Assembly (NCBI RefSeq): GCF_037392515.1
Contig: NC_090288.1
Coordinates: 15,718,969 to 15,782,968, forward strand
Length of the DNA stretch: 64,000 nucleotides
Reading direction: 5' to 3'
Origin: Haliotis asinina
Lineage: Eukaryota; Mollusca; Gastropoda; Lepetellida; Haliotidae
Made by a program: the position numbers and the translations under genes. Below are positions 1 through 64,000 of this stretch, piece after piece (within the stretch, counting starts at the first letter, position 1; each line of letters starts with the position of its first letter). The notes below the pieces were generated by a model. The model saw only the letters and a list, made by a program, of their open reading frames with translations. It was not told the origin of the DNA and ran no database searches.

Positions 1-14
1 AACTGATTATTATA

Positions 15-210
15 ACATCGGACAACCGAAGCTGCATGTGAGGCGCTTTAACAATCTCATGACTTTTCCCACCGGGTACCCATTTTCTGCTGGATAACAG
101 AGGGAATTTTGAACAAACTCACCTGATTAAGGTGAGACCACGTGGATCACATGTGCTTCATTTTGGGGCAGGGCTGAAGTCCTAGAAACTCTCAAGAGTC
201 AAACTGTCAA
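15..210 (+). repeat. Interspersed repeat family C, copy 1
   Basis: About 195 bp that recurs at 14635-14822 (plus) and 51352-51540 and 53125-53275 (minus). Shared words in order are CCCACCGGGTACCCATTTTC, then GGTGA..CAC, CACATGTG, then GTCCT..AAACTCTCA. Non-coding, family not recognised; probably a SINE or MITE fragment. Confidence 0.6.
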
Positions 211-438
211 ACACGGCCACCCATGCAAGGACTCCAGATCTCAGCTCTCAAACTCTGTTAATTTCAAATGATTTATCACCTGAGCTTAGTGTAAAGGATC
301 ATAGTTCACAGACTGAGAGAGAGAGTTAAAGTTATATAGCATCACGGTGGGTGATACCTAAAATGGGCCTCACACACTGTACCTACTCGATTTGACGACA
401 CTTTAATTCACAGAATGACTGAATGAGTAGGGGTTAAC

Positions 439-944
439 GCATCCTCGATATCTCCAGGGTATACGTTCCGATAAATCTCCACTATACCCTGAACGCATCT
501 ACGCACGACCCGATAACTTTTTTTACCTCAATTTGCTGGCTGCGCATTCCCGCAATAGCCAATCAGCAAGGCCGCCGTTGTAACCGAGCTTGAGGGTGTC
601 AACAAGGGTAGCAGTCGCGATGGTTTGCTCACAGTGTGTCTCATATTTTGGGGAAATCATACAGACAAATTTATAGGTCCGAAACTTTTGAAAATATATA
701 TGCAAAAACTCCATCTACCTCTTTCAGACAACCTTTTCATGGTTTGTTTTTACAAGTTTAATCGGTTACATAATTTGTAAAGCGAAAGCGAGTTCGGATT
801 GGTTCGCTCACCTTCCCAGCGTAGACACCTGGTTGAATGAAAAGCCAGCCAAGGGAGGTAATAAATTTAACGGTCTGAGCCGCAGATGCATCCAGGGTAT
901 AGTAGAGACTTGTCGGAACGTATACCCTGGAGATATCGAGGATG
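439..944. mobile_element. Non-autonomous TIR DNA transposon, 506 bp, with 8-bp target duplication
   Basis: The ends are long inverted repeats: about 65 bp at 439-503 matches the reverse complement of 884-944, beginning CATCCTCGATATCTCC and running through GGGTATACGTTCCG. The 8-mer GGGTTAAC flanks both sides (431-438 and 945-952), as expected for a target-site duplication. The interior carries only short chance reading frames and no transposase. An 8-bp duplication suggests hAT-like mobilisation, but the TTAA inside it leaves a TTAA-targeting family possible. Confidence 0.7.
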
Positions 945-1030
945 GGGTTAACAACGCTTTTTCATTATATACCCGTAATATCAAGCAGGGGTACAACTTG
1001 TCGTGATGATCGGACGTTTTAACGACAAGA

Positions 1031-1195
1031 GCGGTGGGGTAGCCTAGGTGTTAAAGTGTTCGCTCGAAGCGCCGAATACCCCAGTTCGATTCCTCACATT
1101 GGGCACAATGTGTGAAGCCCATTTCTGGAGTGGCCCGCCATGATGTTGCTGGAATATTGCTATGAGCGGCGTAAAACTAAACTCACTCACTCACT
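1031..1195 (+). mobile_element. SINE-A copy (tRNA-derived), nearly full length
   Basis: The head GGTGGGGTAGCCTAGGTG resembles a pol III A box and GTTCGATTCC a B box. The body GTGTGAAGCCCATTTCTGG is followed by the tail GGAATATTGCT..GCGGCGTAAAAC and CACTCACTCACT. It is one of more than 20 copies in the window and one of the most complete. Confidence 0.85.
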
Positions 1196-2167
1196 TTAAG
1201 CACACAGCTACTCCGCCCACCCATTACTTCACTGAAACACCAGCCCATGTGACATTTTAATCGTTAGAGTCTGCATCAGGTATATTCAGTTAGATTGTGT
1301 AATAAATCACACGCGCAACAAACGATTAAATTATAAACTAAAATAAAATAATTACATTCGTAATTCCTTATAAACCTTATATATGAGCAAACGATTCAGT
1401 CCTTACCTTCTGTTCGGTGACCATTTCAGTGAGGTATTGACCAGTCTTCGTCGCCTCCAGATTTACTGACCCCATGCATGCCCAGTCTGGTCAATAAATG
1501 TCGTCTAGTCCAGCAATAGAGCTCGCCGAGTCCCTCCAATGAAATGCCGTTGACGCACACACAGGAGAAACACCTTCCCTGCTGCAGTTGTTAAAAGTCG
1601 CCCCGACCGGCGTCCTCTCTTGAGGCTCCTTGTGACGTTACTCATTTGATTATGCCGGTGCTCTGTTGGGATTTAGATTTATGCAGGTTTTGTTTCTTTT
1701 CACTTTCCACTTTTCCCTTATGAATTCATCAGCAACAAAATTCATATCAAAGGAACTAATCGATATTTGAAATTTTTAGGGAGTAGTGCTAGTACACTCC
1801 TGTTTTCTATCAAAATTAATGACATTTATAGCATCTTTATAGATGCGGTATTCATGACGATGTGTGCATCAGGTATTTCATGAAATAATCAGACCAACTT
1901 TAGTCTAATCTAACAAATTGAATCAATACATTCTCATATAATGTGCTGACACATGGCATACATATCTTGCAACGCCTCTCCACAACCTAAACTCTCCAAA
2001 ATAAGAAACGAACAGGCCGAAAATAAGAAAGTGTATTAAACGCACTGAAGTGTAGATACGTCGATTTAGGAAATTCGACACACGGATGAACATACCTATT
2101 GTTGTCAGTGTCAGTATTAATTCAGTTTACTCACTGCACATGTGTCTACGTTCAAGTACCAGGGCCT
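1196..2167. other. Non-coding stretch, no feature recognised
   Basis: AT-rich unique-looking sequence with no reading frame of note, no repeat shared with the rest of the window and no splice-bounded conserved peptide. Confidence 0.5.
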
Positions 2168-2265
2168 ATATTCTCGACAGCCCTTAGAATTCTTAACTTT
2201 GACCGTAGCTAATGTGTTAAGAATGGGCTTAAGAAGTTCGTAGGGCTACGAACGTTTCGAGAATA
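2168..2265. mobile_element. Short palindromic MITE, family M1, copy 1
   Basis: About 98 bp, close to palindromic: one end reads TATTCTCG..AGCCCT and the other, reverse complemented, CTATTCTCGAAACGTTCGTA. A second copy lies at 60453-60560 with the same interior (GTGTTAAGAATGGGCTTAAG). No coding capacity. Confidence 0.65.
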
Positions 2266-2334
2266 GCTAGCCTGGCGACACCGCTCCTTGAGAGAGATTG
2301 CATAAGTGGTCACATCTTTGCTTGGGGAATTCTT

Positions 2335-3065
2335 CGTCATTTATCCTTCACCGCATCGGCAAGGTCTGCAAGTGCCTGAAGACGATGGTGTCAAATACGG
2401 ACGCGTCGATCACGTTCGTACCATAGATGCTCAATCGGGTTCAGATCAGGCGATTTGGAAATCCAGGGAAGGTCATTGACGTTTGCATTGGTGAGATAGG
2501 AATGTTTCATATGAGATGTATGGGGTCGAGCATTGTCGTGTTCAAACACGCCCCTCTGGTTCCTGCTAACAAAAAGGAGATGAGGTCTCACGATTTGGTC
2601 GATGTACCGATTTGCTGTAAGATAGCCTTGAACCTCTGCCAGCTCTAATCTCACCGTGTAAGACAAGTTTCGGTTAAATCTGTCCACCTGTCGAACGTAG
2701 TTCGACACAAAAAGACCATGTCGCCGTCGATAGACACGCCGTGACTCATCCCGTCGTTGCAGGAGGAAGCGCGATTTATCGCTGAATCAAACACGTTGCC
2801 AATTCTCCAGGCTCCCTGTCTGTACTATGCTACACCATTGGACAGATCGTTGCTGTTGTAATTGTGTCAGGACAGATCCTCCTTTGGGTCGATATGCTCG
2901 AATTTCAAAGTCTCTCCGACGCGTTGTGATGGTTGGAAATTCTTCGAAGACCAGGCACCTGTCCTACAGAGTCCGTTGTTATAGCCAATCGGTGACGTAA
3001 GTGAAACACCCGGATACGCCGGATCTGAGCAGGAGTGGTCACTCTTGGTCTTAAATTGGATGATC
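2335..3065 (-). pseudogene. Degenerate Tc1/mariner-family transposase
   Basis: Minus-strand translation gives Tc1 transposase pieces in more than one frame. An N-terminal part includes PRVTTPAQ, FHLRHRL and PGLRRIS (about 2920-3065). The catalytic C-terminal part has FEHDNARPHTS and SPDLNPIEHLWYE (about 2391-2600). The D..D34E motifs are recognisable, but the frame changes between pieces and the helix-turn-helix start is missing. This is a dead copy of a plain DNA transposon. I could not define its terminal inverted repeats. Confidence 0.8.
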
Positions 3066-3727
3066 TTTGGTCGAATTGAAGCGGGTATATGTCATAATCG
3101 TTTTCTGGTGCTGTGGTGGACGTTGGGGTGTCTTGCAGCTGCGGACAGGAACTACCGTGCCTCTTAATGTCCAATTTCGATATTCGAGCCAGCAGCATAC
3201 AGTCTTGACATTCTTTATCTTCGTTAACATCGTACATTTTGGAATGAAATGAATTTAGTTTGACTTTCTGTTGTCCCTACTCATGTTTTCCACACACTGC
3301 GAAAACGTTTTCTGCAAGCACTTTTCATCTATCGCTTTCATCTTTTATGACAAACGTTTGTGTTTGGGAGGAAAATACTACAACCAAGACATGATTCACG
3401 GGATTCAAACACAGGAATTGACGAGTGCTGTCAAAATATGTCAAAATGAACTGCTGAAAACACCTGTACGTTTCTTTGTTTTGAAGAGTGTGCTAGCCAG
3501 ATTACAAGATAAATAGACTATTTTCTGATAATACTTTTTTAATGGTATTCCCCTGATTTATACTGAGCTACGCAGTGTTGTGGATGTAGAACACGTAAAC
3601 AATCATGTCGATACTTCCATTTGGCATGAATAGTATCTGTTTTACTGGTTTAACTTCAAGAGGCAAACGAAGATTTGAAGAAGAAACTTGTCTCAGATTA
3701 AACTACATGTACCTGTGAATGTCCGTG
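3066..3727. other. Non-coding stretch, no feature recognised
   Basis: Short frames of 61-81 codons only, with no family resemblance. May include the eroded 5' flank of the neighbouring Tc1 relic. Confidence 0.4.
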
Positions 3728-3895
3728 TTAGAATTGATCTTCAGCAACCCATGTCTGTTGTAAGAGGCAACAGCACAATGGTATCGAGTAATCCCGTATC
3801 CCAGTTACGTATATCGATGCTCATGCTATTAATCACTGTATTAACTAACCCAGACCGCCACAATACAGCTGGAATATTGCTATTGTCAAACAACA
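3728..3895 (+). mobile_element. SINE-B copy, diverged
   Basis: SINE-B order is visible: AGAATTGATCTTCAGCAACCC, GTAAGAGGC, ATCCCAGTT..CGTA, ATCGATGCTCATG, CAGACCGCC and the tail AGCTGGAATATTGCT. Confidence 0.7.
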
Positions 3896-4028
3896 ACGGA
3901 ACCAAATCTTAAAATAAATGTTTGCCCTAAGGCTTTCCTTGTTGCATTAAAAAATCTGTTGATGTATTGTTTTATGTTTGTTTGCCTTTCCACCTTCACT
4001 TTTTGCGTTTTTATTATCGTGGTGATAT

Positions 4029-4186
4029 GAGTGAGTTAGTTTAGTTTACACAACTTTTAGCAATATTCCAACAACATTACGGCGGGGGACACCAAAAATG
4101 AGCTTTACACATAGTACCCACGTGCGCAATCGAACCCGGGCATTCAGCGTGACGAACGGACGCTTTAACCACTAGGCCACCCCACG
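4029..4186 (-). mobile_element. SINE-A copy
   Basis: Reverse complement of the SINE-A consensus: GAGTGAGTTAGTTTAG at the tail, AATCGAACCCGGG as the complement of the B box, and CCACTAGGCCACCCCAC at the head. Confidence 0.8.
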
Positions 4187-4562
4187 AAAAAGGAATAAGT
4201 AGAGCGTTCATTATCTATTCGTGATGATGCTGGTTCTGGTGCAGGCTACTAACGACATAGAAATGGTCTTCACGTCAGATTAGTGATATGAAATGGAGTC
4301 TCAAGGGATGTTAGCCATGGCTTTCATAAAATGACATGTGAATGACTGTCAGATCAGAAACAGAAATAATTAGTTCCATCTAAAATTGGATCGGGCACTA
4401 TTTTCATGTGGTGTAAACACGTTGTTGAATGTCATCCTGTACCACGAACTGCAATCAAAGTATCTGATAGCGTGCCTAATATCAAAATAAGTATCTGTTG
4501 TTAGTCTGTACTGTTCGCTCCCATGTGTGTTGTCTGTGATTAGTTTTGCAAGACTTGATAAC

Positions 4563-4650
4563 CCACATGGACAGAACGTGTGAAGTCCTTTTCAGGTGTT
4601 GCACGCTGTGATATTGCTGGATTTTTTTCTAAGCGCGGCGTTAAACTAAC
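4563..4650 (+). mobile_element. SINE-A 3' fragment
   Basis: Begins inside the element (ACGTGTGAAG) and keeps GTGATATTGCTGGA and GCGGCGTTAAAC. The tRNA-like head is missing. Confidence 0.6.
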
Positions 4651-4719
4651 AGCATCGGGCATTTAACAAGAGCTGATTGAATAACAAGCTTAGTCTTGAG
4701 TTAATTCTGCTGACTCCGT

Positions 4720-6270
4720 TATTGTTGCTGTTGCTGTTGTTGTTGCTGTCGAATTTTGCCGTTGTTGATGATAACACTGTTTATGTTGCTGACGCTTCTG
4801 ATTATCCGTTAGTGTTGCCGATATTTTTTTAGCTTGATGCCTCCGATACCGATGTTGCTGATGTGTTTCATGTAGATGCTGCTGTAAATATTGCTGTTGC
4901 TGTTACTGGTAATGCTGTTGTTTGTGACACAGCAAATGTTGTTGTTACTGTTGCCGTTACCGGTAATGCTGTTGTTTGTGATACATCAAATGTTGTTGTT
5001 ACTGTTGCCGTTACTGGTAATGCTGTTGTTTGTGACACAGCAAATGTTGTTGTTACTGTTGCCGTTACTGGTAATGCTGTTGTTTGTGACACAGCAAATG
5101 TTGTTGTTACTGTTGCCGTTACCGGTAATGCTGTTGTTTGTGACACAGCAAATGTTGTTGTTACTGTTGCCGTTACTGGTAATGCTGTTGTTTGTGACAC
5201 AGCAAATGTTGTTGTTACTGTTGCCGTTACTTGTAATGCTGTTGTTTGTGATACAGCAAATGTTGTTCCTGTTGCCGTTACTTGTAATGCTGTTGTTTGT
5301 GACGCAGCAAATGTTGTTGTTACTGTTGCTGTTACTGGTAATGCTGTTGTTTGTGACACAGCAAATGTTGTTGTTACTGTTGCCGTTACCGGTAATGCTG
5401 TTGTTTGTGATACATCAAATGTTGTTGTTACTGTTGCTGTTACTGGTAATGCTGTTGTTTGTGACACAGCAAATGTTGTTGTTACTGTTGCCGTTACTGG
5501 TAATGCTGTTGTTTGTGACACAGCAAATGTTGTTGTTACTGTTGCCGTTACCGGTAATGCTGTTGTTTGTGACACAGCAAATGTTGTTGTTACTGTTGCC
5601 GTTACTGGTAATGCTGTTGTTTGTGACACAGCAAATGTTGTTGTTACTGTTGCCGTTACCGGTAATGCTGTTGTTTGTGATACATCAAATGTTGTTGTTA
5701 CTGTTGCTGTTACTGGTAATGCTGTTGTTTGTGACACAGCAAATGTTGTTGTTACTGTTGCCGTTACTGGTAATGCTGTTGTTTGTGACACAGCAAATGT
5801 TGTTGTTACTGTTGCCGTTACCGGTAATGCTGTTGTTTGTGACACAGCAAATGTTGTTGTTACTGTTGCCGTTACTGGTAATGCTGTTGTTTGTGACACA
5901 GCAAATGTTGTTGTTACTGTTGCCGTTACTTGTAATGCTGTTGTTTGTGATACAGCAAATGTTGTTCCTGTTGCCGTTACTTGTAATGCTGTTGTTTGTG
6001 ACGCAGCAAATGTTGTTGTTACTGTTGCCGTTACTTGTAATGCTGTTGTTTGTGATACAGCAAATGTTGTTGTTACTGTTGCTGTTATTGTTTCTGATGC
6101 TGCTAATGTTCCTGATTCTCACGAAGCCAATGTTCATGTTGGTTCTTTTATTGATACTGCTATTGGTCTAATCTTTCCTGGTACTAGTTATGGTGTGAAC
6201 TTTGTTTTAACTTGTTTAGTTGCTGAAGTTGCTAACATTGTTGTTGCTGAACACTGTTGTTGCTGAACAC
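4720..6270 (+). repeat. 54-bp minisatellite array with higher-order structure
   Basis: About 22 head-to-tail copies of a 54-bp unit (GTTACTGGTAATGCTGTTG, then TTTGTGACACAGCAAATG) lie between about 4905 and 6075, flanked by looser TGTTGCTG-rich sequence. Variant units mark a higher-order repeat. The block holding TACATCAAATG, a 51-bp short unit and a GACGCAGCA unit occurs twice, 699 bp apart (TACATC at 4982 and 5681). Because 54 is a multiple of three and the unit lacks stops in several frames, long frames stay open on both strands (467, 426 and 343 codons). I read these as by-products of the repeat and not as genes. Confidence 0.9.
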
Positions 6271-9089
6271 TGTTGTTTCCGAACAGTTTGCAGGAACTGT
6301 GACTGTTTACTGTTTGGATCACAGAGCTTGTTTGTCTCATTTCCTATTCAGAGGATTTATGTGTTTGAGCGTATTTGCATGCAATATTGAAAAGGAATGG
6401 TCACAAGTTATGCAACTTGTTAAAGTTATCTCCCGACTATTACGTGTAGAACAAAGCATGACCCGTGGGCAATACGAAGATGTAAAGCTGCTTTCCAGAT
6501 GCTGCCGTACAGACTGATGCTAATATCTAAGCTAACGTTTAGGCCAACGTCCTGTATCAAATCAAACCGGCAGCTGTCATACTGTGGACATTTTAAAAAG
6601 TCTGATTGACATCAAATACCGAAGCACCACAAAAGCAACTTTTCAACCTCACTGACATCAAAAGATCAGCATTTAAAGAACTACACGAGTGTCTTAACTT
6701 AGTTTGTACTATATTCATGGTTCTTTCACCAAACAGGAAATATTTAGGAATTTCTTTTATTTTTTCAGGTAATTTAAATGAGGACCTCAGATAACTTCAA
6801 AGGATCTTTATCCTTGGGCATGTTGTTCCCCATCCACACATGTTATAAATGTTAAGACATACATGATGATAAGAACTGAAAGTGTGCTTGGTGTGACAAT
6901 TTCTTTCCATTGTCACATGTTGAAGACGTCGTAAAAACATGACGTTAGGATTTTGATCAATCAATTATAAATTCCTATTTCTTTTCTGTCCAAGCTGCTG
7001 TTCGTGGCTTGAAAAAATATCGAATCAGAATTGTGAATCAGAATTGTCTTTTCGACACAACTTTAAAAAGGCCATAAACCATTAGTCTTGCACAGAGTTT
7101 TACCGTGTACCATAAGTGGACAAACTGCACGTACGCACCTGTTTGGCATCAATATTACAAAAACAGGATCTCTTTAAAAACCGTATTTTTCTAAATTTAC
7201 TTGAATTTGTTGATTATTAAGAGGTTTTTCGCTTTGATCCGGCTCATGATTAACCTTTGTGTGTGATTTTACATCAGTTATGACGGCATGAAATTTGTCA
7301 TATTTCTGTTGAATTCAAGAAATCATTGTATTGTAACTGGAATTTTTCTTTTAAATAAGTTTACTAGTTTTTATAACAAATACCAATATCTAATACAAAT
7401 TCAAATTTAGTCAGGTGTTTATTTTGTATGCAAACCAACAGTAAATGTCTTTAAAGCGAACTATAATTAAATATCTTAAATGGTCTTAAATATTTCCATT
7501 TGATATAAAGTCATTATCTTCTGGATGTCATCTAGAATATATTTCTGATCACTGACAAATGAAATAGACACAACTCATTTTGTAGAAATTCGAGACGAAA
7601 GAGTTCATATTTTTTTCCGGAAACACGATTTGCCATCGAGATTCTAACTAGCAGGCTTTGATCCGAGAATTCAGTTTAGACCTCAGTCTCTACTACGACA
7701 AGTATGGGTTGCTGAAGACAAGTTCTTTCTATGAAGCCCTTTAATGATATAGCTGGAATATTGCAAAAAGCGGCGTAAACAAAACAACAGCAAAAACATT
7801 ATTCGCAGAGAATGTGGACCCACCAAAAACAAAACCGGTGATCAGGCGGAAATGTTTGTAACGAGAATAAAAAATCTGAGACGGAAGCAAGAAAGTTCTG
7901 CGATATGTTCCTTTCATCTTACAGTATTTGATGACTGACGGTATTTGGGAAGGTTTCTTTACCCAGGACATGGAGTCTACTTGTGAACCTTGACCAGTTA
8001 CAAATAGGTGAACGTTTTTCACTGCATAAGAGCTATTTCTAATGTATTGCCCAGAGAACGTATGTAAGACCTCCTCATTTAACTAATATATATGTCTACC
8101 ACCGTTTTTAATAAGTATATTTACACATTTGACATAAATGGCTGTGACCGGACACTATTGCCGTCAGTTCCAGGAATGGTGTATATCCTGCTGGAAAGCA
8201 TTCCAAGAGTTCCTTCCCAAAAGTGCTTCAGACAATTTTCAGTGATGAAAATCAGTTGACCTATTTTGATGTTAATACTGCCCCATCCAGAGGATGAGGA
8301 TTAAGAAAATAATCATTAACTAATTAGCTGGAATCTGAAAAGCGGCGTAGATTAGCTACAAACCCAGATCGAAGAAAATTTCCCTAAAATAGATCATGCT
8401 AACTACAGTATTGGGCTGGGACCCACCCGCTATTACCCTATCTTACCCCAATAGCCATTATGTTCCTAGCATCAAATTTGTAAGAATATATTCTTCAACT
8501 CGGAGGCAGAAATTTCAAGTTCATTCAATATCTTAACCGTTCATTATATTCAAAACAGGGGACTGCACAAATACGAGTGTCTACATCGTCAAAGACAACA
8601 CAGCGTATTAATCATGAAAGAATAACATACTACATGGTTTAAACTAATCGCCACATGATCATAACAGGTCCGGGTATTGAGACGGGTACCCGAGTTCAAC
8701 TACCAAACCGGGTATCCAGGTTACCTGTCCCACCCCGAATACTAACAGTTTACACTGAATGTGGGTTGGGTTTTTTGTTTGTGCGCGTGTTTGCGTTGTG
8801 TTTTAGATAATAATAGACATCAAGTTACCTCGGGTTCTAGCAGTAGAGATTATATTGTCCACAATGAACTGTAAGGTCCCTCATTGCAAATTATTGTTCT
8901 TAGCATACACGTCTTACAGAAACGTTTCCATAACAATAAAATGTACTCATTATAACACTTAATACAGTGTGACAGATGCATACAGATATTGTGATCGTTT
9001 TGCTGAGTAATACAGCCTGGTTTAACTCTCAGTTGACTTGCACATATGTATGTTTGACACATAATACTCAAGATCGATCATTATTTTCA
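6271..9089. other. Non-coding stretch, no gene recognised
   Basis: AT-rich sequence with no open frame above about 93 codons and no conserved peptide. SINE-tail scraps (GCTGGAATATTGC..AGCGGCGTA near 7750; GCTGGAATCTGAAAAGCGGCG near 8328) are the only repeat traces I noticed. Confidence 0.45.
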
Positions 9090-9178
9090 ACCCGTGAAGA
9101 TCCGGGCTACACTTTGTCTTTAGCAACCCATGCTTGTCGCAGGAGGCGACTTATGGGATCGGGTTGACTCGGTCGCTG
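9090..9178 (+). mobile_element. SINE-B 5' fragment
   Basis: CCGTGAAGATCCGGG head followed by AGCAACCCATGCTTGTCG, AGGAGGCGACTTA and GGGATCGGGT. The downstream half is absent. Confidence 0.7.
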
Positions 9179-9679
9179 ATAGTTGTTATAGTGCCTACTT
9201 TTGGAGTGCCATTACAAATATTTCTAAACACCAAAAACTATGTAACAAGGCCGTATGAAATCTAATTATTATTACTCAATCTGTATTCTTAATCTTTTTC
9301 ACTACCTCAGAGTACATTGTTTTGTCAGCTACCCTGTTCCTCATCAAAGTATTCATTCGTTTCCGTCAGCATGTTGTTCATCTTAATTATGAACTATTGT
9401 AAACCAAACGTCACTGTGTCCTGTAATCTGACTGATTGAAAAACATGATCAAATGGTATTAGATTCCCGGAAACTGCAAGACTATTTACTACGTATTGAC
9501 ACGTAAACAATTGTTTTGTTGTGACGCCGTCGGTTCCAAATGCATTCCCGTGCTTCAAATTCTCAATATCACCCGGACATTGGCCAGCAAATGCACCACC
9601 AGCCTATCCCCAGTCGACACACCAACCATACATGAACCCGTTGACACTTAGTTGACACGTTATTTTTTCCTTATGATCC
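9179..9679. other. Non-coding stretch, no feature recognised
   Basis: No coding or repeat signal seen. Confidence 0.4.
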
Positions 9680-9940
9680 TTAAATCGATCCTTATGATGT
9701 TGTGCACAGGATTGTCTGGTCCTGACTCAGTCCCGAACTCGATTACTCAAAGACATCCGTGAGGGCGGTAGAGTACACTAGTGCCTAAAGTGTTGGCTCG
9801 TCATGCTGAAGATCCGGGTTCGATTCTCCTGTATCCTGGCCGTGATGTTGCTGAAATATTGCTTTACGCGGCGTAAAAGCATACTCGCTCACTCACACAC
9901 AGCTGGAATATTGCTGATTTCGGCGTAAAACGAATACTCC
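9680..9940 (+). mobile_element. SINE-B copy interrupted by a SINE-A
   Basis: The SINE-B 3' half (CTTATGATGTTG, GGATTGTCTGGTCCTGACTC, CGATTACTCAAAGAC) stops near 9755 and resumes at 9898 with ACAGCTGGAATATTGCTGA and CGGCGTAAAAC. Between them lies a complete SINE-A. Confidence 0.65.
9763..9897 (+). mobile_element. SINE-A copy nested in SINE-B
   Basis: GGGCGGTAGAGTACACTAGT head, GGCTCGTCATGCTGAAGATC, B box GGGTTCGATTCTCC, tail GCTGAAATATTGCT..GCGGCGTAAAA and CGCTCACTCACAC. Part of the middle is deleted after the B box. Confidence 0.75.
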
Positions 9941-10693
9941 CATGGTATCTACATTGAAGTATTTTGTTATTGATTTGTAACCATCGATCATGTTTTAACA
10001 CTGACAGTAATTGTATAACATTTATTTGTTGCTGCCTCACTGAATTCCTGTGATGTCCAAATTAACCTTACTTTTTCCAATTTGGAAATCGACACGTTTC
10101 AAGGGTTTTACTAACACCCATATGATCTCGTTAGCATCAATTTTAAATATTAATACACCCGTTTGTCATAACCGACACGTATGAATCAAGTAATTGATAG
10201 TGACATATCCGTTCGATCTCCGCATTTTTAATTTCAATTATTAAGGTTTTCGAACAATACGTCACCTCATTGAACTGGCACCTTGAATGGATTGGACAGT
10301 AAATACCAAACCATCTGCCAGACAAACGATGAGTTGGTATGTCTGATCAAAGAAACGCCAGTTAGTGAGGCGGGACACACATCGAATGCGATGTGAATTA
10401 TGAATATCATGAATAAAATACATGAAGGTCAACGCTTCTTAATGATATTTTCACAATCATTAGTTGTTTTGTCGAGTTGTTTAACTCGAACATACTACAC
10501 TGTAAATATCAGTCGAGCAATTTAACTGTTCGTTATACTCAGTATGGAGTCAGAATACATGTATTAACTAACGCTGTCTGTGTTATGGATTGTCTGTTAG
10601 ACTCAGCATAACATTCCTTCAGAATTGGCTGAAAAATCCCACTCGGGTTTTTCATTTTCCAAATATCGATATTATGAGAATATCCTGTACATT
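9941..10693. other. Non-coding stretch, no feature recognised
   Basis: AT-rich, short frames only. Confidence 0.4.
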
Positions 10694-10858
10694 CACCCTC
10701 GAAGATCCGAGTTTGAATTGATCTTCTGCAACCCATGCTTGTCATAAGAGGCGACGCACAGGATCGGGTGTTCAGACTCACTGACTTGGTTCACTCATGT
10801 CATCGTATCCCAGTTGCGTAGATCGATTCGCATGATGTTGATCACTGGATTGTAAAAT
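10694..10858 (+). mobile_element. SINE-B copy
   Basis: CTCGAAGATCCGAG, AATTGATCTTCTGCAACCC, ATGCTTGTCATAAGAGGCGA, ATCCCAGTTGCGTAGATCGA, CATGATGTTGATCACTGGAT. The usual tail is missing. Confidence 0.75.
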
Positions 10859-11111
10859 TTTAAAATCAATCCTTATCCTAATTCTGCATTACTGAGATTG
10901 TCTTTCGCTTCTGTATGATAGGCAAGTATCGTATAATGACATTTATCTTTTCCATGAAACTTAGAAGTACCTTAGCTGTGTATATGACATATATATCCAT
11001 TCTGTCCGTCAAAATAAGAAATGTAACTGCAATCATTATCAGATATTCAAATCATCTAGTTACATTGACATATATGCCTAGTTTGGGCATGTTTGGAAAT
11101 TTTGTGTCCAA

Positions 11112-11290
11112 CCCTTGAAGATCCGGGTTAAAATTGATCTTCAGTATCCCATGCTTGTCATAAAAGTAGATTGTGTGGTCGGGCTTGCTAACTTGGTTGA
11201 TGCATGTCATCGTATTCGATTTGCAAAGTTCATGATTTCAGTCACAGGATTGTCTGGTCCAGATTTGATTATGTACAGACTAGCAGTGAA
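11112..11290 (+). mobile_element. SINE-B copy, tail-less
   Basis: CCCTTGAAGATCCGGG, TTCAGTATCCCATGCTTGTC, AACTTGGTTGATGCATGTCA, GGATTGTCTGGTCCAGA. Diverged. Confidence 0.7.
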
Positions 11291-11419
11291 AGTGCCACTG
11301 GACATGCAGCGTGTGACGTCATGTATGCAAGAAAGTCGCATTCATCTCCTCGACAACGGAATCAGTTTCAGGCTATAGTTTTAACAGCTAGCAGCATTAC
11401 CAACATATGTCAGATTACT

Positions 11420-11556
11420 GGCAGTAGCCGAGCGGTTAAGGCGTTCGACGTAGACCCTGGTTCCATTCCCCACATGGGTGCAAAATGTGAAGCCCATTTC
11501 TGGTGTGATATTGCTGGAATATTGTTAAAACCAGCGGAAAAGTAAATTCACTCACT
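11420..11556 (+). mobile_element. SINE-A copy, diverged
   Basis: A-box-like AGTAGCCGAGCGGTTAAGGC, B-box-like GGTTCCATTCCCC, GTGAAGCCCATTTCTGGTG, and the tail TGATATTGCTGGAATATTGT. The A box here is closer to a true tRNA than in other copies. Confidence 0.75.
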
Positions 11557-12103
11557 ACGTCAGATTAGTGCATGGGCCCTCAGATTAGTGCATACATGAC
11601 CACGACGTCCAGACGTACGGCAAGGTGCTGCCATGTCATGGAACTGCACGCCTGGCATGTTCATAGCAACATGTCATTACAGGATTTGGAGGCTGGTCGT
11701 CTTCCCAGAGGAATCTAGGCTTCATCAGGACAACATCAATCGACGTCAACGTCGTTATCGACGTCGGATGTAACGTTCCACAGACTGGTTTCTGTATTCT
11801 GCATTCGGAACGTATTGGTGTGTGAAGGCATCACTGTCTAGAATGTGGTCACGGATGGCAACATAATTGTTTGAAGGAGCAACATACAGATCACAGATCA
11901 CTTCCAGATAGAATGGTATTACAGAGCTTTTCAAAACTGGATTAGTCCACCGTCAGTCCTATCGCGTATCGAACAAGTCTTGGCTCTTGATCCAAATCTC
12001 GGATCCAATCCCAGAAAACTTTCTGAACTATAAAGCTTGTGTCACTGCTAAACCGTCAGTATTTTAAGTGTTTCTCACTTTCATTATCAACCAGCGAGAC
12101 GAT
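11557..12103 (+). other. Unassigned stretch, possibly an eroded transposase
   Basis: No open frame. A few words (CGACGTCAACGTCGTTATCG; GTCACGGATGGCAAC near 11855) faintly recall Tc1-type transposase segments, but I cannot support a family. Confidence 0.2.
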
Positions 12104-12335
12104 CCGTGTAGATCCAAGTTAGAATTGGTCCTCAGTAACCAACGCTTGTCGTAGGAGGTGACTAACGGGATCGGGTAGCCAGGCTTGCTAACTTGCTTGA
12201 CACATGTCACCGTATTGCGTAGATCGATGCTCATGGTGTCGATCACTGGATTGCCTGGTCTAGACTTGATTATTTACAGACCGCCGCCACATAGCTGGAA
12301 TGTTGTTGAGTGCGGTGTACTACTAAACCCACTCA
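12104..12335 (+). mobile_element. SINE-B copy, nearly full length
   Basis: GATCCGTGTAGATCC, AGAATTGGTCCTCAGTAACC, AACGCTTGTCGTAGGAGGTG, TGACACATGTCACCGTATTG, ACAGACCGCCGCCACATAGC, tail TGGAATGTTGTTGAGTGCGG and CACTCACTCA. Confidence 0.8.
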
Positions 12336-13256
12336 CTCAATGGTGAGACAGCGGACGGACAGAATACAAGAATAAATACTGAAAGATGTTGGAATTTTTT
12401 TCACAAAGTAAATCAAGAAGTCGCTTTGTTTCGGAACCATTTATTTTTATAAATGTAGTCTGAAAAAGAAAGACCAAGATGATGCATTTTTGGGGGGTGG
12501 GAGTGGGGGTAGGGATTTGCGAAGGAAAGAGTATTTTTATAACAAAAGCGCACATATATGTCGACAACGACTGGGAAAATTGAGGTAAGACCACCTTTTC
12601 CCATTCAACTTCAGAATGACATGCAAACCTGGCACTGTCTAGTGGACTGAGAATCGATCCCACCCTACTTGTTGCCTGCAAAGACAATAACAGGTTCAGG
12701 TCATCGCCTTGATTGATTTAATATTCCAAAGACATCAGTATATTGTCCGGTGGCATCATTTGTTCGCGTTAATGTACATTTGCCTGAGAGTTACTTACGG
12801 TGATATTTGTCCGGATTTAGAAGGATGGTAATGCTTGGACAGTCAGTCCAATCTTTTCAAAGTAGAGTTCTGTTTCTGACGTTTCTCGTAAACATCACTG
12901 GCCAAACAACAACTATCGATCCATGCCCTAAAAGTCTTCAAGGCCTTTGACATATGGGAAATACATAAGGAATCGAAGTGTTCTTCAAAATGGAACTTCA
13001 TCCTGACAACGATTTGTCGCTAGATCTCATAAACAAAGCTTTCAATTCAGGATAAACATTTTTGGGAGATAAGGGATACAGCTTTTTGAGAAAGGGGTGC
13101 ACGCTATTGAGAAACTGAACACTTCATTTTCACCTGAGTTTCAATGGTCATGTAACAATATGTCAGGACAACAGGGGTGGGGGCGCACCCCTCTCTGGAT
13201 CCGTCTATGCAGATGATAGGAGCATGTTCTTACACACTATTGCTATGGTTAAGTGC
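12336..13256. other. Non-coding stretch, no feature recognised
   Basis: Frames of 63-116 codons on the minus strand have no family resemblance and no splice context. Confidence 0.4.
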
Positions 13257-13372
13257 GATGGGGTAGCCCAGTGGTAAAAACGTTTGCTCGTCACGCCGAA
13301 GACTCGAGTTCGATTCCCCACATGGGTACAGTGTCTGAAGCCATATTTGGTGTCCCCGCCGTGTTGTTGTTG
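13257..13372 (+). mobile_element. SINE-A copy with simple-repeat tail
   Basis: GATGGGGTAGCCCAGTGGTA head, GCTCGTCACGCCGAAGACTC, GTTCGATTCCCCACATGGG, then TGTCCCCGCCGTGTTG passing into a GTT-rich run instead of the usual tail. Confidence 0.8.
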
Positions 13373-14634
13373 TTGCTGTTGCCATGCCAACCCTACGGAA
13401 GAACTCTGGAAGATGACAATAATTATGCCGGGTCAGTGACAGGTCACAGGTCACACGCCCAACAGAACCGCCTTCGAGAGTGTAATTCTATATAATAACA
13501 GAAGGGCGTCGCAAGTAGTTTTGAATTACCATATAGCATACCAAATTAGTATTCGACATCACCATAGAAGATCCTTTTACAAACGTTGTGGTCTTATGGA
13601 ACTTGTTGTCATGGGGATGACGCCGGCGGGACAAACAATGATGTTGACGTCGTGCTGTTATGTTGTCGTTTCCATAACATATCTAGAGGTATGTATTTCT
13701 TGAACAGCAAAGAAACGCAACGCTTACTTTTATGAGATTGCAACTTTTTTTTAAAAAATTGCGTCTCCGTTGCTGTTCAGTATACATGTATTTATGTAAC
13801 TGTACATTCGTTTTCAAAACAAGATTCAGACTGGTTTTGGGGGGATGTGTTCAAACAACGAAAACAACAATCAGCGTTGGTTTCAACAATATGTTTATTA
13901 AAATTCAAGATCTAGCCAGTGAAATAACGGAACAGATAATGTAATGAGAGGAGAAGAGGAAAGCCATTAAGACAGCAGTCAGTCAACTTCTGGCCTGGTG
14001 AAGGTAGAACACAAGCCATAACATAATCGATCTCAAGATCTGCATTTCGGAGCATTTGTCATTATTAAGAGGACAGGTGACTTCTGTGATTTATATCTCA
14101 AGTTACAGAATTGGAGAAAACAAATTTTTGATTCTTATCTTTCGACCGCCTGTTATCTTTCTGTTTTAGAGTGGACATGGAAAAGGAAAGCCAAACAATG
14201 ATCGTATATTAAATCGCGAGTTCGGGGAATTGGAAAGGAGAACATTCTGCAATGGAGAGTGTTATTCCTCAGGGAATTGATTTGATCCTGTGACGTAAAC
14301 ACTTCAGAGTGACTTGAACCTGGGGTTGAACCGATCTTCTTGCATGGGTTCTTCCTTCCTTCAGACGGTTTTCGGAGTAACATCAAGAAGATCCCCAAAT
14401 TCAAAAAATATATATTATCATTTTACCCAGTCAAACATGTTTATTTAACCGAATGATATGATTAAGTTGACAGGTGCACGATTTCTGAAACCGCTGTCTC
14501 CACAGTATACAATCGAACCTCCATTATTCGGACACTTGTTTTATAATAATGATAAGTGCGTGTTTAATACGCTAAACTCCATTCTCAAGGCGAATGCTCA
14601 TGACACTATGAGTAAAAGTGCATCACAGTATTAA
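13373..14634. other. Non-coding stretch, no feature recognised
   Basis: Short frames only; nothing conserved recognised. Confidence 0.4.
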
Positions 14635-14822
14635 TCTGCATAGCCCAAGCTGCCTGTGAGGTTAATAATCATATGACTTATCCCACCGGGTACCCATTTT
14701 CTACTGGGTAAACAGAGGCAATTTAAATTTGAGCAAACGCAATTGTCCAAGGTGACACCACACGTATCACATGTGTTTGTTGTGGGACAGAAATGACGTC
14801 CTCCAAACTCTCAGGAGTCTGG
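14635..14822 (+). repeat. Interspersed repeat family C, copy 2
   Basis: Shares with 15-210 the words CCCACCGGGTACCCATTTTC, AACAGAGGCAATTT, CACATGTG and AAACTCTCAGGAGTC. Its 3' end abuts the M2 MITE that follows. Confidence 0.6.
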
Positions 14823-14915
14823 GCTCAGCTCTCTTAGCGCCAAGACAGCCATAGGTGTCATACTTTACCTTATGACTATATGAGCGCTCAGAGAGCTTTG
14901 AAAATCTAGGCCCTG
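14823..14915. mobile_element. Short palindromic MITE, family M2, copy 1
   Basis: CAGCTCTCTTAGCGCCAAGA on the left pairs with GAGCGCTCAGAGAGCTTTG on the right, followed by AAAATCTAGGCCCTGG. Same family as 15501-15612. Confidence 0.55.
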
Positions 14916-15337
14916 GCTGTCAAGTACGACCATCAATCGCCCAACGTAGCCTAACTTCAGCTGGTTGTTACCTGAGCTATATGCACAGGACCACACACCA
15001 CCGTGTAAGACTGCATGATTGCTTTTAAACGGCAAATCGGTCCAAATACATAGTTTATACTTTTCAGTATTCGCTTTCAACTTGGCCTGACATGGAAAGA
15101 CTTTACTTTTGAGATATAAAACCTAAAAAGTAATTTGAAATAATAGTCTAATCAGGCAGTGTTTCTTAATTTTCTAAGAGAAACGTTGATATTTGTAATT
15201 ATTAAGTCGCTAACTTTCAATCACACTGTAAAGACTGTAACTTGAAAAATAGAATTTAAAAAAAGTATATTTGAAATCATTCATAAAGTGAGATGCATTG
15301 CATCTTAACGTAACGAATTTACAGACATTGCTTTATA
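14916..15337. other. Non-coding stretch
   Basis: A segment around 15165-15340 (GAGAAACGTTG..TATTTGTAA, then GTCGCTAACTTTCAATCACA) recurs diverged at about 38288-38450. Both are immediately followed by a SINE-B, so the SINE-B plus its leader may form a larger repeat. Confidence 0.4.
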
Positions 15338-15640
15338 AAGAACTGGTCCTCAGTAACCCATGCTTGTCGTAAGAGGCGATTAACGTGATCGGTGATCAGA
15401 CTCGCAAACTCACACGTATCATAGTATCCCAGTTGCGTTGATCGATACCCATGTTGTTCATCGCTGGACTCAATTATTTACAGATAGCTGTCACATAGCT
15501 GAGCCTAGATTATCGAATCTCTCTTAGCGTTAAGACAGTCGTTAGTTAATGTTATTGTATGGCACTTACGGCTATCTTAGCGCTAAGAGAGTTTCGAAAT
15601 TCTAGGTCCTGGTATATTGCTGAGAGCGGCATTAAACAGC
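15338..15640 (+). mobile_element. SINE-B copy interrupted by an M2 MITE
   Basis: GGTCCTCAGTAACCCATGC, TTGTCGTAAGAGGCGATTAA, ATCCCAGTTGCGTTGATCGA, then CACATAGCTG. The tail TATATTGCTGAGAGCGGC resumes only after 112 bp of M2 sequence. Confidence 0.7.
15501..15612. mobile_element. Short palindromic MITE, family M2, copy 2
   Basis: GAGCCTAGATTATCGAATCT CTCTTAGCG on the left is mirrored by CGCTAAGAGAG TTTCGAAATTCTAGGTCCTGG on the right. It splits the surrounding SINE-B at its AGCTGG/AATATT junction, so it inserted after that SINE. Confidence 0.65.
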
Positions 15641-16244
15641 AAATTAGCAAAACAAAAACCAACTTAAGGAAAATAGTGGTTCACTCCCAAAAGACAGACC
15701 TCCCACAAGACAGACTCAATGAGTACACTAATCACAAAATTATATGGTGTTTGATACGTTTGCCAGATACATGTATATATTATTGATTTTGATAATATTC
15801 ACTAGTAAATGTGATCTGGAAAACATGTTGATGTACATATATTTGTTGATCCAGAATCAATAAAACTATAATTATCACCCAATATTATCTCTTTTATCTG
15901 GGCACATACCATTATTACGAAGGGTACAGCTTAATTAAGCCTTATGCAACCAACCACAAAAGGTGTTGTTTTAAGCAGTCTGTCATTTGGGAAGATATGA
16001 AAGGCTGCACTAGAGTGAGTGGAGGATGTGTCAATGGCACCTTGGGGGGTACACAGTTACATCATGACTCGACAGCTTCATGAAGACGACTCAAATTAGT
16101 ATTACATGACTACTGATCCTACACACGAGAGACAGATCTTAGTACAACTAAGGGGCGCAACTCTGCGAATCGCTGCGTCTCAGATCACTAAAGAAGTGAG
16201 TGTGGACGTTTACAAAAGAAGGGGGCATAAAACTGGAGTCCTGA
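15641..16244. other. 3' flank of the channel gene
   Basis: Downstream of the receptor stop codon on the minus strand. It should hold the 3' UTR. I could not pick a convincing minus-strand AATAAA. Confidence 0.35.
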
Positions 16245-16460
16245 TTACTTGATCCGGTGTAGTTCAGGTGTAAGTTGCCCTGACAGCTTATAGTACATCC
16301 AGTAGATGATGTTAAAGACCACGAAAGCCACCGGAAATAGACCCCTGGACGCCTTATCAACAATTTTCCCGGGGTCCCTTCCGCTGTCAGCCGCTGAGAG
16401 GGTATTGTCGTTACTGTCTCGTGTGTCTATTCCAGTATTTTGGTCTGTTGTCATGGAAAC
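16245..16460 (-). CDS. Channel gene exon 7 (M3-M4 loop end, M4, stop)
   Basis: Encodes residues 343-413, phase 0 in. Acceptor TTATTCTGCAG at 16471-16461. M4 reads [20 protein letters not shown], close to the GlyR M4. The first bases of this exon and its acceptor are the unit that is tandemly repeated upstream. Confidence 0.9.
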   Translation of the reverse strand, partial: VSMTTDQNTGIDTRDSNDNTLSAADSGRDPGKIVDKASRGLFPVAFVVFNIIYWMYYKLSGQLTPELHRIK

Positions 16461-19400
16461 CTGCAGAATAAGAGTACACAATGTTCAACATCATTCTAGC
16501 AATCCAGTATTTCGGTCTGTTGTCATAGAAACTTGCAGAATAAGAGTACACAATGTTCAACAACAGTCTAGCAATCCAGTATTTTGGTCTGTTGTCATGG
16601 AAACCTGCAGAATAAGAGTACACAATGTTCAACAACAGTCTAGCAATTCAGTATTTTGGTCTGTTGTCATGGAAACCTGCAGAATAAGAGTACACAATGT
16701 TCAACAACAGTCTAGCAATCCAGTATTTTGGTCTGTTGTCATGGAAACCTGCAGAATAAGAGTACACAATGTTCAACAACAGTCTAGCAATTCAGTATTT
16801 TGGTCTGTTGTCATGGAAACCTGCAGAATAAGAGTACACAATGTTCAACAACAGTCTAGCAATCCAGTATTTTGGTCTGTTGTCATGGAAACCTGCAGGA
16901 TAAGAGTACACAATGTTCAACAACAGTCTAGCATTCCAGCTTTGAACATGTGGTCGTCTAGAATGTTGTTACGTTCTAATTCCGGTCTCTAATTCCTGTC
17001 CCTCAATCCGTTCGATCATAATCGATTATCAGCTCAATATTTCTGGGTCAGCATCGCGTGAGTGAATGTGGTTTTAGGCCGCTTTTAGCAATATTCTAGC
17101 ACCGTTTCATCAGAAATAGGCTTCACACATTATACATATGAGGGGATTCAGACCCCGATCCTCGGCGCTACGAGAGGACGTGTTAATTACTGGGTTCTCC
17201 CACACACCCCTATTTCCCGACTAGCAGCTGCTTCTGTTCTACTTTGTGTTGTGTTCCTAAAGCAAAACAAACCTCAAGACGTTAACAGAGTTATAACAGT
17301 ATTTCAACAGCATCTGCTTTTTTGTTTGTCTGTTATGTTTGTTTGGTTTTTTTGGGGGGGAGGTTGTTTTTTCTTTCTGTTTTGTTTTGTTGGGTTTTTT
17401 TTGTTTTGTTTTTTGTTTTTGTTTTGTTTTTGTTTTGTTGGGGTTTTTTTAGGGGGGGGTGTTTGGCTTTTTTGTTTGATAATGTTAGGGGTTTGTTTTT
17501 TGTTTTTTTTGGAGGGGGGGTTTGGACTTTTTCCCTTTTCGCCTAAAACATCCCAAACGTTGCCTCGCAGGATAAACGAGACTGCCTATCTCTTGCGTTG
17601 AGGATAGTTATTTGCAAAGTAATTAAGATTTCTGAAGCTACTCCTGTCTACATGTCCCCATTCATTTGTTTCACCAAATATTAATAACCCACGGTATGCT
17701 TTACTTCGGGATTTTCTCCCACATGAAGCAGACACACCGTTATATAAGTCACAAACTATTCAAATCAGCGTTAACCACATTTAGACGATTCCTGCGTTAA
17801 TGCGCACATATCGATGACATATCGATCTCACTGCGTTACATCTTTGAGACTGGCGAGCCTGTTCAAATCTTGATCAATATAAGATCAGCACTGTATTTCT
17901 TGTCAATCAACACCACAACCACATTGTGCAGAATGAGATTTTTATTGTAGTGAAACCCTATATGCTTTCTTAGATACGACACACACATAGCAATGTTCCA
18001 GCAATACCGCGGCGGGGATACGCCCTCTTAAGCACTAATCTGAGGGCCCATGTACTACCCATGTGCGAAATCGAGCCGGGGGTCCTCGGCGTGACAAGTG
18101 GACGCTTTAACTTCGCCACCCCAAGGCCCCTATAAACTTTGAAAGAAGGCTGTTACGCGAAGCCGCGTGTTAGATATATTGGTTTTTCAAACTAAACATG
18201 CCGAGAGATACAATTGTGGATGCTGATTAGATGCCGTACAATCAACCAGTACGAAAGATATTTGAAAAGGTATAAATTGGCCAGATAACCAAGTATTGCT
18301 GATGAAAGAGTACTGAATAGCGAATAATCGAGAGGTTTTTCAAAGGTTACATGTTTATTTGTGGAAAGCAGAAGTCTGATTTTCTGCGCTGTGATTATAT
18401 TACATAATGATGTGCTACCTTCTCCTTGTGCTTCTTGTTTGTTTTGAGCTTCTTAAACCGCCTGGACAGCACCGTGACGACAGCATACTCCATGTAGGCG
18501 GCAAACACAAACACCAGGCACGATGTCATCCACACGTCAATCGCCTTCACGTAGGGAACCCTGGGAAGATGTGCACGCGCACTCGAGCTCTGGGTTGTGA
18601 TGGTGAGCACTGTAAGGAGCCCAACTGAGATTCTGGCGGGAACTGCCTCGTGGTCAACCCAAAACGAGGCCCAGGACAAGACGACAATGAGGACGCTGGG
18701 GATGTATGTCTGTGTGGCGTAGAAACCGATCTCTCGTTTGAGGTGGAGGACAGCTCTCAAGCAGGTAAATTTTCCTGCAAATGTTAAGCGACCGTTTGAT
18801 ATTCCATTATCTAGGACAGTAACTCGAAATAATTCTGTGGCGTCATATTTTGTTTGTTTGGCGATGTTTTGTTTGTTTGTTTAATGCAGCCATCAGCAAT
18901 TTTCCATCTATATGGGGCGGTCTGTCAGTGATCAACAGCATGGGCATCGATCTACGAATGCGTCAACCAAGGCAGCGAGTAAACTATCACATCATCAAAC
19001 CAGTCTTACGACAAGCATGGGTTGTGAAAGACCAGTTCTAGCCCGGATCTTTGCGGGTCTTTTCTGTATTGTGAGGTTTCAACATATAAAGTCTACCTCC
19101 AGGTTACAGACGCAATCACTACTCAAATGTAGTCCCGCCAGTTAACAGTTTTTCCAGCTACGCCCGTTTTATCACTGAGCTCAGTCGCAAACATGACCAC
19201 CGGAGACCTAAGTCGCTATTCAGATTGTTCCGGGATCACAATGTGTAGGTCTTGCAGTTTATGTGGAAATACTGCTCATAGTTATCATAAGTATCTGCCC
19301 AAAACAAAAGCTGTGGATCCGAGTGATCCGACCGTGTTGGTCACGAAAGCGGTCCTTAAAGGCGTGAAGCCAACTGAAAATCACTCGGATCCACAGCTTT

Positions 19401-22400
19401 TGTTTTGGGCAGATACTTATGATAACTATGAGCAGTATTTCCACATAAACTGCAAGACCTACACATTCACATCAGGGTTTTTCAAACAATATTAAGGAAT
19501 TAAACCACTGGACTGTCATGCTGCCCATGAGCTCGGTGAAAGGGCGAACTGTATATGTTTTGAACGAAACCAGAAGAACAGCTTCCTGGCTATCAAAGGG
19601 AGGCAGCTCTTATCAAAGAATTTAGGGCTTAGACGATTGCGCCACCAGACAGAAAGTAAATGGGTGGTGGTGAAGCTTAGTTGTTCTGGTGTTGGCCAGT
19701 CCCTTCTGCCGATGTTCGATCCCCACATGAGGGTTAAATCCAGTAACAGTTACACAGTGTGGCGTAAAACAATAGTCGATCGATATTCTTGGATAATATT
19801 TCAAAATCTGATCTAAATAAAGTGTTATATTCTCTGCGATAATAAATATGTTCGTTCACTGACGCACGGGTCAATCAGAACATACCTATGGCATATGTTG
19901 AAGAACAGTCCTCGGCGATGACCTCGGAGATACTGAAGTCGGGGATGTTTGCCTCCGGTCGCACCGACGTCGCCTGACGATTCGCACTCCACCGGAAGTA
20001 GACCGAGTCGGCTGTGAAGCTGTCTGCAACAACAGTTCCTTCTGAATAGCTATGATTACAAAAAGCAGGCTCAAGGGGTCCACATAACAATGGAAGGGAA
20101 GGGCTTATATATTTTTCTTGTATTTTCTGGAACAATTTTTGATAACAGCAAGCCGGGAACCGATTCAGTATAGATTGTGCGTTGAACGTAAGTGTCACTG
20201 AGACATTTTGCGTGTTTCGAATGGCGATCCGAATTATTAGACTGCATGGGGAAGGGAGTTCGATCTATGATTCGATGGAGGAGAAGGAAAAAGTTTGCAG
20301 GCATTTTGTGTGGTTGTAAATGTTCCTGAACCGACAACCAGCACCTCTACAATGGTTGAAACAGGGAATAACAGGATTAAGAACAGAGAGATAGGCAAAT
20401 ACAAGACACTATTATGGATGACAACTTCTTTAATTCTTTTAACACGACGTTTCAAGGCTAATTCTTGCCCCTTCGTCAGGTGGATGTTAGGCTGTTATTA
20501 GACGTAGGTCACCCGAGAGGACGACACACTTCTGGGGCTAAAACATTATGTTCGCCAGTTAGGTCCACCGTGCCACTCTTAAAGAATAATCATCACCTCT
20601 AATTTTTGATTACTTGATTCACTTCCATCAGTAGTGTCTTTGAATTGTGTTTAACCCCCTGCCCCTTGACACCAACTTATTTACAACGTTATTAACAGGA
20701 TACAAAGTTGAATAATGAATATATACACTAGAGGTAATCCCCATCCAAGAGCCCGGATCGTATTTATTTCAGTTTTGGCACCATCCAACGTGAATGTACA
20801 CGTTTTCGTATCTGCATTTACACTTCAACATTCAAGTACAGCATACTATTTATTTCAGTACGATTATATTTTTTTGTAAATTATTCACCGATTTCATGAG
20901 AAAACACATTTGTTATTTTTACAGTGCATTAAAGGGAAATCGATCACCTGTGCGTTCTTGAAGCAATCTTCTCCTCGGTGTTATTGCCAAGAAAATAAGA
21001 TCGTTGGGGGTATCCCATCCACTTAACGAGAGTAGATCTATATGGACGTTCAAACACAGGCAAACTGTAGCGCAAATGGGTTGCGCAGCATGGAGAAAAT
21101 GACCAGTTTCTTACATGCGAGCGAAGCGAGCAAAGGTTTGCAACGAACCTTTCTTGCTTCAGTACGAAAAATAATTTTCATGTCAAAATAAAATATCACC
21201 ACCATAAGAGAGGGGGGTTATAGTTCACATAGTATTTATCCATTCTACATTTGTGGTTGATATGGAGAAGCCCTGGAGCACAGTGACCACTTACAACTTT
21301 CCATTGCAATGTAACAGGTTTGAGCGTCCATGGGGAACTTGATCAGGTTCATCTGACACTGGACGATCACTGACAGCCTGGAAACAGAATGTTATAGAAG
21401 ATGTACGCCTGAAATGTTATGTCAGCCAAACTCGGGAGTATATGATGTGATGCATGGTGTGCGGAAACCTACAAACACAAAAACACACAGCATACTCGGG
21501 GCACATACATTTGCCCACAGGTCACGCCATGTGTTCCGATAACTTACACGTGCGTGCATTTCGTTATTTGAATCAATAATGCCTCACCTTACCTCACCTA
21601 TTAACAACGAACTTATCTTACCGTTATAAATATCGCCTTTTCATTCCTATGCAGCCTTGAATTGTAGAGGTGACCCAGTAGTTAAAGCGTTCGCTCGTCA
21701 CGCCGAACAATCGTGTTCGATTCCGAAATTGGGTTCAAAGTGTAAAGTTCATTTCTCGTGTCCCACGCCGTGATATTATTGCAAAATTGCCAAATGCGGC
21801 GGCGTAAAACTAAACTCACTTACTCACGTCTCTTGTGCCCAGTGTAACAATAAGTACCATTTGTAAACGTCTGGTTGACGCGGTCAGAGATCCAAGCTCA
21901 GACATATTCAGACACGACACAACTTACCTCTGTGTGTAGAGAACGGTCCCGTTTGGGAAGAGTCTAATCATGATGTTCGGGGTTGTCAGGTTGTGCAGAA
22001 CCTCGTGTTTTGATTGGGTGAAGTAGAGATCCGGCACCCACAGGGATCCCAGACGCTTGTGACTGACGACAATACTGCGGTTGAAGTCGTCGAATACAAG
22101 ACGTCGGTCTCGCCACTGTTGCCGTAAGAAGAAGCTAGTGCTCACCTCCTGTAAGATCAAAGTATCTTCACTACTTCACCTCATTATATACGAGACAGGA
22201 AAAAAATTGGTTGTAAAATTCAAATAACTAAATGGACTTTCTCCTAAAATGGCCTCAGTGTCGTATATTCACGTGAATTTCCAAATGTGATAACAACTCA
22301 CCCCTCTTCAACCTGTCCTTTTCTCACCTTCGTTCACTCTAACCTGTCTCTTCAATATCCCCGCATGTTTTCAAAGAAATACAGTTTACAGTTTTTACAA

Positions 22401-25400
22401 TTATGTTGTATAGAATTAACATATTTAACATGACCCCAAGTGGATGTGTAAAGGTCAGTCTACAGTGGAATCGTCTCTCTTGAATTAAAATACACATAAA
22501 ACTCAAGACTTATTAAATGAGTCCGTTCTGTTCCGTGAGTAGTTCCGTTTGCATATCGCCCAGTCGTAGTTGTGAGGTCGATGATCGGGATTTCAGTCAC
22601 AGGATTGTATGGTCCAGGATCTTTTAATAAGAGACCGCTTTCGTATTGGTGGACCATTCCTGAGCGTGCCTTTAAACAACAAACTTTGTTTACACTCGTG
22701 TCCTATATCACACGTGATCAAATGTAACACCGTTCCCGTGAATTAGATTTAGTTTTCAGCAACCCATGTTTGTCGAAAGAGGCGGCTGACGCTGACGGGA
22801 TCATGTTGTGAGGCTTCCTGTCGTATTTGATGCATGTGACCGTATCCCAGTTGTGTAGGTCGATGCTCATGACTTCAACCATTTAGATGGTCTGGTCCAC
22901 ATTCGATCAACTAAAGTTCGCCGTCATATAGCAATGTTATTGCTGAATATATCGAACAGCAAACAAACGCAACCTGGAATAACGGAAAATCATTTGTTCC
23001 AGAAAAAATTGTCGCAATTCCGAAGTCGCAATTCCGATGTCTTCAACCTACCATTTTGATGTTGCTGACGGGACCGACTGAATTCAAAGCCATATCAATT
23101 TCAACACGGGTTGCCTCCCCTGTAAATATTAAACACAAGGTCAGAAAATACGTGTCATGACATGTTCGTGAAATTATGACATGAAATTATTCAAATTTCA
23201 TAAATACAACATCAGTTATTTAAAAGATTGTTTCTTAAACACCATATTTACAACTTTATATAAAGAGACACGTGCTATAAGAAGAAACTATACGCATCAC
23301 GTTACGATTATCATATCGCTAGACAATTCATATACTCCTCACAAAAAGTTAAACAACACAAATGTTTAGTCTCATTATCTGAAATTGCACATAATGTAAT
23401 GGTGCTATAAAATGGGAAACATAAGTGCACACGATTATCAAAATGTCATAACATGGTACTGAGGAATAATAGACTTACACATCATCAGCATGTACCCCTG
23501 AAACAATGCGCTGCAATGACGGGGGAGAGCGTTAACATGAAGCTTCAAGTCAGTTTTGGACAGTGAAGCAGTGTTGGGTGACATGTATGACCACCATGGG
23601 CCAAGTGTAAGCTTCTACACGTCCTTGCATTGACCAAATGAGTTGCTGTTGTGGAATATTCTGCCATTCTCTCTGTAACGCCTGCTCAAGGTCACCCAGA
23701 GTCTGGGGTGAACATGGAGACCGTAAACATGGCTTCCAATAATGGCTCAAGCACGCTCAGTGGGATTATGAGCAGGTGATCTTGCAGACCAGTCCATATG
23801 TGTGACGTTGTTGATCTAAACAAGATCATTAATAACTCTTTCTTGGACACTATCATCCAAGGACCACATCATCATTATCCACAAAAGACATGTTTGTTGT
23901 ACCAGAGGAATGATTACAGGTAGGTGTTAACCGATCAGAGTGTATATGTGAAATGTGGAGTACATTCATGACACACATTTTGCATATTGTTTCTGAGGAG
24001 GGTTGTGTTCAGTCGATGTTGTCAATAAAGGTTATGCATTCTTTGCATACATGTGGGCAAATGTCGCTATAGAGATTGCTAAAGATATTAGACTGAAAAT
24101 ACGTGTTGCCCATTTTTTTGTGAGGAGTGTAGAAACAAAACGATACATGCATATATCTGTCGAGCCAGCACACGGGATGTAATATAAACGATAAAATACT
24201 TATATCTTATGTATGTGTGTAAGAGGTATCATTTTGACTGAAATAAATACGTGTAATATATTTGGGAAACTATTTCCCTTGAGGTATTATATTTGGGAAA
24301 CTATTTCCCTTGAGGATAATGTTCTGAGGCGTGTCTGCTTAATGTGGCAAAACAACCCATGTGTTACAGGTTTTAGAGGTTTCCAAAGCTGATGAAACGA
24401 CATATGTTTCCATGACATTTCTGCTTTTCGATCGTATCATGTCCAAGCTAAGGGACGCAACTTGAACTGACACAGATTGTGTAAATCAGAGTAAATCTTT
24501 TAACAACAATCTCAATCGTAAATTATTTATCAACACAAACAATTATTTGATTTTAATATAACATTTTGAAGACGCTTGAAAAATCGGGTTAAACTGATCT
24601 TCATCAACCCATACTTGTCGAAAGAGGCGACTAGCGGGTCACTGGACTGCCTGGTCCAGAGTGGATTATATTATTTACAAACCGTCTCCATATAGCTAGA
24701 AGGACTCTGACTGTGGTAAACAAATCATTTGGTTGACAGGAACCACCGTATCCCAATTGTATTGGTCGATTCTCTTTGTATCAATCATTGTATCGATTGT
24801 CTAATCTAGCTTAGAATCCATAATCCCCTATCACGTCTGGAACATTGCAGCTTTAAATAAGTAACAAAACAGAAGAATGGATCATTAAATGCATAGATTA
24901 AGCAATCAAGTAAACATCAGTTTATAAACAAGTCACAGCTCCCTCTACATTTGTAGGTAAATTCCATAATTGGAATACAATGTAAACATGAATGTACACT
25001 AAACAACGAAGAAAGCTACACTTCTTTGTTTTGTTATGTTCATGTTATTTGCCATCAATGATATTTCTTTGACTTCAAGATGGATATCTAAATTACAAAG
25101 ACACAGCCTTGTTTGTGATGGTAAAATGTGGTAATTAAGTTCGGAACAACCAGAGGATGGTTATACCAACATTGTTATCACTGTATGTAAACATTGCCAC
25201 TGCCCTATATTAACCGCGGTTACGTATAGTCTTTGGTTTGCGGTAATATACAATACGAAGCATTCACTACGAAGACGTTTCTCGATGTTTTAGCCAGGGA
25301 GATTGTAGAATGTATGGCACAGCCCGGCACACTTGAGTTGCCTCAACATTCTACATTGATTGCATGAATCTGCGTTATGACCGAGGAATTAAATAGCGCA

Positions 25401-26675
25401 TAATAAAGGCAAGATGCTGGTATGGATAACAACGTCTTATTCTGTTATAATGCGACGTTTCGGTATAGATCCATATTTGTCAACCAAGATCAAAGCTTAT
25501 AGCGAGGCAGTCGATTGATTATGGCGTCCACTCCCGTGATATTGCTGAAATCGGGATAAAAGCAAACTCACTCACTTACATCTATCAAAAAGACATGTGC
25601 ACCCCTGGGAAACAGTGAGTTTTTCTCTCGCATTAATTAAATTCATTTTGTCAGTGACAAGAACAGGTTTGGGGAGAGGGCTATCCTATGTTTGATATTT
25701 TCATTTAATACAACACTCAGCGAAGGTTGAAGACTACATAAACGTTGCCGCTGAAACGTCAGATTGAAACGTCAGCTATATGAAGACAGTCTGTAGACAG
25801 TCATGTCTGGATCTAGTGATCAACAGCACGAGCATAGATCGACTGGGATATGTGGACACGTGTCCACCAAGTCAGCGACTCTCACCACCCGATCCCGGTA
25901 GCCACCTCATACGACAAGAATGGGCCGCTGAAGACCAATTCAGACACGGATCTTCACGGATAGTATCTCTAGATGGACATGTAAGGGATGTTTACCACGA
26001 GTCAGAAAGGCATACTGATAGAGTCATACATACCCCGGGCGAAACTGTCAAAACGATTTTATCTCACCTACTTGCTTCGATATGCCATTGTAAAAGCAAT
26101 AAAATAAATTGGAAATTGATTTTTTTCCGGCACTCCCTGCAGCGCTGAAACTCCAAACTGTCCAATCCTTTACAGTGGTATCTGTGTTGCACTTTTTCAG
26201 GCACACACGTGGTCACTGGACGTTCCTAACGGTGTTCATCACTTTTTAAAGGTCACAGATCGAATGTGGGTAGGGACTGGTTTACGCCAACATAAGTCAA
26301 TTTCCTCAACATGTACATGTATTTGTGGCTATACTTTATGAAGTAACGATTTCACCATCAAGCGTTTCTTTCGATGTGAAATTCAACTGTTTCAGCTAAA
26401 ATGACCTGATGCAAAATTAGACCCTGGAATCTGGAATTCTTTGAATGAAAGGAAAGGTAAACTACAGCAAAACTTGCAAGGATTACATTACTCCATAACT
26501 TTGAATTTCACTTACCTTCATCAACGCCCGGTCTTATTGTAGAATCATAACACTCTGGGTCCAGGAGACGATTCAGGACATCATGTTCAGTTACATTATC
26601 ATCTGCTCCATGGGTTTGGTGGAAGCAGAGACTTATTAACACGCAGGCAATAAACAGTGATACTCCAGACGCCAT
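16245..26675 (-). CDS. Anion-type Cys-loop receptor subunit (glycine receptor/GluCl-like), 7 exons, 413 aa
   Basis: Encodes a pentameric ligand-gated ion channel subunit of the plasma membrane. Coding exons in order: 26675-26516, 23119-23052, 22148-21928, 21377-21295, 20023-19886, 18774-18419, 16460-16245. Every intron has GT-AG ends and the phases join without a break (1242 nt). Features: signal peptide about 1-23; FLRQQW at 83-88 (binding arginine R85); LWVPDLYF 112-119; Cys-loop C157-C171 with FPMD; loop B MESYSF; second cysteine pair C217-C228 (GKFTC), typical of glycine receptors and GluCl; M1 about 244-262; PAR 269-271, the anion-selectivity signature; M2 [12 protein letters not shown]3 304-326; short M3-M4 loop; M4 383-401. 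Sequons at N27 and N129. The ligand is not decidable: loop C has I223 where vertebrate GlyR alpha1 has T204. Pore position 6' is Leu277 instead of the usual Thr. An extra exon in the last intron cannot be excluded. Confidence 0.92.
16430..16945. repeat. 72-bp minisatellite carrying the exon 7 splice acceptor, 7 copies
   Basis: Seven units at exact 72-bp spacing (CTGCAG or TTGCAG at 16461, 16533, 16605, 16677, 16749, 16821, 16893). Each minus-strand unit contains a pyrimidine-rich TACTCTTATTCTGCAG acceptor and the first about 30 nt of exon 7 (GTTTCCATGACAACAGACC). The 16533 unit is altered to CTGCAAG. The 228-codon plus-strand frame over this array is a by-product of the 72-bp period. Confidence 0.92.
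17058..17204 (-). mobile_element. SINE-A copy, diverged
   Basis: GTGAGTGAATGTGGTTTTAG, GCTTTTAGCAATATTC, CAGAAATAGGCTTCACACAT, then a corrupted B box and head. Confidence 0.65.
17336..17530 (+). repeat. T/G low-complexity tract with G runs
   Basis: Runs of TTTTG interrupted by several uninterrupted runs of seven or more G. A similar tract lies at 43722-43825. Long plus-strand frames here (Phe/Cys/Gly-rich) are composition artefacts. Confidence 0.8.
17985..18123 (-). mobile_element. SINE-A copy, diverged
   Basis: AGCAATGTTCCAGCAATACC, GGCGGGGATACGCC, AATCGAGCCGGGGG, GGCGTGACAAGTGGACGCTT. A small foreign stretch (CTTAAGCACTAATCTGAGG) sits in the middle. Confidence 0.65.
18419..18774 (-). CDS. 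Channel gene exon 6 (end of loop C, M1-M3)
   Basis: Residues 224-342. Acceptor TTGCAG at 18780-18775, donor GTAGCA at 18418. Without splicing the frame would read on only 7 codons to a stop at 18395. Contains GKFTC, M1 with [13 protein letters not shown], the PAR signature, M2 and M3 ([20 protein letters not shown]). Confidence 0.93.
18882..19060 (-). mobile_element. SINE-B copy in channel intron 5
   Basis: GTGATCAACAGCATGGGCAT, ATCGATCTACGAATGCGTCA, TTACGACAAGCATGGGTTG, AAAGACCAGTTCTAGCCCGG and ATCTTTGCGGGTC. The region between is partly lost. Confidence 0.7.
19240..19467. repeat. Perfect 88-bp inverted repeat (long hairpin) in channel intron 5
   Basis: Arms 19240-19327 and 19380-19467 are exact reverse complements over 88 bp (outer end AATGTGTAGGTCTTGCAG, inner end GTGGATCCGAGTGAT), around a 52-bp loop. 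It lies in the transcribed strand of the channel gene, so the pre-mRNA could form an 88-bp duplex. No clear target duplication or TIR motif of a known MITE was seen. Frames over it are short. Confidence 0.95.
19886..20023 (-). CDS. Channel gene exon 5 (loops B/F/C)
   Basis: Residues 178-224, phase 1 in and 1 out. Acceptor TTGTTGCAG at 20032-20024, donor GTATGT at 19885. I chose this acceptor because it gives [13 protein letters not shown] with no gap against GlyR LESFGYTMNDLIF. Ends with EDCSSTYAI of loop C. Confidence 0.88.
   Translation of the reverse strand, partial: TASQPTRSTSGGVRIVRRRRCDRRQTSPTSVSPRSSPRTVLQHMP
20390..20500 (-). repeat. Repeat tail with hammerhead-like core, copy 1
   Basis: The minus strand reads CTGACGAAGGGGC, an 8-nt spacer, GCCTTGAAACGTCG, then TTGTCATCCATA. 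CTGANGA..GAAAC with a short stem between is the layout of a hammerhead ribozyme core, as found in Penelope-like element termini. A diverged copy is at 25415-25500. The resemblance is partial. Confidence 0.35.
20501..21294 (-). other. Channel gene intron 4 (rest)
   Basis: AT-rich; no repeat or coding segment recognised. Confidence 0.4.
21295..21377 (-). CDS. Channel gene exon 4 (Cys-loop)
   Basis: Residues 150-178. Acceptor TTTCCAG before 21377, donor GTAAGT at 21294. Encodes the family-defining loop: C157, KFPMDAQTC with C171. Too short for a plain frame scan and found by joining phases. Confidence 0.9.
21667..21827 (+). mobile_element. SINE-A copy in channel intron 3
   Basis: GAGGTGACCCAGTAGTTAAA, GCTCGTCACGCCGAACAATC, GTTCGATTCC, GTGATATTATTG, GCGGCGTAAAACTAAACTCA. 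Confidence 0.8.
21928..22148 (-). CDS. Channel gene exon 3 (loops D and A)
   Basis: Residues 77-150. Acceptor TCTTACAG, donor GTAAGT at 21927. [11 protein letters not shown] and LWVPDLYF align directly with the GlyR extracellular domain. The frame would run on to 22160 at the 5' end, but the acceptor fixes the start at GAGGTGAGC. Confidence 0.92.
22149..23051 (-). other. Channel gene intron 2
   Basis: Contains a SINE-B at 22742-22965. The remainder is AT-rich and featureless; a SINE-B scrap (GATTTCAGTCACAGGATTGT near 22590) was noticed. Confidence 0.5.
22742..22965 (+). mobile_element. SINE-B copy in channel intron 2
   Basis: TTTTCAGCAACCCATGTTTG, GACGGGATCATG, TATCCCAGTTGTGTAGGTCG, ATGCTCATGACTTC, then a degraded tail. 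Confidence 0.7.
23052..23119 (-). CDS. Channel gene exon 2 (N-terminal beta strand)
   Basis: 68 nt, residues 54-76, encoding [20 protein letters not shown] and then IKM. Acceptor TTTACAG, donor GTAGGT at 23051. Matches the GlyR segment before FLRQQW (NIFINSFGSI). Phase 1 to 0. Confidence 0.85.
23550..23840 (-). pseudogene. Degenerate Tc1/mariner transposase C-terminus
   Basis: Minus-strand pieces [16 protein letters not shown] (a corrupt SPDLNPIEH motif) and [20 protein letters not shown], the usual C-terminal helix of Tc1 transposases, separated by stops and a frame change. Lies in channel intron 1. A plain DNA transposon relic. Confidence 0.7.
23841..24573 (-). other. Channel gene intron 1, part
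   Basis: Includes a tandem duplication of a 31-bp unit at 24257-24317 (ATTTGGGAAACTATTTCCCT twice, itself containing the palindrome GGGAAACTATTTCCC). Otherwise featureless. Confidence 0.5.
24574..24722 (+). mobile_element. SINE-B copy with internal deletion
   Basis: GAAGACGCTTGAAAAATCGGG, TTCATCAACCCATACTTGTCG, then a jump to GTCACTGGACTGCCTGGTCC, ACAAACCGTCTCCATATAGC. Confidence 0.65.
25415..25500 (-). repeat. Repeat tail with hammerhead-like core, copy 2
   Basis: Shares the layout of 20390-20500: TATGGATAACAACGTCTTAT, then GCGACGTTTCGG and TTGTCAACC on the plus strand. The CTGANGA box is lost. Confidence 0.35.
25527..25578 (+). mobile_element. SINE-A tail fragment
   Basis: GGCGTCCACTCCCGTGATAT, GCTGAAATCGGGATAAAAGC, CTCACTCACTTA. 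Confidence 0.55.
25805..25965 (-). mobile_element. SINE-B copy in channel intron 1
   Basis: GTGATCAACAGCACGAGCAT, GATATGTGGACACGTGTCCA, CACCCGATCCCGGTAG, ACGACAAGAATGGGCCGCTG, GACACGGATCTTCACGGAT. The 122-codon plus frame across it comes from the repeat. Confidence 0.7.
26516..26675 (-). CDS. Channel gene exon 1 (start codon, signal peptide)
   Basis: Starts at ATG 26675-26673; residues 1-53 plus one base. A hydrophobic leader ([14 protein letters not shown]) ends near HG23-A24, then a sequon at N27 and DSTIRPG, the conserved N-terminal strand motif of the family (YDARIRP in GlyR). Donor GTAAGT at 26515. Confidence 0.9.
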
Positions 26676-29122
26676 CTTGACGCAGCCGAAGGTATCAAAG
26701 AATATTCCCTATGTTCATCGCGCTGAAATTATTTCTCTCCCAGAATAACCCATCATCTCCTGAAAAGTTAATGCGTAATCGTTCATGCAACATAAATCTT
26801 TCACTTGCCAAAGTTTGAATTGATTCAGTACGTAACGGTCTCAGTGACAGTACTATGAATCAATTCAAAGTAAGACAAATCGATGAGCATTTTCCGGATG
26901 TTAACACTAACACTGCTTCACCTCACAATTTTTAACCCGGATGGTCTAAACCGGAAACATCCACGTAAAAACACGTTGTGGACCACCGCTAAGAATACAA
27001 ACACTTCCACTGGGGAATGTGTTATACAAGCAAATGCAATTATATAAATCATAGATATATTTCATCACAGATTCATTCCCAGTGATCTTCAGCGGGACAA
27101 GGACAGTTCATGTTTCGATGGAATCCGTGTTTGCTTTGACAGTCATTGATCCCACTTCTCTGTACACACTTTGATCTCGAGTCTGTTAATGTCAATAATC
27201 TACCTACCCGAAGCAAGCGGATTGTAAATACTTCATTACACGTGATTCCGATTTGCGTCACTAAAAGAATCAGGTCATGCCTTGCTGTAATTTGCATGAT
27301 ACTTCTGTTAATATGAAGCGACAAAAACGTCAAGCATCTAAGATTTCCCTTTACGCGTAAATTAAGTGAGTTTCTTGCGTACCGATAAGAAGGGCATGTT
27401 GACCTTTTCCTGAACACCTGATGTTATCACTTTTCATTGGTCACTTTGCATAATTCTCACCGATATTTTCCCTCTTGGCCATATGGAGTCCGCTTGAAGA
27501 CTGGGCGTTCTCTTTCATTGATGTTTCATTTTGACTTGAACTGGGTCGATGTTTCTGCACTCGAGCTATGTTCCTGAGTTTCAACCTATGTTGTGTACCA
27601 TTTATCTGTCTTGGGTCAACTACAAACGAAATATGTGGACACAGAAATTTAAGCAATCTCACAGGGGTTGTAAAACGAAATTTGACGTGTATCTTGGTTA
27701 TAAGCATCAGAATATGCATACATACACACATTAGAAGGAACTTAGAAAAACCTATATCGTTTTATTCATTTCAACAAAGTCTGTTCATGCACTATCGTGA
27801 CACTGACACCGAGGTTCTGCTACATCGATCACAGGATAATCAGATTTACATGGCGCGACAAGTACATGTTTGCCTTCGCTGTTTTGGACTGGAATGGAAA
27901 GAACTGTTTGGGTTTGACTTGATGGCGCTATGCCTCATTTCCGTAAATAGAAATAATGCATTTCTGTCAATAATACTAACTGCCAGGCCTCAGGGAAGGT
28001 ACCATATAACTTATTCTAAAATCAATTACATATTTAGATTGCAATATCAAATTAAAAATTTCGAATGAATTAATGCAACGGTGCATTGAATCGACTCTCG
28101 CGGTCTCTACGGCGTACCATTATTTCATGTGAACCCCAAAGAATTATTGAGTTCGACAAACACTGACAACACCACTTGGGAGAGTTTTCAATGTACGGAG
28201 CAATTGCTGACATTCCATATATGGCAAGTGTTCTCTGAAAGTTGTTTGCCTCAAAGTTTCAATAATCGATTTCAGGCAAGTTGTAAGGGATTTTATTGCA
28301 ACAATAGGAAGCTAAAGTGAGTGCATATGCCCTCAACAAATATGTTATATAGGCCAAAGTTTTGTCGAAAAGGGCTGACATTATACCTTTGATTGGATAC
28401 AAATATGAAATTGCTAAATTTGATACCATTTTATAGAAAAATGTGTCCCGTATCTAACTTTGTAATAAAAATATCAAGTCACCACTGCCTTTGTTTGACA
28501 AGCGGCGCCCCCTTGTGACACAATCTGTAAAAGGTAATATGTCAATACAAGTTCTCTTATAAGAAAATTGTTTACTCTTGTTTTTTAGTATGAGTTTTTT
28601 ATAAAGATATTTCAGTACTGATATGAAATAAAACAAGAAAATCAAGGCAGTGTGTAGGATTTGACACGTTAATTAACTTCTAATCTTCATGAATTTTACA
28701 AAAATATTGATTCATCAATGAAAATAAGATTTTGTATAATAAGAAGATTATGTTATAAAATGAATTTCTGTCTAGTAAATTCACACTACACCAATTTTCA
28801 AAAGTGGAAAAATATGCTACCAGTGTGTATCAGCATTATCTCCCATTAAAAAAGCATACCCAAATTAAATTTGGGGGAGATAACTCTTGCACAGGTTTAC
28901 CTCAGTATAAATGCTTCTTTGGTCAAAATATTATGAAGCATGATTTGAAGCAGGATAAAGGGAAATAACTGTATAACATAAATGCTGCTGTCCTTCTACT
29001 GTTTCATCCCGTCGCATACTGCTTGCGAACAAGAAAACCCTTTACTACTTAAATGCACTAAGTATTTGCAATCGACCCATGTCAGTATATGACGCTGAAC
29101 CCATGCAACTCCTCTTGCCATG
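26676..29122. other. 5' flank of the channel gene, no gene recognised
   Basis: Should contain the promoter and 5' UTR of the channel gene. Frames of 96-166 codons at 27441-28068 lie on both strands with no conserved motif. No CpG-rich promoter block is obvious. Confidence 0.35.
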
Positions 29123-29187
29123 GAGTGAGGGAGTGAGTTTAATTTTGCGCCGCATTTAGCAAATTTCCAGCAATATCATGGAGGTAA
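29123..29187 (-). mobile_element. SINE-A tail fragment
   Basis: GGAGTGAGTTTAATTTTGCG, GCCGCATTTAGCAAATTTCC, CAGCAATATCATGGAGG. Confidence 0.6.
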
Positions 29188-29429
29188 ACTCTTGAAACAC
29201 TGCTAAATCCTACACTGACTGAACGAATAAAGAGGACAATGCCGACAGAAGATTCCAGATTCCATAAGATTATGAGGATAAGCCCCTGAAGTAAGTGTGT
29301 GTCTGGTGCGGCTTACGTCGCTTTGTTTGTTGTTTAACGCCGCCTACAGCAGTATTCTAACAACAATAGGCTACGTTTATAACGAACTTTAAATGTGGTA
29401 CGTTGTATCTGATAATTCATTATAATTTA

Positions 29430-29655
29430 TTACTCGCCCGTTGAAGATACAGCAGTGTAATATTTTCACTTCAATATTACACTAGTGTAATACCGCTTGA
29501 CGTATGACGTCAAAATGGTTCGAAGTTGTGACGTCACAATGCTAATGTTGATGTCGCGATTTTACTAGACCTTGCTTGACTTGAAAGCTGAGAGGCCTCA
29601 CACTGTAGGCAATTTCGCCGCAGTTTCTGTCAATTTATGTTGGCGAGTAATAAAC
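29430..29655. repeat. Inverted-repeat-rich segment
   Basis: TTACTCGCC at 29430 pairs with GGCGAGTAA near 29643. Inside lie the palindromic GTAATATT..AATATTAC stretch (29457-29487) and repeated TGACGTCA-type words. Possibly a MITE; no copy elsewhere in the window. Confidence 0.4.
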
Positions 29656-29802
29656 AGAATACTAAACTCGCTTCCGTGAAATACCATTTTCATTAAACTC
29701 GTTAAAGATTTAGTATCACACTCGCTTTCGCGCGTCCGATACCAAATCATTAACTCGTTTAATAAAAATGGTATTACACGGAAGGTCGTTTAGTATCCTC
29801 TA
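29656..29802. mobile_element. Palindromic MITE-like element with about 45-bp arms
   Basis: Left arm ATACTAAACTCGCTTCCGTG AAATACCATTTT pairs with the right arm AAAATGGTATTACACGGAAG GTCGTTTAGTAT. The loop holds two more ACTCG words. No coding capacity. Confidence 0.7.
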
Positions 29803-29895
29803 TATATCATGATAGTTCGTTTATATCTGACAGTTCGTTATGTCTGACATTTCGCTACATCTGATAGTTCGTTATATCTGAAAGTTCGTCATAAC
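29803..29895 (+). repeat. Short tandem repeat, about 20-21-bp unit
   Basis: Five diverged copies of TCTGAYAGTTCGTTATA-type units. Confidence 0.7.
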
Positions 29896-30479
29896 AGGGA
29901 TAATCTACAACAGGGATAGGTTACTCCCTTGCTTTCTTTACCATTTACCATTTACCATTTGTACTAATTAACGTGTCTCGTCATGCCCCAACGCACATAT
30001 TGACTTCAGCTGTGTTTAACAGTACTGTAGCCTGTTTATTGTATCAGTCAGAATTTTACAATGAACGAATGAATTATAGTAAGAATTAAGAGCAAGAATA
30101 ATAAGTGCATGAATGGAAGAAATAAAGAAAAAGTGCATATGTGAATGAATGAAAGAATAAATGATACACCACAGCCGTCCCTCCCAAAACATGTTTAAGA
30201 ACGCAAAAGTATCGCTAGAACGCATGTGTTAACATCAGCTGTCCTTTTAAAAAAATCTACTTTGAGACATTTTTGTTTACATTAATAATTAATTCAGACA
30301 CCTTATTGCATGTGGGGAATGGCATGGACATTAACAAATGTTAACTGACACTGTCACACACCACTCAAAAACAGAAAGTGTGAAATTATCACAAAGCCTT
30401 CTAAACACCTTTCCAGTTTTGTCAAATAATAAGATCAACAAGAAGGAAAGAAGTTACAGAACTATAACCCTCAAGCATC

Positions 30480-30830
30480 CCCAGCATCAATGGCGGGTCA
30501 GATCATATCATCATATTTTTCACACGAATCACGTGCGCCCTAACAATTTTGCTAAAATCATAAAACTATCACTATTATTTGCAAACACATTTCACCTGAT
30601 GGTATATTCCCTTCATAAAAATTAAAGCTGTAAGTTTTAGAATAATAACTAGAAACACTCGAACAACGCAGTGTAGTATTTCAATGGCTGATCAGAACAA
30701 ATCAGCGATATGTCATATTTTTCACCCACCTCAAATACACTGTAAGCATTTTTAAAGTCATAAAACTATCACTATTACATGCAAATATCTTTCAACTAAA
30801 AGCATGTTTCCCTTCTAAAAATTAAACGAA
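30480..30830 (+). repeat. Diverged direct duplication, about 190-bp spacing
   Basis: 30488-30626 and 30682-30828 share ATCATATTTTTCACA/GTCATATTTTTCACC, AATCATAAAACTATCACTAT/AGTCATAAAACTATCACTAT and TTCCCTTC..AAAAATTAAA. Nothing coding. Confidence 0.65.
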
Positions 30831-31385
30831 TGTGTGAAAGAAGTTTTTATCGACTTAATTTAGTCTATCTTTGCGGTGAATCGAGCATGGAAGCCAGTGA
30901 GCTATAACATACCGACTTGAAACTTAATTACAAATCTACTGTCCCAATACTGACACTAATAACAATTATTTGACTTAAGATGAAGTGACAAAATTGTTAA
31001 CTTATCTCTTACATGTAGGATTTCAGTTGCCACAACACTCAGCGAATGTAATCAGCTGTTGAAAATAAACCGAGCTCAATCTTAAATTATACTAAGCTGC
31101 CGCCGTATTGTCTACACTGGTCGCGTGACGAGGCGAGGCATACGTTCAGCGGCTTTTCGAGGAGTTTCTTCTCCCTCTCTATAAAGACTCCTTGCTTATA
31201 TAACAAAGACCCATGCCATCGAGATCTGATGACACAAAATGAACCAATCATCCTGCAGTCGTCATCAGTATCATTACATTACGCTATTGCTACGATATCT
31301 GATATGTTCCCAGATTGCAATTAGCATACAACCTGGATATTCAAACAGATAAAATATTTTAGTTTGTCCAAGATATTCAACTATA
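30831..31385. other. Non-coding stretch, no feature recognised
   Basis: No gene or repeat seen up to the Tc1 element. Confidence 0.4.
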
Positions 31386-32997
31386 CACCTGGAAATTAAT
31401 CAAGCAACACCCCAATTTTTTCTATTGGAGCAACTTTGAAGTGTTCTGACAATCAAAATATGCCGGGTTGATATAGTTTGACACTTTTTTATTCAACAGA
31501 CGATCTCTGACAAACAACTTAAAGGGAAAAAGTATCAAGACTTTGCTTTATTGCAACGAAATCCAAATTCTTAAAACTGTCTTAAATTCATGAAAAAATG
31601 GACACAATTTACTATTCATCCACAGACGTTGTTGTCAGGTGTATTAACACAAATGTCACATGGAAAGAAAGAACAGTCATCTGAGAGTCTGCACACCGAC
31701 TTTCATCAATATCTAGTGTGTCCTCCCTGCGCACGCACCACCGATTCCAGACGCCTCCTCATTCCTTGGATGAGTCTCCGGATCTGATTCTGGGGGATCC
31801 TGTTCCACTCCTCATGCAGGGCAGCCGTCAATTCGTTGAGATTATGGACTGGTGGGTCTCTCTGCCTCACACGACGGCCAATAAAGTCCCACAAATGTTC
31901 AATGGGGTTGAGGTCAGGGCTCATGGCAGGCCATGGAATTCTGTCAATTGCATTTTGCCGCAAAAAATCATTTACAGCATGCGCCCTGTGAGGTCTAGCA
32001 TTGTCGTCCATAAATATGGGTCTCGTTGCCAGAGGATGGTTCTCAAAATGAGGTACCACAGCCCTGTCAAGAACCTCCTGTTGGTAACGAACACCGTTAA
32101 GGTTGCCACGGATGGTAATGATATCCAACTTGCAGTTCATGGAAATGCACCCCCATACCATAACGGAACCTCCCCCAAAGGCCACAGTCTCCTGGATGTT
32201 CCGTGGAGCCATTGCTGTGTTCCTCTGCCTCCAGACCCGAGTACGACCGTCCACCATGTGCAGCAAGAACCGGCTCTCATCTGAGAAATGGACCTTCCTC
32301 CAAGAGGCAATGTTCCAGTGCAAACGGTCATTACACCAGGCCAGTCGGGCTGCCTTATGGGCTGGAGACAGTCTGGGTCGCTTGATTGGCCTCCTTGCCC
32401 GGTATCCTGCAGCTTTCAGACGATTCCGAACAGTCCTGTTCGAGATGGGTCTCCCTGGAAGCCACTCCTGTCTCAACCGAGAGCTCGAGTCGAAGGACCT
32501 GCGCCGTACAAGTCTCAGTAAAGCTCTGTCCTCCCGGACTGTGGTCTTCCTGGGTCTTCCTGGTCTAGGCAGGTCTTTAACTTCATTAGTGGCCCGGTAT
32601 TTTTTCAAAAGTTTTGAAATTATGGAATGATGTCGTCCGATTTGAGTCCCGATTTGTCTTAGAGACATACCAGCATTCCTCATGCCGATTATTTGCCAAC
32701 GAGTGGCCTCTGATAATTTCCTACGTGCCATGACATTGAAATGAATGAAAAACCGAATGCAATCGACAACCTGCGCTTGTAAACACCCCAGGGAAAAAGT
32801 GCATTTTTCGAAAGTTGAGGTTAAAGCAATGCACGTGCGCTGTGCAAGCTTCACGCGCGTCATATCAACCCATGAAAAGCTCATGCTGTATGTCAATACA
32901 TCAAAATTGAATAATCAATCATCAAAATTACTTCGTTAAACTTTGTTAAGTTTTTATGTGTCTTTGAATTTGGTGTTGCTTAATTAATTTCCATATG
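31386..32997 (-). mobile_element. Complete Tc1/mariner DNA transposon, 1,612 bp
   Basis: Terminal inverted repeats of 26 bp (31386-31411 and 32972-32997; 23 of 26 match; core GGAAATTAATYAAGCAACACC) are flanked on both sides by TA (31384-31385 and 32998-32999), the target duplication of this superfamily. Inside is one uninterrupted transposase gene. Size and layout are those of an autonomous Tc1 element, so it may be recent and could still be mobile; this is inferred from intactness only. Confidence 0.93.
31706..32731 (-). CDS. Tc1-family DD34E transposase, intact, 341 aa
   Basis: Cuts and pastes the surrounding element at TA sites by binding its terminal repeats. The ATG at 32731 was chosen because MARRKLSEATRW begins the N-terminal helix-turn-helix; the frame is open 55 codons further up without homology. 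Order: paired-type HTH domains with the linker GRPRK at 58-61, first catalytic Asp in FSDESRF, GGGSVMVWG, second Asp in MDDNARPHRA, Glu in SPDLNPIEHLWD with 34 residues between the second Asp and Glu, and the C-terminal EEWNRIPQNQIRRL and GGHTRY stop. Length is normal for Tc1 transposases (about 340). No stops or frameshifts. A basic stretch suits a nuclear localisation signal. Confidence 0.95.
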   Translation of the reverse strand: MARRKLSEATRWQIIGMRNAGMSLRQIGTQIGRHHSIISKLLKKYRATNEVKDLPRPGRPRKTTVREDRALLRLVRRRSFDSSSRLRQEWLPGRPISNRTVRNRLKAAGYRARRPIKRPRLSPAHKAARLAWCNDRLHWNIASWRKVHFSDESRFLLHMVDGRTRVWRQRNTAMAPRNIQETVAFGGGSVMVWGCISMNCKLDIITIRGNLNGVRYQQEVLDRAVVPHFENHPLATRPIFMDDNARPHRAHAVNDFLRQNAIDRIPWPAMSPDLNPIEHLWDFIGRRVRQRDPPVHNLNELTAALHEEWNRIPQNQIRRLIQGMRRRLESVVRAQGGHTRY

Positions 32998-32999
32998 TA

Positions 33000-33892
33000 T
33001 ATATTCAGATAATTGTGGCTTTCATCAGTGGTTTTCGTCTGAGACCAGCATTACTTCGAGTATTCCTTCCACATGAAACAAACACGATCAGATATGATTT
33101 GGCTATTGCTCAAACCCAGTTCCCTTTCAGAAATATATCTACCATCTAACATGGCGTAATGACATATTGTTCATATTCAAATCGATCCGCATCACATGAA
33201 ACATTTCTCAAAAACTCTTTTCTAAAATAACGTGACTGGAAATTTGTTTCAGACCAACTAACTCGCTCGATATTCAACTCACTGGTCGATACGGCAGTTT
33301 TCCGTTTTGCATCCACGGAACATTAGCACCTGTCCACACACACAAGGGCATCGAACACCGCCATTAACGAATACAGGTGTGTGGAGAGAATAAATCAAAC
33401 ATTTGCATAAATTTTTCCTGGTCATGTAAGAGAAAGGTGAAAATATATATATGGGAACTGTATTTTGTCCTTGACATTATCTTCACTAATCATACCTATA
33501 TTTATGGCATCTAATTCGACATGTCATTCAGTACAACGGTGTTTTATAACACTGTAAAGCTCTCTCCGCTGTTCATATGCAAGTAATGTATCGACCGAAT
33601 GTCAAGTTCCATTAAGCGCAGACAGCAATATCTACAGGTGAATCGACAAAGTAAACACAATGCCGCTGCAATATACTGGATGCGATTCTCATTTTCTTTG
33701 TTTGATACAATCCTGTCGGTATAGACTCCTACAAGAGAAATGCTTTAATGGCGATAATTTGCCAGCGTGATCGACCCGTTTACTACTTCAGTCGTTCAGG
33801 GATATGTCTGTCAGTAAGCTAGTTACGCTAAAGAGGTCTACGAGCATGTTGTTTCAGCAATGAGACGATTCCTAACCCCAGCTTGAATGGTC
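33000..33892. other. Non-coding stretch, no feature recognised
   Basis: AT-rich, short frames only. Confidence 0.4.
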
Positions 33893-34018
33893 GGCCGAGC
33901 AGCCCCGTAGTTAAAGCGTTTGTCCGTCACGCTGAAAACACGGGTTCGATTCTTTATGGACACCATGCATGTGAAGCCCATCCTGGTGTTTGAGCATTAC
34001 TAAAAGTGGCTTCAACCA
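33893..34018 (+). mobile_element. SINE-A copy, diverged
   Basis: GCCGAGCAGCCCCGTAGTTA, GTCCGTCACGCTGAAAACAC, GGGTTCGATTCTTTATGG, ATGTGAAGCCCATCCTGGTG. The tail is eroded. Confidence 0.7.
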
Positions 34019-35221
34019 TACTAACTGCTAACCTTCTGGGCAGACACAGTGGTGTCCATAGTGCAGGTGCACTGCTAAAGGGTCACGCCTCCAAAGTATT
34101 GATTGCCACGTACACATGTTGCCGTAGGTCTTTTGGACATTGGACGGTCACTGGTTCAATCTGTCTTGCATTACATACCGCCATTTTTCACTCTAATTAT
34201 TTTCCATCTTTCGCCAGTAGACAGATCTTTCGCTATGTTATACGCCAGTGTCTTGACATTTCCCAGTTTCAGCGGAAAATGTATAGTTTAATGCCATTTA
34301 CAGACAGTGGAAAAAGGACACATAATTTCCTTTGTGAACTGGTCGTTGTTTGTGCACACACATTTGGAAGGTGCATTACTAATTGCAGTGACTATGATTG
34401 ATTGTAACAACAGTTGAATTTATTTTTGTTTTTTATTTTACTTTCAAGCCAAACTATTACCATTTTGGTGGCGTTTAACGTTTTTTTACTTAAAAAGGAT
34501 AATTTACAACATTATATACATTATGTTATATAATATCCGGGTTTAAAACAAACGGAAAAAACAATTTTCATAGGGCCAAAGGCATTCTGAAAGTCATCTT
34601 CCGTGATTAAAATTGAACATAAGATTTGTCTTTTCACGTAGATAACGGGAGAAACGGTGACTCTTTCCTTTAATCGATGAACGACAGACAAAACTGTAGT
34701 GCTCGGTCATTGGCAATCTGGCCGACTTTAGTCACATATGACGTCACGAGCGAAAAGGTCACGTGAGTTCCTTCGGAAGATGCATAATGGCCGAAGCTCA
34801 GATAACAGAAACAGTTTTCGCGTTTAAAATATGACTACGAATACTTTTGCATTAAAGCCTGGGGTACATGTTTCTGTTGACTTTAACTTTCACCCAGCCA
34901 GTTACTTCAATTTTCTAGTATTTTCGTTAATAACACCGCACGGACAGCAAACTAACGGGAAGTGATATTCATATTCATGTCTTATCGAACAATTATACCA
35001 GCTGATCATGACGAGGAATAGCATAAGGAATTGTCCAACAATACATCAGATATAATGGACCAAGGAAATATTTAAAACAAAGTAAATTTAAAGAATTCAG
35101 CAAATAACAGATAATTACTAAGTGATGTACAAGATTTTGAATGTGGGCAAGACTGACCGCTTCGTCCTGTGATATTAGAATGTCTATTAGAATCTACACA
35201 GAGGTTAGCGGTGCCTTGTTT
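34019..35221. other. Non-coding stretch, no gene recognised
   Basis: A 131-codon plus frame (34006-34401) has no recognisable domain, no signal or membrane pattern and no splice context. Confidence 0.35.
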
Positions 35222-35435
35222 GTTTGCTATTTAACGTTGCACGCAGCAATATTCCAGCTATATGGCGGCGGACCAGACAATCCAGTGATCATCAGCATGC
35301 GCATCGACCTACGCAACTGGGATATGATGACATGTGTCGACCAAATCAGCGAACCTGCCCACCCGATACCGAAAGTCGCCTCTTTCGACAAGCATGTGTT
35401 ATTGACGACTAATTCTAACCCGGATCTTCGCGGGT
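35222..35435 (-). mobile_element. SINE-B copy, nearly full length
   Basis: AGCAATATTCCAGCTATATG, GGCGGACCAGACAATCCAGT, ATCGACCTACGCAACTGGGA, TGTCGACCAAATCAGCGAAC, TTTCGACAAGCATGTG, CCGGATCTTCGCGGG. Confidence 0.85.
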
Positions 35436-35831
35436 GGGTGTCTTGTATGTATGGCAGGACTGTGTTATGGTAAGGCTGAAATTTGTAATACTCACGTCAC
35501 GTCATTTTAGTGTATCCGACAGAATTTCCATTGCCTGTTTTTCCTCCGTCGACGGCTTAGAATCTAGGCGAGTAGAGCAGGGTCGTAAGGCTGGAGATGC
35601 GCGGGTCTGTGTAAACAATGGCGATGTATTCGATCCGCTCTAAATCATTTTATATCTATTAGTACTATATATTGACAGTGACTGTTTATATACCTGAAAG
35701 AACTGATTGATCTTGGTGTTTGATGTGTAGCTTCTGTTCCCATTAACTTTCCATAGCCCCATTGATCAAATCTTGGCAAAAATCTGTAATTGGGACTGCC
35801 AACATGCTTTATATTCTCCAATGCCCCAAAC
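35436..35831. other. Spacer between two SINE-B copies
   Basis: No feature recognised. Confidence 0.4.
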
Positions 35832-36042
35832 CCGTGAAGATCCGGGTTAGAATTGGTCTTCAGCAACCATGCAGATCATGAGAGGCGACTAACGGTATCG
35901 GGATATCAGGGTCGCTGCCTTGACGGTCATCGTATCCCAACTGCGTAGGTCGATGCTCATGCTGTTGATCACTGGGTTGTCTGGTTCAGCTTCAATGAAT
36001 TACAGACTGACGCCATATATTCTTGAATGCGGCTTAAAACAA
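35832..36042 (+). mobile_element. SINE-B copy
   Basis: CCGTGAAGATCCGGGTTAGA, TCTTCAGCAACCATGCAGAT, GAGGCGACTAACGG, ATCCCAACTGCGTAGGTCGA, TGATCACTGGGTTGTCTGG, GCGGCTTAAAAC. Confidence 0.8.
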
Positions 36043-36610
36043 CAAACAAAACCAACACCCCACTAGATCTTGTGCGCGATGTTTTGCCTCAAGTGTTAGT
36101 TAGGTGTTTATCATAAACATGGAGCACCTTTCATTAAAAAATATTCCGTTAGAAGGATATTTATCATTGTACATGTAATGTGGCTAAGCATGCAAACCAT
36201 GGCTAGTGACTAAACTAATGGTGTCAATCCAGGTGGGTTCATTTCGGTATCAATAGTAAGTCATGACGGCATGACGATCGATCGCGTACAGTCAGCTACT
36301 ACAATCGATAGCCCGTGGGTATACAGTATACTTCACCACAGGGATATCGTTTTATGATAACTTGCTAGCTTTTAGTCCAAATGTGGAACATTCTAGATTT
36401 TTCTCTATCCACTGTCGGGGAGTTTTACCGATACTTTGGGTGTATTATGTACATGGGTAATCAACATTTTTGAGAGAGGACAGTTACGCTCGAAATGAAG
36501 GATTTCCGTGTTTTGCCATGTGCTATTACCAAGAAGATAAACATGTACTTCAATCAACCGTACTGTTAAAAAAGGGTTCGATTACTTAAGAAACATCTCT
36601 ATAAATATGA
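36043..36610. other. Non-coding stretch, no feature recognised
   Basis: No coding or repeat signal seen. Confidence 0.4.
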
Positions 36611-36747
36611 GGGCGGTGGGGTAGCCCAGTGTTTGAACCGTTTGCTCGTCTCGCCGAAACCTGTTTCGATTCCCAGCATTGCCAAAATTTGTGAAATCTA
36701 TTCCTGGTGTCCACCTGCCGAGATCTTGCTGAAATATTGAATTTCGG
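36611..36747 (+). mobile_element. SINE-A copy
   Basis: GCGGTGGGGTAGCCCAGTG, GCTCGTCTCGCCGAAACCTG, TTTCGATTCCCAGCATTG, TTCCTGGTGTCCACC, TCTTGCTGAAATATTGA. Confidence 0.75.
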
Positions 36748-38439
36748 GAACGGTTCCTCCAGTTACCCCCGCTTGAAATGTATTCTGTGTATTAGTTTTT
36801 TGAGATTTTAGGGTTAGGTTTAGGCTTTTTATGAAAACCATAAGTCTATATTCTTAGGCATAGAATGATTAGTAAAAATACATGGATTACGGGAGGAATT
36901 TTTTCCGAATATAACTGGGGACTTTGTAACACCATCGCAGGCCTCCCAGATATACTCTCACTCCATCCAAGTGGATCTTTCAGAACCTGAGACAATATTT
37001 TCCCTTCCGTTCGGCCCTGTCTGTATTGCATAATTTCCCATTAAAGCAAGTCTCCATTTAACTAAGCTTCAGGTATGCAACGCCTTTTCTCATTCTACAT
37101 CCTTTTCAGTTCAAACAGTTATTTAGTTTGTATCAAAATTACATATCGCATGAACACTGTGAGAGACAAGCGCGAAGGGATCATACGGAGGTCGATAGTG
37201 ACAGGTCCGTCCAAGATGGCCGAAGAGTTCTGCAAAGTGTATTTTTAGCATCTTCCCACCCATGTCAACTCTATTTTTTTTCAAAGTTATAGGGAGAACA
37301 GCTCAAGCTGTGCTATACTTATGGTTAAAAGTAGAACTGTGTTACTATTACAATATTTGTCTCCGGGGACAACATGCATAAGTCGTTTAAAGTCTATGTT
37401 TGAGAAAGGGAATTACGATCGCCGGAGCGCAGAGGAAAAAGCATCTGACAGTCCACAATTTTAGTGGTTTAAATAATGGTTAAGGTGCAGCTCAGTCTGT
37501 TAATGCAATATTGATACAGTTCGTTTATTCTGTGTGTAATTTCCTCATGTGTGTACATAATTTCCACATGCACCATACATGCTTCTTGTTCTGTTCCGTC
37601 TCCGTAGCACAGTGCAGCTATCACTTCCGCATAGTGTCAGATAATATCTCCTTTAACAGTAATCCAGCCATCTTGGGTTCAAGACCCGATTTCCATAGAA
37701 ACTTTTACACATTTCATAATTTGTTTCATATCCCATCACCCGTTTCCTGTCATGTGACCGTAAAAATCACATGTGGTGCTGGTACCCAATGTGTTAGTGT
37801 GTGTACAGCCTCCGGGATATCAAGAGCTCTGATTGTCAAATCTTAACGTGGCACTCAGGAAGTCAAATTTTCTCAAATCTCCTCCATTCATCACGCAATT
37901 TATGTCAACATCACCAACACACAACGTATCATTAAACCTTGTGGATGCAAGGTCTTGATTGTTTTTTATTCTTGCGTCTACACAGTAATTGAATAATTGA
38001 TGGAATATTGCTATGAGCGCTGTAAAATCCAACTCACTCACTGTAAAATAACACATATCGATCAAACCACTTTTTACCTTACCACCAGAGAGATGTTTTG
38101 GTTTCATTTTTTGCTTCTTTTTTTATCCTTTGAAAACATGAACAAGAACAAAACTATTTATTTTAAATACATATAAACAAATAAACACATATCCAGTTGT
38201 TTTCGGACTCTGCGTGAATAAGGGGGGGATATTTCCTACAATGAAAAGCTTATGTGAAAATCAATCACAAAATCAAAATTGGTTTAGAGAAACGTTGTTA
38301 TTTGTAACTGTTAAGTCTCTAACTTACAATCACACAAGACTGTGACTTGAAAAATAGAATTTCAAAAATATTTTGAAACGATTTATAAAGTGAGATGAAT
38401 TACAGCTTAATGTAACGAATTTACAGTCATTAATTTATA
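36748..38439. other. Non-coding stretch, no gene recognised
   Basis: A 111-codon plus frame (37511-37846) is Cys/His/Phe-rich and matches no family I know. A SINE-tail scrap (TGGAATATTGCTATGAGCGC, near 38000) precedes CTCACTCACTG. The segment 38288-38450 repeats 15165-15340. Confidence 0.4.
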
Positions 38440-38625
38440 AAGAATTGGTCCCCAGCAAGCATTTGTTTTACAGCAACCCATGTTTGTCAGAAGAGGCGAC
38501 TAACATGATCGGGTGGTCAGTTCGCAGACATGTGCGTTGGTCAACGCTCGTGATACCAGTCACTGGATTGTCTAGCCCAGACTCATACAGCTGATATACT
38601 GCTGAGAGCCGCGTTAATGAACACA
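38440..38625 (+). mobile_element. SINE-B copy with deletions
   Basis: AGCAACCCATGTTTGTCAGA, AGAGGCGACTAACATGATCG, CACTGGATTGTCTAGCCCAG, ATACTGCTGAGAGCCGCG. Confidence 0.7.
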
Positions 38626-39207
38626 CAAACATACTGAATTATTAAAGACATAAAACAATTGAAAATTGTTTGTCCATATTTATTCCAAAATAGCACCAAT
38701 GTAACAAAGTGATGAGATCAAAAGAAATACACACAATAATGAATTGCTATGAAAATAATTAGCAATATTCTTTTGAAGGAAGTAATGAATTGTCTCAAAA
38801 ATGCAAAACAAACATACACGGAAATAAGTGACGTAGTTGATGTAACAGGAAGTAATATTCGTCTTTATGCACACACTGCGATCAAACAAAAAAGCTGATT
38901 AGTCAGCATCAGACGAAAATTATGTACATTTCGCACAACCATATAGCACATTCACTCAACGCTGTTAATATCAGAAAAGTAAATTCTTGTCCACAAGGTA
39001 TTAGAAAAGAGACATTTGTGAAAAAGAGTATTTTTTATCATTGAGGAACACTTTTGTGGCAGCAGATGCCACGTTTCGCCGTAGATACCAACATCGTTGT
39101 CAAACAACATTTACTTGATAACGGTGTTAGCATCGTACCGAAACGTCGAATCTATTGCAAGGATAAATTTGTTTGTCCATAGAAAGTGTTCCTCTTCGTC
39201 ATATCAG
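38626..39207. other. Non-coding stretch, no feature recognised
   Basis: AT-rich; short frames only. A GCCACGTTTCGCCGTAGATA word near 39068 recalls the tails at 20.4 and 25.4 kb, but weakly. Confidence 0.35.
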
Positions 39208-39473
39208 TGAGTGAGTTTAGTTTTACACCGCACGCAACAATATTCCAGCTATAAACCGGCGGTCTGTAAATAATCGAGTCGGGACCAGACAGTCCAGTGA
39301 TCAACAGCATGAGCATCGATCTGGGCAATTGGGAACCGATGACATGTGTCAACCAAGTCAACTAGCCTGACCACTCGATCCCGTTAGTCGCCTCTTACGA
39401 CAAGCACAGTCCGCCTTTATGGCAAGCATGGGTTGCTGAAGGCCCATTCTACCCCTGGACCTTCACGGGTCTT
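39208..39473 (-). mobile_element. SINE-B copy, full length and young
   Basis: Full consensus from GTGAGTTTAGTTTTACACCG to ACCTTCACGGGTC. Very close in sequence to 39834-40097 and 42044-42299, including a shared duplicated GACAAGCACAGTCCGCCTTT / GGCAAGCATGGGTTGCTGAA segment, so these three are one recent subfamily. Confidence 0.9.
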
Positions 39474-39833
39474 CGTCATACCAGCTTCAAAATGCCACTT
39501 ATAGAGGCAGTGTCATGATTTAAGATTTTGAGTCATGGTAATGAGAGTATGTGAATACTGTATTACGCCGCAAGTAGCAATACTGCTACCCACTCAACTC
39601 TTGGTAGGTATAATCAGATATGTCAGTCTGTTTATATACACGTGATATGTCAATCGATTATGCGTCATGAAAAGATGAACATAATCACAATATAACGTGG
39701 AGTATACATCACGCCAACATATAGTTAGGTCAGATAAACAGGTGAATGTCATCATGCCCACCGTTGTAGAGTGACGCAACCTCAGTCAAGTCAGACAGTG
39801 TAACCACTCCTTCCAAATGAGCTGGCAATAAAT
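39474..39833. other. Spacer between two SINE-B copies
   Basis: No feature recognised. Confidence 0.4.
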
Positions 39834-40097
39834 GAGTGAGTTTAGTTTTACGCCGCACTCAGCAATATTCCAGCTATATACCGGCGGTCTGTAAATAATC
39901 GAGTCTGAACCAGACAATCCAGTGGTCAACAGCATGAGCATCGATCTGGGCAATTGGGAACCGTTGACATGTGTCAACCAAGTCAGCGAGCCTGACCACT
40001 CGATCCCGTTAGTCGCCTCTTACGACAAGCACAGTCCGCCTTTTATGGCAAGCATGGGTTGCTGAAGGCCTATTCTACCCCTGGACCTTCACGGGTC
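39834..40097 (-). mobile_element. SINE-B copy, full length and young
   Basis: Near-identical to 39208-39473; GAGTGAGTTTAGTTTTACGC to GGACCTTCACGGGTCC. Confidence 0.9.
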
Positions 40098-40128
40098 CAA
40101 TAATAAATGAACATAGATTTACGCAGTT

Positions 40129-40205
40129 CACCGTAGTGTGGCACTAACGGTTTCACATACTGCACCCTTGTGGGGATTCGAACACCGGCCTTCTGCATGA
40201 CGAAT
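40129..40205 (-). mobile_element. SINE-A head fragment
   Basis: CACATACTGCACCCTTGTGG, GGATTCGAACACCGGCCTTC, TGCATGACGAA: complement of the B box and the Cys-like arm of SINE-A. Confidence 0.5.
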
Positions 40206-41155
40206 ATCTATCTGACATGAACATAGTTTACACGTGAGTATTCCATAGTGGAAATAGTGTTTACAGCCGTGCAATGTTTATTTACATGTGGCTACTCCTG
40301 TGGGATGTTTTCAAGTTCACAGTAAATGCTGGTATAGATAACCATGTGTCCGTCTCCATCAGACACCCTCGACACCGGACATCAGTTGGAAGCAGTCAAA
40401 CTGCGTCACGGTGTCCTTCACCTCTGCTGACATCACCGTCTTGGTCTTTTACAACATCCCTGGATAATTTAAGGTCTTGCTAGGAAGATATTTCACATTT
40501 GAACTCAGTGTCATAAATGAACGAAACGATGTACAAAAGAATGACATTTGCTCTCGATATATCCATGAATCAAAATCACGTCCAGCCCATCAGTAATCTA
40601 CAGAGTGCACCACGAGGCAGAGTAGGTGGTGGTATCAAAATACTTTGGCGTATGTCGTTTTCAAGGTCCTGTCGTTGAAGATGTTTTACGTCCGCTTCCT
40701 ATGGTTAATGGAAACTATGAAATTTATACATACTGATTAAATGTTTTAAATTTCTTATCGGTTTAAGAAAGTTCGAAAAAAACAGTTACTCTTGGAATTT
40801 TATGAATTTTAAATACCCATCCTCAATTTCAAAATTTGAACTCGGGTTCGAAGCCTGATAAATATCTGTGATATGTATCATACTGACTTTAAAGAAATAC
40901 TGCCCCATCGTTTTTGAATCCTTGTATCTGTCTGGCTAAATATGTAACCTTCATTTACGTTGGGCGTTCACAGTTCGCTCCGTGTTCACCTGAAGCGAAC
41001 TTTAATGGTACTCCGCAGAGAGCTATCTTAAAGACTGAAATATCGGAAGTGAATAAGACAATTCACAGGCGTGATTTCTCTAGTGTGGTGTCGTACCCTG
41101 ACGGCAAGGTAAATGTTCACACTATTCGATCACTAGTTCATTCCTCAAGAATGGA
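40206..41155 (-). other. 3' flank / probable 3' UTR of GPCR A
   Basis: No other gene recognised. A minus-strand AATAAA at 40282-40277 is a possible but distant poly(A) signal. Confidence 0.35.
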
Positions 41156-41928
41156 TCAACCATCAGTGGTACTTGTTTGTTTCGTGCTGTCAAAAGGCGT
41201 CTGGGACCCTGATGATGACGTCACATCTTGTTTTCTCTTCAAACACCTCCTGAGGTGCAGGATTTCAAGGAAAGCGTTATGAAACTTCCGGTGAGTGGCG
41301 TAATAGACAAGCCAGTTTATGGACGGGTGCAAATGCGCAAAAACAACGATGTACACATGCGCCCCGAAATGAAACGTGTCATTTGCGTCCAGGACGATGA
41401 TTAGTGCGTAGGGGATCCAACACACGCTGAATACAACGTAGATTATGAACAGCGTCCTGGCCAGTCGGAAACTCGGAGGCTTATTGCCCTTTGACCTTTC
41501 ACCACGTGACTCCTTCACGCGTGCTCTCACAGCTCGCACGTGCAGATACATGCGCAGATAGCAGATACCGGTAACAGTGATTGGTATCCAGACCAAGACG
41601 ATTGAGAATACGACAGTGTACGGGTACGTCGCCATCCGCGCCCAGATGCATTCAAGGCTCTTGTGGTCGAAGGTGTGGTCGCCAATGTCGGCGAGGTTGA
41701 GCAGAACAAGACAGAGGCCGACGCAGTAGAAGCTAATGCAGTAGATGACGCAGTTGCGGGCCTTGAAGATGGTGTTGTAGTACTTGCTGTGGACGATGAA
41801 GACGTATCTGTTGCAGCTCATGGCGGCGATGGTCATGAGAGACGCCACACACGACATCGTGCACAACGAGCCTATAGCGCGACAGAGTCCTGGGATACGG
41901 TCGAAGAAGTCGGAGCCCTCCAGTTTGG
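41156..41928 (-). CDS. GPCR A exon 2 (TM3-TM7, stop)
   Basis: Residues 87-343. The acceptor AG at 41930-41929 fixes the start (CC AAA CTG). A plain frame would run on to 41941. Contains NRY, a basic third loop (RAVRARVKESRGERSKG) and a serine-rich tail (TSSSGSQTP). Confidence 0.9.
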
Positions 41929-44900
41929 CTGAAAAATACACAAAGTGTTTTAGATTTTTTGAGGTGGGGGGTGGGGCCTAATGTGTAGAAACAATGATGT
42001 TTCTTGACAATGATACAAGGCATTGGTAGAGAGAAAGAGAGAGTCTAGTTTTACGCCGCACTCAGCAATATTCCAGCTATGTGGCGGCAGTCTGTAAATA
42101 ATCGAGTCTGAACCAGACAATCCAGTGGTCAACAGCATGAGCATCGATATGGGCAATTGGGAACCGTTGACATGTGTCAACCAAGTCAGCGAGCCTGACC
42201 ACTCGATCCCGTTAGTCGCCTCTTACGACAAGCACAGTCCGCCTTTTATGGCAAGCATGGGTTGCTGAAGGCCAATTCTACCTCAGACCTTCACGGGTAC
42301 ATTAGTATTGAAACATCACGCTTACGAAATAAAAGAAGTTGTTATTCATAAGATTTGTCAGTATTGTACATTCTCATTTCTAAATGTGGCAGTGGGGTAG
42401 ACTAGTGGGCTCGTCAAAGCGTTAGCTCGTCACTCTGAAGGCCCGAGTTCGCTTTCCCACATGGGTTCTATGTGTGCAGCTCATTTCTGGTGTCCCCGTG
42501 ATGTTCCTGGAATATTGCTATAGGCGGTGTAAAACTAAACTCATTTCTACCACAGCTAGAAATTATTTCTGTTTAAGGTGTTGCATCCAAATATGGCAGA
42601 TAGTCATTTTATACTCTTGAAAATCATGACAAAAAATAATGTTATTATTGTTATTATTTCGAATTTTCGTTCAGTATACCAAACATAAAAGTAACAATGA
42701 ATGTCTTAGAGTAAACGTTGATTTGACATGTACATTTAGGTGAAGAAAGTTTTACCGCATATTTAGCCAATTACAAAAATATCACGTGATAACAAATTGG
42801 ACTTTCGTACCTATGTGCCTAGACCCCCGATGTTGGTAAAGTGGGGTGATGATGGCCTAGTGGTTAAAGCGTTCGCTCGACACGTCGGAGACCCGGGTTC
42901 GATACCCAACATGGATACAGTGTGTGAAGCCCATTTGTGGTGTCCCCACCCGTGGTATTGCTGGAATGTTGCTTAAAATAAAAGAATGTGCTAGAAAGGG
43001 TCTACCAGACATTACTCTTGTCTAGCCAACTGCGTAGACCGATGTCCATAGTGTTGATCACAGGTTGCCTGGTCCGAATTCGATCAAGTGTAGACCGACG
43101 CCGTATAGCTGGAATATTGCTGAGGGCGGCGTAAACCTAAACTCACACTAAACGTGTCCATTTGGCCTGTCGCGGAGCTTAAATCGACGAGGTACTTAAT
43201 TCAACAGACCCGCAAGGTGGTGGGTGAGTAAGGTTTTTCGCCGGTTTTATCGTAAGGGGCACTTAAATGGGTTTCAAACACTGTACAATGTGGAGAATGG
43301 AACCCGGGTCTTCGGCGTGGCTAGCGAATTCTTCAACCACTAGGCTACCCTACCAATACCGGAGGCCATGAAATATCGCAGTCACTTTAGTAGCTGTTTG
43401 TTGAAGACACAAAGATATTTACTGGTATAATTGATTCTCGCCACCTTATCCAACTATGAAGTTTAACCTAGCGATAGTATTTCGTCCTAAACAGGGCTGC
43501 GCACTATAACCGTTTTACCGTTATATACCGGTTCACGCAAGGCAACGACACGTATTGCGATACGTTAACCGAAAACCGGTATATTCATAACACTCAGAAA
43601 TCTTAGGTTGGTTCCTCTTTTCACACCCGAAGTCAAGATGTGTTTTGATGTTTATTCGAGTGGTTTGCAATGTTTTGAATCTGACATAATAATGAAGCAT
43701 TATGTCTATTATAGTAGGTTTATTGTTGTTGTTTTGTTTTTGTTTTGTTTTTTTTGGTTTTTGGTTTTTGTTGTTTTTTTGTTTTGTTTTTTTGTTGCTT
43801 TTTTTTGGGGGGGGGGGTGGGGGACCTGCAGTACATACCGCGATATAGGTTTTCGCATCGCAATATATCGTAATATAAAACTCTCAGCAATACTCACTCA
43901 TCCCAATAGTCCGTTTGGCTCAAAAGCGAACCTATGAATTGCTGTCTTGCTCGAACACTAATAAACATAACATACCCAATGAAACGCTGATCATAATCAG
44001 AACATCATACCAACTCTGTGAGGTTTTCGCAGAATATTTTTCCTTAAAATATAAAAGTTCCTTGACAAACTATTTTCATAAGTCTGCACGAGGAAAACGT
44101 GCACCCTTCACTCCTAATCACACTAGATAACATGCAGAGAGAAACATTGCCTTTTCAGTAGGAACTCGATACATCTAATTAATCATTGAGGTCAGCTCGA
44201 CCTAGATTACACAAACACATGAACTGTTATATATGTCACAATATTTCCTGGAAGGAACTGACACAGTGCTTATTTAAGTGTCTGTTACAGTTAAAGATAT
44301 TTTGGGATTTTTGAAATGTGGCTTATCAAGGAAATAATTACAGTTCTGCTCCTTTATAAAAATATTAAATTCACAGCCATAGATAGAAACCTATTATTTT
44401 GTAGATTTTATATTTTGTTTAAACCACACCTGACAATATGTTTGCTGTATAACGCAGATCTGAAATTATTTAAGTTTCAACCCAACAATCCAGTCACTGA
44501 TATCGAAAGTTTCAGTCAGTGCATATCGGACACGGTGAATGCATATACATCGAGTCAGACCTCCTCCGTTACTTGGTAGAGTGTGCGTGAATTTAGTTTT
44601 GTGCCGCTCTTATCAATATCAGGGAAGGGGTCACCAGAAATAGACTTCAACACATTGTACCCATGTGGGGAATCGTACCCTGTCTTCACCACTAGGCTAC
44701 CCCACTGCCCTTATATTAAGTATGGGTCGCAACCCCGATCAGCACGCGAGTAATATTCTTTCAAGTATTAAATGCTATATTCCAGCAATGTCGGCTATTT
44801 CTTGTTTTCACCGCCGCGATGTTGCTGAAAAAGGTGGTGTATAGTTGTTTTCACTCACTCACTCTTCCGACGAACGCGTGTGACCGTCTCGTCAGAATCG

Positions 44901-47423
44901 AACTCGTCACAATCGTCGTTGTACAGAATTATGTTACGCATGTCATCGTTTCCCATGTGCGTATATTTATGCGCAAGATACCAATCACGGGATTGTCTGC
45001 TCAATAATAGTATTCTAGATGATTTCGCCGAGCCCGTTGTAACCTGTTACACAATTCGGCCATATATGGACATTTTATGTTAGACCTGTCGTTCATTCTT
45101 TTCAAAAAGGTATTCTGGAAGCCAGCTATGACACAGTTCAATTTCACCGTGGTTCAGTAAATTTATATTAAATTTCATGTTTCAAATTTAGGCAGATATA
45201 CTAAGAAAATATCTTGCAATGACACTATAAATCGCTTTGTTCTGAGAAATATACGCACTCGCTTAAATACGTAACATTTAATAATCGATGGTTCGAGCAC
45301 CTGTCCAGGCAAACCTACAGCCGTTTCAATATCGTGCTAACAAATTAGCTGAGTAAAATATACATAAATGTCACATGTGTAACAGTTAAACATTTAAATG
45401 CCTGTTTTTTATATTTATGTATTTATTTATTTAAGGTAAAACGACAACATCTATCTCTTATTCACACCGTGTCATTTTAAAATAACCGAAGTTTAAGACG
45501 ATTTATCATTCCGTGAAATATAATTAAGAAACCGTACACTCTAATCCGGAAATATTCTGCGTCTAGAAAATATTGCGGCAACGTACCCCCAGCCTGTTCT
45601 GCGACGTATTATTTTTGCGAGTGTTGTAGACTTTGAGTATAAAGAATTTATAAAGAACATGAAGAGTAACACGGAAGTTACTGGACGTTCGTTTGAAACA
45701 AAAAGCAACAATATTTACCTCCCAGTTTAAAATACCCCACCAAAATACAAAATACTGTCCATTCTCATTTGGAAGTTGAAAAAAAAAAATCAGTACATAT
45801 ACACAAATATATAGAACACTAATATGCAACACAGGCACGTCATGCATTGCACTCTCAACATATAAGAATATAGTAAGGCTCCGAGAAACGCGTGCAGCAC
45901 GTGCATTTTGTGTAATTAACATATTATGGCCTTGACATTAATTTTGCCCGCGCATGGGTTGATTTTCCAGGAAAAGCTGCATTGTCTTGTCGGTTGCGAC
46001 CTTTCCTGGATCAGTGACCTGAATACTGAATAATGTCATCATCGAGAGATACAACTCTCAAGTGATCAGGTCACTATAGTATGGTTTTATGCCGCATTTC
46101 CGGCAATATTAAGAGGGCGGACACCGGAAATGGGCTTTGCTGATTATACCCATATTTGGGGTCGAACCCGGGTCTTCGGCCTGACGAGCGAACTGATGTG
46201 GTCATTACAGATTTGTTTGCTTGCTTGTTTGTTTGTTTGCTGCTCGCATCGCGCTTAACAGTATTCAACAGTTAAACCAGTCTGGACTCGATGGGCGAAA
46301 TAGTTTCCATATTTTGCTAGGGAGTCGGACTACCTATGCCTGAAAGTTATTAGCCCACAAAATAATTCACTTTCCCGAAATTTAAATATTGACAAAGCTT
46401 TCGTCATTAAGTTGCTAACATGATGAACACATGTATGATTTAAAAGTGTGACATAACTGAACGGAGAGAGTGATATATTTACAAAATGACCGCATGAAAA
46501 TTCACTAGCCAGTCTGGTCAGAGACTGTGGAGATTTACTGGCCCGACAGTACTTTTACTATCCACGAGCTATCGTGCCGGTGGTTATTACGCACGCACTG
46601 GTCTGGACCAGATAATATAGTGGCTGACGTCATGAGCATCGATCTATGCAAGTACGTCTGACTACCCAATCTCGCGAGTCATCTTTCACGACAAGCATAA
46701 ACGACACACATCTGAACGAGCAAAACATCTGTATATGATAGAAATCACGTGGCCAACTGGAAAAATGCAGGGCTAAATATGAGAGTGAGTGTGGTTTTAC
46801 GCCGCTTTTCAGTAATATTCCAACAATGGTTTTCGGCGTGACGAGTTAATGCTTTAAGCACTACCCGTCAAGAGCTTTGTTGGAATTGGTCTTCAACAAT
46901 CCATGCCTCTTGTGAAAGGCAACTAACGGGCTCGCTATCTTGTCAGCACATCATCGCATCCCAATTTACGTATAACGATGCTCATGACGTTGATCACTGG
47001 ACTATCTGGTTCAGATTCGATTATTTACAGACCACCGCCATACAGCTGAAATATTGCTGATCGCTATGTTAAACAACACACAAATAAGCAAAAACTTGAA
47101 CTACTAGGGTACCCAGCCGTACCACTAAAGCAAGAAGACTACAGAAGTGAATGAATGGCCTCACCTACAACACTCATGGGATCTGCTAAGGACGTGACGT
47201 ACATGTCCGAGCAGGCCAGGTTGACGATGAAGATGGATTCCACGTTGTGAAGGGACTTCCTCGTTGCCACCGCTACAAGAATCAGAATGTTGCCAAACGT
47301 TCCCATTACTGTCGCTAGTCCAAGAATTATGAGTATTGGTATCGCCATTTCAGTTTCTTCTGTGAGAAATTCATGGCGACCAAATTTGAAAATGCTACCG
47401 TTGACAGAATCTTCAGAACTCAT
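41156..47423 (-). CDS. GPCR A: melatonin-receptor-like rhodopsin-class GPCR, 2 exons, 343 aa
   Basis: Seven-helix plasma-membrane receptor; ligand unknown. Coding exons 47423-47165 and 41928-41156, phase 1, donor GTGAGG, acceptor TTTTTCAG. Seen: sequon N8; TM1 with GN at 44-45; TM2 LACSD73; C102 at the top of TM3 and a Cys in loop 2 (LECIW) for the usual disulfide; NRY at 126-128 in place of DRY; FIVHS after it; FSVCWIPYAL in TM6; NWLVY in TM7 in place of NPxxY; Ser/Thr-rich C-tail. NRY plus loss of the NPxxY proline, followed by HS, is the pattern of melatonin receptors (NRY..HS, NAxxY) and their invertebrate relatives, so the assignment is to that group and not to a ligand. The paralogue GPCR B lies upstream on the same strand with the same intron position. 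Confidence 0.88.
42044..42299 (-). mobile_element. SINE-B copy, young, in GPCR A intron
   Basis: TAGTTTTACGCCGCACTCAG to ACCTTCACGGGTAC, near-identical to the two copies at 39.2 and 39.8 kb. Confidence 0.9.
42387..42545 (+). mobile_element. SINE-A copy
   Basis: GGCAGTGGGGTAGACTAGTG, AGCTCGTCACTCTGAAGGCC, GAGTTCGCTTTCCCACATGG, CATTTCTGGTGTCCCCGTGA, GGCGGTGTAAAACTAAACTC. A 10-bp extra (GGCTCGTCAA) follows the A box. Confidence 0.85.
42841..42976 (+). mobile_element. SINE-A copy
   Basis: GATGGCCTAGTGGTTAAAGC, GTTCGCTCGACACGTCGGAG, ACCCGGGTTCGATACCC, GTGTGAAGCCCATTTGTGG, TATTGCTGGAATGTTGCTT. Confidence 0.85.
43010..43146 (+). mobile_element. SINE-B 3' half
   Basis: AACTGCGTAGACCGATGTCC, GTTGATCACAGGTTGCCTGG, GACCGACGCCGTATAGCTGG, AATATTGCTGAGGGCGGCGT. 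Confidence 0.75.
43223..43352 (-). mobile_element. SINE-A copy
   Basis: GGGTGAGTAAGGTTTTTCGC, GGGTTTCAAACACTGTACAA, GGAACCCGGGTCTTCGGCGT, AACCACTAGGCTACCCTACC. Confidence 0.75.
43722..43825 (+). repeat. T/G low-complexity tract ending in a long G run
   Basis: GTTTTG/TTTTTG runs followed by an uninterrupted G run and GTGGGGG near 43806-43824. Flanked by ACCGGTATA (43575) and CATACCGCGATATAGG (43836), which suggests it sits inside an eroded repeat that starts at CAGGGCTGCGCAC (43493). Confidence 0.75.
44583..44706 (-). mobile_element. SINE-A copy
   Basis: GTGCGTGAATTTAGTTTTGTG, GGGTCACCAGAAATAGACTT, ATTGTACCCATGTGGGGAAT, CACCACTAGGCTACCCCACT. Confidence 0.75.
46078..46192 (-). mobile_element. 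SINE-A copy
   Basis: GGTTTTATGCCGCATTTCCG, GGCGGACACCGGAAATGGGC, GGGGTCGAACCCGGGTCTTC, CTGACGAGCGAAC. Confidence 0.7.
46592..46700 (-). mobile_element. SINE-B fragment
   Basis: GCACTGGTCTGGACCAGATA, TGAGCATCGATCTATGCAAG, CTACCCAATCTCGCGAGTCA, TTTCACGACAAGCATAAACG. Confidence 0.6.
46781..46867 (-). mobile_element. SINE-A copy with internal deletion
   Basis: GAGTGAGTGTGGTTTTACGC, CTTTTCAGTAATATTCCAAC, then directly TTTTCGGCGTGACGAGTTAA. Confidence 0.65.
46871..47075 (+). mobile_element. SINE-B copy
   Basis: TTGGTCTTCAACAATCCATG, GAAAGGCAACTAACGGGCTC, GTTGATCACTGGACTATCTG, CAGACCACCGCCATACAGCT, GAAATATTGCTGATCGC. Confidence 0.75.
47165..47423 (-). CDS. GPCR A exon 1 (start, TM1-TM2)
   Basis: Residues 1-86 plus one base. 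ATG at 47423-47421. It ends GTTGTAG before donor GTGAGG at 47164. TM1 PILIILGLATVM..GNILILV; TM2 FIVNLACSDMYVTSLADP. No signal peptide, as usual for the class. Confidence 0.88.
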
Positions 47424-47823
47424 ACTGCCTCTCGAAGATATTAGTTTTATAGTCAGTTTTAGTTCATCAAAGTCTTCAGTGTACTGCCAAACTGCCAGGC
47501 AGACGGTGGCGACGGAACAACGATTGGACGTGGAATGTGTTTACGGACGTGTGCACGCGTGGCCCGGCGTTGACAGTGACAATGAAACCAGTTCTGGTTG
47601 GTCGTGGTATTGTCCTCACGAGGAAAACTCTCTACTGATGTCATCGAGGTGTTTATTAATGTAAGGCGGCTAGTGAACCGGGTAACCCGGATGTAATCGG
47701 AAGTGTCATTTTCCGCTATAAGAGGGCCATCGGAGCATGTGATTCGACAATTGAAAATACCGGAAGTTATTCATGCGCCATCCCGCTATACGTGTCACAG
47801 TTATGATTTCGGGTTACGTTGAT
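47424..47823. other. 5' flank of GPCR A
   Basis: Likely 5' UTR and promoter. Frames of 61 and 125 codons here are antisense or upstream shadows. Confidence 0.35.
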
Positions 47824-47962
47824 AGGGCGGTGGGTGGCCTAGCACTTTAAGCGTTGGCTCGTCACGCCGAAGACCCGGGTTCGGATCACCACATGGGTAC
47901 AATGTGTGAAGCCCGTCTCTGGTGTCCCCACCGTGATGTTGCTGGAAAATTGCTAAAAACCA
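47824..47962 (+). mobile_element. SINE-A copy
   Basis: GGGCGGTGGGTGGCCTAGCA, GGCTCGTCACGCCGAAGACC, CGGGTTCGGATCACCACATG, GTGTGAAGCCCGTCTCTGGT, GTGATGTTGCTGGAAAATTG. Confidence 0.85.
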
Positions 47963-48659
47963 AAGTCAGCCAGCCAGTTAAGTCGATATATGTGTAACGT
48001 TTGTCGATGTGATAAATATTTATCTGAAGTGTAAACATCGGCGAGGTAAAGCAAAATTGAATTTAATTTGGCGTGCGTGTGTGCGTGAGTATGAGTGTGA
48101 GTGTTTGGTTTGGCGTGTGTGTGTGTTGGGGTTTGCATGCTAATGAATTATGGTGCTTGCCCACTCGTGAACCACTTCTGGACTGAGGTTGGCGGTAAAA
48201 ACAAAGTAACTCTCATCGTGGTCAAATGATAAAATCTATTTTTCGCACATTAAAGGAAGTTTTTAGACCTTACATCACTCAATACAATGGCGCCTTACTT
48301 CTTGTAATAAGTGCTAATTTCAGAGTTAGAAATTGGCCATGTCCGTTTTATTCTTTTAAGTACCAGTCAAAATATGGATCGACGAATTGAATAATGTTGA
48401 ACGAATAAATGCACGAAAAGGCCTACACGCATGGAGATTAAAATGATCAATTTCATTTGATACCTGTAAAATATACAAGTGGAAATACTTGAATACAACA
48501 GCTTGTCATGCTCATGTGACTATAGCCATCTACAACAATGTACTTAAGGGACACTTACAATCTACTTTAATGTAGGTCAGCGTCCGAGTAGATGTCGTTA
48601 TTAGTTAACAAAAGTAGTTGGTTTGAAGGCATACCAAGTGGAAGCTAAAAACTTTAGGT
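47963..48659. other. Non-coding stretch with short GT microsatellite
   Basis: GTGTGCGTGAGTATGAGTGT and GCGTGTGTGTGTG around 48070-48125; nothing else. Confidence 0.45.
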
Positions 48660-48875
48660 TGTTGTTTAACGCCGCCCTCACGAGTATTCCAGCTATATGG
48701 CGTCGATCTGCAAATAAGGACCAGACAATCCAGTGGTCAGCATCATGAGCATCGATCTACGCAATTGGGATACAATGACATGTGTCAGCCTGGCCACCCG
48801 ATCCCGTAAGTTGTCTCTTACGACACGCATGGGTTACTGAAGACCAGTTCAAACCCGAATCTTCAAAGTTAAAAC
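48660..48875 (-). mobile_element. SINE-B copy, nearly full length
   Basis: TTTAACGCCGCCCTCACGAG, TATTCCAGCTATATGGCGTC, CATCATGAGCATCGATCTAC, TCTCTTACGACACGCATGGG, CGAATCTTCAAAG. Confidence 0.8.
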
Positions 48876-48944
48876 TTTTATCCGTGAGTAAGGTCGATCT
48901 ATTTATTATTTAAATGGTGGGTCCGATTTCGATTCCCAATACTG

Positions 48945-49040
48945 GTGGGTGTTGGGATAGCCTAGTGGTAAAAGATGGTCACGCCAAAGGCTGGGTTCGA
49001 TTTAACACATGCGAACAAACTGCACCCACTCGCGAGTATG
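48945..49040 (+). mobile_element. SINE-A head, truncated
   Basis: GGTGTTGGGATAGCCTAGTG, GGTCACGCCAAAGGCTGGGT, TCGATTTAACACATGCGAAC. Confidence 0.6.
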
Positions 49041-49289
49041 TGTTCATGGTATTTAAGGGGGGTAAATCGAGTAAATTGGCAGTCCCAGCGTGTTTCAAGT
49101 CCATGTGTCCATAGTTATGTATACCAATTTGGCAGAAGATAGAAGATTGATCCGATGGAGCAGAAAACAAGTTTCAGCGTCTTGAGCTGGCATCGAAATG
49201 GTCGCAAAAAGGGTCGTCTTAGGGTCAGCGTGAGTGGTTCGTCATATCTTTAGAGACAGAACTGCTTGTTCCTTGAAATCTTAATTGAC

Positions 49290-49352
49290 CTTCTGGTTTT
49301 GCACGCGCGAGCGCGCACGCGCACGCACACGCACACGCACATACACACACAA
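49290..49352 (+). repeat. CG/CA microsatellite
   Basis: Alternating purine-pyrimidine run of CGCGCG and CACACG units (about 49301-49350), a sequence type prone to Z-DNA. Confidence 0.85.
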
Positions 49353-49712
49353 TCAAACACTTCAATTCAGTTTCGTAAAACACCACCAACGGTTTTACAT
49401 GAGAATACACAGTTACAATATTCATATAAATTAAAAGGAAAATAAAACGTGTTTGAAACGTGTTGCTTCGGTAGAAACTCTACACCCATCCCAGAGTTAG
49501 ACCCTATACGTCGTGACACAGTTCTACGTACTCTAATGTCAACAAATCGCATGAAAATATTTGTCAAAATGCATTTTAGCTTAATGACGACGTGGAAGTG
49601 ACTTTAATGGAAAAAACACTGGTGAAAAAATCGTGATGCACGTGCGATTCTTGGTATAAAGCCTGACACATGCGAAGTTAAGCCTGCAGTTTACAAGAAA
49701 ACACTTTCGAAG

Positions 49713-50690
49713 ATGGCAAGATTGACGGCAGTTCAAAGAGAAAGAGCCAATGGAATGGTCCAACTTGGTGCAAGTTACGCTCATGCTGGAACAGTCATGG
49801 GCTGTACGAAAACGACAATCACCAGACTAATGCAACGATACAGGCAAACTGGCAGAGCAGCTGACTTGCCAAGGAGTGGCAGACCACGTGTGACCACGCT
49901 CAAAGAAGATCGTCATTTGAGGGTTCTTCACCTGCGAAACCGATTCCTCACGGTGACTGAATCAGCCGCAAAAGCAGTAGATCATCACATCAGTCGTCGC
50001 ACAGTACGTCGTCGATCACGTGAACATGGTATCAGAGCATATCGTCCAGTGAGAGGGATGTTTTTGAACAGACAACATCGACGTCTGCGTCTACGCTGTG
50101 CACGTCAAGTTCGGCGTTGGCAAGTTCAGAATTGGCAGCGTGTGATTTTCACAGATGAAAGTCGGTTCCAACTGTTCAGAGCCGATGGCAGAAGACGTGT
50201 GTATCAACGTTTAGGTGAGAGGGCAGCACAGTGTTGTATCCAGGAGACTGTATCTTTTGGTGTCGAAAGTGTGATGATATGGGGTGGGTTATGTGGAAAT
50301 GACCTGGTTATCACTGACGGTAATTTGAATGCTCAACGTTACATACACCTGGTGTTACGTCAAGTTGCAATACCCTTCCTGCAGCATGACCATGGTACTT
50401 TGTTTCAGTATGATAAGGCAAGACCTGATGTGGCTCGTGTTGTACGCCAGTTTCTCAACGTCATCAATGTTAACGTTTTACCATGGCCACTCCGTTCACC
50501 CAGAGACCATATAATCTATTATATGGTCCCTGGTTCACCTGATTTGTTCCCTGTCGTGTGGGACCATCGTGATCGACAAATCCGTCGTCGACCTAATCGT
50601 CCAAGAAACAGAAATGAGCAGGGACAAGCATTGAGAGAGGAATCCCGCGATTGAGGCGTCTGACACGTTCAGTACGACGTCGAGTCTGCA
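49713..50690 (+). pseudogene. Tc1-family transposase copy disrupted by a small insertion
   Basis: The frame opens at ATG 49713 (MARLTAVQRERANGMVQLGA) and stays open for 313 codons. Domains: HTH region, GRPRVTT linker, first Asp in FTDESRF, MIWGGLCGND, and a second-Asp region reading YDKARPDVARVV for the usual QDNARPH. A 39-bp in-frame insertion follows PWPLRS. After it, SPDLFPVVWDHRDR replaces SPDLNPIEHLWDELDR, so the catalytic Glu is gone, and the end is truncated (WNREESRD-type helix, stop at 50652). Not active as read. A fragment of the usual terminus may follow (GTCTGACACGTTCAGTACGA). TIRs not found. A different subfamily from the intact copy at 31.7 kb. Confidence 0.85.
50501..50532. mobile_element. 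32-bp palindromic micro-insertion with 7-bp target duplication
   Basis: Begins CAGAGACCATATAAT and ends ATTATATGGTCCCTG, whose complement is CAGGGACCATATAAT; 14 of 15 positions match, with a 2-bp centre. GTTCACC flanks it on both sides (50494-50500 and 50533-50539). CAGRG ends with a 7-8 bp duplication resemble hAT-type elements. It adds 13 codons to the host transposase without breaking the frame. Confidence 0.75.
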
Positions 50691-51351
50691 TAAATGCACA
50701 TGGTGGACAGATACGGTACTGAATTTGTTAGCTCGGTGTGTAACACTTATTAAAGTTATCCTTTGTTGAACAGCCATAACTGTTAGTTGAAAATTACGTT
50801 TTTACCCCACCTGATTTGTAATGAGCATAGTGGCATAATTTTACAGGTACTTTTGTTGTTCGTTGCTGACAATACTGAGGAAATGTTTGTGCTCCAAGAA
50901 TAAACTACATGTGATTCTATTCAGCTCGTGCTTGTACTTTTCCTTAACTTCGAAAAGAATCATCGGTATAGTTTCTTTTGATCGTCAGTTTATAATTCGT
51001 TACCAGGAAACTAAATAGCTGACGAAAAATGGCTAAAAGATCGCGTTCGGTGACAGAGACGAAGCTGCTTCCGGAAGTCTTCCTTGTGAATAAATGACCT
51101 TTGAACTATCGGCTCACTGTGGCTGTTCTGTCTACATAATGTCTGAACGAAGCGTCCGCGAGGAAGTAAATTACCCAGTATATGCGCATGTTGTTTGACC
51201 AACCATGCAACAAGCCGGAAAGATATCGATGAACCCGTTTGCACTTCTCTGTTGACCAGTTCATTCAAGGATTGGCTGTATGTTCGGTCACAAGTCAGTT
51301 TATGTTTAGCAGCGACTAAACTCTGGAATACTTTTATGGGTAACCGCGTTT
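50691..51351. other. Non-coding stretch, no feature recognised
   Basis: May include the 3' end of the Tc1 copy, but no inverted repeat was matched. Confidence 0.35.
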
Positions 51352-51540
51352 GGAAGCTTGACTCCTGAGAGTTTCTAGGACTTCAGTCCTGCCTTATAAC
51401 GAAGCACGTGTGATGCATGTTGTCTCACCTTAGGCGAATGAGTTTGTACAAAACTGCCCGTGTACACACAGCTGAAAATGGGTAGCCGGTGGGATACGTC
51501 TTGTGACCATAACCCTCTATCGCCTCACAAGGCTTGGGTT
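51352..51540 (-). repeat. Interspersed repeat family C, copy 3
   Basis: GACTCCTGAGAGTTTCTAGG, CACGTGTGATGCATG, GTCTCACCTTAGGCGAATG, CTGAAAATGGGTAGCCGGTG. Reverse orientation to the first two copies. Confidence 0.65.
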
Positions 51541-53124
51541 TTCCGAGATAGTAATGAACAATCTGCGCCATGAGCATACTGTCGGTAATATGAATGGACT
51601 TATGAGTAAGTGTAAAATGTGCCTTTAATTCGGGTATTCCACCCTGATCAATGCTCTTGACCCATTTACCTCATTTCTTACGAGCATCGATAAGTTCTGG
51701 CTCATGGTCGCACCGGATAGTTATCTGGTCAGGGGCACTTACCATAACACAAATGAAATTTGATGTTAAATGTTTATTGGCGGAATGAGTGTCACAGTTC
51801 AGTATAGATATACGTTTGTCACAAAATCAGATATTATATATTATATTTTCGAAATACTTCCATAATGTCAAAAATGACGTGAAGATGGTGGTATCTAAAC
51901 CAAAGTATTGTTTATCTTGCTCGAGACATACTTTTAGCTTATTTGATCAAGAAATATACGAATTCTTATCCGAGTTTGAGATATACGCTTCTTTTGTTCC
52001 AAGCTGTACCAGTTTCTTCAGTCTTGTGGCTCCTGGAAAATAGTCACTAGGTAATGACTTGGGTTCAAGGTCTCTTAACTGACCACCGTGAGAATAACAT
52101 TACTTCCAGCCTGGAAGGTTTAAATCTGTTTGTGGACTACACAACGAAAAACAAACAGCACGTTTAATATTGGCTGCACGAGGACTTTTGTTGCAAATAC
52201 ACACGGTAAAAAAATACACATGAAGATAACGACATCAATACGCTGCATCCTTTATAAACACACTTATATTTGCATATATACCCCAGGTATGATACCGCCT
52301 TATGATTCCATGAAACGTTTGTATAAAACCTGCGGAGCAAATATGGTATAACGAGCTGGCTTCAATTCCATGTTCTTTAACAATTACTCTATAACATTCC
52401 CTCTATCGTGTTTGAAATGTTTTAGATTTGTGTTTGTAAAAAACTAATTTATTGATTTTCACTCATGAAATGCCTGGGTAAGATAACAGCAGCATGCGAC
52501 TGTTATGTTTCACGACTTAAAAAGTATTAAATCAAATTATATTTAAATATAAAGAAACCACTATTCCTTGAGTGTTCAATAAGCGCCAGAATCGTTTGAT
52601 TTGTAACATAATGTCAAATGAAATTTTAATTTAGTTGGTCCTAGCATTTCGGCTTGAGTCAAATTCAGAATTCAAATTCATGCTCACGCCAGTAAACAAA
52701 GTCGCCGATGCGTTTCATGAAATCAAATGGTACCATTTCAAGGCATGCAAACTGTCACGAACAAGATTAATTATGTTAAGAAAGTACCCCCCGGAAACGA
52801 AACCTAACGCACAGAAGTGTCTATATCTGCGTTTGGGTGGGAGTAAAATTTTAACCGAAACAAACCCATACAAACATTAACACCACTCCTCAAAAATTAT
52901 ATCCCCTTGATTTTATCGTGTAGCATTTCAAGGGATAGGTACATTTTAGACTCAAATATATATATTTAGATTCTATAAATAAGGATTCATAATTGTTTTT
53001 AGAAGTGTCATCCCGATGTGCAGTGTGTAAATTCACGTAGTCAGATTGTAACTCGAAAAACGGAAAACCATGATGATGATATGTAGTGCAAAGAGCATAG
53101 GTCACAAAACGTTTGAAGCTAAGG
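51541..53124. other. Non-coding stretch, no gene recognised
   Basis: Frames of 62-84 codons only; no conserved peptide. Confidence 0.4.
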
Positions 53125-53275
53125 AACAACTCCTCAGACTTTCAAGGACTGCAATCCCGCCCCACAATGATGCACATATTAAACATGCGGTCTCACGGCA
53201 TTAGGCAAGTGAGCGTGTTCAACACTGCCTCTATTCACCTAGCAATTAATGGGTACCCGGAGAACATAAGATGGT
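53125..53275 (-). repeat. Interspersed repeat family C, copy 4
   Basis: ACTCCTCAGACTTTCAAGGA, GCGGTCTCACGGCATTAGGC, CACTGCCTCTATTCACC, AATGGGTACCCGG. The most diverged copy. Confidence 0.5.
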
Positions 53276-54311
53276 CTTATGATTGATACACTTCTCGCGC
53301 TCGCGTCTGCTCTTATTGTCCTTCGCGCGACTGAGCATCTTTGAGGGTGATATTACGTGTTACAAAAATGTCATTTTCTTACGAATATTTGCATCAATAA
53401 TACCAACTTATTCAATCACCAAGACTGCAGACAACAAATATGAAATAAGTTACAAAATCAGAGCAATGATACACACAAGCCCCACCACTACTGATGTTAG
53501 CCAATCAGGAGACAGTGATCAGTTCATGGATGTAATCATGTAACCATTTATTTATTTCTTAATCTGAATCAACACTGTATTACAAGCAGCATTTTTATTT
53601 AAGTGCTCCTGACAGATACCTGAAGTACCACTGCTCTTATTTTCAAAAAAGGAAACAGAATGTATTTATGAAGTATTCAACTGTATTTTTAATCTATGGA
53701 TTTGTTGTGCCAATGAAGTAGCACTGAATTACATGAAATATATATTTTTTTTTAAAAAAACAGAAAAAACTGACAAATACCTAAAGTACCACTACTTCTA
53801 AAATACTTTTGAACGGATTTAAGAACTATTGAACCATTTCGTCATAACATCAATAGAACAAATGCACAACGATGTAGGAAACGACGAGAGCAAGTCTAGG
53901 GCACCTATTCTCGCAAGTGTCCCACCCAGCGCAACATGGTGTGACAGCATATTCGTATCGTGGGTTATCGAACACTAAAGAAGCATCAGCTACTTTTTTT
54001 AATCACACGATCAATTATAAAGCCTAGCAATAACTAATAAATCTATATCCCTAACATAGGCAACCATTCAAGGCTTAACAATGTCTGTATGGCCCAACAC
54101 CTCCTCCCTTTATAGCCCCTGTGACCTCTGCCGTACGAAAATGTGAAACTTTTCATCCAACGATGAAAAAGACCTGTTCGATGTCAGGAAAAAAACCTCC
54201 CGTAGTGACTGTTACAGTTTACTGGTTCTTCGAGAAAGTTCACTAAAGGATATATGTTGAAAATCCAACGATTAAAAAGCACCTGCTGGATATCCGAAAA
54301 GAATACTCCCG
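53276..54311 (-). other. 3' flank / probable 3' UTR of GPCR B
   Basis: Two overlapping minus-strand AATAAA words at 53556-53547 are candidate poly(A) signals about 760 bp after the stop. Two stretches (ACTGACAAATACCTAAAGTACC at 53768 and CTGACAGATACCTGAAGTACC at 53609) form a local direct repeat. Confidence 0.35.
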
Positions 54312-55042
54312 TCACATCTCCGTTGTGATCGTTGCAATTGACTGGTTCTTAAATACTTGGCGGGACTTGCCCAAAACTAACGCCTTCGCTGCGTTTCTGA
54401 ATCGTTTGTTGGTGCCGTAGAAGACGAAGAAGTTCAGCGAAGGATGTATGTGGGCGAACGTCGACAATAAGATGCTGACGCTGATGTTGACACCGCCGTC
54501 CCTGTCCAACAGAAACAGTATGGAGATAGGAAACCAGCAGATGACAAAGACGGAGAAGATGACAAAGGCGGTTTTGGCCAACTGGACGGAATCACCCTGT
54601 TTCTTGCGTTTCCTGTTTCCCTTAGTGACGGCAACGATCCGACGTCGTGATTTCGCAACGCGATAGTACAGATTTCCGTACGACAGCAACGTAGCCAACA
54701 TCGGCGTCCATAAACACACGATCACGAAGAATACCATGAACGCTCCTGTACTCGGACCCTGGACTAGGAGGCACATATAGGTCTTGTGGTTGAAGCCGTG
54801 ACGTCCAAATCCGAAAAACGTCATCGAGACAACGGTCAACGCCCAGCCGTAGATGCACGTTAGGATGATAATCTGCACCCTCTTACCGTGGAAGCCATGA
54901 CTGTGACACACGATAAGGTAGCGGTTGACGCCGATGGTTGCTATGGTGAGAAGGGAGACGACGCAGGAGACGGTGCAGATGGTGCCGATGATAACACAGA
55001 GAGGCTGAACTTGGGAGAAGAACTTCCATCCTAGAGTCTTTG
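54312..55042 (-). CDS. GPCR B exon 2 (TM3-TM7, stop)
   Basis: Residues 79-321. It begins CA AAG ACT after the acceptor AG at 55044-55043; the first methionine in frame (54911) is internal, so a plain frame search loses TM3. KFFSQVQPLC aligns with SDFFDRIPGLC of GPCR A. Confidence 0.9.
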
Positions 55043-57208
55043 CTGAAACGGCAGAAAATAATGGAAAAGATGTATTTTCGATGTGTTTGGCTGTTACTTT
55101 TAGTTCATTTCTTTATCTGTAAATGTGTATCTGTACAAAGTTTTGAAAACAACTTTAAACACTTTAAATATCACCAACAGGTAAGTAACTGAAAGAAATG
55201 TTGCTTACAGCAAAAGTCAGCAAGCTAAGTTGTGCACAAAGTGGACTTGGTACTTTGAACTTGGGTATGTAGACATGTCAATTTCGCAAACCATGTGTTC
55301 TTGACCTAATGACTACAATAATTCTTAAATTTAATTGAGATGTTTTAAGGTTGAGAGGGGTGTGTGTGTAGTAGTAACTGTTCAGAGCAGGTGTGTGCGT
55401 GCGTGTGAGCATACGTGCGTGTGTGTGTGTGTGTGTGTGTGTTTGTGAGAGAGAGAGAGGGGGCACCAAAAAAACCGTAATGAGGATTACGGGTATTTGC
55501 GCCAAACAAAATAATACGTTGGGGTGTGAAAAGCAGGCATGTAGATTCTTTTTTATATGCACATATTGCTAGGATGCAACCTAATACTTTTTAATCATTA
55601 TCATTGTTTAATAATTATCATTATTAATTTAATAATTTATTTTGATTTAATAATGTAAATGTAAACTAACGGCCAACAGAAACAATACCAAGTGAAAAGG
55701 AAAGAGAACTTTAATAACAGATGTCAGGGCAAAATGCATGTGGTTTCGTTTCTTTTGCCTCTCAGTATAAAGTTATGTACATGCAATCGTTTCATCCATG
55801 AGTGTTGATCGTTTTGGTGCGCCACCTGGAAATTTGATATTGTTTATTAATAAAAATGATTATAAGATGTAATGGCCACAGTTGAACAAATGAATTATTT
55901 CTGATCAAATCCCGGCCTTTTTTCCTTACTTTCTCTTCAAATTTGTTGGGAATTCCCTGGCTTGCTATTTTATCGAATGCATGTAAATTAAAATTTTGAT
56001 ATTTGATACAAAGCATCAGGTAGAAATACAAGGCGCTGTCGATACGAAGTAGCAAATAGTATTTGATACTCGTACTTCCATGATAAATAAAACGGTGTAA
56101 GAAATTTCGAATGGAATACATCACAATCACGAGAACAATATATACTACCGACAAGAAATAAGGGAACTAATGAAATAATAGCGAATTTGAAACTGCTTTA
56201 AATATCCACTAAATCAATTTTAGGCGTCAAGTTCAATATCTGGTGTGTCCACCATGTTGGGCAACACATTCACGGCACCTTGATGGCATGCTGTTAATCA
56301 ATTTCCGGATGGTTGCCCGTGGTATTGCCCGCCATTCCTCTTGGAGAGCTGCACCAAGCTGGGCCAGGTTGGCGGGTCCTGGGTCCCTGGCGTACACCCT
56401 TCAACCAAGAACGTCCTAGAGATGTTCATTTGGGGACAGGTCTGGGGACTTAGAGGGCCAGTCCAATGTCTGCATACCTTCTTGTCGGAGATAAGCGGAG
56501 ACAATTCGGGCCCGATGTGGTCTGGCATTATCATCTTGGAATACAAAATTTCGGCCGATAACTGTAGCCAATGGAGCCACAACAGGACGCAATATTTGGT
56601 CAACGTACCGCTGACCAGTCATGGCTCCGTTAATGGTGACCAAATCTGATCGTCTGTCATGTGTAATCCCACCCCACACCATGACACACCTATACCTCCA
56701 TATCGATCATGGTCAAGAATTGCTGCTCTGGCACATCACTCCCCGCTCCGACGCCAACAACTTTTTCTGCCATCTGTGAATCGTAGGCAAAACCTTGACT
56801 CATCAGAGAACATTGTGTAACGCCAGTGGCGCATAGCCTATCCCTGATGCTGCCTAGCCCATGCCAATCTTTGGCGCTTATGGTGAGCTGAAAGGGTGAC
56901 ACCCTTAAAAGGCCGTCTTGCTTTCAGACAAGCTTGATAGAGTCGGTTTTTAACGGTTGAGGTTGAAATGAGTCTTCCAGTGAGTGCGCGGAATTCTCTA
57001 TTGATGGCAGGGGCCGATTTAAACCTATCGCGTAGAGCAATTAACGTAATGAGACGATCCTGTCTTGGTGTCGTTGATTTTGGTCTACCACGCCCCGGTC
57101 TCGTTGCAACCCCACCCGTTTGACGGTACTTATCCCACATGCCTGAAATTACACTTTTTGATTTACCGGGCATTTGCCGGGCAACTTCACATAATGATGT
57201 CTACCCCC

Positions 57209-57239
<31 letters not shown>

Positions 57240-57790
57240 TCATCCCCACATCATCCCCACAATTCTCCATTTTGTTGCTTCACCGAGATACTGCCTCGGA
57301 GGCATTTCTGTCAGTAAGTGTCAATCTCTATTGTATTAGTGATTGCTACTTCTCCAGTACATTTACAGGAGTTAACTTCTATATGCACGTGTAGCACGTG
57401 CTGGGCATGCATTATGCGAAATTCCATTGTCACTGGATGTTGCGTTTGGGAGATACGCCACGATAACGGACCCTGTCACAGTCAAAGTCATCTACATTCA
57501 ATTTCTTGGTTCCCTTATTTTCTGTCGGTAGTATATATATATAACGGTTACTTACCTATAATACTCATAGGGTCTGCTATGGCAGTAACAAACATATCCG
57601 AAAGCAAAAGGTTGGCGAACAGTACTATTTCCGCCGACTGGAACGGCTTGTATTTCACCAACGTCACCAGCGTTGTGACGTTTCCTGTGGTTCCGACAAC
57701 ACCGGCAACAGCAAACACAATACAGGAGAATATCAGTACACCTGTTACAGAACTAGACGTGGTCACCAGACCGTTGTCCGTCACGTTCAT
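54312..57790 (-). CDS. GPCR B: melatonin-receptor-like rhodopsin-class GPCR, 2 exons, 321 aa
   Basis: Seven-helix receptor paralogous to GPCR A. Coding exons 57790-57556 and 55042-54312, phase 1, donor GTAAGT, acceptor CCGTTTCAG. I start at ATG 57790 (MNVTDNG, with a sequon at N2); the frame continues upstream from a non-ATG codon with no other in-frame ATG seen. GN at 36-37, LLLSD65 in TM2, ADPMSII/A junction identical in place to GPCR A, C94 at the top of TM3, NRY 118-120 then VCHS, basic third loop (KSRRRIVAVTKGNRKRKKQG), FVICWFPISIL in TM6, HPSLNFFVFY for NPxxY in TM7. Ligand and coupling unknown; melatonin-like grouping as for GPCR A. Confidence 0.87.
55392..55461 (+). repeat. GT microsatellite with GA extension
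   Basis: GTGTGTGCGTGCGTGTGAGC, then (GT)n at about 55420-55441 and GAGAGAGAGAG. Confidence 0.9.
56222..57180 (-). pseudogene. Degenerate Tc1/mariner transposase in GPCR B intron
   Basis: The N-terminal half reads in one frame (VISGMWDKYRQTGG, GRGRPKSTTPRQDRL, STVKNRLYQ, LKARRPFKGVTLSAHHKRQR). The catalytic part reads in another (MVWGGITHDRRSDLV, VFQDDNARPHRAR, WPSKSPDLSPNEHL), and the C-terminus (LQEEWRAIPRATIRKLI, GGHTRY) shifts again. At least two frame changes and a poly(C) run cutting into the N-terminus show it is dead. A plain DNA transposon relic, well preserved in sequence. TIRs not identified. Confidence 0.88.
57207..57238 (+). repeat. Poly(C) homopolymer, about 32 bp
   Basis: Nearly unbroken C run after CCCCCGC. 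Homopolymer length is unreliable in assemblies. The poly-Pro frames over it are artefacts. Confidence 0.9.
57556..57790 (-). CDS. GPCR B exon 1 (start, TM1-TM2)
   Basis: Residues 1-78 plus one base, ending ATTATAG before GTAAGT at 57555. TM1 VLIFSCIVFAVAGVVGTTGN; TM2 LFANLLLSDMFVTAIADP. Start choice as given for the gene. Confidence 0.85.
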
Positions 57791-58929
57791 TGTTAAGATA
57801 ATCCTATAGATCAACGCTCCAGCTGCGACGCTTATTGAAAGTTCAAGGTCAGTTAAACATTGCAACTACGTTGAACAGAATCATATTCATGTGAGGACAC
57901 AGTTGAAAATAGATATCTCTGATCATGAAATACGTTTCAGTCCAGCTCTTCCGTCCATGTTTAAACAGATCAATCAAGACTGTTCAGTAACAATCAAGTT
58001 CTTCTTGTTTCTTCATCTACCAGTTACGTTGAAAACCTGAAACCCGCCGAATTAAACCTTTTACCAAACTCCTCGCTCAGTTGGAATCGGATTATGTTGA
58101 AAACACACCTACCTCCCAGCTGACAATTTTGCAGGGATGAATGTTAAAATCGGTGCCAGGCAGCTGACAATTACTAAGCAACGATCACGAGTGTTAAATT
58201 ATTTCTGTCCACAACAAATGTGTTTGCAAACCATGGCATACTCGCAACGCACGTGCGATATACGAGTGCAAAGAGCAATTAGAGATGAATGTTTTCTTTT
58301 TAGAAAGTCAAAGGCATTGTATTGATTTTTGTATTCCACATATAATCCGACAACCTATATTGTGTTCCGTTAACGATTGTCGTGGTTGTAACACCCAAAA
58401 CTCATTCCCGTAATTTCAGCTGACTATTAGTGAGCATTACGCCGCGATAATGATATACGCAATGCGATGGAGATATGTTATGGAAGCACCGTTAACAACT
58501 GTTTATCAGGAAACTCGTATTTGGACTTCTTCTGATCATGTCATTTCGATGCTAATTGGAAACAGAAATATCATAAAATGGTCGGATGACAGCTATTTAC
58601 AAAATACCACGCGTCTATCGTTTCCTGGACAGGAATCCGATTTGCTGTGATACTTAATAATTGAACATGAATAATTTACCCCTAGAGTGCTGAGAAACTA
58701 ACGAAAAGCTTTGTTGTTTTAACTTTTCGTTGTCCTTGGACAAAAAAGTAGTTGTCGGTAATATATACTGAAGGAAACAATTAAGGGAATATCACTTCAT
58801 AGCAGAGTTCCTTTATTTATTCTCACATTTATTCAACGCTGGGAAATATTGAAGGAACGCTTGAATTTTCACGTGTTCATTGATTTGTTTCTCTGAGTAT
58901 ATTTTGACAGTTGGCTGTCTGGGTAAAGA
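57791..58929. other. 5' flank of GPCR B, no gene recognised
   Basis: Probable 5' UTR and promoter region. Frames of 62-66 codons only. Confidence 0.35.
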
Positions 58930-59250
58930 GCGATTACGCACCTCGCTCCGCACAGCATAACACACGAGGCCTGACACAGCACAGCAACACCTATGCTCCG
59001 CACAGCACAGCAACACACAGGGTTCCACACAGCACAGTAACACACAAGGCTCCACACAGAACAACATCATACAAAACCCAACACAGCACAGCATCATACA
59101 AAACCCAACACAGCACAGCATCATACAATACCCAACACAGCACAGCAACACACAAAGCTCCACACAGCACAGCAACACACAAGGCCCGATACAACACAAC
59201 AACACACAAGGTTCCACACAGCACTGTAACACACAAGGCCTGACTGAGCC
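58930..59250 (+). repeat. 27-bp minisatellite array
   Basis: About 12 diverged copies of a 27-bp unit (CACAGCACAGCATCATACAA plus AACCCAA or variants). The period is a multiple of three, so 110- and 139-codon frames stay open on both strands; not genes. Confidence 0.9.
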
Positions 59251-59872
59251 TTAATTGCTCTGATAGGTCTTGTCCGACAAATTACATAAAAACATTACAA
59301 ACACAACACACGTGTTGTTATTGAAATTCATAGTATACAGAAGCGACAACTCTGTATGCCAACAAACCCATTTGTCAGAACTAATGATGATCCTATACGT
59401 AATCCCTACACATCAATCACATCACAGGGTGAACGTCCTTTGTTGATGAAGAAAGGTTTCCTCCACTAATCGAGGATTCTGTCTGTGTTATGTACTGGTT
59501 CCGTGGAAACTGCTGTCTTGCACTTTTACTGGCCATTTATGTGGTAAAGATCGATCTTTTCTCAGACGTATGCGTGTAAATTTACAGTGTCTGTAACTTC
59601 AAATTTCGGAATTGCTGTAATTCTATAGGAAATAAATATCAAAACTTGAACTGCACCACTCATTTACAAAAAAAAAAATGACTGCCATGTTTGAAAACAA
59701 TAGTTTTCAAGTTATTGGTTGAATAAAAATGTTCTTAGACAGTTAGATGATGCACAGAATTCCTCTGTGTTTTTTTGTCAAACAAGGAAAAGTTTAGCAC
59801 CAACTAACTGTTAGCATGGCGCTTGCAATTGTGAGCGAAAGTGCCCAGGTTGTCCACGATCACATGTAGTGG
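59251..59872. other. Non-coding stretch, no feature recognised
   Basis: No coding or repeat signal seen. Confidence 0.4.
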
Positions 59873-60118
59873 AATAGGTGAAGCATGAGAGTCTTATGAG
59901 CAAGGAGTGTGATGCTACATTCAGAATCAATTTCATCCTCATACACTCATGTGCACTTGCCGACATCTGCTTTCCTTTTCACAAACCAAAGGTGAAAGAA
60001 TAGGTGAAGCATGAGAGTCTTATGAGCAAGGAGTGTGATGCTACATTCAGAATCAATTTCATCCTCATACACTCATGTGCACTTGCCGACATCTGCTTTC
60101 CTTTTCACAAACCAAAGG
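59873..60118 (+). repeat. 126-bp tandem duplication
   Basis: 59873-59998 is repeated directly from 59999. About 119 bp (from AATAGGTGAAGCATGAG to CACAAACCAAAGG) look identical, so the duplication is recent or an assembly artefact. Confidence 0.92.
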
Positions 60119-60452
60119 GTTTACACACTGCTGTACACTGTCCGCTTCTCATAAACATGCTCTCTGTGCCGATCCTACTTATCCTGGTATGACAGTATAA
60201 TTACAAAATGTTTAACAACAGAGATCTATCCAATCACCATTTATATAATTCTATGAAATATCCATGAACCAATACAACAAGAACACGTGAACAGATGTTA
60301 ACACCATCACATTTTATTCACAAAGCATGTATAAATTAAACAATTTACAAATCAGAATGGATTTGAACAGAACTCATATGACTAGTTTGATTGCACTCAG
60401 GGAATGCCATGTTGGTCAGAGAGGCTCTCCTCATCACAGAAATACTGGGCCC
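60119..60452. other. Non-coding stretch
   Basis: No feature recognised. Confidence 0.4.
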
Positions 60453-60560
60453 TTATTCTCGAAACGTTTGTAGCCCTAAGAATTCTTAACTTTGGTCGTA
60501 GCCAATGTGTTAAGAATGGGCTTAAGAAGTCCGTAGGGCTATGAATGTTTCGAGAATAGA
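60453..60560. mobile_element. Short palindromic MITE, family M1, copy 2
   Basis: TTATTCTCGAAACGTTTGTA at one end, TGAATGTTTCGAGAATAGAT at the other; interior TTAAGAATGGGCTTAAGAAG as in 2168-2265. Confidence 0.7.
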
Positions 60561-60802
60561 TAGCCATGAAACCACTAAATAGTTTCTTGTTCAGCATTGA
60601 CCCAAGCAAGCAAACTGCCACTTTTAAAAGATCAAATAGTTTGATGTACTTTCTTTTCTCCAAACACTTGAAAGAAAATGAAAATATAAAGATTCATAAA
60701 CATCATGTGTAATTAAAGGAACTATTTAGATAAACATCTTTCATAATAAAAAGGAGCCTGGTGCCAGTGTGCAAACATCATATAAACTAAGTTCCTTAAG
60801 CC

Positions 60803-60924
60803 AGTGAGTATGGTGGGGTGCTGCTTCAGGCAATATTCCAACAAACATCAGGGCTGGGACATCACAAATGGGAATGACACTGATGAGCAAATGCATTAAC
60901 CATGAGGCCAACTCACAGCCCCAA
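60803..60924 (-). mobile_element. SINE-A copy, strongly diverged
   Basis: CAGTGAGTATGGTGGGGTGC, CAGGCAATATTCCAACAAAC, GCTGGGACATCACAAATGGG, CATTAACCATGAGGCCAACT. Confidence 0.6.
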
Positions 60925-61404
60925 GCTCCTTAGCAAGCACACGTATCTGAATGTATGAACAATGTATAAACCTGCACCCTATACACACCTAGTGTTTGTT
61001 CTTCACTCTTCTCCTACCAAACTTAATTGTCAACAAAAATATGCAAACGATAAAATGACAAATCTTTGGCCTTTAATATACATCAATAGATTGGAAGCAA
61101 CATTCTAAGAGTACTACAGGCTGTAACTTCTTATAAGTACAAAATACATAATATGATGTGATGTAGATAGGTATACAGTAAAAGCCATATAAACTTGTGA
61201 GGTGGAGGCATAATATTTCTATTGCTCTTTAAGAATAGATTTTAATACATCTGGGTACAGTGTGCATGTAAGATATGGGTGATGTATGGAAATTTCATAG
61301 CTATGTATAATATCCATGTTACGAAGGAAAGAGGGGTCCAAACATGGATGACATGGTGAATGTAATGAAAACGTATGTCTTACTTTCATTCACGCCACTA
61401 CACC
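60925..61404. other. Non-coding stretch
   Basis: No feature recognised before the 97-bp array. Confidence 0.4.
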
Positions 61405-63240
61405 CTGGCCAAGATCGAAAGACAACTAATGTGGTTGATTCTGGAGAAGAAAATCCACAGCTGGTAAAGGTGTCGCATTTTGTCATTCACTTCAGTGTAT
61501 CTTGGCAAAGATGAAACATCAACCAATGTGGTTGATTCTGGAAAAGGGAAACCACAGCTGGTAAAGGTATCGCATTCTGTCATTTACTACAGTGTTTCCT
61601 GGCCAAGATGAAACATCAACCAATGTGGTTGATTCTGGAAAAGGGAAACCACAGCTAGTAAAGGTATCGCATTCTGTTGTTCACTAAAGTGAATCCTGGC
61701 CAAGATCAAAACACAACCAATGTGGTTGATTCTGGTTGATTCTGGTGAAACCACACCTAGTAAAGGTATCGCATTCTGTCATTCACTGCAGTGTATCCTG
61801 GCCAAGATCAAAACACAACCAATGTGGTTGATTCTGGAGAAAGGAAACCACAGCTGGTAAAGGTGTCGCATTCTGTTATTCACTGCAGTGTATCCTGGCC
61901 AAGATGAAATCACAACCAATGTGGTTGATTCTGGAGAAAGGAAACCACAGCTGGTAAAGGTGTTGCATTCTGTTATTCACTGCAGTGTATCCAGGCCAAG
62001 ATCAAAACACAACCAATGTGGTTGATTCTGGAGAAAGGAAACCACAGCTGGTAAAGGTGTCGCATTCTGTTATTCACTGCAGTGTATCCTGGCCAAGATC
62101 AAATCACAACCAATGTGGTTGATTCTGGAGAAAGGAAATCACAGCTGGTAAAGGTGTCGCTTTCTGTCATTCACTACTGTGTATCCTAGCCAAGATGAAA
62201 CATCAACCAATGTGGTTGATTCTGGAAAAAGGAAACCACAGCTGGTAAAGGACACTCATCCCTTAATTCAAGAAAGTGTATCCTTGCCAAGATCAAAAGA
62301 CAACCAATGTGGTTGATTCTGTAGATACCAAAAGACAGCTGGTAAAGGTATCACTTTCTGTCATTCACTACTGTGTATCCTGGCCAAGATGAAACATCAA
62401 CCAATGTGGTTGAATCTGGAGAAAGGAAACCACAGCTGGCACAGGTATTGCTTCCTGGCATTCACTACAGTGTATCCTGGCCATGATCAAAAGACAACCA
62501 ATGTGGTTGATTCTGGAGAAGAGAATCTCTTTCTTTCATTCTGGCCAAGATCAAAAGACAACCAATGTGGTTGAATCTGTAGATTAGAAACTACAGCTAG
62601 TAAAAATAACTCAACCATTTAAGTGCATTCAGGCACAATGAAACATCAACCAATGTGGTTGATTCTGGAAAAAGGAAACCACAGCTGGTAAAGGTATCAC
62701 ATTCTATCATTCACTAAAGTTTATCCTGGCTAGGATCAAAGCACAACCAATGTGGCTGATTCTGGAGAAAGGAAACCACAGCTGGTAAAGGTATCACTTT
62801 CTGTCATTCACTACTGTGAATCCTGGCCAAGATGAAACATCAACCAATGTGGTTGATTCAAGAGAAGGGAAACCACAGCTGGTAAAGGTATCACATTCTA
62901 TCATTCACTAAAGTTTATCCTGGCTAGGATCAAAGCACAACCAATGTGGCTGATTCTGGAGAAAGGAAACCACAGCTGGTAAAGGTATCACTTTCATTCA
63001 CTGCAGTGTATCCTGACTAAGATGAAAAGACAACCAATGTGGTTGATTCAAGAGAAGGGAAAGCACAGCTGGTGAAGGTAACTCATCCTTTCATTTCACT
63101 GCAGTGCATCTTGGCCAAGATGAAAAGACAACCAAAAGACAATCAAAAGACTCTGGAGAAGGGAAATTAGAGCTGATTCAGTTATCTAGACAACCAAAAG
63201 CCAATCAAAAGACTCTGGAGAAGGGACATTACAGCTGATT
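61405..63240 (+). repeat. 97-bp tandem array, about 18 copies
   Basis: Unit: CCTGGCCAAGATSAAAMRHC, CAACCAATGTGGTTGATTCT, GGAGAAAGGAAACCACAGCT, GGTAAAGGTRTCGCATTCTG, TCATTCACTRCAGTGTAT. Spacing is 97 bp between the well-kept central copies (61914, 62011, 62108). Edge copies are more diverged and the last two are shortened. Each unit carries the palindrome CAACCAATGTGGTTG and a CAGCTG box. Stops in all frames; not coding. Confidence 0.93.
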
Positions 63241-64000
63241 CAGTTACTGAAACAGTATTTCAGAAATATACTGGTGTGTCAGGTGTTAGCTGGCACTATT
63301 TGAAACCAAAGTGTAAAAGGTCCAAGATATTTGCAACTTTGCTTAACCAACTGTATGGAGTCGACCGAGAATCATAGGGTTACTTTGCACATGCAAACCC
63401 TTGAACATTTGATTCTAGTTTAACAAGGGATGATACTCCCAAATAAGGTGCAAAGGATAACACAATCAGATATCTTTCCAGGTAACCTTAACAGCCATAT
63501 CCACTCACAAGGTGCCATTATAGCCACCCAATCACCACTTCAGTTGTCTTGACCTATATTACAAGCTCTGGGAAGATGAACAGTCTCATCACTCTGAGTC
63601 ATAAACATTACAATAATGGTGGACACAGGAGAAAACGAGGAAACACTAATTGGCGTGAAGTTGTTTACACTGTACCACAGGGTCATGTGGGTATGTATTA
63701 CTTCCTTTGCCCAGGAACTAGGATGAGTGGATACATGTCATACTGGATACAGTCACACAATCACTATTACTACAACTCCCAGTCTGTGCTATTTAATCAT
63801 TCCTCCAGTTCAGATGTCCCTTGAAACACACACACATATCTATATGAAACTACCTGTCTGTGAACATGTATGTTCATAGAATGGCAATTTCACTTTCAAA
63901 CATAACCAACAACCTACATGAATTATTCCAATTTTCAAACAACCATGACATAAACAAAGAATATTCAGTACTTTGCTAGCACTGTTTAGCTATTTTGATT
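63241..64000. other. Non-coding stretch to the window end
   Basis: A 91-codon plus frame (63549-63824) shows no recognisable domain. The region may belong to the untranslated end or an intron of a gene outside the window. Confidence 0.35.

Follow-up and report, generated by a model that had tools for sequence, protein, structure and literature searches.

A 72-bp minisatellite across the last intron–exon boundary of a glycine-receptor-like gene in the abalone Haliotis asinina

Described boundary repeats and the abalone array

Minisatellites termed 'mirages' have been described from amphioxus in Adh3, in the globin genes BflGb6 and BflGb9, in TnC, and in PGBD5 (PMC3087553, PMC3902484). According to RT-PCR of the globins and data on Adh3, regular splicing seems unaffected by the arrays, although the authors noted that cryptic splicing might occur at the AG/GT signals; a globin locus carried six and three units on two haplotypes (PMC3087553). 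For the Adh and TnC arrays, aberrant mRNAs were absent according to a later paper (PMC3902484). In the literature searched, the term 'mirage' was applied to amphioxus arrays only, and related boundary repeats were found in human, where internal tandem repeats at exon–intron boundaries can alter splicing via novel introns (PMC2812944), and in potato (PMC4974935). No boundary array in a mollusc was recognized in the literature searched (mostly without subscription journals); a paper on Conus introns, checked by passages, spoke of intronic microsatellites and gave no boundary array.

The abalone case was found in a window of 64,000 nucleotides of contig NC_090288.1 (positions 15,718,969 to 15,782,968), to which all coordinates refer. 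TRF identified a minisatellite at 16431–16939 (period 72, 7.1 copies, 96% match, score 955), whereas 10 dinucleotide-preserving shuffles of the window yielded three arrays in total with a top score of 66. Read on the minus strand, the array spans the boundary of intron 6 and exon 7 of a glycine receptor (GlyR)-like gene, with each 72-bp unit comprising 43 nt of the intron 3' end and 29 nt of the exon 5' end. Unit alignment placed the first exon-side bases of the units, referred to as u1 to u7 from the donor side, at 16892, 16820, 16748, 16676, 16604, 16532, and 16460, all 72 apart, and seven acceptor units at 72-bp spacing had indeed been claimed in an earlier sequence-only reading of this DNA. 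Amplification of a splice acceptor at this site is confirmed, and the array is a boundary-spanning minisatellite.

As in amphioxus, short tandem units lie across an exon–intron boundary, many of them with AG/GT, and they are homogenized inside with the boundaries excluded from homogenization. The repeated block combines an intron 3' end with the 5' part of an exon, as in BflGb6, and the 72-bp unit compares with 10 to 72 bp in Adh3. By its anatomy, as far as it can be read from the sequence, the abalone array is a 'mirage' minisatellite; it differs from those of amphioxus in that the host is not a lancelet, the gene codes for a ligand-gated channel, the last intron is affected, and the case is known from sequence and annotation. 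In the potato RdRp gene (PMC4974935; Rogers model), the duplicated block likewise comprises an intron 3' end, the acceptor, and an exon 5' end, and the AG|GT present in five of the six upstream abalone units is a precondition for an intron gain of this kind. However, a new spliced intron was reported in potato, whereas in the abalone no donor inside the array is known to be used. The human boundary repeats are recent segmental duplicates with coding-exon repeats that are kept or spliced out (PMC2812944), whereas the upstream abalone units all carry a stop. The oscillator allele of mouse Glra1 is similar in that alternative acceptor use results in two transcripts and a truncation in the TM3-4 loop, but it is a 7-bp deletion without a repeat array and a null disease allele (PMC4891346). 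Repeats of this kind are known, although not common, and the present array places one in a neurotransmitter-receptor gene of a mollusc.

The receptor gene and its annotated product

The GlyR-like gene was built by hand from splice signals and reading frames and consists of seven exons on the minus strand: exon 1 (coding part 26516–26675, ATG at 26675), exon 2 (23052–23119), exon 3 (21928–22148), exon 4 (21295–21377), exon 5 (19886–20023), exon 6 (18419–18774, encoding M1–M3), and exon 7 (16245–16460, encoding the end of the M3–M4 loop, M4, and the stop). All six introns are of the GT–AG type, including the phase-0 intron 6 (16461–18418, GTAGCA ... CTGCAG), and the open frame encodes 413 aa. 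The end of exon 6 at 18419, the phase, and the assignment of M4 agree with those of the earlier reading. A protein search with the 413-aa model gave 213 proteins (best 120 of the 213 listed, clusters at 90% identity), and from end to end the model was 100% identical to the NCBI protein 'glycine receptor subunit alpha-2-like [Haliotis asinina]' (P0001). Pfam assigned the ligand-binding domain PF02931 (E = 5.4e-41) and the transmembrane domain PF02932 (E = 2.4e-34), and GlyR alpha-3 chains aligned with the product, including the M4 region. The product shows M1–M4 with PAR preceding M2, which we take to be a mark of anion-type Cys-loop channels.

Because of the GT–AG introns, the open frame, the identity to the NCBI protein, the presence of both Pfam domains, and the alignment with GlyR alpha-3, the gene is considered intact. 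Its product is, judged from the sequence, an anion-type Cys-loop (glycine-receptor-like) subunit, the glycine part of the name being given by similarity only. The identity to P0001 further implies that the annotated product is spliced at 16461|16460, the acceptor nearest to the exon. An 'isoform X' tag is absent from the NCBI name, and the 90%-identity cluster has two member sequences; both refer to annotation and not to reads, and the annotation may have picked the sole frame that reaches M4.

Near the exon 6/7 junction, the probable ortholog of H. cracherodii (P0002, 83% identical) reads KEKIVSM versus KEKVSM in H. asinina, and the extra I suggests that the boundary may differ by one codon between the species. 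A short minus-strand frame in intron 1 upstream of exon 2 (23553–23756) is, by eye, similar to the end of a Tc1-type transposase. An uninterrupted 402-aa frame on the minus strand (31709–32914, around 5 kb upstream of the receptor ATG) looks like a Tc1/mariner-type transposase, a name likewise given by eye.

Unit structure, origin, and genomic setting of the array

Gene model, alignment, and the identity to P0001 all identify u7 (16432–16503) as the functional copy, with its AG ending at 16461, exon 7 starting at 16460, and private changes at −34 and −31. By frame, only 16460 leads into M4, as had been proposed for the copy nearest to the exon; u7 would be the sole authentic boundary and the six upstream copies intron sequence. 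Among these decoys, u2 (16792–16863, AG ending at 16821) is exactly identical to u4 (16648–16719, AG ending at 16677), and u3 (16720–16791, AG ending at 16749) to u5 (16576–16647, AG ending at 16605). The four units match the true acceptor over 30 nt upstream and 28 to 30 nt downstream (28 nt in u4, 30 nt in u5). The decoy closest to the donor, u1 (16864–16935, AG ending at 16893), has a change in the tract and matches over 6 nt upstream and 30 nt downstream. In u6 (16504–16575), CAG|G is altered to CAA|G, and the AG is moved by 1 nt to end at 16532; the other five upstream units keep CAG|GT. The acceptor string earlier ascribed to the units in common, TTCTGCAG, was found in five of seven (u2–u5 and u7) and is represented by TCCTGCAG in u1 and TTCTGCAAG in u6. 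The one altered unit of that reading is u6, which lacks CAG|G as stated but still has the displaced AG.

Differences from u2–u5 amount to two to three positions in u1, three to four in u6, and two to three in u7, and private changes are confined to these three units; the inner units are homogenized and the edge units divergent. The heterogeneity bears on the copy number in the assembly, which might reflect a collapse or expansion error. Only one assembly was at hand, and an apparent assembly error in the draft genome was reported for the BflGb6 array of amphioxus (PMC3087553), but the abalone units are not uniform, with private differences in u1, u6, and u7, and 509 bp should be short for a long-read assembly, so that we regard such an error as hardly probable.

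The motif CTGGAAT occurs on the minus strand at 16933–16939, where this upstream copy overlaps the first three bases of u1, and in the exon at the end of u7 (16429–16435). The two copies of this microhomology pair are 504 bp apart, corresponding to 7 × 72. The array probably originated by slippage or unequal exchange that duplicated one 72-bp segment between the two CTGGAAT copies, and its expansion is probably recent, the identities of u2 with u4 and u3 with u5 marking a recent 144-bp step. Copy-number variation between animals is plausible, since these identities point to recent turnover and amphioxus haplotypes differ with six versus three units.

A search of the genome (1.143 Gb, 159 contigs) with the 72-bp unit gave at least seven matches, all inside the array; a dispersed or mobile element was rejected, as no unit match elsewhere was among the genome matches listed. 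Upstream of the window, two GlyR-like paralogs, P0006 and P0005 (the latter for its exons 5–7), have the same phase-0 intron between M3 and M4, as read by eye against the protein sequences, indicating that this intron is older than the split of the paralogs. In neither of these two paralogous introns 6 did a TRF row start, leaving the array unsupported as a family-wide feature; it looks secondary and specific to the GlyR-like gene of the window. The plus-strand segments L008 (approximately −99556 to −96166 in window coordinates) and L009–L012 (approximately −84706 to −51300) are exons of these two further GlyR-like genes (P0005 in part, P0006), which form a local paralog cluster.

The minisatellite background (period ≥20, score ≥150) was determined for 264 kb around and including the window and amounted to 19 arrays, this one included, covering 10,898 of 264,000 bp (4.1%). 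Blind placement would put 0.50 of the 12 splice sites of the gene into minisatellites, and one of 12 was observed; the overlap of array and splice site is by itself not improbable because the surrounding stretch is repeat-rich. Other TRF arrays in the window are a 54-bp minisatellite at 4894–6087 (22.2 copies, 94% match), the period of which is a multiple of 3, a 97-bp minisatellite in two blocks at 61404–63135 with an additional 194-bp higher-order period, and a perfect 126-bp tandem duplication at 59872–60118 (2.0 copies, 100% match). Reading of the boundary array as a coding repeat was rejected for the minus strand: one frame has few stops but TGG is changed to TGA in two units, and the remaining two frames have stops in every unit. 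On the plus strand, one frame stays open across the whole array, because 72 is a multiple of 3 and one open unit opens all; this is treated as chance.

Acceptor choice and predicted receptor products

Each upstream unit contains a stop within the frame of exon 7. Splicing at u1–u5 would add 15 residues and terminate before M4 (357 aa), and splicing at the shifted AG of u6 would add FL after exon 6 before the stop (344 aa). The tail of about 15 residues predicted earlier was exact for the unit with its AG at 16605; u1, u3, and u5 have one tail in common, u2 and u4 have another, and u6 departs from the prediction with its two residues. That decoy products lack M4 holds for the translations from all of u1 to u6. 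As a stop codon in the final exon is not expected to elicit EJC-dependent (junction-dependent) decay, and the decoy stops lie in this exon, decoy-spliced mRNA is not expected to be removed by this route. For GlyR alpha1, pentamers cannot form without the TM3-4 loop and TM4; the truncation E375X alone gave no surface expression, and together with wild type it gave channels with smaller currents (PMC4891346).

In the earlier reading, decoy acceptors could set the level of functional receptor. In an extension of this idea, the decoys might account for much of the splicing and thereby either cut the receptor level according to copy number or give rise to a dominant-negative M4-less subunit. The local match of u2–u5 to the true site and the expected stability of the decoy mRNA towards EJC-dependent decay are in line with such a role, as are the smaller currents after co-expression of E375X with wild type (PMC4891346). 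In human internal exons with competing 3' splice sites at least 20 nt apart, moreover, the upstream site is often preferred, a tendency that is significantly weaker under exon definition (PMC9225289). On the other hand, NCBI has one untagged isoform, amphioxus arrays were reported with undisturbed splicing (PMC3087553, PMC3902484), and the frames, stops, and motifs of the decoys follow from copied intron sequence, making selection unnecessary. We therefore consider a large decoy share unlikely; a regulation of receptor level by decoys would find no positive support beyond the sequence itself.

The explanation that we favor, and consider fairly likely, is a tolerated array of the 'mirage' type that arose via slippage or unequal exchange at CTGGAAT, with most transcripts spliced at u7 and decoys used to a minor extent at most. 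A 72-bp segment across the last intron–exon junction would have been duplicated between the two CTGGAAT repeats and would have reached seven units through additions of 72 and 144 bp. Most transcripts would join exon 6 to 16461|16460, the copy adjoining the rest of exon 7, resulting in a normal receptor, and the upstream acceptors would be at most a minor source of the 357-aa (u1–u5) or 344-aa (u6) product, presumably unable to assemble by itself. From the undisturbed splicing in amphioxus and the single untagged NCBI name, we infer that the proximal acceptor predominates in vivo and that the array is functionally neutral.

Local signals do not account for a preference for u7, since u2–u5 are identical to the true acceptor 30 nt into the intron and at least 28 nt into the exon. 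The sole feature found to favor u7 specifically was a slightly better predicted U2 pairing, with −4.5 kcal/mol for u7, −3.4 kcal/mol for u2–u6, and −4.0 kcal/mol for u1. The five other real acceptors of the gene ranged from −1.5 to −6.4 kcal/mol, some being weaker than the decoys, and U2 pairing thus does not tell real acceptors from decoys. A decoy-specific branch-site defect was rejected at a U2 difference of around 1 kcal/mol or less and is kept only as a weak hint. A further candidate determinant of u7 choice is the exon body, which lies downstream of u7 and is absent right after the decoys.

Use of u7 could also result from two successive reactions, in which a decoy AG|GT is spliced first and its GT then serves as donor of a 72n-nt intron ending at u7. 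The product would be normal mRNA, for which reason annotation cannot reveal this route. The CAG|GTTTCC present in all units except u6 has a predicted U1 pairing of −5.6 kcal/mol versus −4.9 to −10.2 kcal/mol for the six real donors (weaker ones −4.9 and −6.2 kcal/mol), and 6.8% of the 133 GTs in 16200–18500, units included, pair with U1 as well or better. The donor consensus has a purine at +3 and a G at +5, both of which are missing in GTTTCC. The boundary duplication in potato RdRp did make a new intron, but with a separate GTAAG-type cryptic site as donor (PMC4974935). In view of these findings, two-step splicing appears very unlikely.

A slim chance is assigned to a splice-site ladder, in which four acceptors matching over around 58 nt and two altered ones would compete in cis with u7, and the copy number would set the share of u7, either directly or through 72-nt re-splicing steps. 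If this were true, array length would be a heritable dial on functional receptor. As u2–u5 and u7 have around 58 nt around the junction in common, the locus represents a natural experiment on the choice between near-identical 3' splice sites, and it bears on whether boundary arrays are neutral, serve regulation, or lead to new introns.
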